IMG/VR virus record: IMGVR_UViG_3300042691_033065
Span: 1-64,000 of that record
Reading direction: 5' to 3' (one strand)
From: a virus
Length of the DNA: 64,000 nucleotides
Position 1 is the stretch's first letter. Each line of letters starts with the position of its first letter. Below the pieces are notes generated by a model, which saw only the letters and a list, made by a program, of their open reading frames with translations, searched no databases and had not been told where the DNA came from. Position numbers and translations under genes: made by a program. This document shows, piece by piece, positions 1-64,000 of the stretch.

Positions 1-60
1 TTGTTGGTGTTGCACTTCTTGTTGGAGTTCTTGTTGGTGTTGCACTTCTTGTTGGAGTTC
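1..60. repeat. 30-bp exact tandem repeat, two copies, in a Pro-Thr linker
   Basis: Bases 1-30 and 31-60 are identical, and a partial third copy follows. Each unit encodes ten linker residues (TPTRTPTRSA, in rotation). The repeat runs off the window, so the copy number is unknown. Confidence 0.9.
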
Positions 61-3000
61 TTGTTGGTGTCGGAGTTTTTGTTCTTGTTGGTGTTGGTGT
101 CTGTGTAGAAGGGATAAACTGAATATTAATACATTCAGGATTTTGAGCAACGTCATTTGGGGCACTACCTCCAAGAGCCGACTGAATTGTGGTATTGTAA
201 GGATTATTTAAATTAATTAAATAATAATTATTATATGTTTGATTATGTGGTAATAAATATAATTGGTTATTAACTACCGCGAAATTTATTCCGGAATTAA
301 ATAAAGATATAGATGAAACGTCTACCGCCAGTTCAAAAGTCCCATTAACATCATATTGGTGAATTTGCCATATGTTAGTATTAATTGTATTTTTAACCGC
401 AACTATGACTTTATTGGTTGTAGTATAAATCATGTCACCAAAAACCGTAAATGGTGATATTAAATCTATAATTTTAGTAGATGATAAAATTCCACCTGAA
501 ACATTTAATTTTGCAATAACATTCAATGCAGTTCCGGACCCAACAATAAAATTCTCATCATCGATTGCCGCCATACCATTGTCGATAACAGACGGCAAAT
601 TTGTCGGTAATGTATAGTTATTAGTCACCACCGCAGACCAAGGATTTTGGGTAATTGAGTATTCCCTTATTCTAGAACCACCTAATGCCGTAAAAAATCC
701 TAGTACCCAAACTTTATTAGACGTTCTCGCTAAAGCGTTGGTTCCTACAGTTCTACCAGAAACCGGCAAATACAAAAGACTTTCGTTTCTAATACTCATA
801 ATCTGCCAAAGACCATTAGTCGGACCAGAAGGTTCTTTTTTAACCGATAACAAATCACAAGAATTTATAGATATGTTAGGACAAAAACCATTTACACATG
901 AACCAACTTGGTTAACAAATGTTATTTGTGATGACCCACTATATCCGCTTAAATTTACACACAATTGTACAAATGAATTAGCCGATACCGTTGTAGAACT
1001 AACTGTTAAATTACAAGCAGTGTATATAAGAGTACCATTTACCGTATCACTTGTATTGTAAAAATTAAAACATTTACATGGTAAATTTGAGGTTATTGTT
1101 GGAGTTATACTTATGGTTGGGGTAATCGATGGAGTATTTGTTGCCGTTCTAGTTGGTGTTCTTGTTGGTGTCGCAGTTCTTGTCGGTGTTTGAGTCGCCG
1201 TTCTTGTTATTGTCGGTGTTTGAGTCGCCGTTCTTGTTATTGTTGGTGTTTGAGTCGCCGTTCTTGTTATTGTTGGTGTTTGAGTCGCCGTTCTTGTTGG
1301 TGTTGCCGTTATTGTCGGAGTAATCGTAGATGTTATTGTTGGTGTTGAAGTTTGAGTGGTAGTCGGCGTCGGAGTCCGTGTTTCTGTTGCACCTGAAGTT
1401 GGCGTTATCGTCATAGTCACGGTAGGTGTTGGAGTTTTAGTAGGTGTTGGAGTCGGTGTTTTTGTAACAGGTATAAACTCAACTGTGATACACTCTGGTG
1501 ATTGGGATTGGTCCGTCACAGTAACTGGTAAACTTTCAGAAAGTAAGGTTGCCGAATATGGTGAAGTTAAGTTTACCTGATAAATTTCTCCAGGAGTAGT
1601 AGCTCTTACAATATACAAATTATTAGAATTAATCAAAATAGACCATCCACTATTTGCATCTATTCCTGATGTGAATAATGGAACATCAACCTCAATGTTT
1701 CCAAGTATATCATATTGAGTAATAAATATTTTGACAGGGGTAGTTGTTTGGGTCATTATTATAATCTTACCAGTTTGAGTAAAAACTAAATCAGTTAATA
1801 TTCTTCTATTACTTGGTAAATCAAAAAGTTTCGTAAATACCGCGTTATTGGTTATGGTATCTGAAATATCAACATTAACCACACTTTGGGACCCTGCAGT
1901 AGCACCTGACACACTTAATAAATTAAAATTATCGATTGCAACTAAACCACATGCATTACTATTAGGTAATATAGTATTACTTTGTATGTTTATAGTTCTG
2001 CCATTATATGTTGCACTAAACGGTGAAAATGTTATATCCCATTCTCTTATACCTCCACTGGTGAAACCAAGATAAGTACCGTGAACCCAAAGTTTATTTG
2101 AAGTATTTGCAATTCCAAGCATTGACCATGGTCTATTTGGTATGGGTAAAAAAGTTGTGGTATTAGTTTGAAAATCATATGATTGAATGATGTTACCCGG
2201 CCCCCCAGCTAAAAAGGAAATACAACTATCCAAATTAATTGTTGGGCAACTTACTGTACAATCACCTAACTCATCTATAGCAGTAATTTGGGTCGTTGCG
2301 GTGTATAATGGATTTGTTGAATTACCTGAAACACATAATTGAACATATGAAGTGGCACTAACCGTTACAGAACTAAATACCCCATCACAATTATAATAAG
2401 TAACTGTTCCGGGTTGGTTATTTGATGTGTTGAAGAAATTATAACAAGTACAAGCAAACAGATTAGAAGTTTCGGTAGGTGTAGGAGTTTGAGTTGCAGT
2501 TTGTGTAACAGTTGCCGTTTGTGTTACTGTTGGGGTATTCGTTTGGGTTGCCGTTTGTGTTATTGTTGGAGTAATTGTTGATGTTCTTGTAACGGTAGGA
2601 GTAATCGTTGATGTTCTTGTAACGGTAGGAGTAATTGTGGCGGTTCTTGTAACGGTAGGAGTAATTGTGGAGGTACTTGTAATAGTAGGAGTTTGGGTGT
2701 TTGTTGGGGTTGAGGTTCTAGTTGGAGTTTGGGTTTGGGTTTGCGTTGATGTAGGCGTATTAGTTTTAGTGGTAGTAGGTGTTGGGGTAGGTGTTGGGGT
2801 TTGTGTTGGTGTTCGGGTAACTCCTATGAAATTAACATTTAAACAACTTAACGGTTGGGCAAACCCAACATTTGTTATTGTCATATTGTTTACTGTTAAA
2901 GATGTATAGGGGAAGTTCAAATCTCTTCTAACTACAGCGGGAGACGCCGATGAAGAGGCAACCGTAAATATTTGTGAATTATACATGAACAAACCAAATC

Positions 3001-6000
3001 CTTCAACAGAATTACCTATTTGGAATTCTAATTCCTGATTACCAAATAAATCAAACTGTGTTAAAAAAGACCCGGTACCCGCAACATTATTATAAGTTAA
3101 CGCAATAATATTACCTGTGTTTGTATAAGTTAAATCACCCCTTAGGACTCTATTTGTTGGTAAAGTAAATAACGGAGTTGCAACCCAAGTATTTGATGAA
3201 ATATTTAAACTCACTATCACATTACCAGCCGTACCTGAAGCCGTTATTAATGTGGTGTTATTTAAAACCGCTAAACCATTTCTTGTGGATTGATATAGTG
3301 TAGAACCCGATATAAATCTATTTAAACTTGATGTAAATGGGGATGTTGTTATAAAATATTCTTTTATACCATTTCCTAATGTTGCGAAATTACCATATAT
3401 CCATAAATAGTTATCATTTGTTGCAATATCGTATATAGAAACAGATTCGGTATTAATAGGTAATGGAATTTGTGTGTTAGTTATTGGGTCATAAGTATAA
3501 ATAATTCTATTTGTTCCATTCACTACAAATGGGTTACAAGCTTGTATGGTAGTTGTCGGACATCCATTTGTACAATCACCATTTAAGAATGATACTAAAG
3601 CCCCTGATGGGGTACCCGAGAAAATATTATTTTTAACACAAACTTGAGCACTATTTCCGTAATTTATTGTAATTTGGTTTTGTAAGCCTGTACAATCAAT
3701 AAAATCTACAGTCAAACTTTGTGAAGTTGATATGTTAAAGAATGTGTAGCAATTACAAGTATCAGGAGTACGTGTCAAAGTTGGTGTTACTGTTGTGGTA
3801 GGGGTGTTGGTTGATGTTTGTGTATTAGTCGGTGTTTGTGTTGAAGTTTGAGTTTGGGTTGGTGTTTGAGTGGATGTCTCAGTTGGTGTTTGAGTGGATG
3901 TCTCAGTTGGTGTTTGGGTTTGCGTTGGTGTTTGGGTTTGCGTTGGCGTTAATGTAGGAGTCGATGTAACTGTAGGTGTTGGTGTTGAGCTTGGACATGG
4001 GTAATTTGTCGAGCAACCACTACAACTTGTTTGAGCACTCAAGTTAACAAATAGGTAATTGTTTTGAGTGAATGTCTCTGCAATGTTTGTCGCACATCCA
4101 CTAAATCCTACGGACTCAATGTAATAAACCGTGCCTTCAGTTATTGAATTTGCGGTTAATCCAGGTATTTCGAAAATCTTAAAGGTTTCAAATGGGAAAC
4201 AACATCCACTAAACGTTCTAATTGCCGGCTTGTATTCAGTTATGGTTGGTGTCGGGGTTGATGTAACAGTTGGGGTTGATGTAACCGTACTTGTTTGAGT
4301 TGGTGTAACAGTAATTGTTGAAGTTGGTGTTTGAGTTTGGGTTGGAGTCTGTGTTACTGTAGAAGTTATTGTTGGTGTAGGTGTTGAAGTCTGTGTTATA
4401 GTTGGGGTTTGTGTTATTGTTGCAGTTGGGGTAGGGGTCGGGGTTGGAGTTGAGGTTGGTGTTGGTGACACAGGTACTATGTTATTGTCGAAACATCCGT
4501 TGGATTGGGATGCACCAAAATATGCGGCGTTGATTGTATTTGGAGGTAAAGGAACTGTAGGTGCCGCGGTAAGTGTGTACGGAGGATTTAGGTCTAAAGT
4601 ATATTGTGTACCATTCGCACTCAGAATATAGAAACCACCTCCATATTGATATAACCCATATGGGAATACAATTGTTGGGGATATTAATATATCAACATTG
4701 TTATCTACAGGGGGTGTTGCCGAAGTTATATAGTTATATTGTGTTATGTAAACACCAGTGGGTGCATTTGGGTTTGTTCCCGAAAAATTACTAACAATTA
4801 ACTTACCTGAATTTGTTAGAACATAATCACCTGAAACTCTTCTTCCTGGTAATAAAGAGAATTTTGTTGTAACTGTGTAAGGATTAGTCGAAACATCAAT
4901 CTCTAAAATTGAAGAAGGGGTCGCTCCATTATTAGCAATTAAAGTAGTGTCATTTATTGCAAATAATCCAGCACTAAATGCCGTTGAACCTGAAATTTCT
5001 CTGCTGAATGTCGCCGAGAACGGACATAATATTATATCATATTCATATAATGAAGTTCCTCTATTTAACCATATTTTGTTATTTGTATGTGCAATATCGA
5101 AGGAACCATCAGGACCATCAATACCTAAGTACAGTGGAGAGTTAGTGACTGAATTGTATATATAAACTCTACCGACATTGTCTAATAACAACACATCACA
5201 GCTAGATAAACATGGTGCCTGAGTTTTGGTTGGTGTTAATGTCCTTGTTGGCGTAACAGATTCAGTAATTGTCACAGTCGGTGTTAAAGTATTAGTTGGA
5301 GTTTCAGTCGGTGTTGGTGTTTGAGTTTGTGTAGCCGATTCCGTGATAGTAACAGTTGGTGTCGAGGTCTGAGTAACAGTTGGTGTCGAGGTCTGAGTAA
5401 CAGTTGGAGTTTGGGTAATTGTTTGGGTTGGAGTTTCAGTTGGGGTTGGGGTTTCGGTTTGAGTTGGAGTTGGCGTTGGTGTTGGACAATTTCCATCTAT
5501 ACATAGTCCTACAAGTTCGGCGGTACCTGAACCATAATCAATTATTTCTCTAACACAATAATTTCCAAAATTATTTGGTGCTATTGAAATCAAACTACCC
5601 AAACAATCTAAAAATACTAAATTTACTCCATCTCTAATGTCTGGCACATTTATAAAATAACAATTACAAGTATATTGAGTAACGGTTACTGTATTTGTTG
5701 GGGTTTGAGTTATTGTTGATGTCACAGTAGGTGTCAATGTTGGTGTTGGAGTTTGAGTGACACATACACATGATGGGTCAGACTCAGCATACCCGAATCC
5801 TGATATAACCTGAACATCATAGGAACAAGGAATGACCAATATTTCATTGTTATTCAAATTCAAAGTCGTAAGAGACCCTCCACAATTGTAAACATTGAAT
5901 TGTGTACCTCCTGACTGATAAATGTTATAAATTATACTCTGGAAGGTACTACCCAAATTAATTGTTAAAGTAGGGGTAAATGTTAATAAGTAGGCCGAAT

Positions 6001-9000
6001 TTATAGGGTTAAACGTAGCAGTTAAAATTGTAAAATATTGGGGCGATAGTGGAGGGCTAACACTGATTAGTTCCAAAACTTGACCAACTAAAGTACCAGG
6101 TGAGCCTACATTTGTAGGTATCAATGCAAAATCATCCCCTACCCTCAAAGGAGGTTTAATAACAAATCCATTATCGAGTAATTGACCTAAACCTCCATAT
6201 AGTGTCCATGAGGTACAACACAATGTTTGAGTAGGTGTTGATGTTATAGTGTTGGTTACACTTGGTGTTTGTGTTGATGTACTAGTCGGTGTTTCAGTAG
6301 TTGTCGTAGTTGGCGTTACGGTATTTGTAGGTGTTTCAGTAGTTGTAGGAGTCGGGGTCGGGGTACCAGTTCTTGTAGGAGTCGGAGTTCTAGTAGGACA
6401 AAGTATTGAGTTCTCACAAGACCCATTCTCAAGAAATGTTAAAGTACCTCCCACAGTTTGAAGTGACCCTTTAGCATAACATGCGGTAAATGTTACACCA
6501 GGACCTATTGGTATTCCTCCTGAAGGTCCACCATTACATAAAATTCCGTTATAACTACCAAAAAATTCACCTATATTGGTTATAGAATAACAAACACACT
6601 CAATAGGTGTTCTTGTTGGGGTTGACGTTTTTGTTGGTGTTACAGTTTGAGTTTGTGTCTGAGTTTGAGTTTGTGTCGAAGTTGGGCTTTCTGTAGGTGT
6701 TGATGTTACTGTTGAAGTTTGTGTCTGAGTTGGGGTTTCAGTTTGAGTTGGGGTTTCAGTTTGAGTTGGGGTCGAGGTAATCGTTGGAGTCGAGGTAATC
6801 GTTGGAGTAACTGTTGGTGTTGATGTTACAGTAGGTGTCGGGGTTGAGCTCGGGCATGGGTAGGATGCCGAACAACCGCTACAACTAGTTTGGGCACTAA
6901 TATTAACAAATAGATAATTATTTTGTGTGAATGTTTCGGCAATGTTTGTAGCACAACCGCTAAATACACCGGATTCAATGTAGTAAACTGTACCTTCAGT
7001 TATTGTGTTAGCGGTTAATCCAGGTATTTCATAAAGTTTAAAAATTTCAAATGGGAAACAACATCCACTAAATGTTCTTATAGCTGGCTTGTACTCGGTA
7101 ATTGATGGAGTTGGAGTTGATGTAACCGTTGGAGTTTGAGTTGATGTAGATGTTATCGTTGGGGTAGAGGTTACTGTATTTGTTGGAGTAGAGGTTACAG
7201 TATTTGTCGGTGTTTCAGTTTGAGTTGGGGTCGGTGTTGATGTGGATGTTTCTGTAACAGTGTTTGTTGGAGTTTGAGTTGGGGTTTGTGTGTTTGTTTC
7301 GGTAATTGTTGGGGTTTGTGTAGGAGTGTCAGTAATGGTTGGTGTGGGAGTCTCTGTCGGTGTTGGTGTTGGTGTTGAGGTGCCACAAAATCCTTCGCAA
7401 ACTCCGTTATTGAATACCGCAATAAATGGGTCTAAAACTAAACTTGATGACGCACATAAACTTACGGTGTCACCTTCAGAACCTGAAATTTGTAATGAGT
7501 ACTCAAAATTTATATTATTACAATCTTTACCACTTACATTTTGTTTGTCTAATAAACTGGTGTTTACAAATGTGTAACAAAAACAATCTAAAGTAGGTGT
7601 TGGTGTTGGGGTAGAAGTTTGTGTAGGTGTTTCAGTATTGGTTGGGGTTTGAGTCGGAGTTTCCGTTTGAGTCGGAGTTTCAGTTACCGTCATAGTAGGT
7701 GTTTCGGTAACGGTGACAGTAGGAGTTGGGGTTTGGGTAGGAGTTGGGGTTGGGGTTACTATGTTAAAATTTGTAGGTAAACACGATAACTCTTGGGATG
7801 TACCTTTAATAACCCCTGTAAAAGTTAATGGGTCTAAAGTTGTAGAAACTAACCCCCATGGAGAATCTAAAATTGCTTGATAAACAATACCTGAAGTATC
7901 CACAGCATAGATATTTCCACCAAATTCAAAGAATCCGGCAATAATTTGAGAAACTTGGAATAAAACTTCTTGTTCACCAGTTGAATAGTCATATTGTAAA
8001 ATATAGTTACTCAATCCTTGGAACATTGAAACTATGAATTTTCCGCCGGTTGTTAGAATAAAATCACCTCTTACCGAATAACCGGTTGGTAGTGAGAATT
8101 TAGGGGTTACTGTATTTGTTATATAGTTTAATTCTTGTACGTTTTCTTGACCAATTGCTTGTGTACTAGTTATAATTAATGTGGTATCATTTATTGCAAA
8201 TAAACCATCACCCAAGAAAAGTCTAGTTATTTCATCAATTAATGTAACACTCACAGGGCAAGTTGAAAAACTGTATCTTTGAATTCTATTTACGATAGTA
8301 ATGAATAACCTTGAGCTAGTGTTAGCAATATCTCTTACTGTTGCCTTGGGGTCAAAAATTACTGTAGACGTTTCTGTATTATAGTCATAAGAATAAATTA
8401 ATGATTCACTATCGACATATAAAACTGAACATCCGTCTATACAAACCGGAGTCGGAGTTACAGTCATTGTATTTGTTGGAGTTTGGGTTGTGGTTGGAGT
8501 TTGGGTTGTGGTAGGTGTTTGTGTACTTGTTGGAGTTTGGGTTGTGGTTGGTGTTTCTGTACTTGTTGGGGTTTGGGTTGTGGTAGTTGTTGGTGTTTGT
8601 GTTGCCGTACTTGTTGGTGTTTCAGTAATTGTTGGTGTCACGGTATTAGTAAGAGTTACTGTTGGTGTTGGACTTTGGGTAAGTGTAGGAGTTATAGTTT
8701 GAGTACTAGTTGGGGTTTGAGTACTAGTTGAGGTAATTGTGGGAGTTTGGGTTTCAGTTGGGGTAATTGTAGGTGTTAATGTATTTGTTGGGGTAATTGT
8801 AGGTGTTAATGTATTTGTTGGTGTTTGGGTGACTGTAGGAGTTGGGGTTGGGCTAGCACATTCTCCGTCAATACAAGGACCAAAATTACTAATTTGAGTT
8901 ACCCCTGAAAGAGTAGTAACTCCACTATTTTCTAAACAAACTTTAAATGGTCTTGCAGGTTCTATTAATTTTCTTACCGAAACCCCTTCACTACCACATT

Positions 9001-10474
9001 TAAAATAGTCAATAACCGCATTATTCCCAACCGCGGTTATTTCAAAACAGTCACAGGACACGGGTGTCTTAGTTGGGGTTGGGGTATTAGTTGGGGTATT
9101 AGTAATTGTTTCAGTTACAGTTACTGTTGGTGTTTGGGTCGTTGTAGGAGTTTGGGTTGGTGTTTGGGTTGGTGTTGGTGTTATTTGAGGTATGAAGTTT
9201 ACATCTAAACAATTTGGTAATTGAGAAGCCCCATACACCGAATATCCTGTATCACCTGTTAATGTAATTGTGTACGGATAATTTTTATCAATATGGAATA
9301 CATTATTAGTTTCGTTACCATCCATGATATAAATTTCACCATTATCTTGAAAAATGCCCCAAGGCTGGGTGATGGTTGGATTCAATTGAATATCGACTTC
9401 AGGGTCACCATTTAAGAAATTATATTGTGTTATGAATTGTCCGAATGGTGCCGCGGTCGCGTTAGTCGTAATAATAACCTTATTTGTTGTTGTTAAAATA
9501 ATATCTCCCGCAACACCTCTGTTTATCAACATCGGGAATAGAGTTGTAAATACCGCAGTATTTGTAGTAATATTTACCGAAACAACCTGTTTTGGATTAC
9601 CCCCGCTTTGGACCGCAATCAAGGTTGTGTTATTAATTGCCCCCAACCCAGGACCTATGCCTGATGGTAATGTAATTACACGATTAAATACCGCGGTAAA
9701 CGGACTCAAAGTAATATCCCATTCGTATATCTCACTGGCACTAGCCATCCACAACTTACTTGAAGTATGGGCAATATCATTTGTCGCGGAACCAACTGTG
9801 TCAGGAACTATAAGTTGTGTAGTAGTGTCCGTGTCAACATCATAGAAAAATACATTTTGTAATGAATTAAATATTACCGCACATTCGGGAACAGATGGAG
9901 GATTAGTTCCTGTTGGAGTAAGCGTTCTAGTTGGGGTTGATGTCTTGGTAATTGTTGGTGTTTGAGTTGATGTCTTGGTAATTGTTGGTGTTTGAGTCGT
10001 CGTTGGTGTTTGAGTAGGAGTTTTAGTTGATGTTTGAGTAGGTGTATAAGTAATTGTTGGTGTAACACTTGGCGTTCTTGTTATAGATGGAGTTGGGGCA
10101 CAACTGAAGACATACGTATAACCTGACTCAACACAATCAACACAGAATATTGTTGATGGGGTTGGAGTCATGGTCATTGTGGGGGTTATTGTCGGAGTTG
10201 GTGTTTTTGTGGGAGTTACAGTTTCAGTTGGAGTTATGGTAGGCGTTTTAGTTATTGTTGCGGTAGGGGTCGGTGTAGGTGCAAGTAAATTGAATTCACA
10301 GCAAACACTAAAGGCTGAAAAACAAACTACGTAAACCCCATATACATAATCGGCAACATAATTAAATGGTAAAAGTTGCACACCTACAGATACGGTGCCG
10401 CCGGTTTGGGGATTGAATGTTATATCCCCATATTGTCCCGCATAATTTACCGATTGTATTAGTGCTGTTGGCAT
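1..10474 (-). CDS. Giant Pro-Thr-rich modular tail-fibre/adhesin protein (C-terminus beyond the window)
   Basis: The frame starts with ATG at 10474 (MPTALIQSVN) and stays open to base 1: at least 3,491 codons. I read most of it and found one continuous frame. A ~65-residue head domain is followed by globular modules joined by TPT/TPTPTVT linkers. Six propeller-like modules of ~240 residues lie at about 9895-9185, 8445-7765, 5210-4480, 3550-2825, 2250-1475 and 870-105; they share motifs such as ANTSSKLW, EWDITLSPF, NTTLI, GDLVYT and FITQYD. EYKP-type Cys modules lie at 7105-6850 and 4245-3987. CxCY-type modules lie near 9060, 7596, 6603, 5673, 3765, 2455 and 1087. A distinct CCTSW module is at 6222-5765. 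No enzyme motif was recognised. By position after baseplate genes and by composition it is probably a long tail fibre or adhesin that displays binding modules on stiff linkers. The function is inference; the architecture is seen. A non-phage reading (bacterial surface adhesin) is unlikely given the neighbours. Confidence 0.85.
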   Translation of the reverse strand, partial: MPTALIQSVNYAGQYGDITFNPQTGGTVSVGVQLLPFNYVADYVYGVYVVCFSAFSVCCEFNLLAPTPTPTATITKTPTITPTETVTPTKTPTPTITPTMTMTPTPSTIFCVDCVESGYTYVFSCAPTPSITRTPSVTPTITYTPTQTSTKTPTQTPTTTQTPTITKTSTQTPTITKTSTPTRTLTPTGTNPPSVPECAVIFNSLQNVFFYDVDTDTTTQLIVPDTVGSATNDIAHTSSKLWMASASEIYEWDITLSPFTAVFNRVITLPSGIGPGLGAINNTTLIAVQSGGNPKQVVSVNITTNTAVFTTLFPMLINRGVAGDIILTTTNKVIITTNATAAPFGQFITQYNFLNGDPEVDIQLNPTITQPWGIFQDNGEIYIMDGNETNNVFHIDKNYPYTITLTGDTGYSVYGASQLPNCLDVNFIPQITPTPTQTPTQTPTTTQTPTVTVTETITNTPTNTPTPTKTPVSCDCFEITAVGNNAVIDYFKCGSEGVSVRKLIEPARPFKVCLENSGVTTLSGVTQISNFGPCIDGECASPTPTPTVTQTPTNTLTPTITPTNTLTPTITPTETQTPTITSTSTQTPTSTQTITPTLTQSPTPTVTLTNTVTPTITETPTSTATQTPTTTTTQTPTSTETPTTTQTPTSTQTPTTTQTPTTTQTPTNTMTVTPTPVCIDGCSVLYVDSESLIYSYDYNTETSTVIFDPKATVRDIANTSSRLFITIVNRIQRYSFSTCPVSVTLIDEITRLFLGDGLFAINDTTLIITSTQAIGQENVQELNYITNTVTPKFSLPTGYSVRGDFILTTGGKFIVSMFQGLSNYILQYDYSTGEQEVLFQVSQIIAGFFEFGGNIYAVDTSGIVYQAILDSPWGLVSTTLDPLTFTGVIKGTSQELSCLPTNFNIVTPTPTPTQTPTPTVTVTETPTMTVTETPTQTETPTQTPTNTETPTQTSTPTPTPTLDCFCYTFVNTSLLDKQNVSGKDCNNINFEYSLQISGSEGDTVSLCASSSLVLDPFIAVFNNGVCEGFCGTSTPTPTPTETPTPTITDTPTQTPTITETNTQTPTQTPTNTVTETSTSTPTPTQTETPTNTVTSTPTNTVTSTPTITSTSTQTPTVTSTPTPSITEYKPAIRTFSGCCFPFEIFKLYEIPGLTANTITEGTVYYIESGVFSGCATNIAETFTQNNYLFVNISAQTSCSGCSASYPCPSSTPTPTVTSTPTVTPTITSTPTITSTPTQTETPTQTETPTQTQTSTVTSTPTESPTSTQTQTQTQTQTVTPTKTSTPTRTPIECVCYSITNIGEFFGSYNGILCNGGPSGGIPIGPGVTFTACYAKGSLQTVGGTLTFLENGSCENSILCPTRTPTPTRTGTPTPTPTTTETPTNTVTPTTTTTETPTSTSTQTPSVTNTITSTPTQTLCCTSWTLYGGLGQLLDNGFVIKPPLRVGDDFALIPTNVGSPGTLVGQVLELISVSPPLSPQYFTILTATFNPINSAYLLTFTPTLTINLGSTFQSIIYNIYQSGGTQFNVYNCGGSLTTLNLNNNEILVIPCSYDVQVISGFGYAESDPSCVCVTQTPTPTLTPTVTSTITQTPTNTVTVTQYTCNCYFINVPDIRDGVNLVFLDCLGSLISIAPNNFGNYCVREIIDYGSGTAELVGLCIDGNCPTPTPTPTQTETPTPTETPTQTITQTPTVTQTSTPTVTQTSTPTVTITESATQTQTPTPTETPTNTLTPTVTITESVTPTRTLTPTKTQAPCLSSCDVLLLDNVGRVYIYNSVTNSPLYLGIDGPDGSFDIAHTNNKIWLNRGTSLYEYDIILCPFSATFSREISGSTAFSAGLFAINDTTLIANNGATPSSILEIDVSTNPYTVTTKFSLLPGRRVSGDYVLTNSGKLIVSNFSGTNPNAPTGVYITQYNYITSATPPVDNNVDILISPTIVFPYGLYQYGGGFYILSANGTQYTLDLNPPYTLTAAPTVPLPPNTINAAYFGASQSNGCFDNNIVPVSPTPTSTPTPTPTPTATITQTPTITQTSTPTPTITSTVTQTPTQTQTPTSTITVTPTQTSTVTSTPTVTSTPTPTITEYKPAIRTFSGCCFPFETFKIFEIPGLTANSITEGTVYYIESVGFSGCATNIAETFTQNNYLFVNLSAQTSCSGCSTNYPCPSSTPTPTVTSTPTLTPTQTQTPTQTQTPTETSTQTPTETSTQTPTQTQTSTQTPTNTQTSTNTPTTTVTPTLTRTPDTCNCYTFFNISTSQSLTVDFIDCTGLQNQITINYGNSAQVCVKNNIFSGTPSGALVSFLNGDCTNGCPTTTIQACNPFVVNGTNRIIYTYDPITNTQIPLPINTESVSIYDIATNDNYLWIYGNFATLGNGIKEYFITTSPFTSSLNRFISGSTLYQSTRNGLAVLNNTTLITASGTAGNVIVSLNISSNTWVATPLFTLPTNRVLRGDLTYTNTGNIIALTYNNVAGTGSFLTQFDLFGNQELEFQIGNSVEGFGLFMYNSQIFTVASSSASPAVVRRDLNFPYTSLTVNNMTITNVGFAQPLSCLNVNFIGVTRTPTQTPTPTPTPTTTKTNTPTSTQTQTQTPTRTSTPTNTQTPTITSTSTITPTVTRTATITPTVTRTSTITPTVTRTSTITPTITQTATQTNTPTVTQTATVTQTATQTPTPTETSNLFACTCYNFFNTSNNQPGTVTYYNCDGVFSSVTVSATSYVQLCVSGNSTNPLYTATTQITAIDELGDCTVSCPTINLDSCISFLAGGPGNIIQSYDFQTNTTTFLPIPNRPWSMLGIANTSNKLWVHGTYLGFTSGGIREWDITFSPFSATYNGRTINIQSNTILPNSNACGLVAIDNFNLLSVSGATAGSQSVVNVDISDTITNNAVFTKLFDLPSNRRILTDLVFTQTGKIIIMTQTTTPVKIFITQYDILGNIEVDVPLFTSGIDANSGWSILINSNNLYIVRATTPGEIYQVNLTSPYSATLLSESLPVTVTDQSQSPECITVEFIPVTKTPTPTPTKTPTPTVTMTITPTSGATETRTPTPTTTQTSTPTITSTITPTITATPTRTATQTPTITRTATQTPTITRTATQTPTITRTATQTPTRTATPTRTPTRTATNTPSITPTISITPTITSNLPCKCFNFYNTSDTVNGTLIYTACNLTVSSTTVSANSFVQLCVNLSGYSGSSQITFVNQVGSCVNGFCPNISINSCDLLSVKKEPSGPTNGLWQIMSIRNESLLYLPVSGRTVGTNALARTSNKVWVLGFFTALGGSRIREYSITQNPWSAVVTNNYTLPTNLPSVIDNGMAAIDDENFIVGSGTALNVIAKLNVSGGILSSTKIIDLISPFTVFGDMIYTTTNKVIVAVKNTINTNIWQIHQYDVNGTFELAVDVSSISLFNSGINFAVVNNQLYLLPHNQTYNNYYLINLNNPYNTTIQSALGGSAPNDVAQNPECINIQFIPSTQTPTPTRTKTPTPTRTPTRSATPTRTPTRSATPT
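1171..1290. repeat. 30-bp tandem repeat, about four copies
   Basis: Units at 1201-1230, 1231-1260 and 1261-1290 differ by at most one base from the next; a partial unit lies at 1171-1200. Each encodes TPTITRTATQ in some rotation within the giant fibre gene. Confidence 0.9.
2581..2700. repeat. 30-bp tandem repeat, four copies with decay
   Basis: Four units from 2581 to 2700 diverge gradually in the leftward-to-rightward direction. They encode TPTVTRTSTI-type decapeptides in the giant fibre gene. Confidence 0.85.
3859..3942. repeat. 24-bp x2 then 18-bp x2 tandem repeats
   Basis: 3859-3882 and 3883-3906 are identical 24-bp units (TPTETSTQ); 3907-3924 and 3925-3942 are identical 18-bp units (TPTQTQ). 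Both lengths are multiples of 6. Confidence 0.85.
3987..4245 (-). repeat. EYKP Cys module, copy B (giant fibre)
   Basis: Same module as copy A, with protein differences at only a few sites (for example FEIPGL against YEIPGL). It was probably duplicated within the gene more recently than the copies in the neighbouring gene. Confidence 0.85.
5348..5395. repeat. 24-bp exact tandem repeat, two copies
   Basis: 5348-5371 and 5372-5395 are identical and encode TPTVTQTS in rotation; a third partial copy follows. Confidence 0.85.
6850..7105 (-). repeat. EYKP Cys module, copy A (giant fibre)
   Basis: An ~85-residue module: [53 protein letters not shown]. The DNA is closely similar (roughly four in five bases by eye) to copy B at 3987-4245, with mostly synonymous changes. 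Confidence 0.85.
8761..8820. repeat. 30-bp exact tandem repeat, two copies
   Basis: 8761-8790 and 8791-8820 are identical and encode TPTNTLTPTI in rotation in the giant fibre linker. Confidence 0.9.
9937..9996. repeat. 30-bp exact tandem repeat, two copies
   Basis: 9937-9966 and 9967-9996 are identical and encode QTPTITKTST in rotation. Confidence 0.85.
10075..10165 (-). repeat. [15 protein letters not shown] module, copy in the giant fibre
   Basis: This module and its flanks encode the same residues as 11870-11950 in the neighbouring gene, except one Arg/Lys change; DNA differences are mostly at third codon positions. Confidence 0.85.
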
Positions 10475-10487
10475 CCCTTTATATATA

Positions 10488-13400
10488 TCAACATCCCGGT
10501 GTTACGATACCCAAAGAATTAAGTGTGGAGATTATCAAATTATAATAATAAGTCGAAGTATCTCCATCGTTTATACCTAATTGGTAGTTTAAATTGGTCA
10601 AGTAATAATCACTTAAGTTGTTAGGTGGTGAATATATTCCCGCATTTACAAAAGTTGTTTGTACCAAGTCTTGGAAGGTAGGTTGTCCCTCATTTATTAC
10701 CGCAAATACAACACCTCTTAATCCATAATCAATTGAAGATAAGAGGTTTCTCAAAGTTGTAACGTCAGTCCCATAATCCGGGTCTAATACAGTTGTAGGC
10801 GTAAAAGTTCCACCTGTAACATACGCTCCACCACTCTCGTCTTGGAAAACCAAATTGATTACTAAATCAACGCTAGTATCAACTGCTCTTCCAGCATTTC
10901 TCGAAGTTGCTAAACACGCAACAAATCTTTCATTTACATTACCTAATGGGCCAGTTTGCATTGTGAAGAATTGAACTCTCTCATTATATAACGTAATATC
11001 ATTGTTATAAACACCTATCAAACAAGTTTCAAGTATTCCACCAGGTGCAATCATTTGCTCCAAAGGAGCTCGTGTAGACCCCATAGAGCCTGAATCATCA
11101 TACCAAATATTAATTTCAGTATTTGAACTAATTGATTCGGTATTCACCAAAGTAACAATCAAATCACAAGTTGGCGCCGGAGTTTTAGTTGGGGTAGGTG
11201 TTAAAGTTGGGGTGTTAGTAGGGCTAGATGTTTGAGTTTGTGTCGGTGTTGGGGTTTGTGTTGGAGTTTCTGTTTGTGTAGGGGTTTGCGTAGGGGTTGG
11301 TGTCGGACATGGATTTGAGAACGTACATTCATCACAATCAGTTTGGGCCGTCACACCAACAAACAAATAATTATTTGGTGTAAATACTTCGGCAATACTT
11401 GTTGCACAACCACTGAACACACCTGTCTCAATATAGTAAATATTACCTTCAACAATGGTTGTGGCTGTCAATCCAGGTATCTCATAAACTCTGAATACTA
11501 TATGTGGAGAACAACATGCACTAAAGTGTCTGAATGATGGCTTATATTCAGTAATTGATGGGGTTGGTGTTTGTGTAGTAGTAGGTGTTTGAGTATTCGT
11601 TGGTGTTTGTGTAGAAGTACTAGTAACTGTTACAGTTGGTGTTTGTGTACTAGTCACCGTTGCGGTCGGTGTTTCAGTTGGTGTTGGTGTCTGTGTTGTA
11701 GTGTTAGTAACAGTTGTTGTGTTTGTAGGTGTCGAAGTTTTAGTTATTGTTACAGTTACAGTATTAGTTTGAGTTGGGGTAGGTGTTTTTGTTGGGGTAC
11801 TTGTATTGGTTGGGGTGACTGTCGGTGTGTAGGTTATCGTTGGGGTAACACTTGGCGTTTTAGTGATAGAAGGTGTTGGAGCACAACTGAATACATATGT
11901 GTAACCTGATTCAACACAGTCAACACAGAATATTGTTGAAGGCGTAACGGTAATAGTATTAGTTGGTGTGACTGTTGGTGTTTGTGTTGAAGTTGAGGTT
12001 ATGGTTGGTGTTTGTGTTGTCGTTGGTGTTGGGGTAGGTGTGGGTGTTTCTGTTGTTGTAGGTGTAGATGTTGTAGTGTTGGTTGGCGTAGGCGTAGATG
12101 TCTCTGTTGATGTTGGGGTCGATGTGTTGGTAACTGTACTGGTTTGAGTTGGAGTATTAGTTGTTGTATTTGTTTGAGTAGGAGTACTTGTTATCGTTTC
12201 AGTAACAGTCACTGTCTGTGTAACTGTTTGAGTTTGAGTATTAGTAACCGTGTTTGTTGGAGTACTAGTGATTGTACTTGTTTGTGTTTGAGTTACTGTT
12301 GGGGTATTTGTTTCGGTTGGCGTTTGAGTTGTAGTTGGTGTTTGAGTTGGTGTTTGAGTTGGAGTTTCGGTTGGTGTCGGAGTAGGTGTAGATGTTGGAC
12401 AAGGATTTGAATCTATACAATCTTGGCAAGTGAATTGATTAGTAATATTCAAATACAAGTATTGTAAATCCGTTAGAGTTTGAGCTATATTAGTCGCGCA
12501 TCCCTTGAACTGTGGTGATTCAATATAATAAACATCTCCTTCAATTATGGTTTGACCTATTTCACCAGGAACTTCATATAATTGAATGATTTGTCCTGGT
12601 TGACAACAACCACTAAACCATAAGTTTAGAGGTTTAAATTCAGTTTTAGTTGGAGTGACTGTTATAGTCGGAGTTGGGGTAACGGTATTTGTTGGGGTCT
12701 CTGTACTAGTCGGAGTTTCAGTAGTGGTCGGAGTTGGTGTTACCGTATTTGTTGGGGTCTCGGTGGTGGTAGGTGTTGGTGTCGGAGTAGGACATGAATT
12801 GTCGATACATGAACCAAAATTAGTTACTATTACACCAGATGTTATTGTATATTCTTCATTTATAATACAATCCTTAACCGTAGACCCTCCAGGTACGAAT
12901 AAATTAGTAACTGAAGTTCCATCACATTTATTATAAGATATAACAGCTCCACCCGCAGCGGCGAAAAACTCAATACAATTACAATTAATTGGTGTTTTGG
13001 TTGGCGTTGGTGTTTTAGTTTCAGTTACGGTTACAGTATTAGTAGGTGTTGATGTGTTAGTATTAGTAGGTGTTGATGTGTTAGTATTAGTTGGCGTTGG
13101 TGTTTGAGTTTCAGTAACAGTTGCGGTAGGTGTCTGTGTTGGTGTATTAGTAGATGCGACAGTTTGAGTTGTTGTTGGGGTCACTGTTAATGTACTCGTA
13201 CTGGTCGGAGTATTAGTATTGGTAGATGTCGGAGTAGATGTTTCAGTAGGAGTTGATGTGATTGTTGGGGTATTTGTTGGGCTTTCAGTTATTGTGGGGG
13301 TATTCGTTGGGCTTTCTGTGATTGTAACAGTTTGAGTTTGTGTTTGAGTCACTGTAGGGGTATTAGTAACTGTTTCTGTAGGAGTTTGAGTTTGTGTTTG

Positions 13401-14933
13401 AGTTGATGTTGATGTTACGGTACTAGTTGGACTCAGAGTCTGTGTGACAGTATTGGTCGGGGTTTCAGTAACTGTTGGTGTTGATGTTAAAGTATTAGTG
13501 GGTGTTTGGGTCACTGTTGGAGTAACGGTAGGTGTTTGGGTCGAGGTTGGCGTTTCTGTTGGGAAACCTGAAACAGTTAGTGATGGTGTTACAGTTGGTG
13601 TTACTGTGGGTGTTGGGCTATTACTTGGAGTTCTTGATGGGAATGGACTTGGTGTTGCGGTCGGTGTTTGCGTTGATGTTGATGTTGTAGTGGGTGTTTG
13701 TGTTTGAGTTAATGTATTTGTAGGGGTTATCGTCGCAGTACCTGTTGGGGTGGCGGTTGGTGTTTTAGTAGAAGTAGGGGTTGGTGGAACACATGAAGAA
13801 GCCTCAGTACAATTGGTATTATCAGTGGTATAAAAACTTTGGATTATATCATTTCTATTATTATAAGACTCATCGTTATTAGAATATGTTATATAAACAT
13901 CTATTCCGAATGAGTTAATAGAAGATTGAACATTGTTACATATAACAGTTATACCAGGAGAAGATATAGTAAGTCTTTGTAGTACCCCTTTACAATCTAT
14001 GTATAGAATATTTACAACACCATCAAATGAGGGATTGGTATTGTTTATAGCATTTGCTAAATCAATTGCCGAAATATTAACAAAATAACAAAAACAACCA
14101 TTATTAGTTACTGTAGGGGTTGGAGTTGGTGTTGGGGTGCTACTTGGCAAAACACAATCCCCGCTTTGTGAACAAGTTGAATAATCTGTAAAAAACGTAC
14201 TAGAGAATGATAATGGTGTGAATACATTACTATAACTAAAATTATTTTGACTGTAATTCAATAGTACCGGAATACTAAACCCATCTATAGTTTCCGATGG
14301 ATTGTTACAGATATAATAAATTCCACTTCCAGTAATTGCAGAGGTTATAATACCCTCGGAACAATCATAATACACTAAATTAACAACACCATTTGCAGTT
14401 GTTTCAGTATTACCGCTAGCTCTATTGATATCTAACTGGGTAATATCAACAAAGTAACAAAAACAACCATTATTCGTAGGTGTTGGGGTTAAGGTTGGTG
14501 TTACCGTATTAGTTGGTGTCTCCGTATTAGTTATTGTTGGAGTTTGTGTATTGGTTGGAGTTTGTGTGAGTGTTTCAGTAACCGTCGGGGTAATAGTTGG
14601 GGTAATACTAATAGTTGGGGTGATTGTAGGTGTTTCAGTAATAGTTGGGGTGATTGTAGGGGTAATCGTTGGTGTTATCGATATTGTAGGGGTTGGGGTG
14701 GTTATAATACTACATAAAACAGTTTCTAATCTTTCACATCCGTCCGCGGTTATTATTTTAACACCAACCGCCGCCGAGTCTTGGAAAACTATAGGGACAT
14801 TAAGTGTAATAATCGGGGGAACAAAGTTATTTACTATAGCAACTTCGACACAATTATCGCCGTAAATATCACATATGTATATTATGAATGGAGGATTAAC
14901 ACCCGATATGTTAAATAAACTTATAGTATCCAT
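10488..14933 (-). CDS. Pro-Thr-rich modular fibre protein with C-terminal VWA/MIDAS-like domain
   Basis: 1,481 residues. The first ~75 residues form a small domain (PPFIIYICD, later GCERLETV) that resembles the whole 71-residue protein encoded at 17272-17487. Long Thr/Pro linkers follow, interrupted by CFCYF modules (about 14480-14150 and 14110-13790), a CNCIEF module (~12990-12790), two EYKP/EFKP Cys modules (12650-12395 and 11560-11302), and a short [15 protein letters not shown] module that is almost identical to one in the downstream gene. The last ~220 residues are not repetitive. They contain a hydrophobic strand followed by DDSGSMGST, which fits the DxSxS metal-binding (MIDAS) motif of von Willebrand A domains. 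I infer a fibre whose tip carries a VWA-like adhesion domain. The start has no Shine-Dalgarno site; a TTATTTATA element lies 22 bases upstream. The stop is 13 bases before the next start, so the genes are probably co-transcribed. Confidence 0.85.
11302..11560 (-). repeat. EYKP-type Cys module, copy D (1,481-residue fibre)
   Basis: [51 protein letters not shown]. It is closer to copies A and B than to copy C, which suggests exchange between genes. Confidence 0.8.
11870..11950 (-). repeat. [15 protein letters not shown] module, copy in the 1,481-residue fibre
   Basis: The partner of the copy at 10075-10165, about 1.8 kb away in the adjacent gene and in the same orientation, so unequal recombination between the two would fuse the genes and keep the frame of the module. 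Confidence 0.85.
12395..12650 (-). repeat. EYKP-type Cys module, copy C (1,481-residue fibre)
   Basis: A diverged copy: [44 protein letters not shown]. The Cys pattern is kept while surface residues differ. Confidence 0.8.
13035..13082. repeat. 24-bp exact tandem repeat, two copies
   Basis: 13035-13058 and 13059-13082 match exactly and encode NTSTPTNT in rotation in the 1,481-residue fibre gene. Confidence 0.85.
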
Positions 14934-14955
14934 CTTTAACTACCAAACGTTTTCT

Positions 14956-14964
14956 TATAAATAA
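14956..14964 (-). promoter_or_regulatory. TTATTTATA motif before the 1,481-residue fibre gene
   Basis: Minus strand TTATTTATA, 22 bases from the ATG at 14933, in a 63-base AT-rich gap between two fibre genes. Confidence 0.4.
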
Positions 14965-14996
14965 TTAATTAATCGTTTTATGTTGGTTTATTTGTT

Positions 14997-17270
14997 CTAA
15001 TAACATATCGAACATGAGTAATTACTTATTATTCCTCCACCAAAAGATATCATAGTCGGAGTTATTGCACCTCCTGATGATGAAAGGGCTTTGATGTATT
15101 GGAAAGGAGGTATGGGTGTTGTACAGGTTGAGTTTATGTACAACTGAGAACCAGGTATTAAAAAGTCGCTCGGAGAATACATAGTCGTATTGGCAGGTAG
15201 TGGGTATAACGCAGAAACAGCCGGATGGTAACATATATTACATGGTCCTGTTGATACTATAACCGTATGGGGTTTACACGCTTGTATTGGTGCCGATTGT
15301 GGTGCTTTAGTAGGTGTTGGAGTTCTTGTAGGCGTTAAACTAGGTGGTGGTGGTTGGGGTGGGGCCGTTTGTGTATTGGATGAGCACTTACTACAGTCGG
15401 TATATAAAACATTATTGATTATCGAAAATGCGTTTGTAGTATATGTGATTGTATTATAATTAGGGTTAGATGTATTACAAACAGATGTTACACTAACTAG
15501 CTCCCAACAAGTATTCGCGAATTGTCCCGCATTACCTACTTTGAATACAGTACCTATTGATTGATTTGAGATTGCCGGCATTGGTTGACAAACTCTTGTG
15601 TAAGTACCACATCTTTCATACGTATAATATAATACTTGTTTAGAAGGGGTAACGGTTGGGCTTTGTGATGGTGCCGGTGGTGCTGGTTTATTAGATGACG
15701 AAGTTAATGTAATTGTTGGGGTTATTGATGGTGTTGGTGTTGGGGTCGGGGTAAGTATTCCTAAACAATTAGTACATTCACCTAAATTAGAATACCCTAT
15801 CAAATTAGAGATAAGAGTAACATTACTACTTCCTATAATGTTTTGGTTTATACCGACGAAAGAAACACACTTTCTTATTCCGTCAATATTCGCCTGATAA
15901 ATCATAAACTTTTCTAAAGTGCCACCTTCAGGCCTTGAGAGTGAATTAGTTGTGTAATATGTTAATCCATTGTAACAATCTTGAAATTCTAAACTTACCG
16001 GACAGTCTATAACAGAATTTATAGTATTAAAGGTAACGTCACCCAAAAATCCACATCCTCGGGTAATCGTTTCAGGTAATGTAGGAGTTTGGGTCGGTGT
16101 TGGTGTTTGTGTTGGAGTGTAAGACGAAATTGAGGCATTAACCGATAATGGGCAGAATACTGTTGCGGTGGGAGTTTGAGTTGGTGTTGGGGAACATGGA
16201 GGTATAATTGTAAAACATGAAATGGTACAGGGGTCAAAAGTATATCCTACAGGACATGTATATCCACTGGCCAGATATTGACCTGATAAATTCTGCACTA
16301 TAGTCGCCTCTGTTTGGCCAGCGGATGTGAATATTATATCCAAATCAGAAACTTGGGTTGCTCCGGTCAATTCATCAATAGTGTTGTTATAAATTTCGCA
16401 ACCAAACGCACCGGAAGCCCCATTATTTAATCCAAATAATTCAACAACATGGTCTCCTGCAGTTAATGTTATTGGATATACATGCCAAAAAATAAAGGCA
16501 AATGTATCACCATCATAAGGTCCGCTTATTGTATTTACAATAGTTTGACCATCAATAGAGATTCTAAAATTATTGTCCCCCGCTAATCCAACCCAATAAG
16601 TTTTAGTTTCAGAAACATTTATACAAACAGTAAATCCTAACCAAGTGTCGTAAGGTCTATCATTAGGTTGATTGGTCCACAATCCAGTTCTATTTAATGG
16701 CCCATCAGTAGAATCAATTCTTTTCCACACCGGTTGAGTTGTAGAAACCGCCAAATATATATTACCGGGACTAGTACCATTAAAATTAAAAGGGCTATGG
16801 AATATTGTACCTTGATTAGTATAAACAATATCAGTATCAGGTTCAAATTCAATTGTTGAAGTTGGTGAAGTCGCAGAAATTGTTATTTTATCACCACATT
16901 GAGGTGTAGGTGGTGGTGTGGGTGATGGTACATCGCAATTGAATATAGCATCAAAATCAATTATATTACAAGGGTTAACAGGTGGTGGGGGTTCTGGTGG
17001 GGGACAAGTTCCGTTGGTAAAATAATCATCACAAAAATCAGGACAAGTTCTGTAACATGACTTACCGCTCAAAAAACATTGTCCATCAATATAATCAGAA
17101 AGACACCATCCGTTATCACTTAAAAAAATTACATATCCGTTTGTATTACCTATATAATAGTAGTTACCATTATAACTTCCTGACCTAGTATAGGTGTCGT
17201 CCCATTGTGGAAATCCTGTATCATAGACGCATAGGGTTGTATATGCACAAGGTGTTGTTGGTGCTGCCAT
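14997..17270 (-). CDS. Cys- and Pro-rich modular fibre protein with a PA14-like segment
   Basis: 757 residues. The N-terminal ~100 residues are rich in Cys, Tyr and Gly, followed by PPPEPPPP-type linkers. Residues ~222-290 (TYWVGLAGDNNFRISIDGQ, then W, then AGDHVVELFG) resemble a PA14/GLEYA-type carbohydrate-binding beta-sandwich, in which a strand ending IDG is followed by an AGxH strand; this is a pattern judgement, not a search result. TPTPTQTPT and TPTRTPTPT linkers then join further Cys-containing modules, and the protein ends SNYSCSICY. The ATG is one base after the stop of the 71-residue gene upstream, which indicates translational coupling. The Pro-Thr linkers are shorter than in the two downstream genes. 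It is most likely part of the same tail-fibre apparatus. The exact role is unknown. Confidence 0.8.
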   Translation of the reverse strand: MAAPTTPCAYTTLCVYDTGFPQWDDTYTRSGSYNGNYYYIGNTNGYVIFLSDNGWCLSDYIDGQCFLSGKSCYRTCPDFCDDYFTNGTCPPPEPPPPVNPCNIIDFDAIFNCDVPSPTPPPTPQCGDKITISATSPTSTIEFEPDTDIVYTNQGTIFHSPFNFNGTSPGNIYLAVSTTQPVWKRIDSTDGPLNRTGLWTNQPNDRPYDTWLGFTVCINVSETKTYWVGLAGDNNFRISIDGQTIVNTISGPYDGDTFAFIFWHVYPITLTAGDHVVELFGLNNGASGAFGCEIYNNTIDELTGATQVSDLDIIFTSAGQTEATIVQNLSGQYLASGYTCPVGYTFDPCTISCFTIIPPCSPTPTQTPTATVFCPLSVNASISSYTPTQTPTPTQTPTLPETITRGCGFLGDVTFNTINSVIDCPVSLEFQDCYNGLTYYTTNSLSRPEGGTLEKFMIYQANIDGIRKCVSFVGINQNIIGSSNVTLISNLIGYSNLGECTNCLGILTPTPTPTPSITPTITLTSSSNKPAPPAPSQSPTVTPSKQVLYYTYERCGTYTRVCQPMPAISNQSIGTVFKVGNAGQFANTCWELVSVTSVCNTSNPNYNTITYTTNAFSIINNVLYTDCSKCSSNTQTAPPQPPPPSLTPTRTPTPTKAPQSAPIQACKPHTVIVSTGPCNICYHPAVSALYPLPANTTMYSPSDFLIPGSQLYINSTCTTPIPPFQYIKALSSSGGAITPTMISFGGGIISNYSCSICY

Positions 17271-17271
17271 G

Positions 17272-17487
17272 TTATAAATTCAATGTTTGAAACGTTTCAC
17301 AACCACCATTTGTTGTTATTTTTAAGTTAAAAGAAACTTGACCATTGAATATATCAGGAATTGCGAAACTATAAGGTGCCGAGGTGATTGTATCGATAAA
17401 CACACAAGATGTTGTTGGGTTATCACATAAATAAATATTAAATGGACTTTGACCTGATAATTCGTTGATAATAACTTCAGTTGGCAT
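17272..17487 (-). CDS. Small fibre-associated protein, stand-alone copy of a fibre N-terminal domain
   Basis: 71 residues, Met at 17487. The sequence has the spacing G-x-x-PF-x-IY-x-CD near residues 12-22 and KITTNGGCETFQT near the end. The first ~75 residues of the 1,481-residue fibre protein show the same order (PPFIIYICD, then [13 protein letters not shown]), so the two are paralogous domains. It is the first gene of the leftward fibre cluster, and its stop is one base before the next start. It may be a small capping, attachment or chaperone-like partner that mimics the fibre attachment domain. This is inferred only from the shared domain and position. An ATATTTATG element lies 17 bases upstream of the start. 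Confidence 0.75.
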   Translation of the reverse strand: MPTEVIINELSGQSPFNIYLCDNPTTSCVFIDTITSAPYSFAIPDIFNGQVSFNLKITTNGGCETFQTLNL

Positions 17488-17573
17488 TATGAATTTTTTA
17501 TATTCATAAATATAATAGGTTGATAAAACTTGTGAAGGTTGATTGTATCTAATTTATCCCTTATTTTTACCTG
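17488..17573. promoter_or_regulatory. Divergent intergenic region between the fibre cluster and the plus-strand block
   Basis: 86 bases of very AT-rich DNA separate the ATG at 17487 (minus) from the ATG at 17574 (plus). It is the only divergent start-start junction in the window, so it must hold or receive promoters for both directions. The minus side has ATATTTATG (17505-17513), the motif seen before many other starts. I see no clear bacterial -35/-7 pair for the plus side. Confidence 0.5.
17505..17513 (-). promoter_or_regulatory. ATATTTATG motif before the fibre cluster
   Basis: Minus strand ATATTTATG, 17 bases from the ATG at 17487, in the divergent gap. It would be the entry point for transcription of the leftward fibre cluster. 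Confidence 0.45.
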
Positions 17574-18476
17574 ATGTCAGATGAAAAAGAAATATTGGTT
17601 GAATTATTGAGAGAAATCCTTGGTGATGAGAGACATCACTACGAACACCGAGGACAAATCTCCTTTAATTGCCCCGTATGTGACGAAGAGAGAAACAAAG
17701 GTAACCTCGAAATCAATTACTTACAACACGTATATAAATGTTGGAGTTGTGCTGAAACCAATAGTACCCACGGCTCACTCGGTAAACTTATTGACATCTA
17801 CGGAAACAAGAAACATAAGAAGGTCTACAAACTTTTTCAACCTGAGGACACCAAACCAAAGGAAAAACCAAAACAAAAGTTAAGATTGCCTGAAAGTTTT
17901 GTTATGTTTAAAGATTCTAACCCAATCTATCCTGTATATAAACAAGCGTATAATTACCTGAAAACTAGAGGAATAACTGACGAGATTATCGAAAGGTATT
18001 CAATAGGGTTCTGTGATAACGGTAGTCATGCCGGTAGGGTTATCGTACCTTCATATGATATTGAGGGTGAGTTGAATTATTATATTGCAAGAAGTTGGGA
18101 CCCAAAGTCGAGAGCCAAATACAAAAATCCCCAAGCCGAGAAGGATAAGATAATCTTCAATCAACACCTAATAGATTGGAAAAAGGATATCTATCTTGTT
18201 GAGGGCGTGTTCGATGGATTTTTCTTACCTAACAGTATTCCGATGCTTGGAAAGCACATGAGTGAGTTGTTGTTTAACACTCTATATGATAAGGTTAAAA
18301 AGAATATTATAATCGCTTTGGATGGTGACGCCTATGATAACGCGGTTAAATTATACCGTGAGCTTAATGGTGGTAAATTGTACGGAAAAATAAAAATTGT
18401 TCATCTACCTAAAGATAAAGACGTGTGTGATTTGAAGGGTCAGATAGATGAATATTATGTTCAAATTAAAGATTAA
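17574..18476 (+). CDS. DNA primase, zinc finger plus TOPRIM (T4 gp61-like)
   Basis: 300 residues. It synthesises RNA primers for lagging-strand replication and would work with the DnaB/gp41-type helicase encoded at 48949-50331. A CPVC...CWSC zinc ribbon lies at about residues 32-61. The TOPRIM core shows YLVEGVFDG (catalytic Glu, ~206-214) and IIALDGDAYD (the DxD pair, ~248-257). Length and domain order fit phage primases of the gp61/DnaG type without a helicase-interaction domain. It is the first gene of the plus-strand block, and the next ATG follows directly after its stop. It lies far from the other replication genes, which are on the opposite strand around 45-53 kb. Confidence 0.9.
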   Translation: MSDEKEILVELLREILGDERHHYEHRGQISFNCPVCDEERNKGNLEINYLQHVYKCWSCAETNSTHGSLGKLIDIYGNKKHKKVYKLFQPEDTKPKEKPKQKLRLPESFVMFKDSNPIYPVYKQAYNYLKTRGITDEIIERYSIGFCDNGSHAGRVIVPSYDIEGELNYYIARSWDPKSRAKYKNPQAEKDKIIFNQHLIDWKKDIYLVEGVFDGFFLPNSIPMLGKHMSELLFNTLYDKVKKNIIIALDGDAYDNAVKLYRELNGGKLYGKIKIVHLPKDKDVCDLKGQIDEYYVQIKD

Positions 18477-18884
18477 ATGTTTTTAACAAGGAAACGTAAG
18501 ATTAAAGTTGGGAATTTGAAATTCACCAAAAAAACTGAATTTGATGAGTCAAAGACGGAATTGGTTGATGATTTATCAAATAAAAAATTTGATGAAACTA
18601 AAGGTAGAATACTAGTAGATAGAAAAAATAAAATTATGGATGGTCACCATAGAGTTCATTTACTGAAGGAACATTACGGTGATGACCATATTGTAACCGT
18701 TGAAAAACTACTTGTACATAAAATAACATATTATGCCATTGTTTTCAGTTTAGCTCACATCTTAATGGATTTGATGACAATAATTGAAGGCATTTGGTAT
18801 ATGCCAAAAAAAATTAAAAATGGAATTAAAGAAATTATCAGAAGAAATAAGGGAAATATTACACAAAAGACGGAAGGAGATTGA
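18477..18884 (+). CDS. ParB/sulfiredoxin-like small protein
   Basis: 135 residues, beginning at the base after the primase stop. Residues ~45-75 contain LVDRKNKIMDGHHRVHLLKE, the pattern of the ParB/Srx fold, in which a D-G-x-H-R motif binds nucleotide. The C-terminal half includes a hydrophobic stretch (YYAIVFSLAHILMDLMTII), followed by a basic tail. Phage proteins of this fold include nucleases, CTPase-like proteins and modification factors, so the activity cannot be specified. The basic tail and its position between a primase and a nuclease suggest a DNA-related role. Its end overlaps the next gene by 65 bases. Confidence 0.6.
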   Translation: MFLTRKRKIKVGNLKFTKKTEFDESKTELVDDLSNKKFDETKGRILVDRKNKIMDGHHRVHLLKEHYGDDHIVTVEKLLVHKITYYAIVFSLAHILMDLMTIIEGIWYMPKKIKNGIKEIIRRNKGNITQKTEGD

Positions 18885-19674
18885 TTTAACTTTCATAGAA
18901 GAGGAACACAAATACTTTATGAAAGATTTGAGTGGTGAAATTAAAGGTGACTTCCCTTCAGTATCTAAACTATTAAAAAAGTTTTACGAGGAATTTCCCG
19001 CAGAGGAGATATCACTAAAGAAAGCAAAAGGTGATATTATTGAGCAACAACGATTACTTGCCGAGTGGAAAGCCGCTGGTGATTACTCAACCAATATGGG
19101 TAGTAGGGTCCATTTTTTCTTGGAGAAAAAAATACTTGAAATGTTTGGACATGACAAGGAGGTTAGGGAACCTATGTTTGAGTGTGATTTTACTCAAACA
19201 CTAAAGGGGGATAGTATGATTAATGCCGGAACCAATTACCTCAAACTTATGAGAGAACGAGGTGCTGAACTTTTGGATACGGAGATTGTTTTGGGTGACC
19301 CGGGTCTTGGATATACTGGACAACCTGATAAAGTTTGGTTAATTGAAAGTAGGGATAAAAAAAGTGTTGGTATTATCATAACAGATTGGAAGACAAACAA
19401 GCCAAAAAATTTTGAGGAGAACCAATTTACCAAAAGAATGAAGTCCCCATTTCAAAAACATCCCGATAATGCGTTAGGACACTACTTCTTACAGCTACCA
19501 TTTTATGGAAAGTTACTTAAGGAAATGTTAAAAGGGTCAAAGTATGAGGATATTAAAATTTTTGGTTGTATCATTGTGTTACTGAAAGAAAATTCCGATT
19601 TCGAGGAGTTCAGAGTACCCCAAGATGTCCTCGATACGGTGTTTTCTATGGATATTAGACAATATTTATCTTAA
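18820..19674 (+). CDS. PD-(D/E)XK nuclease (RecB/Cas4-like exonuclease family)
   Basis: I chose the ATG at 18820 (MELKKLSEEI); an upstream in-frame TTG at 18784 would add 12 residues. Length is about 284 residues. Core motifs are GYTGQPDKVWLI (the D of the PD motif), IIITDWKTNKP (D-x-K catalytic pair) and a later LGHYFLQLPFYGKLL helix with the Gln-containing motif typical of RecB-type domains. SVSKLL near the N-terminus matches the start of this family. It probably acts as a DNA end-processing exonuclease in recombination or host DNA breakdown. The gene overlaps the ParB-like gene by 65 bases, and 18 bases follow before the next ATG. No fused helicase is present. Confidence 0.8.
   Translation: MELKKLSEEIREILHKRRKEIDLTFIEEEHKYFMKDLSGEIKGDFPSVSKLLKKFYEEFPAEEISLKKAKGDIIEQQRLLAEWKAAGDYSTNMGSRVHFFLEKKILEMFGHDKEVREPMFECDFTQTLKGDSMINAGTNYLKLMRERGAELLDTEIVLGDPGLGYTGQPDKVWLIESRDKKSVGIIITDWKTNKPKNFEENQFTKRMKSPFQKHPDNALGHYFLQLPFYGKLLKEMLKGSKYEDIKIFGCIIVLLKENSDFEEFRVPQDVLDTVFSMDIRQYLS
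19662..19670 (+). promoter_or_regulatory. ATATTTATC motif before the transglycosylase gene
   Basis: Plus strand ATATTTATC, 22 bases from the ATG at 19693. It is inside the last codons of the nuclease gene, so it may be chance, but it has the same orientation relative to its gene as the minus-strand copies. Confidence 0.3.
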
Positions 19675-19692
19675 CACTAAAAACTAAAAACT

Positions 19693-20259
19693 ATGAAAAA
19701 ACTAACTTATTTATTGGCGGGCACATTTTTATCTGTTATTGTTTATGCCTCTTTGGTAACTAAACCTATTAAACCAAAACCACAGAACAATGCCGAAAAA
19801 ATGTATTCGGCAATTATTTTATACGCCGACTCATTTAACATTCCCATTCATATTGCTTTCAACGTAGCAAGAATTGAGACCGGATATCGAGGACCTCATC
19901 ATAAAGATTATAACCATAAACAAGTTTCAAGTGCAGGTGCGGTTGGGGCCATGCAGATTATGCCACAATACGCTTCTTATTTTGCCGGATTTCCTGTTAA
20001 ACGTCAGGAGCTTAAAGATAGTATTGAGCTAAACGTATATGTGTCTATGAGGTGTTTATCTTTACATTATAAGAAATATAAGGATTGGAAAAAGGTTTTG
20101 GGAACATACAACACGGGAAAACCGGTTATCAACGCATACGCTAGAAATGGAGTGGTGCAGAATTACCAAGATTTTTGGGTAAAACCAAAGAATGTTGTTA
20201 CCAATAATGATACAATTATCTTGGATGAAGAAATCCCTATTCTTTTTACAATGTGGTAA
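19693..20259 (+). CDS. Lytic transglycosylase (SLT/goose-lysozyme fold) with N-terminal signal or anchor
   Basis: 188 residues. The N-terminus (MKKLTYLLAGTFLSVIVYAS) is a basic and hydrophobic segment typical of a Sec signal or signal-anchor. The catalytic region has ARIETGYRG with the expected Glu, followed by SSAGAVGAMQIMP and later LGTYNTGKPV, the order of motifs in SLT-type transglycosylases that cleave the MurNAc-GlcNAc bond. It may be the endolysin, exported by the host Sec pathway, or a periplasmic wall-remodelling enzyme. No holin was recognised next to it. It is the last gene of the plus-strand block, and its stop abuts the stop of the convergent RuvC-like gene with no spacer. Confidence 0.85.
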   Translation: MKKLTYLLAGTFLSVIVYASLVTKPIKPKPQNNAEKMYSAIILYADSFNIPIHIAFNVARIETGYRGPHHKDYNHKQVSSAGAVGAMQIMPQYASYFAGFPVKRQELKDSIELNVYVSMRCLSLHYKKYKDWKKVLGTYNTGKPVINAYARNGVVQNYQDFWVKPKNVVTNNDTIILDEEIPILFTMW

Positions 20260-20859
20260 TTACCAAATACTTTCTTGTTTCATATATCCTAACACGCAAC
20301 AATACGCATCAGATTGGTCAAAATTTTCCTTTTTGAGCGTATTGTTTCTTGTGTATTGCCATTGAATTTGAGGTTCTCTCTTGGCCACCAAGTCCCAAAT
20401 TATTTGTTTCTTATCACAATCTTTAGGATATCCTCCGAATAGGACGTATTTGTTTTTGTCGTTTTGTCTAACTAGTTCAGGAAACGCCGATTTACGTGAA
20501 TTATATGTTGATATAAATTCCGGTACAATACCTAACACATCATATATCTCTTTAGTTATAAGTGTGTTATATCTTAAAAGTGTCTGAATGGTATAAACAT
20601 TATTAGAGTTTAATAATGGTTCTTCTATAATTACATTTGTAATTCCAAGACCTACATACTTTTCTAGTTTTGTTCTGAAAATTTCACTTTTCAAAAGGAG
20701 TTCTTTGATTTTATTATCCTCTTTTGGTTTAGGAATTGGTGATATGTGAGTTAATTCTAGTAATTGTTTTGTCTGAATATCAAACAAGGCCCACCCTATT
20801 GTTTTCGTGCTCACATCTAATCCAAGAACTTTTGGACTTTCCTTTAATGTTTGTTTCAT
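20260..20859 (-). CDS. RuvC-like Holliday junction resolvase / RNase H-fold nuclease
   Basis: 199 residues. The RNase H-fold signature is clear: VLGLDVSTKTIGWALFD near residues 11-27 (first catalytic Asp), NVIIEEPLL near 76-84 (Glu) and FDQSDAYCC near 180-188 (last Asp pair). It probably resolves branched replication and recombination intermediates before packaging, the job done by gp49 (an unrelated fold) in T4. It follows the 801-residue tail protein gene by 3 bases, so it is co-transcribed with late structural genes, which fits a role during packaging. It ends convergently with the transglycosylase gene. Confidence 0.8.
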   Translation of the reverse strand: MKQTLKESPKVLGLDVSTKTIGWALFDIQTKQLLELTHISPIPKPKEDNKIKELLLKSEIFRTKLEKYVGLGITNVIIEEPLLNSNNVYTIQTLLRYNTLITKEIYDVLGIVPEFISTYNSRKSAFPELVRQNDKNKYVLFGGYPKDCDKKQIIWDLVAKREPQIQWQYTRNNTLKKENFDQSDAYCCVLGYMKQESIW

Positions 20860-20862
20860 AGA

Positions 20863-23268
20863 TTAAAAATCAAATTTTACCAAAAATTGCTGAATACCCT
20901 GTCTTAATACAGGTGACTGCATTTTCGATATAATCATAAGATTTTTTTCATTATCGTAAAGACCAATGTCGGTAATGTAACTACTACCACCATTGTAAGT
21001 AGGATTAGACGGTACCAAAAATTCAGAGAAACTCAAATTAACCTTATACCTCATCTCATAAATGGTTGCTTGAATATCCGTTTCTATATTACCATAGAAA
21101 TAATACTCATCACCAAAATTTAAGGTTTGACCAGATGGGTTTAAACTAACCATAGGAATATAATCGTTGAGATTATAATAATCAGCGGCGTCATATAATT
21201 CTTGAGTGATTACAAATGTAGATGCGGTTAATCCACTTTGTAAAATACATCCATCTACAATTGTATTACTTATTTGAGATGTAAAATCAATTATTTTCCA
21301 TTCGTCAGGAATTGGTCTTTGATTTCCTTCAACTATTTGACAGATTATTTCAATATTTTCAGCAAAGAACCCTGATGTCATAACACATCCGCCGCCGCAC
21401 CCTACACATGATAAACACGGAAACTCAGGACCAAATCTTACACTCACATTTTGTGATATTGGGTTACCACAATCTAAATTAGGTCCTTGTTGTCTAATAT
21501 AATAATTACAGTGTAATGAATTTGTAAAATTAACATTGTTAGTAAATCTGTATGTAATATACATTGTTTGATTACTACCTGATAATATTCCTGTTGTTGA
21601 CGCATTATCATCACCACAAGTATTAGGTGCAACTAATGAAATTCTAGGTGCCGGTAAAGTCCAGTTTCTATTCGATTTATAGGACATAGCCGCAATTATC
21701 TCATCATCGTCAAAAATAACCAACTTATGGTCAGGGAATACTTTACCGACTCTGCTTGGGTATCCATCATCATTCGCATTAGTGTCCCATAAATGATAAT
21801 ATCTCATGCCAGGGTCGTTCATATCCTCATTCTTGTTAGACGTTAGATAATGAACTTGGAATAAATTTAGATTGTCGAATCCTTCGGGGTCAACATAAAA
21901 TGTTTGTCCTTGGCAACAATTAGGATTTTTATGCCACATAATCCATGGGAGATGTACTTTGAAGTTTCTTGCTTGTCCCGTGGTTTCTACCGGATTATCA
22001 GGGTCAATTGACTCCATTGCAAATTTTTCACCATAAAATAAATCTATGGTTTTATTTGTGTAATGGACAATTGCAATAGCCTTTTGTTCTTCTGGGGTAA
22101 TTGTTATCCTATCATCAAATGAATTATAAAAATAAACTGAACTACTATCAGTTTGTCCGCTTGTTGACATATAACCAAAGAATTCTTTTGACCCAATATA
22201 ACTTCTTGAATTAAAATAGGAATACCCTTTGTATAAAGAAGGTATTAATCCGGCAGGGTCTTCAGACCAAGGAATATTCATATTCCATATTTTAACATCA
22301 AATTGGTCATAACCACATATTGATTCAAAATTGATTACATCATCATTCCAATGGGCTTGTGGTGTGTAACTATCATATATCTCCGTCATGTTAGGTGGAT
22401 ATATTAATATTCTAGCATAGCATGAACTATTAAATACTGTAAAATCGGGTGCCGGTCTATCTAAAACTATACTACCACCACACACTTCTACTATTCTATA
22501 AGTTAAAATATGATAACAACTTGACATTGTCATCTCACAAGTGGCAACCGGTTCAGGAGGACATAATGGCACTGGTGTTGGTTCAGGACATGGTGGGTTT
22601 GATGGGGTAGGTGTTGGCGTAACTAAACATGGGAATGGTTCGGGTACCGCAGCTGACGCCGATGGTGACGGTGGAGGAGTTGCTGAAGGTGGATATTGTA
22701 TCGGATTACATCCACAATTATTAAATCCGGCACCATCGTAGTAAATAGTTACAATATCACCGGCTTGTGGTAATCTTAAAGTATTAGCGTTACATGCGTT
22801 ATATATTAACTCAATAGTGTTAGTACCATTGATAGTTGACATATTTGATACATAGTTAGAATTAACCACATATTGCCCATTTGTTAAAACAGTCCATGAG
22901 GTTGGTAAAAATGACGTATCAGCATTAAAAAATCCTCTCATTACTGCCGTATTATACACAGGACTTACTATTGAATCCATGTAAGGAATTCCATAGGTGT
23001 TTCCACCATTACCATCAACATAATAAGGGTATTTTACGTACTGTTTGTTTGATTGTGGTACTCCGGCAGAATTATGGTCGTTGAATCCGGCTTCAAGAAT
23101 ATTTGTGTCAAATTGATTGTAAAAATCCTCAAGTCCATTGTACGAAACTTCACTATCACCTATTTGAAAATAGGTAATATTGAATTTACCTTGTGATAAT
23201 TTTTTTCGTCCTGCGTCAGTAAGTTTTGTATTTATTAATCCTGACGTATTTTTGAGTATATATCCCAT
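20863..23268 (-). CDS. Tail/baseplate-associated structural protein with Pro-rich insertion
   Basis: 801 residues. The N-terminus (MGYILKNTSGLINTKLTDAG, then FQIGDSEVSY) and the C-terminus (YITDIGLYDNEKNLMIISK, then FLVKFDF) look like two halves of a conserved phage tail domain, in which 'IGLYD..NL' resembles tail-fibre attachment modules. Between them lies a Pro/Cys-rich linker (residues ~190-240, PPPSPSASA and TPTPTPS) and a large Tyr/Asn-rich domain. I infer a baseplate-attached fibre or spike whose middle has been expanded. It precedes the RuvC-like gene and follows two adhesin-like genes. The start is preceded after 4 bases by an ATATTTATA element. Confidence 0.75.
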   Translation of the reverse strand: MGYILKNTSGLINTKLTDAGRKKLSQGKFNITYFQIGDSEVSYNGLEDFYNQFDTNILEAGFNDHNSAGVPQSNKQYVKYPYYVDGNGGNTYGIPYMDSIVSPVYNTAVMRGFFNADTSFLPTSWTVLTNGQYVVNSNYVSNMSTINGTNTIELIYNACNANTLRLPQAGDIVTIYYDGAGFNNCGCNPIQYPPSATPPPSPSASAAVPEPFPCLVTPTPTPSNPPCPEPTPVPLCPPEPVATCEMTMSSCYHILTYRIVEVCGGSIVLDRPAPDFTVFNSSCYARILIYPPNMTEIYDSYTPQAHWNDDVINFESICGYDQFDVKIWNMNIPWSEDPAGLIPSLYKGYSYFNSRSYIGSKEFFGYMSTSGQTDSSSVYFYNSFDDRITITPEEQKAIAIVHYTNKTIDLFYGEKFAMESIDPDNPVETTGQARNFKVHLPWIMWHKNPNCCQGQTFYVDPEGFDNLNLFQVHYLTSNKNEDMNDPGMRYYHLWDTNANDDGYPSRVGKVFPDHKLVIFDDDEIIAAMSYKSNRNWTLPAPRISLVAPNTCGDDNASTTGILSGSNQTMYITYRFTNNVNFTNSLHCNYYIRQQGPNLDCGNPISQNVSVRFGPEFPCLSCVGCGGGCVMTSGFFAENIEIICQIVEGNQRPIPDEWKIIDFTSQISNTIVDGCILQSGLTASTFVITQELYDAADYYNLNDYIPMVSLNPSGQTLNFGDEYYFYGNIETDIQATIYEMRYKVNLSFSEFLVPSNPTYNGGSSYITDIGLYDNEKNLMIISKMQSPVLRQGIQQFLVKFDF

Positions 23269-23272
23269 TGTC

Positions 23273-23281
23273 TATAAATAT
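23273..23281 (-). promoter_or_regulatory. ATATTTATA motif before the 801-residue tail gene
   Basis: Minus strand ATATTTATA, 4 bases from the ATG at 23268, in a 26-base intergenic gap. Confidence 0.45.
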
Positions 23282-23294
23282 AGAAAAACTTTTT

Positions 23295-25769
23295 TTATAC
23301 TGTAATGTTTGAAACACCGCAATTACTACATCCACTTATTGTTAAATTTGTTAATGTAAAATCATCAATAGATTCTCCTATGTAACACTTGTCTATTGAA
23401 TTTCTTGTTACACTAGTTGATGTAATTAGAGACAGTGTGTCCGTCTTTGAGTATTTTACAGATGTCCAAGTTTCTGTTAAATTATTTACATAAATTACTT
23501 TCTGTTGGCAACCTGAATTTGTATTTAGAGTCGTACCTGTATCTGATACCACCGTAGATGCTGTGTAATTAAATGAATTCTTTTTCAGTAAACTACTCGT
23601 AACTAAAGTAGCTGCAGTTAATGATGGAGACCTTCTAAAGGTATCCGTATGTATTAAATCAAAAGTTAGAACAACTCCATCGGGTAAATCAGGAGTTACC
23701 TTAATAGTCGATGTAAATTGTCTTGTAGTTACATTAGAAGCACTTCTAGGTATTACGTTGCTTGTTTCAAGCGATACTTGGTAAATAGTAGGTCCTACAG
23801 GTCCGAACAAAGTAACCTGATTACTGTACGTATTACCTGAAGAATCTTTTATAATTGTATTATAACTGCCAGGTCCTAATTTACTGAACAGTGGTGAAGA
23901 TTTATATGTTAATCCTCCGTCTATTGAATACTGGTAGGGTGGATATCCTCCTGAAGCCCTAAAAGTTATGTTACCGTCATTTATTATTCCGGTATCTTCT
24001 GCGGTAGTAACCGCACTACGAGTTCCTCCACCTGTAACATTTTGATTACAAGAATCTCCCAAAATATCTAAACAATAATTTGTTATTGAAGTTTGTCCCC
24101 CCGCGCTTTGAGCGGTTTGACATGGCTCTTCAATAACCCCTCCCGTTACTGTTGTCCCAACTCTTCTACATATACAAGCTCTCGCATTTACTCCTATACC
24201 TCCAGGTACAGATATCTGTGCGGGATTACCATCACAATCTGTGTAAAATGCGATTCCGGGGTAAGTACTTATTGTTCTAACCGCAATACACTCGCATTGA
24301 TATCCACCAAGGGTTGTAGTTCCGTCTCTACCCTCCGTATCATTAAATGGTATATCTCCCGTGGATGGATTATTAGTTGTTAAAGCCCCTCCTAAATTAT
24401 TTCCAGAAACTAAACCGCTAGTATTACCTCCAAGTCCTCCTCCGATTACACTTCCCCCACCGCTTGTGTTGTTATTACTTCCATTGAGGGATGCTGTTCC
24501 GACTGTAGTACTTGGAGTACAATTACCTTCATATATTGTTGCAAAACTAGGTGGTGTTGTACCAGGTTGTTGCCATCCTGTTAATGGCGGTATCGATGGA
24601 TTTGAATTAGTCGGATTAGTATACTTAGGATTTGTTGTAAAATCAATTACCCATCTACCTCCATTAGTAGTTTGCCAAGTAAGAATATACGTACCATCAG
24701 AAGATTGCCATGAAGGATACCCATTAATCTGTCCTGTATAAAATAAATCAATTACACCTTCATATAATGGGTCACCAGGACCTTTGATTTGTCTATAAGT
24801 AAAACACAAATTTCCGTAAGATGCACATTCACCTAAAATACCTGTAACAGACCCTTGATTTTGCGGGTCCAAAAATACCCACCCTGATAACGGTGTGATA
24901 TCTGTTGTATAGTTTATAACATTACCTTGGGTTAGTGTGCCGTCTAATACCCAACTATTAGGGACTTGGTCTGTGGACCAATATATATTATAGTTATTAT
25001 TACTTAAATACTGAGGCATACTGTTTAACAATTCCCCAGTATATGTAAAATACATGTTAATTGTTTGTGGTGGCCTAATATTAGTCAATGTTAAGCAGAA
25101 TGAAGGATAACTAGGGTCCGGGGTCGGCGTAACTGTTTGTGTAACTGTTGGTGTGTTGGTTAATCTAGTTTCTGTAGGCACTGGAGTTGGAGCGGTTAAA
25201 GTACAAGTAGTATAAGCCGTGAAATCACCATAATAATCCACAACAATTGAGCTATAGCTCCCAACACCTAAATTAGTTAGAAGTAATCCATTACCTCCAG
25301 TACTCCACGTAACAGTATAAGGTGGTGTTCCACCTGTGATTATTAGTGACAAAGACCCATCAGGTATTGTCGTCAAAGTTGGATTTGCACCAACACATTG
25401 AACTCCCATTGGGAATATAACTATAGGGTCACATTCATTTCTTTTTAGTATTCCATTACCACATCTAGTATCTGAACTATAATAGATTGTAGGAGTTGGG
25501 GTTGGCACAGGTGGGAAACATCCACCAGTTGACCCTGTACACAATGAACAACTATTATAACTGGTTAGAGTATAATTCGCATCATCTAATATGATTTCAC
25601 CTGCTGGGGATGAGGAAACACTTATGGCCCTCACACATCCTGACAAAATTAATGATTCTAAAAAATAGACCTGATTTGACGCAAAACTTGGTTGACCAAT
25701 ATCATTTGCCGATATGGTTGTTCCTAAATTACTACAACAAAATTCAAAATTATAAAAATTAGCAGCCAT
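23295..25769 (-). CDS. Modular tail adhesin with two SprB-like repeats and Cys modules
   Basis: 824 residues. The N-terminal ~85 residues (FEFCCSNLG, VYFLES, LSGCVRAI, CSLCTG) are a diverged copy of the EYKP-type Cys module of the fibre cluster. SprB-like repeats occur near residues 130-190 (GGTPPYTVTWSTGGNG...LGVGSYSSIVVD) and 600-650 (GGYPPYQYSIDGG...LGPGSYNTIIKD). TPTVTQTVTPTPDP is a short Pro-Thr linker. Residues ~425-475 are Gly/Asn/Ser-rich. A CECIAV module lies near residue 495. The mixture links this gene to both the SprB-repeat gene upstream and the Pro-Thr fibres downstream. It is probably a host-binding tail component; no enzyme motif was seen. Confidence 0.75.
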   Translation of the reverse strand: MAANFYNFEFCCSNLGTTISANDIGQPSFASNQVYFLESLILSGCVRAISVSSSPAGEIILDDANYTLTSYNSCSLCTGSTGGCFPPVPTPTPTIYYSSDTRCGNGILKRNECDPIVIFPMGVQCVGANPTLTTIPDGSLSLIITGGTPPYTVTWSTGGNGLLLTNLGVGSYSSIVVDYYGDFTAYTTCTLTAPTPVPTETRLTNTPTVTQTVTPTPDPSYPSFCLTLTNIRPPQTINMYFTYTGELLNSMPQYLSNNNYNIYWSTDQVPNSWVLDGTLTQGNVINYTTDITPLSGWVFLDPQNQGSVTGILGECASYGNLCFTYRQIKGPGDPLYEGVIDLFYTGQINGYPSWQSSDGTYILTWQTTNGGRWVIDFTTNPKYTNPTNSNPSIPPLTGWQQPGTTPPSFATIYEGNCTPSTTVGTASLNGSNNNTSGGGSVIGGGLGGNTSGLVSGNNLGGALTTNNPSTGDIPFNDTEGRDGTTTLGGYQCECIAVRTISTYPGIAFYTDCDGNPAQISVPGGIGVNARACICRRVGTTVTGGVIEEPCQTAQSAGGQTSITNYCLDILGDSCNQNVTGGGTRSAVTTAEDTGIINDGNITFRASGGYPPYQYSIDGGLTYKSSPLFSKLGPGSYNTIIKDSSGNTYSNQVTLFGPVGPTIYQVSLETSNVIPRSASNVTTRQFTSTIKVTPDLPDGVVLTFDLIHTDTFRRSPSLTAATLVTSSLLKKNSFNYTASTVVSDTGTTLNTNSGCQQKVIYVNNLTETWTSVKYSKTDTLSLITSTSVTRNSIDKCYIGESIDDFTLTNLTISGCSNCGVSNITV

Positions 25770-25799
25770 TTATTTTTAAGTAATCTTTTAATTTATTCT

Positions 25800-28700
25800 T
25801 TAGGTTATACATCTCATATTAAATTCGTAATTACCCCCCGCAAAAGCCGCACAAATAGTAACAATTTCAACGTAAGTTGGGTTTGGTAAAGTTTTTGTAA
25901 ACTGAAGTTTTATATCAGTATCACTTGCTAAAGAAGCCGGAGTCGGGTAATTCTCCACAACCCCTATTTGATTTCCAACCGAACCAAACAATCTTTGCGG
26001 AGTTAATGGAGCAACATCATTAGCAGTATAGCTAACATTTATTGTTCCATTTGAGGTCCAATCTGAATTAGGGAATACTTGAGTAGCATTACCGGTACCA
26101 GGAGTATAATTATATTTATTTAATTGGGTGTATTGTATAATTTCATTAATACTAATATTCAAACCCGCATTATCATTTACACCAGTCAAGAATAATGAGT
26201 CAGCAACTATGTTTCCATTCCAAATTATTTGGTGTCTAGAATTAGTACTTCCCTGTATTGTTAATTCTGCAATTCCTGTTGCAGACCCCAAATTAACTCT
26301 TGTTACAAAATAACCACCTGTTGTATTATTCAGGTTAATAAACCCTAATGTACTATTTTGTCCACATGGTAATGTTGGTAAAACAAATTCTGGTGTGAAA
26401 CAACTATTACCTTGATATAAGCTAGGGGTTATTACCGCTCCTCCGATAGAACCATATGATAATACGCTATTTGGTTGGGATAAAGTGACTTGATATATAT
26501 TAGCAGCATCATCAACCAAATAAATTATAGAATTATTTACCAAATCAGGATTAAAGAATAATCCTGAAGGAACACCTACTATAGTAGGTGTTAATTCCAA
26601 TGTGAATGTAGTCGAATAATCGAAAGTACTAACGATTTTTAAGTAATAATCGACAAATGGTTCATTCAGATTATTTTGAATTAACACATAGAAGTTTCCG
26701 TCATTTCCATTAACTATACTTCCTACAACTTCTTCGAAGTTTTCTAAATTAACTTTATTTGTAACAACAGGAGATATTCCTGAAACATTTATTTCAATAT
26801 ATCTATTAGGTGTTACATCCGCATTTGTTGTAATTAATATATTACCTGATTTAACTCCTATTGCATTACCAATCGCAAATCCTAAAGTTATTGTTCTATT
26901 ATATAAAGCGGTAAATGGATTCAGAGTAATATCCCATTCTCTAATTGAGGTTGAACCGGCTGATGTAGTGTACGCCCACAATTTTGTATTGGTATAGGCA
27001 ATACTTGGGGTATCAAAATTATATCCATCAACACTTAATAAAGTGCTCGTATCTGAACTTAAAACATAATTATATATTTGGGATGAAGCGTCGGTATATA
27101 TCATATCACATGTGTTAAATACAGGTCCTGGTATTGGTATAACTTTACATACACAGGAAATGTCATACGAAATTTTGAAATCAACGCTTACTTCAGCACT
27201 GTTCAAACTTAATCCACTATCAGTACAACTACTTTGAAGAGTTATACTATTTTGAGCAGGGTCTATGGTGACATTACCAATTGAATCGAAAGATGTTAAA
27301 ATAGAATCTATCGTATTAAACCACAATTGGTCTGATGGATAGTCACCTAAACTGTTACTTGTATAAAATGGTTGCTCGACAACTGTCCCATCAACACTAA
27401 TTACCGCAGTAAAAATAGCCTCATTTAAAATACAGTTCGTTTCACCCGAAGTTAAATCGTAAAACCCTTCTAAAAACATATTTTGGGGTCTCTTTAAAAC
27501 TGTTAAACCATTTGATACAAACTCTGTTTGGCAATAGTTATACGTTTCATATCCACCTCTGTTATTATACCCTACCAAAGTCAATTGATGACTCAATTGG
27601 CACCCATTAGCATCGGTAATAAGAACACTATATGTTCCGGCTGAAAGATTAGTTAAATTCAAACCTGTTTGACCATTAACATTATCACTCCATTGTATAT
27701 TATAAGGTGCAGGCCCTTCGGTTATATAAACCTGAATTGTTCCATCGTTACCAAAATTTAGATTGGTTCCTGCCATAGAAAAATCAATGCTATCAGCTGC
27801 GGTTACCGTTACATTTTGTACTTGTGAACATAGTAAAGCGTCAGTTACTGTTAATTGGTAACTACCTGAAAATAAATTGTTAAATGTGACTACGGTCTGT
27901 GATGTATTACTAATTGTAGGTTGCCCTGTTAATTGATAACTTAAAGGTAAGGTAAACCCTGAAGATACTCTTGCAGATATACTACCATTACTACCATTAC
28001 AGGTTGTTCCTGTGGAGGAAGTCGTTACGGTATATTTTTCAATATTATTAATTGTATACGTATTTGTGAAAGTACACGGACCATTTGAAATTGTTAGTGT
28101 ATATGTGCCGGCGGATAGTCCTTGAAACTGATTTGAGTTCCCGTTTACTGTTTGCTGTATCGAATTACCCGATGGATAAGTAAGAGTATACGTAAATGGG
28201 GGGTTTCCTCCAATTAGTGTTATGGGGCTCAATGCTCCTGAAGAATTGTTACAAGTTGAGTTAACAACTCCAATGTTTCCTATAGTAAATCCATTTGGGG
28301 TTACAAGTGTTTGTGAAATACTAGTAGAACATAAGGCTGCGTCAGTGATTGTAATGGAATAGTTACCAGATGGTATTCCAGTTAAACTAAATGTTTCGCT
28401 AAAAGTAATTAAACTTTGTCCATTACTACCAAGATAATAATATGGAGTTGTTCCTCCTGTAACTACTATGGTTATTTGACCATCATTACCCGAACAAGAC
28501 GGTGGGATAGTAATCAATTCAGCAACCCCTATCGCCCTTACCATACCTACTGTAACATTTTTTGATTTCCTACATCCTGTCGCATCAACTACTGTGACAG
28601 AATAATTACCATTTGATAAACCTGTTATCGAAGGTTCAATACTTCCAGTATTCCATTGATACGTGTATGGTTCGGTTCCCGTTAGGCCGGTTACGAATAC

Positions 28701-29288
28701 TTTACCGGTGTTAGTTGTACATGGTGAATCGTTTACTATGTAAAAACCGTAATCAAACGGAGTTGAGGGTTTAATTATACAACTTTCAGACCTACCTGTA
28801 CATCCCCCTCCGTCATTTACCACCACATAATAAGTACCTCCTGACAAATCTCTGAAAACAAAATCATCTAAAGAAGAAACTCCTGAAGTAACATAACCTC
28901 TTGTGTTTTCATATAAAAAATATTGGGTTAATTGTAAGTTATTATCAGTTCTTGCGGTAATCGACCCGTTTGGTGCATCACAAGTTGTATTTGCATGGTC
29001 CAATAAAGAAACACATACTCCATCAGATATTATTACGTTAACTATTTGTCTAGTGGGTGGGACACAACTATCTGTGATTTGTAATGAATACGTGTTTGGT
29101 GTTAGATTACTTATAGTTAACTCACTTACCCCATCCCCAAAAGGGATTGGTAATGGGTCGTCAAATGGTGAAAAAAATTGGTAAAAAAACGGAGCCCTAC
29201 CTTGTACCTGAAGATTGAACGCCCCAAGACCTTGGTTAGTACAATCGCCAGTCACTGATAATCTATATGTTAAACTACATATCGCCAT
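25800..29288 (-). CDS. SprB-repeat tail adhesin with one propeller-like module
   Basis: 1,162 residues. Residues ~15-575 hold seven consecutive SprB-type repeats, each with the frame C-x-x-x-x-G-x-I-x-x...GGxxPYxYxW...GLxxGxYxVTVTDAxGC; clear examples end NGNYSVTVVDATGC and SAGTYSVLITDANGC. SprB is the surface adhesin moved by the gliding motor of Flavobacterium, and these repeats are common in Bacteroidota surface proteins. Residues ~725-975 are a propeller-like module (IREWDITLNPFTALYNRTI) of the type found six times in the giant fibre. A ~190-residue C-terminal domain follows. The ATG overlaps the previous stop (TAATG), so translation is coupled to the gp7-like baseplate gene. This is probably a receptor-binding tail protein. 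Host origin of the repeats is inference. Confidence 0.8.
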   Translation of the reverse strand: MAICSLTYRLSVTGDCTNQGLGAFNLQVQGRAPFFYQFFSPFDDPLPIPFGDGVSELTISNLTPNTYSLQITDSCVPPTRQIVNVIISDGVCVSLLDHANTTCDAPNGSITARTDNNLQLTQYFLYENTRGYVTSGVSSLDDFVFRDLSGGTYYVVVNDGGGCTGRSESCIIKPSTPFDYGFYIVNDSPCTTNTGKVFVTGLTGTEPYTYQWNTGSIEPSITGLSNGNYSVTVVDATGCRKSKNVTVGMVRAIGVAELITIPPSCSGNDGQITIVVTGGTTPYYYLGSNGQSLITFSETFSLTGIPSGNYSITITDAALCSTSISQTLVTPNGFTIGNIGVVNSTCNNSSGALSPITLIGGNPPFTYTLTYPSGNSIQQTVNGNSNQFQGLSAGTYTLTISNGPCTFTNTYTINNIEKYTVTTSSTGTTCNGSNGSISARVSSGFTLPLSYQLTGQPTISNTSQTVVTFNNLFSGSYQLTVTDALLCSQVQNVTVTAADSIDFSMAGTNLNFGNDGTIQVYITEGPAPYNIQWSDNVNGQTGLNLTNLSAGTYSVLITDANGCQLSHQLTLVGYNNRGGYETYNYCQTEFVSNGLTVLKRPQNMFLEGFYDLTSGETNCILNEAIFTAVISVDGTVVEQPFYTSNSLGDYPSDQLWFNTIDSILTSFDSIGNVTIDPAQNSITLQSSCTDSGLSLNSAEVSVDFKISYDISCVCKVIPIPGPVFNTCDMIYTDASSQIYNYVLSSDTSTLLSVDGYNFDTPSIAYTNTKLWAYTTSAGSTSIREWDITLNPFTALYNRTITLGFAIGNAIGVKSGNILITTNADVTPNRYIEINVSGISPVVTNKVNLENFEEVVGSIVNGNDGNFYVLIQNNLNEPFVDYYLKIVSTFDYSTTFTLELTPTIVGVPSGLFFNPDLVNNSIIYLVDDAANIYQVTLSQPNSVLSYGSIGGAVITPSLYQGNSCFTPEFVLPTLPCGQNSTLGFINLNNTTGGYFVTRVNLGSATGIAELTIQGSTNSRHQIIWNGNIVADSLFLTGVNDNAGLNISINEIIQYTQLNKYNYTPGTGNATQVFPNSDWTSNGTINVSYTANDVAPLTPQRLFGSVGNQIGVVENYPTPASLASDTDIKLQFTKTLPNPTYVEIVTICAAFAGGNYEFNMRCIT

Positions 29289-32200
29289 TAATTACAACTT
29301 ATTGTAAATTCTATACCTACATTTATTTCTAACAAAATACCACTACTGTTCAATGAACATATATTATTAATCACTACAACTTCATCAGTATCTGTTAAAT
29401 AGTAACTATAACCATAATTAGATAAAGACATTAGGGCTTCATTTATACCGTTATACCAATCCGAATTAGAAGGATAACTCAATCCATCTAAATTATAACC
29501 AACTCCATTAAAAAATGGGTACTGCGTTAACTGAATCCCCTGTAATCTGATGTCAACATACCAAATAGAATTTATACTATCCGAAACACATTGATTTAAA
29601 CTCAATCCATTATTGGTTAAATACTTATTTACAATGTTACCTAATATAGCGGCAAAACTTTGTATTTGACTTGAGTTCGGATTCCATGGATATAGGGAAC
29701 AAGTCGCTGTTTGAACGGGACAATTATCTGTGAATATATTATCCGTAACGGTACAGGGTTTGCAGGGTATTGCAACAATCTGGCAACCAGCCTGTCTTCT
29801 CCAAACATATTTTTGTCTGTGAAAAATTGAATTTTCATATTTGATACCTGTATTCCATAAAGTTGTTGCGGGTATCATCTGTTCAACTAGTCTAATCCAA
29901 TAATCCCCCATATCCTGAACATACTCCATCATACTTTGGTAATTGAAGTTGTTATTTTCAATTCCCACATTTTTTTGTGATTCTAGGTATCTCCAATATA
30001 TTGATTCTAAAGTCGGGTATGCTCCAAAATATTGTCTGTTTCTAACATTGATTGTGTTCTGCCAAAATGTTTGAGCAAATTCAAAAAATGTTTTCTGTCT
30101 TGGTTGTGGATTAATTACCGTCCAATCGACCCCATCTCTACTCGGATACATAGTATAAGGGTCAGGATTACACCTTGTAGGTTGTACCCACCCAAGTCCT
30201 TGGTTTGCAATAGGATAATTATATTGTCTTGACATATACCACACATCATATAACAATCCTTGTCCAGGATTCATGAATAGGTCTATGTTCTTGGCATTTA
30301 ATACTAACTTTTCATTATCAACATAATAACGAGCGTTAAAGTTACCATCTAAATTTTCTCTGAGTCCAGTTTCAGCATCAGTCCAACTCTTATTGTTATC
30401 GGGTATTTGAGTCAATTTGAAACCCATGCTCATATACGGGAAATTTCTATATCTATCTAAATAAATTTGTCCATATGTATATGGGATTAAGCTCGTCTGA
30501 TAGTCAGGATTTGCCCCTGTGAATACGCTTGTTGTTAAATTAGGTTGAGCCGGAGACCTATGTTTTGGCGTCGATTCAAACCAACCACTACCAATCTGAA
30601 AGAAGTAATTTTCTGTGTCATTAGGAGCAATCGGATATCCTTGTTCGTCAATCGGATAAGCACCTATCCCTATATTAACATCATCAATAATAAAATTGGT
30701 GGTAAACCCTGTATATTTAACCCCGAATATTGAGAACACATCTGTCGGGTCTAAAACCGCGACCTGTTCCAAATAAGTACCACCCGATATAAGAGCAAAC
30801 TTTTTATCAAATTGACTTAATTTAATCTTTTGGTCCGCAACATAAACATATTCATTAAAATCAACAAGAGCATCGGGAGCCCCAATCAATCTCATCAATA
30901 CCTCAATTGATTTACGAGTACCCTTTGATTTGAATAGAAAAGCCGCGTTTAGACATAAATTTCTATAATATTGATAATTTAACTCATCGGGTGTTTGTTG
31001 TATTGAGACTCCCGCAAAGCTAGATTTATCATTGTTTTTTTGTCCGAAAACCGAACTTAAAAAGTCTGAATTAGTTATTGGTGATATGTCAGTGTTAAAC
31101 CCTAAAGTTTGAGCTAAATTCTTTAAAAGTTGTGAAGGTATATCATTTCCGGTGTTATAATTTACGGAATTCATAAACCCTAAAGCGGTTATGTACTTTT
31201 TAGTATCATCGAAACTTCTACCAAAAATTTGTAATATTTTTTCAACTTTTTGTCCTTGTGTATCAAAGTCTTTAAATGCCCCTGTCACTAAAAATCTACT
31301 TACCAAGTTGGTCAAGTATCCATCAAAATTCTCACTAGCTTCACCTATCTTTTCAATATAGTTTGTAAAATTAGGCGTTCTGATATCCAAATTCCATCTT
31401 CCATCTAAAGGCCAACTTATATTTTGTGTTGCAACATAAAATCTTCCATCATCAGCCTCAAGTGGTATCTTAAATGCAGCAGTATAAATCGGAGTAAGAT
31501 TTCTGTTTAATAGAAAATTTTCAACCTCGTCTAAATCTTCGTTGAATACTTTTGAGACTTGTTGGTCGTTCGGTCTTATTATAAGAGTATCACTAACATC
31601 AGTAACCCCACTGAACGGTCTTCCCTCAACATATATTTTTAATACCCCTGTTGATAAACTATCTGTAGGAATAATTCTTTTGATGTTGTATCCAACACCA
31701 TTAACATACAATGAATAATTAATATATTCAACCGTCATGTTCCTGAGTGGTGATACCTGAACTTCCTTTAACTGTAAATTACGTGTTGCGTTTACTGTAA
31801 AATCAACACCAAATGGGTTAGCCATTTTAGCAACGGATATCTCCATACTACTTTGGTCATCGATTGGGTAATATACAATATTGTAAGCCGTCGCACCCTT
31901 GGTGTAGTCCATACCAAGTTTATTAACTTCAATACCCGCGGGGAACTTACTAATAACCGTTGTTATAGATGCCGACATCCTTTTAGACATCGAACCATAC
32001 TGAACAAAATTTGTAATTTGAGATAAATCAAAATTAGGATAAACCTTAAAGTTATTCTCAAATATTAACTTTGATTGATTTACTGACCCGATACCAAGTG
32101 AGTCCAAACTAACTGGGTCTGAAAATGTACCGGTATTAAATGTTCTATTAACTTTTTCTACGACCCCTGTTGAGAACTCGAAATTTGCTTGCGTTAACCC

Positions 32201-32293
32201 TCCTCCCGTGGTTAGTTGAAAACCTACGAGATTGTCAGAAAAACTACCCTGGCCTGAAGCCTGAGGGGGACAAGTAAATTTCTTTATCGCCAT
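29288..32293 (-). CDS. Large baseplate wedge protein (T4 gp7 / P2 gpI-like role)
   Basis: 1,001 residues. The central part (about residues 330-480: LLKNLAQTLGF, then YYRNLCLNAAFLFKSKGTRKS and LMRLIGAP) is the type of segment found in large baseplate wedge proteins of myoviruses, where a P2 gpI-like domain connects the gp6-type ring to fibres. T4 gp7 has 1,032 residues, a similar size. A Cys-rich patch (IPCKPCTV...DNCPVQTATC) lies near residue 845. The gene is coupled by TAATG junctions on both sides. Family membership is a judgement from motif style and position. It may instead be a phage-specific wedge component. Confidence 0.65.
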   Translation of the reverse strand: MAIKKFTCPPQASGQGSFSDNLVGFQLTTGGGLTQANFEFSTGVVEKVNRTFNTGTFSDPVSLDSLGIGSVNQSKLIFENNFKVYPNFDLSQITNFVQYGSMSKRMSASITTVISKFPAGIEVNKLGMDYTKGATAYNIVYYPIDDQSSMEISVAKMANPFGVDFTVNATRNLQLKEVQVSPLRNMTVEYINYSLYVNGVGYNIKRIIPTDSLSTGVLKIYVEGRPFSGVTDVSDTLIIRPNDQQVSKVFNEDLDEVENFLLNRNLTPIYTAAFKIPLEADDGRFYVATQNISWPLDGRWNLDIRTPNFTNYIEKIGEASENFDGYLTNLVSRFLVTGAFKDFDTQGQKVEKILQIFGRSFDDTKKYITALGFMNSVNYNTGNDIPSQLLKNLAQTLGFNTDISPITNSDFLSSVFGQKNNDKSSFAGVSIQQTPDELNYQYYRNLCLNAAFLFKSKGTRKSIEVLMRLIGAPDALVDFNEYVYVADQKIKLSQFDKKFALISGGTYLEQVAVLDPTDVFSIFGVKYTGFTTNFIIDDVNIGIGAYPIDEQGYPIAPNDTENYFFQIGSGWFESTPKHRSPAQPNLTTSVFTGANPDYQTSLIPYTYGQIYLDRYRNFPYMSMGFKLTQIPDNNKSWTDAETGLRENLDGNFNARYYVDNEKLVLNAKNIDLFMNPGQGLLYDVWYMSRQYNYPIANQGLGWVQPTRCNPDPYTMYPSRDGVDWTVINPQPRQKTFFEFAQTFWQNTINVRNRQYFGAYPTLESIYWRYLESQKNVGIENNNFNYQSMMEYVQDMGDYWIRLVEQMIPATTLWNTGIKYENSIFHRQKYVWRRQAGCQIVAIPCKPCTVTDNIFTDNCPVQTATCSLYPWNPNSSQIQSFAAILGNIVNKYLTNNGLSLNQCVSDSINSIWYVDIRLQGIQLTQYPFFNGVGYNLDGLSYPSNSDWYNGINEALMSLSNYGYSYYLTDTDEVVVINNICSLNSSGILLEINVGIEFTISCN

Positions 32294-33201
32294 TAAGATG
32301 TTATATTTGTGAAGTTTTTACTAAAATCAATATTATCTCCTCTGTCTTCCCTAACCTCAAACAATAACTCATTGAATTGGTCACGTACTTCATATAGGTT
32401 GTATTGTTTGTAAATGTTATTAGATGTGTCGTACATTGTGTAAATTCCATCATCAATAGATTTGGTCTGATTACCAAATAGAGCAATTGCAAGAGTAGAG
32501 AAGTCATGTTCTGCAATCTCCACATCCAAAGTTATTGGATTAAAGAATGTATTGGTTATTATAATATTTTGATTTGGTTGTCCAATATAAGGAATGGCGT
32601 TTGGCTTATTTGTTGGTGATGATGATGGTGTTAGGGTGCAAAAAATCAAATTTGTATTTGTATCTGTATAACGATATCTTATCGCCTTTTGTGATGTGTT
32701 TGTTAGGTTTTGAATAACAGGTTCACAAAAGAATGACGATGTAATAATTCTGAAAAAGTTAGGTATTTTGGTTCCATCTGAATTGAGATACTCAATTCTA
32801 AAACCGACCAATCCTTGGTCAACGAATTTATTTCTATACTCCGATGGTACAGAATTTAAATCAATAACTAACCCTCTCACGTTCGGTAATGCGGATAAAA
32901 CACCACAATCCAAAATAGTTGTTCTAATTTGAGTGGGTCTTACAAAAATGGTATAAATTCCCAACTTATTAAATGTGTCGGCAGGTAAAGTTAGATTATA
33001 TAACCCACCCAATATTTCTATGCCAGCGTTACCACCAGTATCATCATTACAAAAGTATGGTTTTAGAATTGCACCTGAATCTAATTTAGTTAATATAAAA
33101 TTGTCAGTTTCGTCTCTAGATGGAGTATAATTCAAAATTATCTCAACATCCTCGGGACTAACGTCTGCCGGTCTTATTGTACCATATGTTCCTGTTGCCA
33201 T
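32293..33201 (-). CDS. Baseplate-associated structural protein, family not recognised
   Basis: 302 residues. It begins MATGTYGTIRPADVSPEDVE and ends with a Thr/Asn tail. There are few charged clusters and alternating hydrophobic stretches (FRIITSSFF, NIIITNTFF), which suggests mostly beta structure, as in wedge or fibre-connector proteins. No catalytic motif was seen. It starts a unit of coupled genes: an ATATTTATG element lies 25 bases upstream, and its stop overlaps the ATG of the gp7-like gene by one base. Role in the baseplate is inferred from position only. Confidence 0.7.
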   Translation of the reverse strand: MATGTYGTIRPADVSPEDVEIILNYTPSRDETDNFILTKLDSGAILKPYFCNDDTGGNAGIEILGGLYNLTLPADTFNKLGIYTIFVRPTQIRTTILDCGVLSALPNVRGLVIDLNSVPSEYRNKFVDQGLVGFRIEYLNSDGTKIPNFFRIITSSFFCEPVIQNLTNTSQKAIRYRYTDTNTNLIFCTLTPSSSPTNKPNAIPYIGQPNQNIIITNTFFNPITLDVEIAEHDFSTLAIALFGNQTKSIDDGIYTMYDTSNNIYKQYNLYEVRDQFNELLFEVREDRGDNIDFSKNFTNITS

Positions 33202-33226
33202 ATTATTTTATTTTTTAACCCTTATA

Positions 33227-33235
33227 CATAAATAT
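33227..33235 (-). promoter_or_regulatory. ATATTTATG motif before the 302-residue baseplate gene
   Basis: Minus strand ATATTTATG, 25 bases from the ATG at 33201, in a 50-base gap that is the longest within the baseplate run downstream of gp6. Confidence 0.4.
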
Positions 33236-33251
33236 GAAAAGTTGGTTTTTA

Positions 33252-34400
33252 TTATTGTGTTTTTATAGTAAAGTAGCTGTACCCATAGTTTCTTAAATCA
33301 CCAAATGTTGCAATCTCACCTAATCTTTGTATTTGTTCAAGTGCGGTATTCTTACCTCTTTCGATAAATACGTTTGAAAGTATTTCGGGTTCGCTTACAA
33401 CATTCATTAACGCTTCATCCTTTGTTATTGCAGAACAAACTAAAAAGTCAGTACATCCTGATGAATAAACACTGAATGTAGTTTTACCATCTGGGTAATC
33501 TCTATATTCTATATCGTTTATGGTATATGCGGTAAATGAATTGTTTGCGGCTACTCCCTTGAAAACCGCAACCGTTCCTGATGCCCCTGTTATTTTTTGG
33601 TCAATTCTATATTTTGTTGGTCCATAAAGTTCAACTAATGATAAGGAAGATGTGGTATACCCTGTTATCAAAAACGGAGTTGGTGTAAATTCACAACACG
33701 GATTATCTGTTTCACATTCCGCATCATATTGAATTATATAATTATATGATATAGGTGTTGCCGACCAATTACCACCAGCCGGTATGAAAAATGCTTCCCC
33801 ATTTGGGTTGTCTGCAATAATATCAGTATATGGTGTAAAAACTTTCTTCTTTATAACATTGTATCCCCAAGGACTTAGACCTGACATGCTTATCTCAAAC
33901 TCACCATCTGAAGCGTATGTGTGAACATATGGTGTAGGAGCCGTTGAATTAACAGTTTCTGTCGGTGTTCCGTCACCCCAATCAATTTGATAATTAGCAA
34001 ATTTTAGATATCTCTTGAATTGTTTATCTGATGTATTGTAAAAAGAATAGACGTATGGGGCCGCCACAGATGATTGAAACAAAAAGTTCATCATGGTATC
34101 CTGTTGGGTAACCATACCGTCGAACACACTATAATATCCTACATCGACTGTGTTTTCGGTTAAGAAAATCGGTACCGTTATATTGAGAATTGAATTTCCA
34201 TTATCCGCCGACACGATTTCGGTCATAGACGAATAAATGTATACGGTATTAGGTGTTTGTCCTGTCAGGGGTGGTGGTGGTTCATCGCAGCAAGGATTTT
34301 TATCTTTAGGGATATCATAATCCTGATAAAATATTTTTGGAAATATTTTATCACTGATAACCTCGGGTGATATTCTTATATTATAAATCCTATCTTGCAT
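33252..34400 (-). CDS. Structural protein with PKD-like domain
   Basis: 382 residues. Residues ~135-185 contain YQIDWGDGTPTETVNS, followed by YVHTYASDGEFEISMSG. WGDGT and the H/Y-T-Y-x-x-x-G strand are the hallmarks of a PKD (polycystic kidney disease) beta-sandwich, common in extracellular and virion surface proteins. A CCDEPPPPLTG linker lies near residue 40. The C-terminus (EQIQRLGEIATFGDLRNYGY) is helical. It is probably a baseplate or fibre-connector protein with a protein- or glycan-binding decoration. Its ATG overlaps the stop of the 260-residue gene (TAATG). Confidence 0.75.
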   Translation of the reverse strand: MQDRIYNIRISPEVISDKIFPKIFYQDYDIPKDKNPCCDEPPPPLTGQTPNTVYIYSSMTEIVSADNGNSILNITVPIFLTENTVDVGYYSVFDGMVTQQDTMMNFLFQSSVAAPYVYSFYNTSDKQFKRYLKFANYQIDWGDGTPTETVNSTAPTPYVHTYASDGEFEISMSGLSPWGYNVIKKKVFTPYTDIIADNPNGEAFFIPAGGNWSATPISYNYIIQYDAECETDNPCCEFTPTPFLITGYTTSSLSLVELYGPTKYRIDQKITGASGTVAVFKGVAANNSFTAYTINDIEYRDYPDGKTTFSVYSSGCTDFLVCSAITKDEALMNVVSEPEILSNVFIERGKNTALEQIQRLGEIATFGDLRNYGYSYFTIKTQ

Positions 34401-35182
34401 TATGATGGGTTAATATATTCATACCAATTTATGGGTGACCCTGTTCCTATTCTTGCACCGCTAGAATTATATATTTTATATGTGTAGTTATCGTAATCTA
34501 AAACGACTTTTCTATAAAAATATTTTTTAGTATCAAATGATGTTGGGTCGGGTAAAGTATTTGGTTTAACTGTCATCATTCTTACGAATACCCCCAATTT
34601 AGCATCGAAGAATTTGGCACTCATGTAGAAAGTGTCCAAGTTGAGAAACTTTTTATCTCTCATCCAATAAAAGAAAAAACCTTCTCTATTTTTAGTGTAA
34701 TCTAATTTAAATTCAGGTCTCTCAACTAACACGGGTGGTAGATAAGGACTAATTGACACAGAATTTTCCTCACCAGTTTGTAATGGAAGAATTACAGTAA
34801 AATAAATTGTTTGATTAGCGTTATCGGGTGTATTATAAAAATCAAGTTTAAAAAATGACCTTTCAAATCCATTACTTATATAGTAGTTTTCTTCTGTGGT
34901 AAAACCTTCAGCTTGATAGTCGTCTACCCAATCAGAATTTAATTCGTCAAAAAAATAAAATTTGTAGTTTACACTAGTTTGTTGGTCGGACCCATATTCT
35001 TCGTGAGCAAATCTAAGGATATCAAAATCTTTTGCCAGTCCAATAACTTCAGCAATAGCGTTTTTTTCCCATATTTCAATACTATCACTCTGACCAACGC
35101 TATCAAATTTCAATTCAACAGGAAGTTGGATTGACTTTGTTCCGATTGGTATTGTAAAAAGATATTTGTTATTCGCACCCAT
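34400..35182 (-). CDS. Baseplate-associated protein, family not recognised
   Basis: 260 residues, beginning MGANNKYLFTIPIGTKSIQL. It is rich in Phe, Tyr and Asp, with a mid-section KNREGFFFYWMRDKKFLNLD and the end GSPINWYEYINPS. No known motif was recognised. It overlaps the upstream 589-residue gene by 14 bases and the downstream gene by one base, so it is translated as part of the same baseplate unit. Assignment to the tail is from context only. Confidence 0.7.
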   Translation of the reverse strand: MGANNKYLFTIPIGTKSIQLPVELKFDSVGQSDSIEIWEKNAIAEVIGLAKDFDILRFAHEEYGSDQQTSVNYKFYFFDELNSDWVDDYQAEGFTTEENYYISNGFERSFFKLDFYNTPDNANQTIYFTVILPLQTGEENSVSISPYLPPVLVERPEFKLDYTKNREGFFFYWMRDKKFLNLDTFYMSAKFFDAKLGVFVRMMTVKPNTLPDPTSFDTKKYFYRKVVLDYDNYTYKIYNSSGARIGTGSPINWYEYINPS

Positions 35183-36938
35183 CTATTACCATTAATTGAG
35201 TTATATTATACTCCTTATAATTAGTACCTTCAGGTATAATTCTAAAAGTTATATTTCGATATATATGGTGTCTTCCATTCATGAAAGGCCAATTTGTTCC
35301 TATACCAGTGCTATCTATGTATCCATATTCGTATAAATCTCTCCAAACAAATACATTCCTATTCTCTGAAAAATATGCGTAATCAGGTACTCCAACGGTA
35401 TTTTTCACATCACCCTCCTCCAAATAATCAGAGTAGTCTCGTAGTGTTACACCAAAGTGAGGTTGATAATAATACCCAAATGGATTATTTGGTGGTCCAT
35501 ATGATGTATTAAAAGTATCACTGTTAAATCTTATTTTATGGTAGTAAGTAGCAATCTCATATTCCTTTTGTTCATAATCATTCCATTCACAAAAATCTCC
35601 GTCTAATGTATCTCCAACATTTGGGGTGTTTGTATAGGTAAAGGTAAATGGTGACCCCAATGGACTTGTTCCCAAAGGTGGTGGAACAGTATACGAACTG
35701 GTTGCAATATCAATATCTGAAAATCCATTACTATCAGTCCACCATGTTGTAGGAGTTTTTAATATTGGGTCAGGTTGTAAATTAAATTCCCAACCCTGTT
35801 TTAAACTTTTAGTGTAACCAAAATAACCTCTCCATACGGTCGTGTAATATAATTTAGTAACTGGTCTTCCTTGATTATCTACCAAATTATTTAAATCAAC
35901 ATCACTATTAAATGACAACGTATAAGTTTGGGAACCTTCCTTGGTTGATATTCTCTCGTATTGATTAGGGGTATATGGTTCTCTTTCTAATTTAGCACTA
36001 GTTTTAAATATGTTTTGTTCATATCCGCAATTAACTAAAGCCGACGCCTTGGGTGGGGTAAGAACTTTATGTCTTCTTACATAATATTCAGAAGTAGTTT
36101 CATTTTGATTATCTCTCAAAACAACTCTTTTGAATGTTGATTTTAATCCGCTGGATATTGAAGTAAATCCAGGGTCTTGAAGATTAATGACGTATTCATC
36201 ACTACCGACTGTACCGTTACCTATCGAATACACTTGAAATAAATCAATTCCTCCTAAATTGAATGGTGATTTGAATTTAATAAATTCTCCTTGTGATACA
36301 TTATGTTTTATGGGACACCATAACTGTATTGTTTTCAATCCATTTGTAGTAGTCAATTTAATTACAAATGGTATCCCGTCCGAAGCAATCCAACTCACAC
36401 TTTGTTTACCTGATAATCCAGGAATTAAAAAAATTGCCGACATTGGTTGTGTTGTATCATTTTCATGAGGATAAGTCATACAAAAACTCCAATTATATCT
36501 CGCAACATCCTTTGGTCTAAAGATAAGATGTTGGTCTGGTGGTTGGGTGTAATATGGTTGATTAAAATCATTTCGAATAAAATCAAACTCATTATATTGT
36601 GGTAATCCAATCCATGTTACCGCAAGTCCCGCACAAGCGTCTTTGGCAGCTTGTTCAGAATTCAAATAATATAAATTGTTAATGAATGGTTTATAATATG
36701 AGTATCCTGAATATGCGTTTTGAAATATAACACTGTATTTAGCAACAGGTCTAAAAAATGTTGACTTCTGTCTTTCGTCATTAAAAACTTGTTCAAGACT
36801 TATGTTCGCACTTCTATCAAATTCAATTAATAACTTATTATTTTGAACCAATGGCACTTTCAATCCTGTGTCGGTATCCGGTGCCGATTTATATCTTAAA
36901 GAACCTAATATTATACGTGTGTCATTAATATTTCCCAT
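35169..36938 (-). CDS. Baseplate/tail structural protein, family not recognised
   Basis: 589 residues, beginning MGNINDTRIILGSLRYKSAP. It is Tyr- and Phe-rich with no long helix or low-complexity linker except a short PPPLGTSPLG loop near residue 415. I see no enzyme motif. The ATG is two bases from the stop of the 1,846-residue baseplate gene upstream. Position in a six-gene coupled run between gp6 and the gp7-like gene suggests a wedge or peripheral baseplate component. Confidence 0.7.
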   Translation of the reverse strand: MGNINDTRIILGSLRYKSAPDTDTGLKVPLVQNNKLLIEFDRSANISLEQVFNDERQKSTFFRPVAKYSVIFQNAYSGYSYYKPFINNLYYLNSEQAAKDACAGLAVTWIGLPQYNEFDFIRNDFNQPYYTQPPDQHLIFRPKDVARYNWSFCMTYPHENDTTQPMSAIFLIPGLSGKQSVSWIASDGIPFVIKLTTTNGLKTIQLWCPIKHNVSQGEFIKFKSPFNLGGIDLFQVYSIGNGTVGSDEYVINLQDPGFTSISSGLKSTFKRVVLRDNQNETTSEYYVRRHKVLTPPKASALVNCGYEQNIFKTSAKLEREPYTPNQYERISTKEGSQTYTLSFNSDVDLNNLVDNQGRPVTKLYYTTVWRGYFGYTKSLKQGWEFNLQPDPILKTPTTWWTDSNGFSDIDIATSSYTVPPPLGTSPLGSPFTFTYTNTPNVGDTLDGDFCEWNDYEQKEYEIATYYHKIRFNSDTFNTSYGPPNNPFGYYYQPHFGVTLRDYSDYLEEGDVKNTVGVPDYAYFSENRNVFVWRDLYEYGYIDSTGIGTNWPFMNGRHHIYRNITFRIIPEGTNYKEYNITQLMVIDGCE

Positions 36939-36940
36939 CT

Positions 36941-39900
36941 TTAATATACATTTTTCTTTCTACCATCAATCCATTTAGTTGTAAATCTATCAAACGCCGA
37001 TGAACCTTTTACTAAACCAAAATAGAAATAAAATGGTGCAGTATTATTAACTTTACCAACATTTCCTATATCTCTAGGACTAAAATAAGTTTCACTACCT
37101 ACTGAAGGGTATGCAGCATCTGTTAAGTCATTATAAGTATTAGATATAAACCCTTTGAAATAAGATTCATTGTCTTGTTGGTTAGGGGTCATTGTTCTTG
37201 AGCCGAAAGGTGTTGAAGTACTTAGTCTGTCTATACTTTGATATTTTACGTGATTAAATTGTCCGGCAGATATTGGTAAAGTATCCCACTCATTTAATTG
37301 GTCACCAAAAATACTATCACCACTTGAGTTTGGTTTTACATGCCACAAATACATTGGTATCTCTTGTGAAAAGATTGGGTTCTCGTCAAAAGTACAAGGA
37401 AAGATGGGGTCACCGCCAGGTGAGACGATTGTTCTTTTTGGGGTAATCCAATCTCTTACCTGGCTATCCGCCGAGAAAAATACTCCAAATACACCTTTAT
37501 CAGAATTCGCCCTACTAAAGAATATATCATTAGGGTCAGTGTATAAACCAGTGTCAAAAGCAATCACTCCTAATTGTGAATTAATTGCCAACATTTGAGC
37601 GTAGTCACCATCAACTTTAAGATTATCTCTACTAAAATATTTTTTAACGGGGTCATTATTTGCACCCGCCTTAGCCGATGTTTTTATTATATCTCGTATA
37701 CTTGCGGATACTAATCTTTGAATTATGAATAAATTTAATAATTCGTCGACATCTTGAAAAGTTGTAGAGTCAAGTCTATCCACAACATACCCTTGAAATT
37801 CATCACTATATGATAATTCATCCATGTAATCATTTCTAGGTCCCAAATCCATCATTGTTGTTGGGTTACCCAAAATTCTTCTATTACCATCTAAATCTCG
37901 GCCTCTAATTGTTTTGTCACTAGTTCTACCGATATATCCAGTGGTTTCACTATAAGGTGTTACACGATAATAAAAATTATTATTCTGATAATCAAAGTAA
38001 GCCAAGTGAGTACAATAGCAAGAGTACGGCTGATTAGGTCCTATGGTTCCGTTTGTAATGTTTCCATTCGCATCATATGTTGGTATATCTTCACCAGGAC
38101 TTGTATATCTTGTTTGTACTTGCAACGGATACGCAAATAACGTTCCGTTCACCCATTGATTTGTAAACATGTGACCCCAAACGTTTCTACAAGCGGCAAA
38201 ACTAATTCTGAGTCTTAATAACCACTCATTCATAAGATACTTATCAGTCTTTCTTGATTTCCAAGGGTCGGTTATTAGCTTATAACATCCATAAGCCATT
38301 ATTTTATCTCCATCACACCCATAACATTTTGATTCACTATCACCATTACAACAATTATTTGTAAAACATGGGTGTGTAACAGGCTGGACAAAAACTTCAC
38401 CAGCACTATTAACATCGTAACATTCAAGAGGCACAACTCCATCACAACTAAAACTTCCAGCGATATTTGAAATTGGGGTATTTTCCGTATCTTGTTGGTT
38501 TTCAATATTATCTGCTTGATTAGACGATACCGGTGGTGGGACAATTGCCGGCACTTCACCATCTAAAGGAATGATTGATATGTCTAATTGGGGATTGTTA
38601 AACCCAATCATAGAAAGGGTTGTTGTAGGTAGTGCGTTAGTCGGAGGTAACGATACCTCGGGTTGTCCGGCATTTGTTGTGCCATTTGGGTTAGTGTCTT
38701 CAGGTGTGTCTGAAACAGGTAATCTGTCTGACCTCATAACAAATTTTCTACCACTACCTCCAGGTTGTAAGTCAATATAAACACCCAATGACGGAGATGA
38801 AAATCTAGCCCCATAATAATAATGTTGTAACATTCTACATCCTATATCATCAGGGGGTGGAGAAAGGAATGCATTTGAGTAGTCAAACGTCATTGGGTTA
38901 GTTGATTCCGGTATATATAATAAAGAACCTCCCTCAACAATTTCTCCCTTAAAATACCCTCTATTTCTTCCGTTTACAAAAGTATTAAACTCATTATCAT
39001 TGTCCCCGCTAGCAACTGATGTATCATATGTTGCAAAATCGGGTTTATTATCCCCATAATTAGATGTTATATCAAACCATGACTCTTTATTATAGTTGTT
39101 TAAATCATCAATCTTTATTATATCTTGATTACTCGTAGCATCACTAAAATTACTAACAGTAACATCATTATAAGCATCTAAATCAGCACCAGCCGGATTA
39201 GTAGAATCTAATGCAGAATAATATAATGGTTTTAGACTATTGAAGGGTGTAAATTGCACAGGGTCAGGAGTAAATCCAAACGTATCATAAAATAAATCAT
39301 TACCGCTATAGGGGTCAGAATTATATGAATTAGTTAAATTATGTTTAACAGTTCTCATTGTGGGTTGTATCGGTATATTTTGGTACGCCATAAATTGTTC
39401 AGTTCTAGTCAAATTAAAGAACCCATCGTCAGTAAGCGTTTCCCCAAAAAGAGCACTTAGGTCGTATTTACACATAACTTTAGTAGAATGAGGGTCAACC
39501 CCTCTAACCATGAAAACAACCCTATAATCTGAATAATCGGGTAATACGTCCATGGGCCTCTTGATTTCAGTGGCCTGAGAAATGACATTTACATCCGCAC
39601 ATATTTCTGGCGGTGATGAAGGCGGCATAGAGCAAGGTGTTGATAAGTTTGGTGAAAAAAGACTATTTTCATATGTGTTAGTTACAAAATACATCCCCCC
39701 ATTCAAAAATCTGTGAGCAAAACTATTAGGGCTCGTACCCTCACTCGCCGCTTGAATTAAAAAAGTCCCAACAGTTCCAGTGTATATTACTTGAAAATAT
39801 TCATCGTCAAACCCAAATCTTTGAGCCCCTAAACTTTCTTCGGAGCCAAAAATTTCATAGTCAACTGTTTTTGCCGCTTGTTCAGGTCCTGTAGTTGGGT

Positions 39901-42481
39901 TAATTTTATGATTAGCATATGTAATAGTTTTATTAAAACTATACCCTTGTTGGGCGGCATCATCAGGATTTGAACCCGATACCCAACTTGGGTCGGTAAC
40001 TCCTGTTATCCCTCTACTTCCAAATTGATTATAACCTGATATTGTTTGACTAGAATAGTATATTAAATTTGGGTCAGTAGAAGGTTGTGTTTTAGAAAAC
40101 CTTATCAAGTCACCCTGTCCCACAACTTGAGGGTTCTCCCCTATTCCATCATCAGGAGGTAATGGAGGCATAACCATAGCAAATACATTATCAAAGTGAA
40201 ATTTACCAGCATTAGCCGTGGCATTTACATTAAAAGATACTTTAATCCTATTTACACCACCTCCAGGATTTATAGTCGGGTCTGTTGGGTCCTCATCAAA
40301 AAACTTCGCTTTTGTGTTAAACAAATTCATTTTTTCTGAATAAGGAATGCTTTGGGTAAATGTGCGTTTTGTAGTACTTTCTGTCTCCCCATCACCATCA
40401 GAACAAGCAAAATTTGTGGGGTTATCTAATGTTATAATATTAAATAATTCCGGTATGGTAGTAGTCGTTCCTAGTTGATAGTTAGTTGATAAAGTTTGTG
40501 GTAGACTGTTAGTTGAGCCAGGTGGTATTGTTGATGGAGTTGCCAAATTACTAGATATTTGATTCGGACCATCACTTTGAGTACATTCACACAATTCACA
40601 ATCAGGATAAGTCAATAAGGGTAAATTAATACCTTGGTTTTCACACTTATCATTCCATTCATTACATTTACCCGTCCATTTATTACATCTCCAATTACCA
40701 AAACCCCTAAGTACATTTGAACTACAAATCATTTGTTTTAATCCACAAATAAAGTCCTTTATTTTACAAATTGCCCAAGCAACTATATGGGCAATGAAGA
40801 TTAATATTGTTAATATAGGTTTAGCAATAAGAGCCAATATTGACATCAAAAGATACAACAAATCAAACTGAAATTGGGCATCATTAGCCGGAAATGGACT
40901 ATTCGTACTTTCACAAGTTTCATCCAAGATATCTCTAACAGATATAAATTTTTTAACACCCGAATTTGACCTGTATTCGGATATTAATTCAGAAACAGTA
41001 TAAACTTTATTATACCTCATTTCATAAAATCTATCTATACAATCAACCGCTTCTTGAACCATTCTCTGTCCAATTGATGTTAGATTATTGGCAGAGTCAG
41101 TAAGACCATAATCTCTCCAATTTACGCTGAAAGCATATGAAGCTTTAACCATTTTGAATCTATTGTCATTGTAGTCAGTTGTTGGGTTAGGTGCGTTACA
41201 TTTAATTTCTGTTGATGGATAGAAAGCATATGGGTCATTGTCTGGGTCAGGAGTTGATGTAATAGTGGTGGGTCCTCCTATGGTTACGACAGTCTGATAG
41301 TCATCCCATCCCCATTCCTTAATATTAGGAACTAAAAAAGAAGCTCTTTTAATCTTTCCTATTGTTGCAGGTTGAGCCCAGTCCACTTTGAATCTATACC
41401 TTGCTCTTGTGGGAACCCCCACTTTAGGGTCGTTAGAAAAGGTTCGTTCTCCAAATTCATTTGTATATACAAAATCCAAATTCATCGGCACATCTATCAA
41501 CCATGCTCCATTATCATCAATAACTTGCCCACCATCTTCTAACTGATATTCTTCAAGCACAGGATAACCATCACTATCAACTCCTATTGTTTGTCTTATT
41601 GCCAAAATAATTCCAGGACCGGCAATTAATTGACACAAATTACCTAACTTTCTATTAACTTTACATTTTCTTTTGACCGCTCTTTTATCTTGGTTAGATA
41701 TAATTGACCCCATAAAAATAGCCGCCGGTAACAACTGAATTCCCGCCTCTTTTGATAAATCAAAATCCGTTCTTGTAATACCTAATTCACAAATTTCAGG
41801 TTGTCCCCACAATGGATACACTTCAATTACTCTATTAAAACTTAAAAGTTGTGGTAAGGTATCTAAAGTATTTGATGAATTGAATCTAACCCCTGATATT
41901 TGATTTTCTGTCGCAATCCCCAATCTTATTAAATCTTGTGGTGACAAAGAAAATTCTCCAATGTCTGATAAATCAATATCAACGTGAATAGTCTGACTTC
42001 CAAGTGGCACACCAAACAACATAAAGTCACCACTATCATTTGTTTTAGCCGTGAATTTATAATACTTATCATAAACTTCTATAAGAGTAGGATTTGTAAG
42101 TACGTCGTTTCTTGATGGGAATGTACCTGTTGGTGTGTGACCTCCGTGAGACTTTGTATATGGTAATAAATTATATCGATACCCATCGTCATTAACATCA
42201 TCCAATGTTTTGTATGGATATAGTTCAGATATTACAGGATTTTCTTCGTCTTCTGTGGTTAGTGGGATAAATACAGATACTTTACAGTTAGGTAACCCCA
42301 ATCCATTATTTGCGGTTATTCTACCAATAACAACACCATAATCAGCACAAACTCGATTATAAATGTCACTTTGTAATATCTTGAGTGATAATATTTCTAA
42401 GGATTCAAAGTCTTGTTCTAACTGTACCTTTATTGATTTGTCTTTTCCGACTTCCGTCCTAATCCTATATGATTTTGGCAT
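36941..42481 (-). CDS. Very large baseplate-associated protein with membrane-like segment and Cys clusters
   Basis: 1,846 residues. The N-terminus holds a carboxypeptidase-regulatory-like beta-sandwich (GRITANNGLGLPNCKVSVF, then TNDSGDFMLFGVPLGSQTI), a fold often used as a structural spacer. Residues ~533-583 are strongly hydrophobic (LLYLLMSILALIAKPILTI, then IFIAHIVAWAICKI): one long or two short membrane-type helices. Directly after comes a cluster with at least seven Cys (RCNKWTGKCNEWNDKC...DCELCEC), and a second cluster (HPCFTNNCCNGDSESKCYGC) lies near residue 1380; both could bind metal. The C-terminal region (residues ~1490-1846) contains LDSTTFQDVDELLNLF and repeated YFSPRD-type loops. 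It is the first gene downstream of gp6, so a wedge or hub-peripheral role is likely. The family was not recognised with certainty. Confidence 0.75.
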   Translation of the reverse strand: MPKSYRIRTEVGKDKSIKVQLEQDFESLEILSLKILQSDIYNRVCADYGVVIGRITANNGLGLPNCKVSVFIPLTTEDEENPVISELYPYKTLDDVNDDGYRYNLLPYTKSHGGHTPTGTFPSRNDVLTNPTLIEVYDKYYKFTAKTNDSGDFMLFGVPLGSQTIHVDIDLSDIGEFSLSPQDLIRLGIATENQISGVRFNSSNTLDTLPQLLSFNRVIEVYPLWGQPEICELGITRTDFDLSKEAGIQLLPAAIFMGSIISNQDKRAVKRKCKVNRKLGNLCQLIAGPGIILAIRQTIGVDSDGYPVLEEYQLEDGGQVIDDNGAWLIDVPMNLDFVYTNEFGERTFSNDPKVGVPTRARYRFKVDWAQPATIGKIKRASFLVPNIKEWGWDDYQTVVTIGGPTTITSTPDPDNDPYAFYPSTEIKCNAPNPTTDYNDNRFKMVKASYAFSVNWRDYGLTDSANNLTSIGQRMVQEAVDCIDRFYEMRYNKVYTVSELISEYRSNSGVKKFISVRDILDETCESTNSPFPANDAQFQFDLLYLLMSILALIAKPILTILIFIAHIVAWAICKIKDFICGLKQMICSSNVLRGFGNWRCNKWTGKCNEWNDKCENQGINLPLLTYPDCELCECTQSDGPNQISSNLATPSTIPPGSTNSLPQTLSTNYQLGTTTTIPELFNIITLDNPTNFACSDGDGETESTTKRTFTQSIPYSEKMNLFNTKAKFFDEDPTDPTINPGGGVNRIKVSFNVNATANAGKFHFDNVFAMVMPPLPPDDGIGENPQVVGQGDLIRFSKTQPSTDPNLIYYSSQTISGYNQFGSRGITGVTDPSWVSGSNPDDAAQQGYSFNKTITYANHKINPTTGPEQAAKTVDYEIFGSEESLGAQRFGFDDEYFQVIYTGTVGTFLIQAASEGTSPNSFAHRFLNGGMYFVTNTYENSLFSPNLSTPCSMPPSSPPEICADVNVISQATEIKRPMDVLPDYSDYRVVFMVRGVDPHSTKVMCKYDLSALFGETLTDDGFFNLTRTEQFMAYQNIPIQPTMRTVKHNLTNSYNSDPYSGNDLFYDTFGFTPDPVQFTPFNSLKPLYYSALDSTNPAGADLDAYNDVTVSNFSDATSNQDIIKIDDLNNYNKESWFDITSNYGDNKPDFATYDTSVASGDNDNEFNTFVNGRNRGYFKGEIVEGGSLLYIPESTNPMTFDYSNAFLSPPPDDIGCRMLQHYYYGARFSSPSLGVYIDLQPGGSGRKFVMRSDRLPVSDTPEDTNPNGTTNAGQPEVSLPPTNALPTTTLSMIGFNNPQLDISIIPLDGEVPAIVPPPVSSNQADNIENQQDTENTPISNIAGSFSCDGVVPLECYDVNSAGEVFVQPVTHPCFTNNCCNGDSESKCYGCDGDKIMAYGCYKLITDPWKSRKTDKYLMNEWLLRLRISFAACRNVWGHMFTNQWVNGTLFAYPLQVQTRYTSPGEDIPTYDANGNITNGTIGPNQPYSCYCTHLAYFDYQNNNFYYRVTPYSETTGYIGRTSDKTIRGRDLDGNRRILGNPTTMMDLGPRNDYMDELSYSDEFQGYVVDRLDSTTFQDVDELLNLFIIQRLVSASIRDIIKTSAKAGANNDPVKKYFSRDNLKVDGDYAQMLAINSQLGVIAFDTGLYTDPNDIFFSRANSDKGVFGVFFSADSQVRDWITPKRTIVSPGGDPIFPCTFDENPIFSQEIPMYLWHVKPNSSGDSIFGDQLNEWDTLPISAGQFNHVKYQSIDRLSTSTPFGSRTMTPNQQDNESYFKGFISNTYNDLTDAAYPSVGSETYFSPRDIGNVGKVNNTAPFYFYFGLVKGSSAFDRFTTKWIDGRKKNVY

Positions 42482-42497
42482 TACTACTCTATTTTTT

Positions 42498-42506
42498 AAT
42501 AAATAG
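42498..42506 (-). promoter_or_regulatory. CTATTTATT motif before the 1,846-residue baseplate gene
   Basis: Minus strand CTATTTATT, 16 bases from the ATG at 42481, in a 74-base gap after gp6. Confidence 0.35.
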
Positions 42507-42555
42507 TTTATTGTCTATTTTCAAAAGATAGAGGAGATACTAATAAAATAAATTA

Positions 42556-44394
42556 TCAAGAAAAATTGACTGACTTAAAGTTCTTTACTCTAACTGTTAT
42601 GTCCTTACCGGGAAATCTAATTTGGTAAGTTTGGTTTGGTTCCGCAAATAAAGTATCGTCAATTAATTCAATTTGTCTTGTTTCAGGGTCAGAGTATCTT
42701 TGTGAAGTTTGAGATGAGGAATATTGACCTCCAACCAAATTATAGAATGTAATATTCGCTAATGTAATAACCCCATTTTCATTCTGAATTTGTCTTCTCA
42801 ATTCTGAAACATAAACATTCTCACCCATCTGTCTGTTCAATGGACTAAAGAAGTTTGTTACAATATTAATCACTTGAGATATTAAAGCTCCTTGATTTTG
42901 ACTACTATCTAATACAACTTCAATTATTATTGAAAGGTCAACCACATTTGCCGACATAACTGATATGTAATCATTCAACATTCTGTAATTAGACAAATAA
43001 TTAGCAACATTATTTTTCAAAGTATTTGAGATGACCTCGGTTAGATTACCTGTCTCATCGTAAGCCAACATTTGAATTTTAATTTTATTATTTTCTTCGG
43101 TAATCGCCACTTTAGCCGGTGCCCCGAATTGTGACGGCATTGTTCTTATGATTGAATCATAGTCATTTACAGTCACTGCTCTGTTTTGAGCAGCAAAATT
43201 AAATCCTACTAAATTTCTAACCTCTTCAACCGTTGGTATATTCGCACCACCTATGGCCGCCGTCACATTGTTACATTTTAATGAATTAACAACACTCGTA
43301 TTAACTGAAGAAGATGGACCATTTACGTAAAAAGAAACCGTTCCTATTTGTGTTATTACATTAACACCGACATTACTACTTAATCCCCCTCCAATTCTAT
43401 ACTGAACGAACAATGTTGTATTTGACTTTAACGTACTACCCAAAGCAAAGTTGTTTGAATATTTATACAAATCCAACTTCATCCCGTTTCTCGCAAATTC
43501 TCTTAATTGTTCATCAGCAGATTGACTTCCTCCTCCAAAGGTCATTTTCATATAACCTTCAGGTGTAAATTCGGTAATAAACTTATTAGAAGTTGTGATA
43601 TATTTTCCTACTTTAATACCAGGTGAGTCGGCGGTTTTAGTTGGGTCTTCAACAAAAACTCTATCTTGAGCAAGTGCTTGTACTTCATACCATCTATTAT
43701 CTAAACCTAAAAATTCTTGGGTAGATGGTACACTTGCATACTGTGTTCCATCTTTTAATAAAACACTTGTAACTCCTAACACATTTTTTTCAGGTAAAAA
43801 AACTTCATAAAAAGGTTTCACATCATTTGGTGTAATAACCTTCTTAAATACTTTTGTAATACCGTTAACAACTGTCTCTCTTTTAGTGATTGTATAATTA
43901 ATAAGGATATTATTTGAATCAAAATTTGGTATTACCAACCTGTTTGATGCACCTTCAGCATTAACCGCTGAAGAAAAATCAATGTCATATACAGTTTCAA
44001 AAACTTGTCCGGCGCCATTAACTTGTGACCCTCTTCTTAATATACCGCAATATCTCAAATCTTCTTTATCTCCGAATGCCGGTACCGTAATTGATAAATC
44101 AACTAACGCAACTGATGGTCTTTGTCCTGGTACCTTTAAACCGTAAGTTCTGGCAATATTATATATTGATGACCTCTGTTGAGCGTATTGTAATACTGTT
44201 TCTTGAATACTTCTATCTATGTTGAAGTGGAGGTTGTCGGTTACCGCAGCGTTCAAATCCAACAATACCGAAAACACGGCAGCGTCATTAACATTGTCAA
44301 TGAGGTCGGGGTAATACGTTCTTGTAAAATTAATAAGTTCGGTCCTTATTGCTTCAAAATCCCTGGTGGTATATGATATTTTCTTATTTGCCAT
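42556..44394 (-). CDS. Baseplate wedge protein, gp6/J-like
   Basis: 612 residues (T4 gp6 has 660). The N-terminus (ISYTTRDFEAIRTELINFTR, then YYPDLIDNVNDAAVFSVLLD) is the characteristic start of gp6/baseplate J proteins. The middle has EEVRNLVGFNFAAQNRAVTV, followed by DYDSIIRTMPSQFG, the conserved J-protein ring segment. The C-terminus has the VYVSELRRQIQNENGVITL helix. Such proteins form the inner ring of the baseplate that opens on contraction. The gene lies 6 bases after gp25, the common gp25-gp6 order in contractile systems. Confidence 0.9.
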   Translation of the reverse strand: MANKKISYTTRDFEAIRTELINFTRTYYPDLIDNVNDAAVFSVLLDLNAAVTDNLHFNIDRSIQETVLQYAQQRSSIYNIARTYGLKVPGQRPSVALVDLSITVPAFGDKEDLRYCGILRRGSQVNGAGQVFETVYDIDFSSAVNAEGASNRLVIPNFDSNNILINYTITKRETVVNGITKVFKKVITPNDVKPFYEVFLPEKNVLGVTSVLLKDGTQYASVPSTQEFLGLDNRWYEVQALAQDRVFVEDPTKTADSPGIKVGKYITTSNKFITEFTPEGYMKMTFGGGSQSADEQLREFARNGMKLDLYKYSNNFALGSTLKSNTTLFVQYRIGGGLSSNVGVNVITQIGTVSFYVNGPSSSVNTSVVNSLKCNNVTAAIGGANIPTVEEVRNLVGFNFAAQNRAVTVNDYDSIIRTMPSQFGAPAKVAITEENNKIKIQMLAYDETGNLTEVISNTLKNNVANYLSNYRMLNDYISVMSANVVDLSIIIEVVLDSSQNQGALISQVINIVTNFFSPLNRQMGENVYVSELRRQIQNENGVITLANITFYNLVGGQYSSSQTSQRYSDPETRQIELIDDTLFAEPNQTYQIRFPGKDITVRVKNFKSVNFS

Positions 44395-44400
44395 GTACTA

Positions 44401-44859
44401 TTAAATATTAATTATAACAAAATCACTACTATTAAAAACACTATCTGTAATTGTGTAGTCAATTCTTACAACCGCGGTATGCTCCATTTGACCAATACCC
44501 GGTACTCTATAAACTTTCTGCCCATCATCATTTACGTATTCACCCTTTCCTTCTTCACCTTCAGACGCCGCTTTAACAGAAATTTGAGTGATTGTTAGAT
44601 TAGGTAAATATTCTTGTACCGACTCACGGATTTCCGCCTCTATTTCAGAAAAAGTTGGTCCATCTAATGGCTCAAAAATAAATTCATATAATCTTGTTCC
44701 AAAATCAGGTAAAAAATATCTAGTACCTTTTCTTGTTAAAAGAAGGTGAATTAAATCAGTTCTAATTTCCTCATCTGCGGTTTGAGTTAAAAACAGATAC
44801 TTACCAGTCTGCGAATCCGCAAAAGGAAAATTTATACCGTATGTATTACCTAAAGCCAT
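44401..44859 (-). CDS. Baseplate wedge protein, gp25-like
   Basis: 152 residues (T4 gp25 has 132). It shows the gp25/GPW signature: INFPFADSQTGKYLFLTQTA near the N-terminus, LLLTRKGTRYFLPDFGTRLYE in the middle and EIRESVQEYLPNLTITQISV afterwards. The EPR-like motif of the family is represented by FLPDFG. gp25 nucleates the sheath-baseplate junction. An ATATTTATA-type element is 4 bases upstream of the ATG and overlaps the end of the preceding gene. Confidence 0.92.
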   Translation of the reverse strand: MALGNTYGINFPFADSQTGKYLFLTQTADEEIRTDLIHLLLTRKGTRYFLPDFGTRLYEFIFEPLDGPTFSEIEAEIRESVQEYLPNLTITQISVKAASEGEEGKGEYVNDDGQKVYRVPGIGQMEHTAVVRIDYTITDSVFNSSDFVIINI

Positions 44860-44863
44860 TTAA

Positions 44864-44872
44864 TATAAATAC
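44864..44872 (-). promoter_or_regulatory. GTATTTATA motif before gp25
   Basis: Minus strand GTATTTATA, 4 bases from the gp25 ATG. It overlaps the last base of the upstream gene's stop codon. Confidence 0.4.
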
Positions 44873-45495
44873 TAGTCCGTTTGTTTTATATTATAGTAGT
44901 AACTATCACCATCTTCCGCAACCCACCTATCTGATAAAGTTTCAACAGAAGGTAATTCGGTATCAACTTTTATTTTTTTTGGTTCTATCGGAAACTTATT
45001 TGTTACCCAATTTGAGTCTCTCCAATAAATTCTATTATTTGGTTGGCATAATAAGTAACCGTCATCGGCAATAAGTATGTGCCCACACTTATAATCCGAA
45101 GGTTCGTCCGAATATGGATTTCTATACCAATCAACCGTCATTAAATAAGTTGCCCAAATTTTTGACCCATCCCTTAAAACAACTTCACAGCGTTTTTCAT
45201 ATAAATATTCATACGTGGTTACCGTTACATTCTCTGAAAAACAATCCCATAATTGTTTAAAATGAAAAGGTATGTCATTGGTGGGTTCTTTTAAGAATAT
45301 TTCAGAGATTGGTACTCGTGACCTCATCATACCATAATCGGTCATTACGTGAAATGTTAAAATTTTACCGGCAATTGATTGTATCGCGAAAGCATAGGCT
45401 TTATGAAACTTATTATCATCTTCAGGATTTTTAGTAAAGTGAGAAACCCTCACTAAACATTTAAACAACTCTATGTTCTCATTATAAACTGCCAT
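44872..45495 (-). CDS. Conserved phage protein of unknown function, first gene of the baseplate unit
   Basis: 207 residues, beginning MAVYNENIELFKCLVRVSHF. It has many aromatic and acidic residues, a YYYNIKQTD tail and no recognised motif. It follows the nrdA terminator in the direction of transcription and lies just before gp25, so it heads the baseplate transcription unit. The start is set by the ATG at 45495, which has an ATATTTATA element only 3 bases upstream. A tail-assembly role is possible but not shown. Confidence 0.75.
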   Translation of the reverse strand: MAVYNENIELFKCLVRVSHFTKNPEDDNKFHKAYAFAIQSIAGKILTFHVMTDYGMMRSRVPISEIFLKEPTNDIPFHFKQLWDCFSENVTVTTYEYLYEKRCEVVLRDGSKIWATYLMTVDWYRNPYSDEPSDYKCGHILIADDGYLLCQPNNRIYWRDSNWVTNKFPIEPKKIKVDTELPSVETLSDRWVAEDGDSYYYNIKQTD

Positions 45496-45498
45496 AAC

Positions 45499-45507
45499 TA
45501 TAAATAT
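45499..45507 (-). promoter_or_regulatory. ATATTTATA motif before the 207-residue gene
   Basis: On the minus strand the sequence is ATATTTATA, only 3 bases from the ATG at 45495 and directly after the nrdA terminator in the opposite direction. It is one of about ten copies at gene starts; see the finding on this motif. Confidence 0.45.
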
Positions 45508-45510
45508 CTA

Positions 45511-45540
45511 AAATAAAAAATCCCGATTTCTCGGGATTTT
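45511..45540 (-). terminator. Intrinsic terminator after nrdA
   Basis: Read on the minus strand, a 10-bp stem (AAAATCCCGA / TCGGGATTTT) closes a GAAA tetraloop and is followed by TTTTTTATTTT. It begins 4 bases after the nrdA stop and ends the nucleotide/replication unit before the baseplate unit. Confidence 0.85.
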
Positions 45541-45543
45541 GTA

Positions 45544-47976
45544 CTATGATGAACATCCGAAACATTCGAAATCGGAGTTCGCTGGTTTTGGTGGTAAATT
45601 CATACTACTATAATCAACCTTTGGTGGTTCAGGTGTTACATTTGGTTTTGTTGTTTTTGATATATCAACTGCCAAGTGTTTAGCCCCTGTTGAAATCGCC
45701 TTTGTTCTAACATAGTAACAAAGTGTTTTCAATCCCCTTTCCCAACTATAAAAATGTGATGATGAAATCTTTGACAAAGATGGATTTCCCATGTAGATAT
45801 TCATTGACTGTGATTGGTCAATAAATGGTCCTCTGTCTGATGCCATCTCAATCAATTCTTTTTGAGATATTTCCCAAATTGTTTTATACTTTGGGATTAA
45901 GTGTTCAATTCTTTTAACTTTTTTGTTGTATTGTCTGTCTTCGGGGTCAAGGTAATTATTGAAGTTAATACCTTGAATGGACCCTTCGTTTAAAATTATC
46001 TCATTCTTTAGGTCTTCACACCAAATACCCAACTTTTCAAAGTCGTTAATCAAATACTTATTAACAATCATGATTTCTCCCCCAACAACTCGTCTGTTAA
46101 AAATAGCCGAGTGAGCCGGTTCTGTCATTTCATACGACCCTGTAATTTTTGCCGATGACGCCACAGGCATTTGAGCCGTGAATAGAGAGTTACAAACTCC
46201 ATAATCTTTAACTTCTTCTTTTAATGAATTCCAGTTCCACCTTCCTGAAAGTTCAGACTCAGTTAATCCCCACATATCGAATTGAAATACTCCTTTTGAC
46301 ATTGGTGAGTCGTTGAAATAATTGTAGGGTTTGTATTCTCCTGACTTACAGAGAGAGCAACTTTCAGTTACCGACGCAAAATAAATTGTTTCAAAAATTT
46401 CTTTATTAAGCTTACGAGCTTCTTCTGACGTAAAAATATAATCCATCAAATAGAATACGTCGGCAAGTCCTTGAGTACCTATAGCAATTGCTCTCTGTTC
46501 TAAACCGCCCTTACGTCCTTTTTCTGTTGAGTAGCTATTAATATCAACAACTTTGTTTAGAGCTCTTACTACTTTGCGAGTTTCTTCATATAAAAGTTGG
46601 TGATTGAATTCTCCATCTTTAACAAAGTTCTTCAATACCATTGAAGACAATGTACAAATTGCTGTTGTATTTTCATCAGTATATTGGTAAATCTCATTAC
46701 AAAGGTTTGATTGTTTAATAACACCAATGTTTTGGTGATTGGTCTTTTTGTTGGCGTTATCTTTAGAACACAGATATGGTACTCCAGTTTCAATTTGAGA
46801 TTCAATAATTTTTGACCAAACTTCTTGGGCTTTAACTTTTTTACCAAGGCCCATATTAACCGCCTTATTATAATTTTCATCATATTCTGTTCCAAAACAT
46901 TCTTGTAGTGGCTTTAATCCTGACTTTGTGATGTCATTAGGACAGAACAAATACCAATCATCATTCTCTTTAACTGCTTTCATGAAGTTATCAGGTAACC
47001 AAAGAGCCGTGAATAAATCTCGAGCCCTCAATTCTTCAGCACCGGTATTCTTTTTAATATCTAAAAGGTCAAAAATGTCTTTATGCCAAGGCTCAAGATA
47101 AATTGCCGCGGAGCCAGGACGACGACCTTGTTGATTGAAGAAGCGAAGTGATTCATTAACAATCTTTAGATACTTCAGAAGTCCTCCTGCGTATCCACCT
47201 GATGATGAAATACGACTTTCCTTACTACGAATGTTTGACATTGAAAGTCCGATACCAGCGGCGTCAGATGAATAAGTTGAGATATCTCTCATTGTATTCA
47301 AAAGACCTTCTCTTGAGTCAGAATCGTTATAATGAAGAACACAAGAGGCAAGTTGTGGTACTTTTGTACCGGCGTTAATCATAATAGGAGTTGCCGGTGA
47401 TATAAGTTGGCTTGACAAGGACTTGTAATATTCCACCGCCTGTTCAAATGACTTTGTCACCCAAAGAGCCACACGCATATACATATGTTGTGGTCTTTCA
47501 ACAGTTTCACCACTTGGTAACTTTAACAGATACATTTCTTGTAGTGACCTCCAAGCGAAGTAGTCAAAGTTATAATCATTATCGTGATTGATAACCTCAT
47601 CAATGTTACTTGGTCCGTATAATTCAATGGTTTCCATCAACTTATCATTAATAATACCATCAACGTGTAATGTATGCATTGTATTTGAGAAACTTGGGCT
47701 AGTTTCTTTATGATAAGCAGAAATTGCCACCGATGAAGCAAGACGAGAATAATCATGGTGACTACCAGTATAAGCAGCTGCTATTTCATAGACCAATTTG
47801 TCCAATTCTTTTGTGGTAATCTCGCCTTCAGTTGGTACTGAAGTGATTACCTTAATAAAAATCTCATCAGAATTAACATTCAAACCTTTAGCAGCTCGCT
47901 TAATTCTATTGTAAATTTTCTGTGGGTTAAACGACGCATCGTCTCCACTACGTTTCTTAATTTTTAGTGACATCAT
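45544..47976 (-). CDS. nrdA: Class I ribonucleoside-diphosphate reductase, large (catalytic) subunit
   Basis: 810 residues. It reduces ribonucleoside diphosphates to deoxyribonucleotides. An N-terminal ATP-cone (KKRSGDDASFNPQKIYNRIK) occupies about residues 5-95 and would give dATP/ATP overall control. Active-site residues are in place: the Cys of QLASCVLH near residue 212, NLCNEI near 424-429 (Asn, thiyl-radical Cys and Glu) and AICTLSSMV near 440 (partner Cys). The tail ends FECFGCSS, a C-x-x-C redox pair for reactivation by thioredoxin or glutaredoxin. The protein starts MMSL, so either of two adjacent ATGs may be used. nrdB lies 19 bases upstream. An intrinsic terminator follows. Confidence 0.97.
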   Translation of the reverse strand: MMSLKIKKRSGDDASFNPQKIYNRIKRAAKGLNVNSDEIFIKVITSVPTEGEITTKELDKLVYEIAAAYTGSHHDYSRLASSVAISAYHKETSPSFSNTMHTLHVDGIINDKLMETIELYGPSNIDEVINHDNDYNFDYFAWRSLQEMYLLKLPSGETVERPQHMYMRVALWVTKSFEQAVEYYKSLSSQLISPATPIMINAGTKVPQLASCVLHYNDSDSREGLLNTMRDISTYSSDAAGIGLSMSNIRSKESRISSSGGYAGGLLKYLKIVNESLRFFNQQGRRPGSAAIYLEPWHKDIFDLLDIKKNTGAEELRARDLFTALWLPDNFMKAVKENDDWYLFCPNDITKSGLKPLQECFGTEYDENYNKAVNMGLGKKVKAQEVWSKIIESQIETGVPYLCSKDNANKKTNHQNIGVIKQSNLCNEIYQYTDENTTAICTLSSMVLKNFVKDGEFNHQLLYEETRKVVRALNKVVDINSYSTEKGRKGGLEQRAIAIGTQGLADVFYLMDYIFTSEEARKLNKEIFETIYFASVTESCSLCKSGEYKPYNYFNDSPMSKGVFQFDMWGLTESELSGRWNWNSLKEEVKDYGVCNSLFTAQMPVASSAKITGSYEMTEPAHSAIFNRRVVGGEIMIVNKYLINDFEKLGIWCEDLKNEIILNEGSIQGINFNNYLDPEDRQYNKKVKRIEHLIPKYKTIWEISQKELIEMASDRGPFIDQSQSMNIYMGNPSLSKISSSHFYSWERGLKTLCYYVRTKAISTGAKHLAVDISKTTKPNVTPEPPKVDYSSMNLPPKPANSDFECFGCSS

Positions 47977-47995
47977 AGTTTATAAAAATAACAAA

Positions 47996-48943
47996 TTAAA
48001 AGTCGTCGGTAAAGGACAAAGTTTCATTCAACTTTGCTTTTTGATATTCAACAGTTCTAGATTCAAAGAAATTACCCTTTGTTTCTACTGCAATCTGCTC
48101 CATAAATTTAAATGGTTGTTCAACATTAAAATGTTTCTTACAACCAAACTTAACGAGTAGTCCATCAACTACAAATTCAAGGTATTGCTTCATTAGATTT
48201 GAATTCATACCAATAAGTGAAACTGGTAATGATTCTGTAATAAATTCTTTTTCAATCTCCAAAGCTGACAATAGAATTTCTTTAATTCTTTTTTCACTTG
48301 GTTTGTTTTCTACGTGATTGTTTAACAAATGAATTGCGAAGTCACAATGTAGATTTTCATCTTTAAAGATAAGTGAGTTTGCGTTACACAAACCCTGCAT
48401 CAGTCCTCTTGATTTCAACCAAAATATTGAGCAAAACGACCCCGAAAAGAATATACCTTCAACCGCCGCAAAGGCAACTAACCTTTCCTGAAAGGATGCA
48501 TTTGTAATCCATTCCAAAGCCCATTTTGCTTTCTTTTGTACCGCAGGTAATCTGTCAATAGCATGAAAACACTCGTCTTTCTCTTTTGGATTTGAAACAT
48601 AGGTGTCAATCAAAAGTGAATACATCAAACTGTGGATATTTTCCATAGCTAATTGAATCCCGTAGAAAAATTTTGCTTCGGGATACTGAACTTCACGATA
48701 GAAGTTCTCCGCTAAGTTTTCATTAACAATACCGTCAGATGCCGCAAAGAATGATAAAACATTCTTAACGAAGTATTGTTCATTTTCGGATAGATTTTGC
48801 CAGTCTCTGATGTCACCTGACAAATCTACCTCTTCAGCCGTCCAAAATGCGGCTTGGTGCATTTTATAAAACTCCCAAATATCGTTATGCTCGATAGGAA
48901 ATATTACAAACCTATTTGGGTTTTCTACTAAAATCTTCTCCAT
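47996..48943 (-). CDS. nrdB: Class I ribonucleotide reductase, small (radical) subunit, eukaryote-like subtype
   Basis: 315 residues. It generates the tyrosyl radical used by NrdA. Di-iron ligands and radical residue are all visible: [10 protein letters not shown] (Asp), [28 protein letters not shown] (Glu, His and the radical Tyr), [11 protein letters not shown] (Glu) and DENLHCDFA (Glu and His). The C-terminal peptide SFTDDF resembles the FTLDADF-type tail of eukaryotic and Bacteroidota R2 proteins, which docks on the large subunit. The start is 5 bases after the helicase stop, and nrdA follows after 19 bases. Confidence 0.97.
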
Positions 48944-48948
48944 ATTAA

Positions 48949-50331
48949 TTAATTATTTTGTTGTTCTCTTTGTTTTCTTTTTTCAAGCAAATCTTTAATT
49001 CGCTGCCTGTTGTTTTCTTCTTTCTGTTCTTCAAGTCCCAAGAATGTTACTGAACTTTCAGTGTCAATCTCTAACATACCATTATCGAACTTACAGTTTT
49101 CGAACACAATACCATCGTCACCAATTCTTGATTTAGTAATGGCAATAGTTGCAAGTTTCATCTCCTTTTGTTGTAAGGTTTTCGCCACCGATATAATAAC
49201 GTGACCAACCTGTGCCTTCTTGATAGAACCTCCCATTTGGTCCGTGGTTACAACTTCAGAGGAGATAGAACTTCTATTACCTTGAGTAGCGGTCCATCCC
49301 ACAAGATTTAATTCGTGACACATCGCCTCAAATCCTCTCATAACTGAACCTTCACTCTTCCATTCATCACCCAAATTCTTATCTGGTACAATACAATCGA
49401 TATAATCCAAAACTACCATATCCAACTTTAAACCATCTGCAATCATCTTACGAAGTTGATTTTTGATTTGAAGCATTGTCAAAGTATCTGAAGGTAACTT
49501 TTTAAGTATAAGTTTATTTTCCATTTTACTTTGTACTTCACGAACCTTATCCATCACCTCGTCTTTCTTATTTGACAACTCATCAGGATGGACCTTTGTC
49601 CATAAAGTAATATGCTTACGTTGGATAATTTTTGGGTTATCCTCGAAAAATATTTGAAGTACGTTATATCCCAAGTTAAATGAATGGTTTGCTATTTTGG
49701 TTAAGAAAGTTGATTTACCAACTCCCGTGGGTGCTAATATAACTCCCAATTCTCCTTTGGCCAAACCTCCTTTCAACAATCTGTCGATACCCGGTATTCC
49801 CATAGGGATAGGGTGACGATAATCCTCATTTAACACATCATCGAGATTAGAGAACACATCAGCCATACCATCTTCTCTTTCACCAACTTGTAACGCTTCT
49901 CTGACCAACTCTTCAAGTTTGTCATAACTCTCAAATTCACCACCATCAATTACTTTTTGAGCTTTCGTAATCGCCTTTTGTAATTCTTGTTGTTTACAGA
50001 ATTTGAGAGCCTTTTCTTGAACAAACTGTGAACCTTCGATTTGCACTTCCTTAATCTTGGTTATGGTATCCAAAACAATTTTAGATGCCAACTCTTGTTG
50101 TAACTCCGCCTTTGTTATTTGTTCTAACGTATCGAAAGTAGGTACGTGTTCGTACTTTGAGTGATACTCCCTAATCATTTGAATTATGATTTTGAAGTAC
50201 TTGTTTTCGAAATACTGTTGTTCTATAACGTCAATGATGGACCTTCCAAAATCCTTATCTACGATAATTTGATTTAATAATTGAACCTGAAAAGAAGACC
50301 CTAAATAATCGAAATTTTTGTTTGACGCCAT
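48949..50331 (-). CDS. Replicative DNA helicase, DnaB/gp41-like
   Basis: 460 residues. It unwinds DNA 5'-3' ahead of the replisome and recruits the primase. An N-terminal helical domain is followed by a RecA-type core: [20 protein letters not shown] (motif H1 lead-in), APTGVGKST (Walker A, ~199-207), [12 protein letters not shown] (Walker B, ~300), TQGNR and [10 protein letters not shown] (arginine-finger region). A charged Gln/Arg-rich tail ends the protein. Length matches T4 gp41 (475). A GATAAATAT-type element on the plus strand (ATATTTATC on the coding strand) lies 21 bases upstream. Confidence 0.93.
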
Positions 50332-50352
50332 GAGAAATATATTGTTGTGTTA

Positions 50353-50361
50353 GATAAATAT
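50353..50361 (-). promoter_or_regulatory. ATATTTATC motif before the helicase gene
   Basis: Minus strand ATATTTATC, 21 bases from the ATG at 50331. It touches the stop of the upstream gene. Confidence 0.35.
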
Positions 50362-50813
50362 TAGTGTTTCAAAGTAATTCCGGCGTACTCGTAAGATAAT
50401 TTTTTTGACGAAAAGATGTCAGTTAAAGTTGAAAGTAGAGTTTTTATGTGTGGGCGGATATCCACGGTATATCTTATTTTAGGTGGGAAAACTTTGGCAT
50501 CAATCTGATGCTGACAAATTGTCATGTCACCTTGTTTAATAAAGATGTTAAAGTGTTCGGGACCATCAGTATATGATGTGTCCAACACTGCCGGATTACT
50601 CTGAATTTCATAAGAGTGTTCAAGCATATAATCAATTGTTTTCATCTTCAATTGATGCATAAACATTCCTTTGAATTCGGCGAGATACTCAATTAACTCG
50701 GCTGAAAATTTAGCCGTGGGATTGTAATCTCTTACGTTAAAAAATCTTTGAACGATGATGTTATCATTTACCATCATCAAGAATTCCAATTTGGTTGAAT
50801 CTTGTTCTTTCAT
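50361..50813 (-). CDS. Conserved phage protein of unknown function in the replication unit
   Basis: 150 residues: KLEFLMMVNDNIIVQRFFNV near the N-terminus, then DIRPHIKTLLSTLTDIFSSK near the C-terminus. No motif was recognised. It sits between the FEN-type nuclease (4 bases away) and the helicase (29 bases away) and is co-transcribed with them, so a replication-accessory role is plausible but unproven. Confidence 0.75.
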   Translation of the reverse strand: MKEQDSTKLEFLMMVNDNIIVQRFFNVRDYNPTAKFSAELIEYLAEFKGMFMHQLKMKTIDYMLEHSYEIQSNPAVLDTSYTDGPEHFNIFIKQGDMTICQHQIDAKVFPPKIRYTVDIRPHIKTLLSTLTDIFSSKKLSYEYAGITLKH

Positions 50814-50817
50814 AAAA

Positions 50818-51822
50818 TTACTTTTTTGTTTTAAATTGCTTTTTTTCTTTTCTTGTTAGTTTCATAAACGGTTTAACGAAATTAACCCATGCTTCGTCAT
50901 GTTTTGGGAGGAATTTAAAGAACCCATCTTCCATCATCATTCTAATGAGGTTTCTGTGTCCCCTTCCTTCGGGGTCTAAAGTTTCACGATAATAAAGTTC
51001 GACTAATTCCTTACCTTCTTCTGTGATTAACGGATTAGATAAATCAACGATTTTGTTGTTAATCTCAAAAAATTCATTTCCATAGATACCTGTTTTTGTT
51101 TTACCTGAAAGTAAGTTTTGTAACGCTTTGTTGTCTTTGTCCTCGGTCAATAAAACCTCGGCCCTTGTTAAAATATCGTTATAAGTAACCTCACGGTCAA
51201 GAATTTCAGGAAATAATTTCAATAAAGTTTTCTCCCCCAAATAATAGATACCATCAATATTATCTGATTTGTCACCAGATATTATTTTATATGTTTTTAC
51301 ATTATAGTGCGGAATTTCCGCATCTTGTAACTTAATATAGTCACCCTTTTTATATGTCAATCTCTTATTAGGTGAGTATAGGGAAACGTTATCAGATATT
51401 AACTGTGTGAGGTCCCTGTCACCCGAGAAAATGGTTATAACTTCATCGTTTGCGATTTGACAGTAATAGGCGATAAGGTCATCCGCCTCATTGTTATTAA
51501 TATCAACCTGACGAACAAACATCTCCTCGAGATATTGTTTTACCCTATGTTTTTGTTCGTAAAATGAATCTTCTTTAAAGTCCTGACCAGGTTTTCTGTT
51601 CTCCTTGTATTGGGGGTAAATGATTTTACGAGCCAATGAGCTCCCTTCCCCATCCCAAAACACAACAACCTTATCGAAGTTTTCTTCCTCAATAAAACGT
51701 CGGGTGGTATTCAGAAAATGCCAAATACCCCCGACGTGTCTGTTTTCGTGAAAGAAATCTTTCACACCATGAAATCCTATCTTTAATAGATTGTTTCCGT
51801 CAATTAATAATGTTTTGGTCAA
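50818..51822 (-). CDS. FEN-type 5'-3' exonuclease / RNase H (T4 RNase H-like)
   Basis: 334 residues. It removes RNA primers and 5' flaps from Okazaki fragments. Metal-binding acidic motifs are visible in order: LLIDGNNLLK (Asp near residue 8), VVFWDGEGS (~58), QYKENRKPG (substrate arginine), NNEADDLIAYY (~112-120), FSGDRDLTQLI (~134-142) and ISGDKSDNIDGI (helix-hairpin-helix lead, ~185). T4 RNase H has 305 residues. Start and stop are within 15 bases of uvsX and the 150-residue gene. Confidence 0.92.
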   Translation of the reverse strand: MTKTLLIDGNNLLKIGFHGVKDFFHENRHVGGIWHFLNTTRRFIEEENFDKVVVFWDGEGSSLARKIIYPQYKENRKPGQDFKEDSFYEQKHRVKQYLEEMFVRQVDINNNEADDLIAYYCQIANDEVITIFSGDRDLTQLISDNVSLYSPNKRLTYKKGDYIKLQDAEIPHYNVKTYKIISGDKSDNIDGIYYLGEKTLLKLFPEILDREVTYNDILTRAEVLLTEDKDNKALQNLLSGKTKTGIYGNEFFEINNKIVDLSNPLITEEGKELVELYYRETLDPEGRGHRNLIRMMMEDGFFKFLPKHDEAWVNFVKPFMKLTRKEKKQFKTKK

Positions 51823-51833
51823 CTTGTAGTTTA

Positions 51834-52844
51834 TTAAGGTTCTACTTCTTCTTTCAAATCAAAATCCAAATCCGCCACACCCAAAATATCTTTCCAATAT
51901 TCCGCATGGTCTTTTTTGTAACTTTCAATCGACGCTTTTTCTTCCGCCGGTTCTTTACCCGCCATAAAACCATGAGGTGTTACTATAATTTTACCATCCT
52001 CATACCCCAAACCATTGATGTGATTCTTGAGTACGGATATCTTGGTACGAACGGCAAATTTAACAGTTCTTTTATCTTTTGTGGCGGTAATCTTTGTTGT
52101 ACCAGCACCTTTTTGATTTCCAAACAAGAATACCAAAGATGAGTTTAACCAAATCGCTTCACCACCTTTTGCCTTAATTTTTGGTTGACCAAATGGATTG
52201 TCGGGTAATTCAACCCAAGGTTGATTAACAATAACCAAAGTATTTTCAAACTTTGAGTCAGCTTTACGACTACCTGAAATACGTTGATTGATACCCATAC
52301 CAATCTTATCGGCCAAGACAGAGGCGTTATGTTGCTTTCCACCTTTACCTTCAAAGGTCATCTTACAAGGTACAGAACCTACAGAATCCCAAAGGAAAAG
52401 AAGACTGTAATCAAGTTCACCTTTTTCTTGTGCGTCCAAAAGTGAATTGATGTATTCGGTAATCTGTTCAATATAGTCAAAGTTATTATTGAACAAATAG
52501 AATCCGTCCCAATCGATTTCACCTGTAGATTCATCAACAACTTCTTCACACTGAAATCCCATGATTCGAGCGTGTTCGAATGACCACTTCTGTTCTGTAA
52601 TAATAAACACAGGAAGAATTCCTTTCTTTTGAGCATCAACTGCCGCCTTTACAAGAGCAGTTGTCTTACCCGTATCAGAGTGTCCAAGGAACATATTGAT
52701 ATGTCCCATAGCAGGGCCAGGAATTCCAACCGCATCCAAAAATTCAGGACCCAAGTCAAAATACCGTTGTGGTTTATATTTGGCCGAAGTCGAGAATTTA
52801 GACTTGATTGAGTCCAAACCCATTTCTTTTTTCTTAATTGCCAT
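51834..52844 (-). CDS. uvsX: RecA/UvsX-like recombinase
   Basis: 336 residues. It forms filaments on ssDNA and drives strand exchange in recombination-dependent replication. Walker A is GHSDTGKTT (residues 54-62) and Walker B is LLFLWDSVGS (~148-157). A loop rich in Gly/Lys (GKGGKQHNASVLADKIG) precedes the region NTLVIVNQPWVE. The acidic end (DLDFDLKEEVEP) fits UvsX proteins, which bind gp32. The start overlaps the preceding small gene by 11 bases. Confidence 0.93.
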   Translation of the reverse strand: MAIKKKEMGLDSIKSKFSTSAKYKPQRYFDLGPEFLDAVGIPGPAMGHINMFLGHSDTGKTTALVKAAVDAQKKGILPVFIITEQKWSFEHARIMGFQCEEVVDESTGEIDWDGFYLFNNNFDYIEQITEYINSLLDAQEKGELDYSLLFLWDSVGSVPCKMTFEGKGGKQHNASVLADKIGMGINQRISGSRKADSKFENTLVIVNQPWVELPDNPFGQPKIKAKGGEAIWLNSSLVFLFGNQKGAGTTKITATKDKRTVKFAVRTKISVLKNHINGLGYEDGKIIVTPHGFMAGKEPAEEKASIESYKKDHAEYWKDILGVADLDFDLKEEVEP

Positions 52845-53058
52845 TTGGTTCGATTTTGATTAAAGCTTGAATTATTTCCAATTTGTCTTTCGCGTTGGCA
52901 TATTTTTCCAACATTTTGTCCATTTCCTCCAAGTGTTGTGGGTGTTCCCCAATTCCAACAGGATTATTAAAATAAATCAAGAGTGTGGCTTCCGCCTCCG
53001 CAATTTCGGCCTCATATCTTTTCATGAGCGCCTTGTACATACTTTCCGCAATTTTCAT
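52834..53058 (-). CDS. Small conserved phage protein, helical, upstream of uvsX
   Basis: 74 residues, almost fully helical: KALMKRYEAEIAEAEATLLI, then a NPVGIGEHP turn and a second charged helix (EEMDKMLEKYANAKDKLEII). The helix-NPVGIGEHP-helix layout looks like a coiled-coil hairpin. It overlaps the start of uvsX by 11 bases, so it is coupled to recombinase translation. Function unknown. Confidence 0.75.
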   Translation of the reverse strand: MKIAESMYKALMKRYEAEIAEAEATLLIYFNNPVGIGEHPQHLEEMDKMLEKYANAKDKLEIIQALIKIEPNGN

Positions 53059-53077
53059 AAAAAAAATTTAATAAATT

Positions 53078-53109
53078 AGAAAAAAGCGTGGGTACCGAAA
53101 TACCCACGC
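53078..53109 (-). terminator. Intrinsic terminator after the ssDNA-binding protein gene
   Basis: On the minus strand, GCGTGGGTA pairs with TACCCACGC around a 6-base TTTCGG loop and is followed by a run of T residues (TTTTTTCTAA). It starts 12 bases after the stop of the ssDNA-binding protein gene. Confidence 0.85.
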
Positions 53110-53120
53110 CGATTATTTTA

Positions 53121-53969
53121 TTAGAATGGCAAATCACCATCAGGTTCATCTTCTGACTGTGGGTCAGTGTATTTTGCCCCACCCATAGATGTTGTTTCTT
53201 CAACTGAATTGCCATAAACATATTTACCAGCATCCGAGTCCCAACGTGGAGTTTCGCCACGAGCGATAGCCTCCAAGTAATCAACTGGCTTTTTAGAATA
53301 AACGTCAGCCCAACTCAACTCATCTTTAACCCATGAGTCACCAATCGCCTTGTCTTCATGAACAGGACTTGGGTCATCATACATGATTGTTTGAATTACC
53401 GTATAAGTCGCGCCTTTTGGTGTTTTAGCTTTGGTCATTTCAAGAATGATGTCACGACCTTTATCAGGGTCAGTAATGTCACCTTTAGCTCTCCAAATCG
53501 GGATAATCTTATCAAGAATACCTTCGTTCTTGTAGTTGTGCTTGAAACGCCAGAATTTCACACCGTCTTGTTCGTTATCACGGTCAATAACTTTTACAAT
53601 ATAAAACTTACGTGGCTTATATTGTTTAGCAAGTTCTTTGTCCGCCTCTTTACCTGTTGACATGAGTTCTTCATAAACTTCGGTAAGTGGTGAACGTTCA
53701 TTATCATTTTTTCCTGGGTCATAGATTTTATTCCACTTGCCATCAACTTGTACCTCATGATACCATACTTCTTTGAATGGTGAGCTTCCGTCTTTTGTAG
53801 GTAGAATACGAAGTCTTTTCTGACCTTGTTTTTCGCTGTCTTTAAGAATTGCTGCGAAATACTTTTTCATTCTTTCATCTTGAGACATTTTTGAGGAGTT
53901 AGATGAACCTCCTTGACTTGCTTTTTCATACTGTGCAAGTACAGCATCTAAAGAATTGTTTGTCGCCAT
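53121..53969 (-). CDS. Single-stranded DNA-binding protein, gp32-like
   Basis: 282 residues (T4 gp32 has 301). It coats ssDNA and binds replication partners. The N-terminus (LDAVLAQYEKASQGGSSNSS) would be the cooperativity arm. The OB-type core includes KRLRILPTKDGSSPFKEVWY and GVKFWRFKHNYKNEG with basic and aromatic residues. The tail is acidic and ends DEPDGDLPF, the same kind of terminal peptide used by bacterial SSB to recruit partners. The Cys/His zinc site of T4 gp32 is not visible. An intrinsic terminator follows, and another lies upstream of the gene, so the transcript is probably monocistronic. An AAATTTATA element is 4 bases before the ATG. Confidence 0.88.
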   Translation of the reverse strand: MATNNSLDAVLAQYEKASQGGSSNSSKMSQDERMKKYFAAILKDSEKQGQKRLRILPTKDGSSPFKEVWYHEVQVDGKWNKIYDPGKNDNERSPLTEVYEELMSTGKEADKELAKQYKPRKFYIVKVIDRDNEQDGVKFWRFKHNYKNEGILDKIIPIWRAKGDITDPDKGRDIILEMTKAKTPKGATYTVIQTIMYDDPSPVHEDKAIGDSWVKDELSWADVYSKKPVDYLEAIARGETPRWDSDAGKYVYGNSVEETTSMGGAKYTDPQSEDEPDGDLPF

Positions 53970-53973
53970 AATA

Positions 53974-53982
53974 TATAAATTT
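53974..53982 (-). promoter_or_regulatory. AAATTTATA motif before the ssDNA-binding protein gene
   Basis: Minus strand AAATTTATA, 4 bases from the ATG at 53969. It is downstream of the terminator at 54022-54050, so this gene needs its own promoter here. Confidence 0.45.
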
Positions 53983-54021
53983 AAATTGTTTACTAAATAT
54001 AAGTGTCAGCCGTAGTGTAGT

Positions 54022-54050
54022 CAAATGTAAAAGGGACCGAAGTCCCTTTT
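54022..54050 (-). terminator. Intrinsic terminator after the Pro/Ala-rich protein gene
   Basis: On the minus strand, AAAAGGGAC and GTCCCTTTT pair around a TTCG tetraloop (a C-TTCG-G closing pair, which is unusually stable as RNA) and are followed by a T-rich stretch. It begins 2 bases after the stop at 54053. Confidence 0.8.
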
Positions 54051-54052
54051 TA

Positions 54053-54745
54053 TTATCTAATTTCTTTGAAGTCTTGTATATCATCCTCATTTTCATCATC
54101 AAAGTTTCTAAAACTTTTTTTGATTTCGTTTGGTGAAAATCCTTCAACCTCATCCGAAGTTAAAACATACTCATTCTTACCCGCTTTTTCAAGGTCTCCT
54201 TGTTTGTCCTCAAAAAATTCAGATAATTTTTGATTGAATGGTCCTGAATCTAAACTTCTTAACTCCAATTTTTCTTCAGGAGTTTTTGGTCTGTATTTTT
54301 CAACTTTGGCTTCAAGGTCATTCAACTTACTAACAATTGAATCCATATTACCAAGTTTTGATTCTAAATCTTCGAGGTGTTTAAATAAATTTTCGAAATA
54401 CTCTTCTTGTTTTTTCTCAACATTTTGTTGTGATTGTACCAAGTCAGTTATTTCTAATTCTTCTCTTTTCTCCTTTTCATCACCAACCTTTTCAACATCA
54501 GGGTCAGTTGCAACATCTACAGGTTGTGGTTCAGCTCCCGCAGCTGGTGGTGATGGAGGTGGTGCAGCTCCTGCGTCAGGGGCAGGAGCTCCTGGTGGAG
54601 GAGGTAATGCGGCACCCGCATCAGGTGGGGGTGGTAACGCTGCTGCCGGGTCTTCGGGAACCGGTGGCACTTCTTGTTCAGTGATATATTGATTAATATT
54701 CTTATATCTCTGAATTTCTTCTAAAATTTTGTTATCTATGGACAT
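54053..54745 (-). CDS. Pro/Ala-rich and coiled-coil phage protein, function unknown
   Basis: 230 residues. Residues ~20-75 are low-complexity (PPPPDAGAALPPPPGAPAPD type). A long charged coiled coil follows (LFKHLEDLESKLGNMDSIVS...LNDLEAKVEKY), then a compact C-terminal part (SGPFNQKLSEFFEDKQGDL, then YVLTSDEVEGFSPNEIKKSF). The protein is very acidic. A Pro/Ala linker joined to a coiled coil suggests a scaffold, tail-assembly or tether role, but no family was recognised. It forms a two-gene unit with the 74-residue gene upstream and is closed by a terminator. Confidence 0.75.
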   Translation of the reverse strand: MSIDNKILEEIQRYKNINQYITEQEVPPVPEDPAAALPPPPDAGAALPPPPGAPAPDAGAAPPPSPPAAGAEPQPVDVATDPDVEKVGDEKEKREELEITDLVQSQQNVEKKQEEYFENLFKHLEDLESKLGNMDSIVSKLNDLEAKVEKYRPKTPEEKLELRSLDSGPFNQKLSEFFEDKQGDLEKAGKNEYVLTSDEVEGFSPNEIKKSFRNFDDENEDDIQDFKEIR

Positions 54746-54749
54746 TTTT

Positions 54750-54974
54750 TTAACCGTTTAATAGTTGTTTAACACCAGTCATTGTTTCGACTTGGATTTT
54801 TTTATTTTGTTTCATCGTGTTATCTACTCTTTCAATCAACCCATCTTTCATTCTCAAAGTATAACATTCTCCTGTATCCAAATCACAAACTTCTTTGTAA
54901 CCATTACCTGTTTCTTTTTCGGTGATACGGGTATTCTTACCCAAGTATCTATCCAAAACTTCTTTTGTGTTCAT
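54750..54974 (-). CDS. Small phage protein of unknown function
   Basis: 74 residues: MNTKEVLDRYLGKNTRITEK, then VCDLDTGECYTLRMKDGLIE. Two Cys flank DLDTGE. No motif was recognised. It lies 38 bases after the giant hub gene and 4 bases before the Pro/Ala-rich gene. An ATATTTATA element 12 bases upstream suggests it heads its own transcript. Confidence 0.65.
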   Translation of the reverse strand: MNTKEVLDRYLGKNTRITEKETGNGYKEVCDLDTGECYTLRMKDGLIERVDNTMKQNKKIQVETMTGVKQLLNG

Positions 54975-54986
54975 AGTATTTTTATT

Positions 54987-54995
54987 TATAAATAT
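54987..54995 (-). promoter_or_regulatory. ATATTTATA motif before the 74-residue gene
   Basis: Minus strand ATATTTATA, 12 bases from the ATG at 54974, in the 38-base gap after the hub gene. Confidence 0.4.
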
Positions 54996-55012
54996 TATTC
55001 AATATAGAAAAA

Positions 55013-58000
55013 TTATCCATTTGAGGAATTAAACAAGTTAATTGCGTTTTGCACCTCTGTTTCAATATTACTTAATAGTGCTGGGTCGTAAGAATTATAT
55101 ATATCCTCTCTTCCAGTTCCAGTATTGGTAGCCGCAAAATTTAAAATGTAAAATTTAGTAATTAATTTTGCATCAATTTGTTGAACTTGATACATTCTAT
55201 CTTTCCATCTTTGAACCAAGTATTTGATGGAGTCATCCGCATTCGCAAATGATGCAAATGGCACGTTACTCGAAGAACAGAAAAATCTAGTCTCCATATA
55301 ATTTTTATTCCAATTCTGTTGTAAATCCAATCCGATAAAGTTATTATTATTTGCCTGAAATCCTGTTTGTGTTCCTGATGCAATATAAGCCGCTGCAAAC
55401 ACACACATATTTAATTTATCTTTTTCTGAAATCGTAGTTGCCCCAACCAAAGATTTTACTTTCCCAACCATTTGATTTGTTGTAAGTGTCTGTTTAACCG
55501 CAGCTTTATAAGTAAATTCTACAAAATTAGTTGAAGCTGAGCAGGTTTGGTTAGCCGATGCAGTATTAGAAGGATTTGTATTAACAAAATCATTTAATTG
55601 TTTCTGTTGAGCTTTAACATTTTCGGCCTTTTTAGCCTCATTGTTTATCGCCTCCTTTTGTCTATTACTTTCAGCAATAACAGAATTTAAAAGATTTGTT
55701 TTTAATATCTGTAAGAAGTTATCTATTTTAGGTAAAGACGCGGTCGGTTGTCTTACCGCCTCCAATATGGTCTCGAAACTACCGGGATTTACAGTATGAG
55801 TAACCTTTGTAATCATATATGGACCACTAAACATTGGTACGTGCCTAAGATTGAAATACATTGTTGGTTGTATCATGGCATTGCCTAATAAACTTACGGT
55901 ACACGTATAACTTCTGTTTTTATACAAATTATATAGGGATAGGTTTTGAGTTGCCACTGCCCTATTCCCTCCTTGGTTTGCCATCTGATTTAGGACTTGG
56001 AGAGCTTCTGCGGTACTCTGGCTATTACCTTGATTAATATTAAATCCATAAAATATTGATTGATTTTGAGGTCCGATATCTACACTAAAGCCAACCACCT
56101 TATTTGATTTATCCCAATCGGTTTTACCAATTTGATTTTCTGCTAATGGATTACTTGACGCTTTAGTGATTTCAAACGCATCATCTCTAAATCTAAAATC
56201 CACATTATCTTTTATATCAACAATCTCACTTGGTTTGCCACCATAAAAACACACCATTTTAGCACTAGAGTCTCGGTAGTCAACATTCAAAAATGTACCA
56301 AACAAATTATTAGCAAAATCTGAAGTACTATCCAATCTTGGTTTTGCGTTTTTCTGAGCTTCTTGAACATTATAAAAATTAACATATGATGGTATGTTCA
56401 TTACCACAAAATTATTCTCAACAAGAATAGTGGTTATAAAACCCAACATATTGTTTGTTGGGTCAATGGTCATAAGTTGATTTCTTAATTTATAAATGTC
56501 ACAAAGAACAACATCACCTATATTTCTACTAGCTCTATCTAATAATAGAATGTCTTCAAATAATGTTTTTTGTTTAAAGTCATTACCGGCAATCCATTTA
56601 TCATTAATCGCTTTGAATGTTTCCCATAAATCAACTTTACTCTGTGGTCCCTCAAGAGCCGATTGATTAATAACCTCTGACTTTAAACTGATATCGGGTA
56701 GTTTTTTTCTAATTTTAGTAAAGAAACTATCTATTATTTTGTTTTGGAAGTCATCGGTATTTCTAACAAATTCTCCCAATGAGTTTGACAATGTTGTTTT
56801 ACTCCATTTACCAACAGGGTCTGGTACTGCGGGAAATTGTGGTGCCGGACTTTTAATTATATTAATAACTTCCGGTGACTCTGCGAGATTACCATAGTAC
56901 GCCTGTAACGCTTCATTGACAATTCCTTGGCTGTCAGGATTTGCTGATATGGATATTTTTTCTCCTATATATAGTGTCTCTTCATTCTGATTAACAAGTA
57001 CCGCGAATTTTCTTGGTCCTTGTTTAAAAATTAAAACTTTTGACCCTCCAGATAATTCATAGGTTTCAATTAACGCCCCTTCGTATGGTTGAGTTGATGG
57101 TAAAGTTGGTGGTGTTGAATTTACTTGAAATTGAGCTAGTTTTTGTGAAGCGTAAATTTTTATAATTGGGTATAAATTTTTAACATTATTGTCAGTAAAA
57201 GCAACATTTAAATCAATAAAGAAATCCGTAATATATGACCCATTATCCGAATATGTTAGACTAGAAATATCTGACTTACCAACATAAGTTTCTAATGCTT
57301 TCCAAGCGTCAGGGTAATTTAATTTAGAATCACTGAGGGTAGTAGTTCCTCCGTCAACAGGTAATGCGTTTGGTGTTTTTTCTTTATAACTTTCCCAAGT
57401 AAAAGGGTCTTCTATTATTGAAGGTGTAAAAGAATAAAATAATTTTTTATTATAGTTAGATGGGTTACCGAATTTGAACGCAGCATCATATGTCAAGAAC
57501 TTTGTAAGTGTATTTGCAATAACTGATGTCTGTTTATTTTGAACATCTGTTATCAATTGGTCCCCCGTTGTTCCGGTCAATTTAACGACAGTCATCATGT
57601 TTGTGAAAAGTGTCTGAAAGTTTTTGAGTGTCGATGTTAAACTCGATTCTAAATCTGTTTGTTGTGTTGCCGCGGTGTCCCCAGTCGTTCCAGTAGTTCC
57701 CGGATTACTTGCTTGGGCGTAACTATTAGTCATCGCCATCGGTTTTATCAAACCACTATCTACAAAATCATACTTACATACTGAAAAATTCAAGAACTCT
57801 TCTTCAAATTTATCTAAAATTTCTTTTTCAAATACTGAAAAAATTTCACTTATTTTGGTATAAATTGGTTTTGAATTTAATGTAAAATGATTTTGTTCTT
57901 CCTGATTTATAAAAATTGTTTTTAGATATTCTTCAGGTGATGGTTTTAATAAATTGTCTAAATCAAAATATCCATAATGAGGTGCCGCCCAAAACATTCT

Positions 58001-61000
58001 AACGGACCCATTAAACATAGATTTATTATTATTAACTTCTTTTTTAATTTTACCGTTTTCAAAACATTCCACTTTGGTTTGATTGAAGGTTGACCCTTGT
58101 GATGGTATAATAAATTGGTTTGTTCTATTTTTATCGTCAACTAAAACACTCCAAGTTATAATTCTTAAGTCTCTCTGTGGGTTCTCGTCATCAAAACCTT
58201 CCGCCAAATCTATGACAGAGTCTTGTGAATAGTTTATACTTAATCCTTTTAAAAATGAGTCCTGTATCGATTGGTCACTGTATGGTGTGTTAAACGCATT
58301 TACTACTGTAAAACTTATATTGGTCACATTTTGTGAAGTGCTTATTTGATAAGTGCCTGGTCCGCCAGGTATTCCATCTGTTTGTGACAATATTTGAGCC
58401 GAGTTTAATCCGTTTCCTTGTAAAATAAATCCAGTAGTTAATGAATTATGATTTACAGTTAGTACGGTTAATATGTTTCCAGCGGATGTGCAAGTACCTT
58501 TAATTTCAGTACTTGTGTCTATAATATTATATCCTTGATAGAATACGTTAAAATCATTAATAAGTTTAGGATAAAATCCAGTGTTAATTAATGAAGATGT
58601 TTCGGTACCAAATACCGTATCTTTTTGTAGTACAATGTCGAATGGAGAACCATTCAAAATTAATCCGTAATTCCTTGAGGGGTTAGAACCAAATGGGTCA
58701 AAACTGCGGGTTGAATCAAAGTTTTTCCAAGAACCGTCAAGTATGTCTATACCTTTATCGGTGTATTCTTTATATCTATGCCATATAGAACCTAACTTTA
58801 AAATCCAAGGATATGGTACTCTGTGGATTGCACCAAACTTTTTTAATGTAGCAAATATATAGTCAAGGGGTTTACTAAAAACACCTCCGTCAGTCGATGA
58901 CTCAAATGTTTGATATTTCTCCCTTAATGTAGGTAAGGGCAATGAATTTAGAAAAAGATACGCGGGGACTTTATATGGATGTTTATCAAAATTTCTAAAC
59001 TTTTCAACTCCTTCCGAAATTGAATTTATAAAGAATGGAGTGTTAAACATTGAGGTAGTTTGACTACTTGTTAACAGCCCATTATAACCTGAATAAGTAA
59101 TATTACCTTCAGTAACAAGTTGTTTCTTGGGTGTTCTTCCTTCGTAAAAACTTTTTATATTTTCGTTAGTAATGTTGGGTACGTTATTGGTCTTATATAT
59201 AAAGTTAGTTACTATTCTTTTTTCTTCGGGACTTGTCGCATCCAAAAAATTCGTTATGACTTTTTTAGTTTTATTGAATGTCAGTATTTTGTCGGTGGTA
59301 AACGCTTGTTTAGCGTCGGCCACATTTTTACCATTCGCCAACCCACTTTTAGACCAAGCGTTACTTATGAAAGGATATATATCAGTAACATCAAAAACAT
59401 TTGAGAGCGATGCTTGAGCCAAATAATCAATAATATCTTGTTCTTTTTCTAAACTTACAAGCGGTTCTGATACTGGTGCAAGTAATGTATTCAAATCCAT
59501 AAATTCAAACTCAGAATTTGATATTAAATTTCTTATATAATTTGTATTGTAAATTCCTCTCAAATAATTCTGCCAACTTTGTCCCGTTCCATCATTCGAA
59601 AATCCCCTGAGTGTGGATAAATAATTTTGAGAGTTGAACGCATAATTTTTTAACTTGTCAAGTAGGAACGGATTTGTATCCCCCAAACTTGTAACCATAT
59701 TTGTTGCCTCAGCATCTGCCAACAAATCGATTATTTTATCTGATTCCGCAATAGAGTTAGAACATCTCGAAAGTTTTGAATAATATGTTACAAAATTTAT
59801 TCTTTCATAAATTTCAAAGAAAAACTTAATCTCTTCTTTATTCGAAAAAACAATGTTGTTTATTGGGAATTCCATAGCATTGAACGAAATTCTCTTTGGT
59901 TCGGTTAGTTCATTAAAATTTGTGCTCGGGTTTTGTGGTGGTAAAGTTCTTTCTATGTATCCTTTTATAAATTCTTCTTCAAATTCTATTTCAGGCCAAA
60001 CATCATATTGAAATCCTTGAGTTTGTTGTATAACATCGCTGTCTCCAGGGTATTTTATTTCATATTTTTCTTGTCCGTTTTCCCCTGCGGTTTCTACTAA
60101 AAACTGAGGCCATGGATAAACAGGATTTTCATTATTTAACCCCGGGTCCAAAGCGTCCTGTGACGCACTTTCAATTTGTTTATTAAAAATTGCATTTTTT
60201 CTTGCGGGAGCATCCCTTTGATTCCACGCCTCTCTGTGAACATCATCCATCAATCTTATGAAAGCTTCTCCACTTGCAAAAACAACCGCCAAAACATTCC
60301 TTATATTTGGGACAAACCCAATACCGTTATTTGAATTTTGTAATAAATTAGATAGAGCTTTAGTTAGGTCTTCTTCTATTTGAATTCTAAAAGCTTTTAA
60401 TTTTTTTTGTATTTGGTCTATCTCACCAAAAAAAGTCGGGTCTAAAAAATTTGAAACATTATTAATAATTTCATTGGTGTTGTTATCAAATGCAAAATAT
60501 TGATAGGTTATTTCAGGTTGTCCGTCTTTAACTGTTGTATCAGAAGCATTAAATAAATTTCTTTTCTGAAAGTCAGCCTTTAATTCGTTAATTTGTGTAT
60601 CTCCTGTCGCAGGAACACCGTTTATTAACTTAAACGTTTCTTCAAAATTTATTTCATTTTCAGACGTGAATGTTCTTAAAAATGTTTTATCATAAGTTAT
60701 TTTAACGGGTATTGATGCCGGTATGGTCTTATTATCTATAGTATAAGACCCTTTATCCCCAAGTGTGTTATTAGTCTTTAGTTTCTCATTATAACTAGAT
60801 ATCAAAGACTTTAACTCTGTAATCGCCGCTTGTTTTTTTTCAGCATCTAAATTACCTTTAAACGTATATATTTTGGTCTTGAATTGATTTGCCAATACGA
60901 ATGGCGCTTTGGTATCCATATACTTGTTAAACCAAGACCCCGCTTTTTCTCCTTGAGCCGTATAAACATCCCTTATATATTCATTGATAGTCTTTTGATA

Positions 61001-62011
61001 TAACTCTAGGTCATCCAAAGGCTTCATATTAACTTTAGTAAAGTTATCTAAAATGTTTTTTATAAAGTTCTCAAGTCTATATTGTAATTGTATTAAAGTT
61101 AATTCAGGAAAATCATCAGGAATTAATCCTTTAGATTTATATTCTGAATACATTTCTTTAATTTTTTCATACCCAATTTCCGCAAAACTTTGATTGACAG
61201 GAGTTGTCGCTCCTCCACCACTTGTCAATGCCGCAACCTGAACACTAGATTTATACATATGAGGGGTCGCTAACAACATACCCATCGATATTTCGGACAA
61301 CATTGTATATTTGTAAGTGTAAAAAACTAATGATATTTCAAAATTACTTGTTCCAGCATCAAAACGAGAATTGAAGCTTTGTAACATTAATTCTAATTGA
61401 ATTGCCTTACCGTAATAACCTTTGAGGGTTAAAAAGAATTTGGGGTATGGTAGATTAAAAAACGCGGCGTATGGAGAATTGTTTCCACCTTCAAATAATG
61501 CTCTGCCTTTAACATCAATAAGCTCTACTGTAATAATTGGTAAGAATGAAGTATCTAACTTTACAGTTATATTTCTTACCCCCAATAACCCATTATCAGT
61601 AGACCCTTGTTTTCCACCTGATGTTATTGTTTGTCTAATATAAAAATCGTCACTCTTATTTGGGTTTGAAATTGCCGTCTTTTTTGGTTGGTTAACACCT
61701 TCGCCTTTTACTGAATTTTCTCCTGTTATCTCGTCGGTATAAGAATTATCTAAAAATGTTTTACCACCAGGTTTCAAAAAATTTATCGAAGCGACCGATA
61801 TAGTTTGTAGTGAATCATTGTTAGCAACTCCCAAAGCTAGTTTTGTTCTTGGGAGCATTTTACATTCCAAATTAACATAATAAACCAAGTCTTCTTGGTT
61901 CACAAATCTTTCTTTAACTTTACCTTGAGCGTCAACTACTTTATTTGGGTCAACTATGGTAATGTTGTTATAATCAAATTCCGTTAATATATTTTCGTTA
62001 TTACCTACCAT
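55013..62011 (-). CDS. Giant baseplate hub protein with C-terminal muralytic-like domain
   Basis: 2,332 residues. Residues ~110-260 (LLGVRNITVKLDTSFLPIIT, then SPYAAFFNLPYPKFFLTLKG, then YYGKAIQ) and residues ~2020-2130 (NRSYTCTVSLLGNAMIQPTM, then YFNLRHVPMFSGPYMITKVT) are the two halves of a gp27-type hub ring. A very long insertion with helical and Asn-rich parts separates them. The last ~180 residues contain KDKLNMCVFAAAYIASGTQT, then NNNFIGLDLQQNW and FASFANADDSIKYLVQRWKD, the pattern of a glucosaminidase/lysozyme-type fold; this would puncture peptidoglycan, as the gp5 lysozyme does in T4. Hub identity is fairly firm. The enzymatic domain is inference. The start overlaps the gp53-like gene by 11 bases. 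Confidence 0.8.
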   Translation of the reverse strand: MVGNNENILTEFDYNNITIVDPNKVVDAQGKVKERFVNQEDLVYYVNLECKMLPRTKLALGVANNDSLQTISVASINFLKPGGKTFLDNSYTDEITGENSVKGEGVNQPKKTAISNPNKSDDFYIRQTITSGGKQGSTDNGLLGVRNITVKLDTSFLPIITVELIDVKGRALFEGGNNSPYAAFFNLPYPKFFLTLKGYYGKAIQLELMLQSFNSRFDAGTSNFEISLVFYTYKYTMLSEISMGMLLATPHMYKSSVQVAALTSGGGATTPVNQSFAEIGYEKIKEMYSEYKSKGLIPDDFPELTLIQLQYRLENFIKNILDNFTKVNMKPLDDLELYQKTINEYIRDVYTAQGEKAGSWFNKYMDTKAPFVLANQFKTKIYTFKGNLDAEKKQAAITELKSLISSYNEKLKTNNTLGDKGSYTIDNKTIPASIPVKITYDKTFLRTFTSENEINFEETFKLINGVPATGDTQINELKADFQKRNLFNASDTTVKDGQPEITYQYFAFDNNTNEIINNVSNFLDPTFFGEIDQIQKKLKAFRIQIEEDLTKALSNLLQNSNNGIGFVPNIRNVLAVVFASGEAFIRLMDDVHREAWNQRDAPARKNAIFNKQIESASQDALDPGLNNENPVYPWPQFLVETAGENGQEKYEIKYPGDSDVIQQTQGFQYDVWPEIEFEEEFIKGYIERTLPPQNPSTNFNELTEPKRISFNAMEFPINNIVFSNKEEIKFFFEIYERINFVTYYSKLSRCSNSIAESDKIIDLLADAEATNMVTSLGDTNPFLLDKLKNYAFNSQNYLSTLRGFSNDGTGQSWQNYLRGIYNTNYIRNLISNSEFEFMDLNTLLAPVSEPLVSLEKEQDIIDYLAQASLSNVFDVTDIYPFISNAWSKSGLANGKNVADAKQAFTTDKILTFNKTKKVITNFLDATSPEEKRIVTNFIYKTNNVPNITNENIKSFYEGRTPKKQLVTEGNITYSGYNGLLTSSQTTSMFNTPFFINSISEGVEKFRNFDKHPYKVPAYLFLNSLPLPTLREKYQTFESSTDGGVFSKPLDYIFATLKKFGAIHRVPYPWILKLGSIWHRYKEYTDKGIDILDGSWKNFDSTRSFDPFGSNPSRNYGLILNGSPFDIVLQKDTVFGTETSSLINTGFYPKLINDFNVFYQGYNIIDTSTEIKGTCTSAGNILTVLTVNHNSLTTGFILQGNGLNSAQILSQTDGIPGGPGTYQISTSQNVTNISFTVVNAFNTPYSDQSIQDSFLKGLSINYSQDSVIDLAEGFDDENPQRDLRIITWSVLVDDKNRTNQFIIPSQGSTFNQTKVECFENGKIKKEVNNNKSMFNGSVRMFWAAPHYGYFDLDNLLKPSPEEYLKTIFINQEEQNHFTLNSKPIYTKISEIFSVFEKEILDKFEEEFLNFSVCKYDFVDSGLIKPMAMTNSYAQASNPGTTGTTGDTAATQQTDLESSLTSTLKNFQTLFTNMMTVVKLTGTTGDQLITDVQNKQTSVIANTLTKFLTYDAAFKFGNPSNYNKKLFYSFTPSIIEDPFTWESYKEKTPNALPVDGGTTTLSDSKLNYPDAWKALETYVGKSDISSLTYSDNGSYITDFFIDLNVAFTDNNVKNLYPIIKIYASQKLAQFQVNSTPPTLPSTQPYEGALIETYELSGGSKVLIFKQGPRKFAVLVNQNEETLYIGEKISISANPDSQGIVNEALQAYYGNLAESPEVINIIKSPAPQFPAVPDPVGKWSKTTLSNSLGEFVRNTDDFQNKIIDSFFTKIRKKLPDISLKSEVINQSALEGPQSKVDLWETFKAINDKWIAGNDFKQKTLFEDILLLDRASRNIGDVVLCDIYKLRNQLMTIDPTNNMLGFITTILVENNFVVMNIPSYVNFYNVQEAQKNAKPRLDSTSDFANNLFGTFLNVDYRDSSAKMVCFYGGKPSEIVDIKDNVDFRFRDDAFEITKASSNPLAENQIGKTDWDKSNKVVGFSVDIGPQNQSIFYGFNINQGNSQSTAEALQVLNQMANQGGNRAVATQNLSLYNLYKNRSYTCTVSLLGNAMIQPTMYFNLRHVPMFSGPYMITKVTHTVNPGSFETILEAVRQPTASLPKIDNFLQILKTNLLNSVIAESNRQKEAINNEAKKAENVKAQQKQLNDFVNTNPSNTASANQTCSASTNFVEFTYKAAVKQTLTTNQMVGKVKSLVGATTISEKDKLNMCVFAAAYIASGTQTGFQANNNNFIGLDLQQNWNKNYMETRFFCSSSNVPFASFANADDSIKYLVQRWKDRMYQVQQIDAKLITKFYILNFAATNTGTGREDIYNSYDPALLSNIETEVQNAINLFNSSNG

Positions 62012-62327
62012 AGTAGAAGAAGTGATTGTCTAAAGCGTTTTTATAGTCTTGTAACGAAGCTACTAAAGGAAACGGAATAGTCAATATAGACCCGTCAGCA
62101 ATATTCCATTCTTGACCTCCATAAATTGGGTTTGCTGCTAATATCAACCATCCGAAATATGGAGTACCATAATATTGTTGTGACATCTTATCTAATCTTG
62201 ATTGACCTATCTTATATATAAATCTTTTATCTGTTGATTTACTCGGCAGATTTACATAAGGAACAACAGTTTGTTGTCCGTTAATTACAAAATTACTATA
62301 CCTATTAAAATATTGTCTGCCGGCCAT
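62001..62327 (-). CDS. Baseplate wedge protein with LysM-like segment (gp53-like)
   Basis: 108 residues. The region KIGQSRLDKMSQQYYGTPYF, then GWLILAANPIYGGQEW, is the LysM-like pattern found in gp53 of T4 and in Afp7/PVC-type baseplate adaptors, where it binds other wedge proteins. The size suits a compact wedge or adaptor protein. It is placed between the tail protein at the window edge (1 base spacer) and the hub gene (11-base overlap), a common order for hub-proximal baseplate genes. Confidence 0.82.
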   Translation of the reverse strand: MAGRQYFNRYSNFVINGQQTVVPYVNLPSKSTDKRFIYKIGQSRLDKMSQQYYGTPYFGWLILAANPIYGGQEWNIADGSILTIPFPLVASLQDYKNALDNHFFYYGR

Positions 62328-62328
62328 G

Positions 62329-64000
62329 TTACTTAAATTTAAATGGGTTTAGATACAAGTCTTTAATTTTCTCTCCATTTGTCTGAACATTCGCATCAGG
62401 TGTTGTATCATATGTGAACTTTCTTAATTTTCCTTTAACATATAATTTATTATCTAACCCATCTTCAAAATCTTTGTAATCTTTGGATTTTTTGAAGTTT
62501 TTCATGTACTTCTCATCATCCTTCAATTGTTTTTTGTACCTGTCAGCAACGTCGTCCACCACTCTATTAACCCTTCGGACAAATTGATTATCCTCATCAA
62601 TCCCTTTAACCAAATCTTTCTGAAATGTTTGTAATTTAGCATCGTCGGTAAGAACTCTACTTATAATAATATAAAATAGTTTATCATTTTCTGTATTCGA
62701 CGGGTCAAATTCATTACTCGATTCTGGAGTATCATAGTCACCGTCATAATAAGCGTTATTGGCGATTGCGTATGTTACAGATATTAATTCATTAAATTCT
62801 GGTAATACATCAATAAAGGATTGGAAGTCGGACCTTAATTCCACCAAAGTATCGGCAGGTGAATTTTCACTAGATGTTGATACTTCAGATGTTCCGACAG
62901 TATTATAAACTCTTGGAACATTTCCTGATAAAAGTTTTCCGTCTAACTTTTCTGAAACTAAACTAACTTTTCTAACTGTCTGATAAAAGTCTTGCTCAAA
63001 AATAGTGATTTCTTGTACTATAGTTGATATCGAATTAGAAAACTCAGCCTGAAACGCTTTGAGATAATTATTCAAATTATTTTTCAAGTTATCTATTTTA
63101 GTTGTTTCATTGTAAGCCGTTCCATGTTTGTCTATGAAATCGGAAATAATTGGGTTATCATCGTTAATTACATTTTCAATGTTTCTGTCAAACAACGATT
63201 GGACAGGTTCTTCGTAGTTTCCAGGATTACCATATATTATAACTTTTTCATCTTCATCCCCATTTTTTGTCGGTAATTCAGTACTTTCAGGATTACTTTC
63301 TCTTCTATCATTTAACATCATGAGCACACCATAGTTATTAACCAAGACAACTTTTTCAAGTTGATTAACGATAGTTGAAAAATAATCTTTAGTATTATCA
63401 TAAAGTTTGTCCATAATATCCTTATATCCAATCTCACCTGTTTGTCCGCTAGCCGCTGGTATATTAGTTATTATTGTACCAATAGTTGTCCCACCATCAT
63501 TAGGTTGTTGATTATCAACTTGATTTGGTGTTGCAGGCTGTTCTCCATCAATAATACCCTGTACCAAAGTTTTATCTAACGCTGAAGTATCTTCCGTGAA
63601 TACTGCTCTATCGTCATAAACTTCAGTGTTACCATAGTAATTAAACGACAATGCGTTCTGTAATTGTTCGACAGGTTTAGCAATACCCTGACCACCGATA
63701 ACATTAAACGATAAGGATATGTTGGCAATCATTGGTTGTACCCCAATACCTTCAGGATTTAGGTCAAAAATCAAAGGCTCATATCCTATTTGTAAGCTAG
63801 TTGGTATTATCTTGGTGTGGAAAAAATCTCCAATTCTTAAAATCAAAACAGGTGGTGCCCCGAATGAGGTATTCACGGCATCATTGTATTTTGGTGTTCC
63901 ATCAGGCCCTATCACAGGTATTGTTTCACCAGGTCTAACACATTGATTCAAGAAAGTTAACCTAGCATTTAATCCTTCAGGGGTCATAGAGTGAAACGCA
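62329..64000 (-). CDS. Tail/baseplate structural protein, N-terminus probably beyond the window
   Basis: An ATG is present at 63987, but the frame is open to the window edge (AFHS precedes MTPEGLNARLTFLNQ), so the true start probably lies further right. At least 552 residues. SFGAPPVLILRIGDFFHTKI, then VQPMIANISLSFNVIGGQGI, then QLQNALSFNYYGNTEVYDD is a compact beta domain of the kind found beside gp53 and the hub in large myoviruses. The middle is acidic and Asn-rich. The C-terminus (YKKQLKDDEKYMKNFKKSKD) is basic and helical. A hub-associated or tail-tube-tip role is inferred from position. Confidence 0.7.
   Translation of the reverse strand, partial: AFHSMTPEGLNARLTFLNQCVRPGETIPVIGPDGTPKYNDAVNTSFGAPPVLILRIGDFFHTKIIPTSLQIGYEPLIFDLNPEGIGVQPMIANISLSFNVIGGQGIAKPVEQLQNALSFNYYGNTEVYDDRAVFTEDTSALDKTLVQGIIDGEQPATPNQVDNQQPNDGGTTIGTIITNIPAASGQTGEIGYKDIMDKLYDNTKDYFSTIVNQLEKVVLVNNYGVLMMLNDRRESNPESTELPTKNGDEDEKVIIYGNPGNYEEPVQSLFDRNIENVINDDNPIISDFIDKHGTAYNETTKIDNLKNNLNNYLKAFQAEFSNSISTIVQEITIFEQDFYQTVRKVSLVSEKLDGKLLSGNVPRVYNTVGTSEVSTSSENSPADTLVELRSDFQSFIDVLPEFNELISVTYAIANNAYYDGDYDTPESSNEFDPSNTENDKLFYIIISRVLTDDAKLQTFQKDLVKGIDEDNQFVRRVNRVVDDVADRYKKQLKDDEKYMKNFKKSKDYKDFEDGLDNKLYVKGKLRKFTYDTTPDANVQTNGEKIKDLYLNPFKFK

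Follow-up and report, generated by a model that had tools for sequence, protein, structure and literature searches.

A giant gene of an uncultured, predicted T4-like jumbo phage encodes a chain of beta-propeller-like modules on (X-Thr)n linkers, a probable adhesion appendage

The stretch of DNA analysed here (the window) comprises bases 1-64000 of a virus record of 121,000 bases, which is classed as linear. Its left end is occupied by a giant gene on the minus strand (2-10474), for which an ORF scan of the window gave an ATG start at 10474, 3,491 codons and no stop; because the window begins at base 1 of the record, the gene runs off the record end. Two further contigs, G002 (322,372 bases) and G003 (84,769 bases), are 100% identical to bases 1-2000 of the window, agree with each other for 12.7 kb beyond its edge, and complete the gene to a stop, yielding 3,782 codons and adding a seventh propeller module, B7. 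The first-pass annotation, made from the window, had described a single frame that runs from 10474 to base 1 and leaves the window, encoding a protein of at least 3,491 residues; the extension bears this out, with the stop reached on G002 and G003 and none inside 1-10474. The gene is also complete to its stop in contig G001, where the last linker is 20 residues shorter than in G002, a difference that represents a length change between strains in units of 30 bases. In G001 (locus L021) the gene starts in another frame than in the window, with about 25 fewer residues ahead of the first linker, which may be an assembly error.

The complete protein comprises a 63-residue N-terminal domain common to other linker proteins, seven propeller modules, seven modules with six cysteines (six-Cys modules) and two copies of an 80-residue Cys-rich module (KP..CC). 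All coordinates in this paragraph refer to the minus strand and follow the direction of translation. The N-terminal domain (10286-10474, delimited by segmentation and a profile) is followed by propeller B1 (9194-9883), six-Cys module c1 (8858-9055), the longest linker, of 138 residues (8444-8857), propeller B2 (7766-8431), c2 (7385-7585), the first KP..CC copy (6854-7093), c3 (6407-6598 by profile match, the domain extending slightly further), c4 (5486-5668), propeller B3 (4478-5200) and the second KP..CC copy (3995-4234), which is 89% identical to the first. The remaining three propellers of the window are each set directly onto a six-Cys domain, predicted to be a disulfide-rich beta domain: c5 (3560-3757) immediately precedes B4 (2828-3538), c6 (2246-2452) precedes B5 (1475-2224), and c7 (881-1078) precedes B6 (116-859). 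B7 lies outside the window, in locus L018. The propellers were delimited by module alignment, supplemented by AlphaFold2 models for B1 and for B4 with c5. This segmentation agrees with the alternation of modules with Thr/Pro linkers and small Cys modules described earlier; the count of six propellers given then is right for the window and one short for the full gene, and the signatures quoted at that time are approximate, exact occurrences numbering none for ANTSSKLW (six in a loose form), one for WDITLSPF, two for NTTLI and one for FITQYD. The adjoining gene (10488-14933) encodes a 1,481-aa linker protein with two KP..CC modules, six-Cys modules and a 224-residue C-terminal domain. One more propeller module (26385-27110) is found within an ORF (25800-29288) that also has SprB repeats. 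The C-terminal domain of the 1,481-aa protein (10491-11174) shows a DxSGS motif as in VWA domains and may be VWA-like, although Pfam gave no match and the PDB a single weak one, to laccase (E 0.041). An Rfam scan of 1-20000 gave no match.

The linkers amount to 1,163 residues of the full protein and consist of 48% Thr and 18% Pro; 93% of their threonines have another threonine two residues on, i.e. the linkers follow the pattern (X-Thr)n. At the DNA level, every one of the 66 tandem-repeat rows found in 1-15000 has a period of 6 bases or a multiple of it, so that slippage would preserve both the reading frame and the alternation of X and Thr. A match to the protein family phrog_15511 (9.7e-05) comes from a linker alone and was discarded as low-complexity; the same family does not match the KP..CC module, a six-Cys module or the N-terminal domain.

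Modules B1-B6 are homologous, with about 240 residues each and pairwise identities of 24-40%. They match the family profile by construction, and B7, which is not among the profile sequences, matches it with E 1.9e-54; a search of the examined loci, redundant ones included, gave 175 matches in 75 frames. The AlphaFold2 model of B1, made with 48 non-redundant modules, is all-beta (pLDDT 96.5, pTM 0.92), and its Foldseek search returned 542 PDB chains at E<=1e-3, the best 50 of these 542 being mainly propellers. This agrees with the propeller-like modules suspected earlier, and the modelled module is ordered and homologous to the others. Aligned with LRP6 by VIA-align, the B1 model gave Z 14.7 and an rmsd of 3.8 over 197 residues, while comparison of the module profile with PDB sequences gave weak matches, the best being designed Kelch-type propellers (2e-05). 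B4 and its six-Cys domain were modelled as a single unit of 310 residues (pLDDT 92.5, pTM 0.91), which suggests a rigid head; the best matches of this model include apyrase, GH43 and olfactomedin entries, which are five-bladed, beside six-bladed ones, and none of the best-ranked matches covers the six-Cys domain well. According to the models, the module has a beta-propeller fold, a ring of four-stranded antiparallel blades that is closed by strands from both ends. The 20 strands of B1 can be arranged into four blades of four strands and one composed of the first three strands plus the last, and self-comparison of the profile, over 230 residues, revealed repeats spaced by about 46. High-ranking structural matches include five-bladed as well as six-bladed entries, and five blades are likely, judged by strand order and internal repeats rather than by a count on coordinates.

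The modules share the propeller fold with the six-bladed YWTD, Kelch, NHL and Pizza proteins (Z up to 14.7), but differ from them in the likely number of blades and in having no Pfam propeller family over the cut-off. Among the nine modules scanned against Pfam, Kelch_6 gave matches below the cut-off (E 0.13 and 0.031) and no NHL or YWTD rows appeared. With five blades more likely, the NHL-type fold suggested in the first-pass annotation was not upheld, while its statement that no named family could be assigned was. None of 48 propellers matched a PHROGs family, and none of 50,697 phage records was matched by tblastn with B1, the next gene or a 677-residue stretch containing B4. By structure, a viral relative is A0A7S9SU35 of Virus NIOZ-UU157, an uncharacterised protein and the best viral-model match of module B1 in Foldseek (E 7e-16, TM 0.84 by query, 25% identity). 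In one scan of bacterial and archaeal genomes, none of 74 pattern matches was confirmed as a propeller relative. The propeller family, the six-Cys domain and the N-terminal domain are absent from the libraries scanned.

The N-terminal domain is not confined to the giant gene. A profile built from four N-terminal sequences identified it, as a domain of about 57 residues, in 60 ORFs from 46 loci (redundant ones included); in 59 of these ORFs the match begins no more than 60 residues after the preceding stop. Linkers are present in 49 of the ORFs. This phage has three copies, in the giant gene, at 85185-88061 of the record and at 165.5-167.8 kb of G002. Among related phages, ORFs with this domain directly precede the portal gene in 8 of 72 loci and the gene for a PF11397 enzyme (discussed below) in 3 of 76. 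Such a distribution is as expected of an attachment domain, through which the proteins would dock. Against annotated phages, tblastn with the domain gave one match (E 0.8), taken as chance. In portal loci such as L240, L249, L258 and L263, ORFs located between terminase and portal begin with an N-terminus of the RKKSG..GS type and carry Thr/Pro linkers; these are possible head appendages of the related phages.

Comparison with a distant phage (L025) provided evidence on the history of the modules. When the full protein was divided into 16 domain pieces, 15 had a match in L025 (36-92% identity; 36-67% for the propellers). Their order is kept with one exception, the second KP..CC copy being most similar to the first copy of L025. 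One Cys module has no match, its slot in L025 being occupied by a propeller; a 166-residue piece of the giant protein has one counterpart in L025 (50% identity), and the L025 counterpart of B7 is truncated by the contig end. Linker lengths differ throughout. In a tree of 46 rows, in which the bootstrap had not settled and 23 of 39 inner branches are open, each of B1-B6 groups, with starred support, with its positional equivalent from L025, which argues against recent tandem duplication. Because order and pairing by position are shared with L025, the modules appear to be old paralogues that have been kept apart as distinct heads. The same comparison bears on the suspicion that the giant length is an artefact of assembly or frame, raised by the abundance of tandem repeats in the linkers and by the deviation of G001 at the gene start and in a single linker: we give it almost no weight, as contigs from other metagenomes support the same frame and the module order recurs in so distant a phage. 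The B1 sequence itself was found with 100% identity in three other IMG/VR contigs.

Variation within the family is unevenly distributed. Across the 48 modules, loops of one face have a mean entropy of 3.01 bits (54 positions) and those of the other 1.93 bits (37 positions; p 2e-10), where the faces were assigned by strand order and propeller convention, alignment positions are non-independent, only family modules are compared, and gaps and loop misalignment inflate the value for the variable face. The signal may be due in part to tight turns and poorly aligned loops.

The phage itself is, by its sequence matches, a T4-like jumbo phage: G002 encodes a portal (PF07230, 2e-77) and a terminase (PF03237, 6e-14), a sheath homologue was found in this phage, and Baseplate_J and baseplate-wedge matches lie at 42556-44394 of the window. 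An ORF considered as a terminase (L009:18272-19999) was reassigned, since Pfam gives DNA polymerase B. By portal sequence, the nearest annotated records are Microcystis phage Mel-JY01 (40.9%), Flavobacterium phage immuto (38.6%) and the uncultured phage LR756508 (38.5%). The Flavobacterium relative and the SprB repeats, present in two genes of the window, suggest that the host probably belongs to Bacteroidota; the Microcystis record counts against certainty. Neither of the cultured T4-like relatives, immuto and Mel-JY01, has a propeller in its whole record. Linker ORFs, the six-Cys domain and the N-terminal domain were likewise absent from the portions searched for them, 150 of 160 kb and 100 of 190 kb, respectively. 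Elsewhere in the record of our phage, a linker protein at 88094-92335 (L010:4094-8335) combines a metallopeptidase domain of reprolysin-like type (PF13688, 1e-12) with a propeller module at its C-terminus, and it is followed by another giant ORF, some 3,700 codons long, at 92409-103526 (L010:8409-19526), with five matches to the propeller family and six to the six-Cys modules.

We consider it probable that the giant gene encodes one very long adhesion appendage of bead-on-a-string type. Its N-terminus would dock on the virion and the linkers would serve as extended spacers; a fully extended chain measures 0.31 nm per residue, so the linkers could span about 0.36 micrometre in all. Each propeller would turn its variable face to a ligand of its own, probably a glycan or protein on the Bacteroidota surface, many simultaneous contacts would keep the phage at the cell, and the linker repeats would permit the spacers to change in length with the frame kept. 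Of the earlier description as a tail fibre, the fibre-like layout stands and the binding is presumed, while the assignment to the tail is weakened by the portal-adjacent ORFs of related phages that share the N-terminal domain; the appendage may sit on the tail or on the head or neck. No virion protein family matches the giant gene in Pfam, PHROGs and related searches, and inspection of the protein, without modelling, revealed no trimer-forming stem typical of tail fibres.

It is rather unlikely that the protein, as a fibre of the head or neck, attaches to matrix, mucus or particles in the water instead of being a receptor-binder that acts on the host in infection. The portal-adjacent ORFs with the N-terminal domain would suit such a role, as would the linker ORFs found directly upstream of the portal in 26 of 72 loci, but in this phage the portal is encoded at 113.8-115.6 kb of G002, and none of the three genes with the N-terminal domain (at 165.5-167.8 kb of G002, and at 85-88 and 2-10 kb of the record) is adjacent to it; gene order in any case does not decide the place on the virion. 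That the protein is secreted by or displayed on the infected cell, and is not part of the virion, we regard as improbable: the searches yielded no homologue among proven virion proteins and such modules would suit any surface adhesin, but the gene lies in a phage region with baseplate matches and its N-terminal domain is common to several phage genes.

The phage fibres known in most detail are, for the most part, rigid trimers that carry a single type of binding tip. If the adhesion appendage proposed here is real, multi-receptor or step-wise adhesion would be encoded by one gene, and it would become directly testable how giant phages locate their hosts and stay attached to them. The use of a propeller for receptor binding is already known from Gp45 of phage phi11, of which a five-bladed propeller is the proposed receptor-binding part (PMC4901313). 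The likeness is structural: the DALI matches of Gp45 to unrelated propellers (Z about 15-16, rmsd 3.1-4.0) resemble those of our modules, but Gp45 forms trimers with a helical stem in which each chain bears one propeller (PMC4901313), whereas the giant protein carries seven propellers per chain on (X-Thr)n linkers. Among the titles and abstracts listed in searches of open-licence PMC texts, none concerned a comparable fibre. A single (X-Thr)n chain that bears seven distinct heads and begins with a shared N-terminal domain is new as far as our searches reach.

The composition of the linkers raises the question of their modification. A GlcNAc-transferase of family PF11397 is encoded at 110532-111779 of the record (E 1e-70; 239 bits, cut-off 21), within a cluster of putative sugar-transfer genes (record 104002-112715, L011:2-8715) that also includes a TylF-type methyltransferase, HtrL_YibB and a weak Glyco_transf_25 match, and adjoins glycine-rich fibre-like genes. 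The PF11397 gene directly follows a glycine-rich gene, 7 kb from the nearest linker gene. The family was found in 7 of 25 propeller records, and all 7 have linker-rich propeller ORFs; three of them belong to this phage and two scarcely differ from each other, and absence from the fragmentary records means little. We collected 80 enzyme loci from 110 relatives and compared them with loci of DNA polymerase and portal. A linker ORF is present in 49 of 80 enzyme loci and in 55 of 80 polymerase loci. Directly upstream on the same strand, one is found in 28 of the 76 enzyme loci that have at least 600 bases upstream (18/60 after dereplication), in none of 79 polymerase loci, and in the 26 of 72 portal loci mentioned above (9/19 dereplicated). 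The order of linker ORF followed by enzyme is real, yet not special to the PF11397 enzyme. Long linkers (at least 100 residues) occur in 33 of 62 enzyme, 16 of 59 polymerase and none of 24 portal loci of at least 15 kb, or in 40, 17 and 11 of 80, respectively, when loci of all lengths are counted; the loci are not independent. As polymerase loci also hold linker ORFs and portal loci have them directly upstream, we do not accept the co-occurrence as proof of linker modification, and the case for this enzyme modifying the linkers is suggestive only. In three loci (L092, L094 and L114, 1-9945), frames of 3,315 residues, truncated where the locus begins and containing 1,319-1,512 residues of linker, lie directly upstream of a PF11397 gene.

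The chances appear evenly balanced that the linkers are bare spacers and that the enzyme targets a host surface sugar or another phage product. Its distance from the nearest linker gene, its place among the TylF-type methyltransferase and other putative transferases, the 31 of 80 enzyme loci with no linker ORF and the equal frequency of upstream linker ORFs in portal loci fit that reading, while the contrast with polymerase in upstream linker ORFs and the coincidence of enzyme and linker-rich propeller ORFs in all seven records, several of which are one phage, speak against it. The most speculative step of our proposal, possible but with the balance leaning against it, is that phage glycosyltransferases would decorate the linker threonines, stiffening and protecting the spacers. 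GlcNAc can also be attached through hydroxyproline, as in Skp1; the prolyl hydroxylase family PF13640, the one family sought for this route, was found in none of the 25 fragmentary records. Linkers and PF11397 nevertheless offer a testable case of phage-encoded linker glycosylation. In mycobacteriophages, as described in the accounts cited, phage-encoded glycosyltransferases have virion proteins as targets (PMC11256854, PMC12619734), the same pairing of phage enzyme and virion target as proposed here; the targets named there are the C-termini of capsid and tail-tube proteins, whereas here the fibre linkers are targets by proposal only (PMC11256854, PMC12619734).

A broader and somewhat unlikely extension of this proposal is that an uncultured lineage of jumbo phages makes a mucin-like coat of appendages. 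These would have an anchor domain in common, (X-Thr)n spacers that are glycosylated by the phage and change length in steps of 6 bases, and heads that can be exchanged (propellers, six-Cys domains and the metallopeptidase); one particle would then bear many binding specificities at once. Apart from these genes, we observed in the minus-strand region of the window a small plus-strand island (17574-20259) with a DnaG-type N-terminal match (PF08275) and an SLT transglycosylase.
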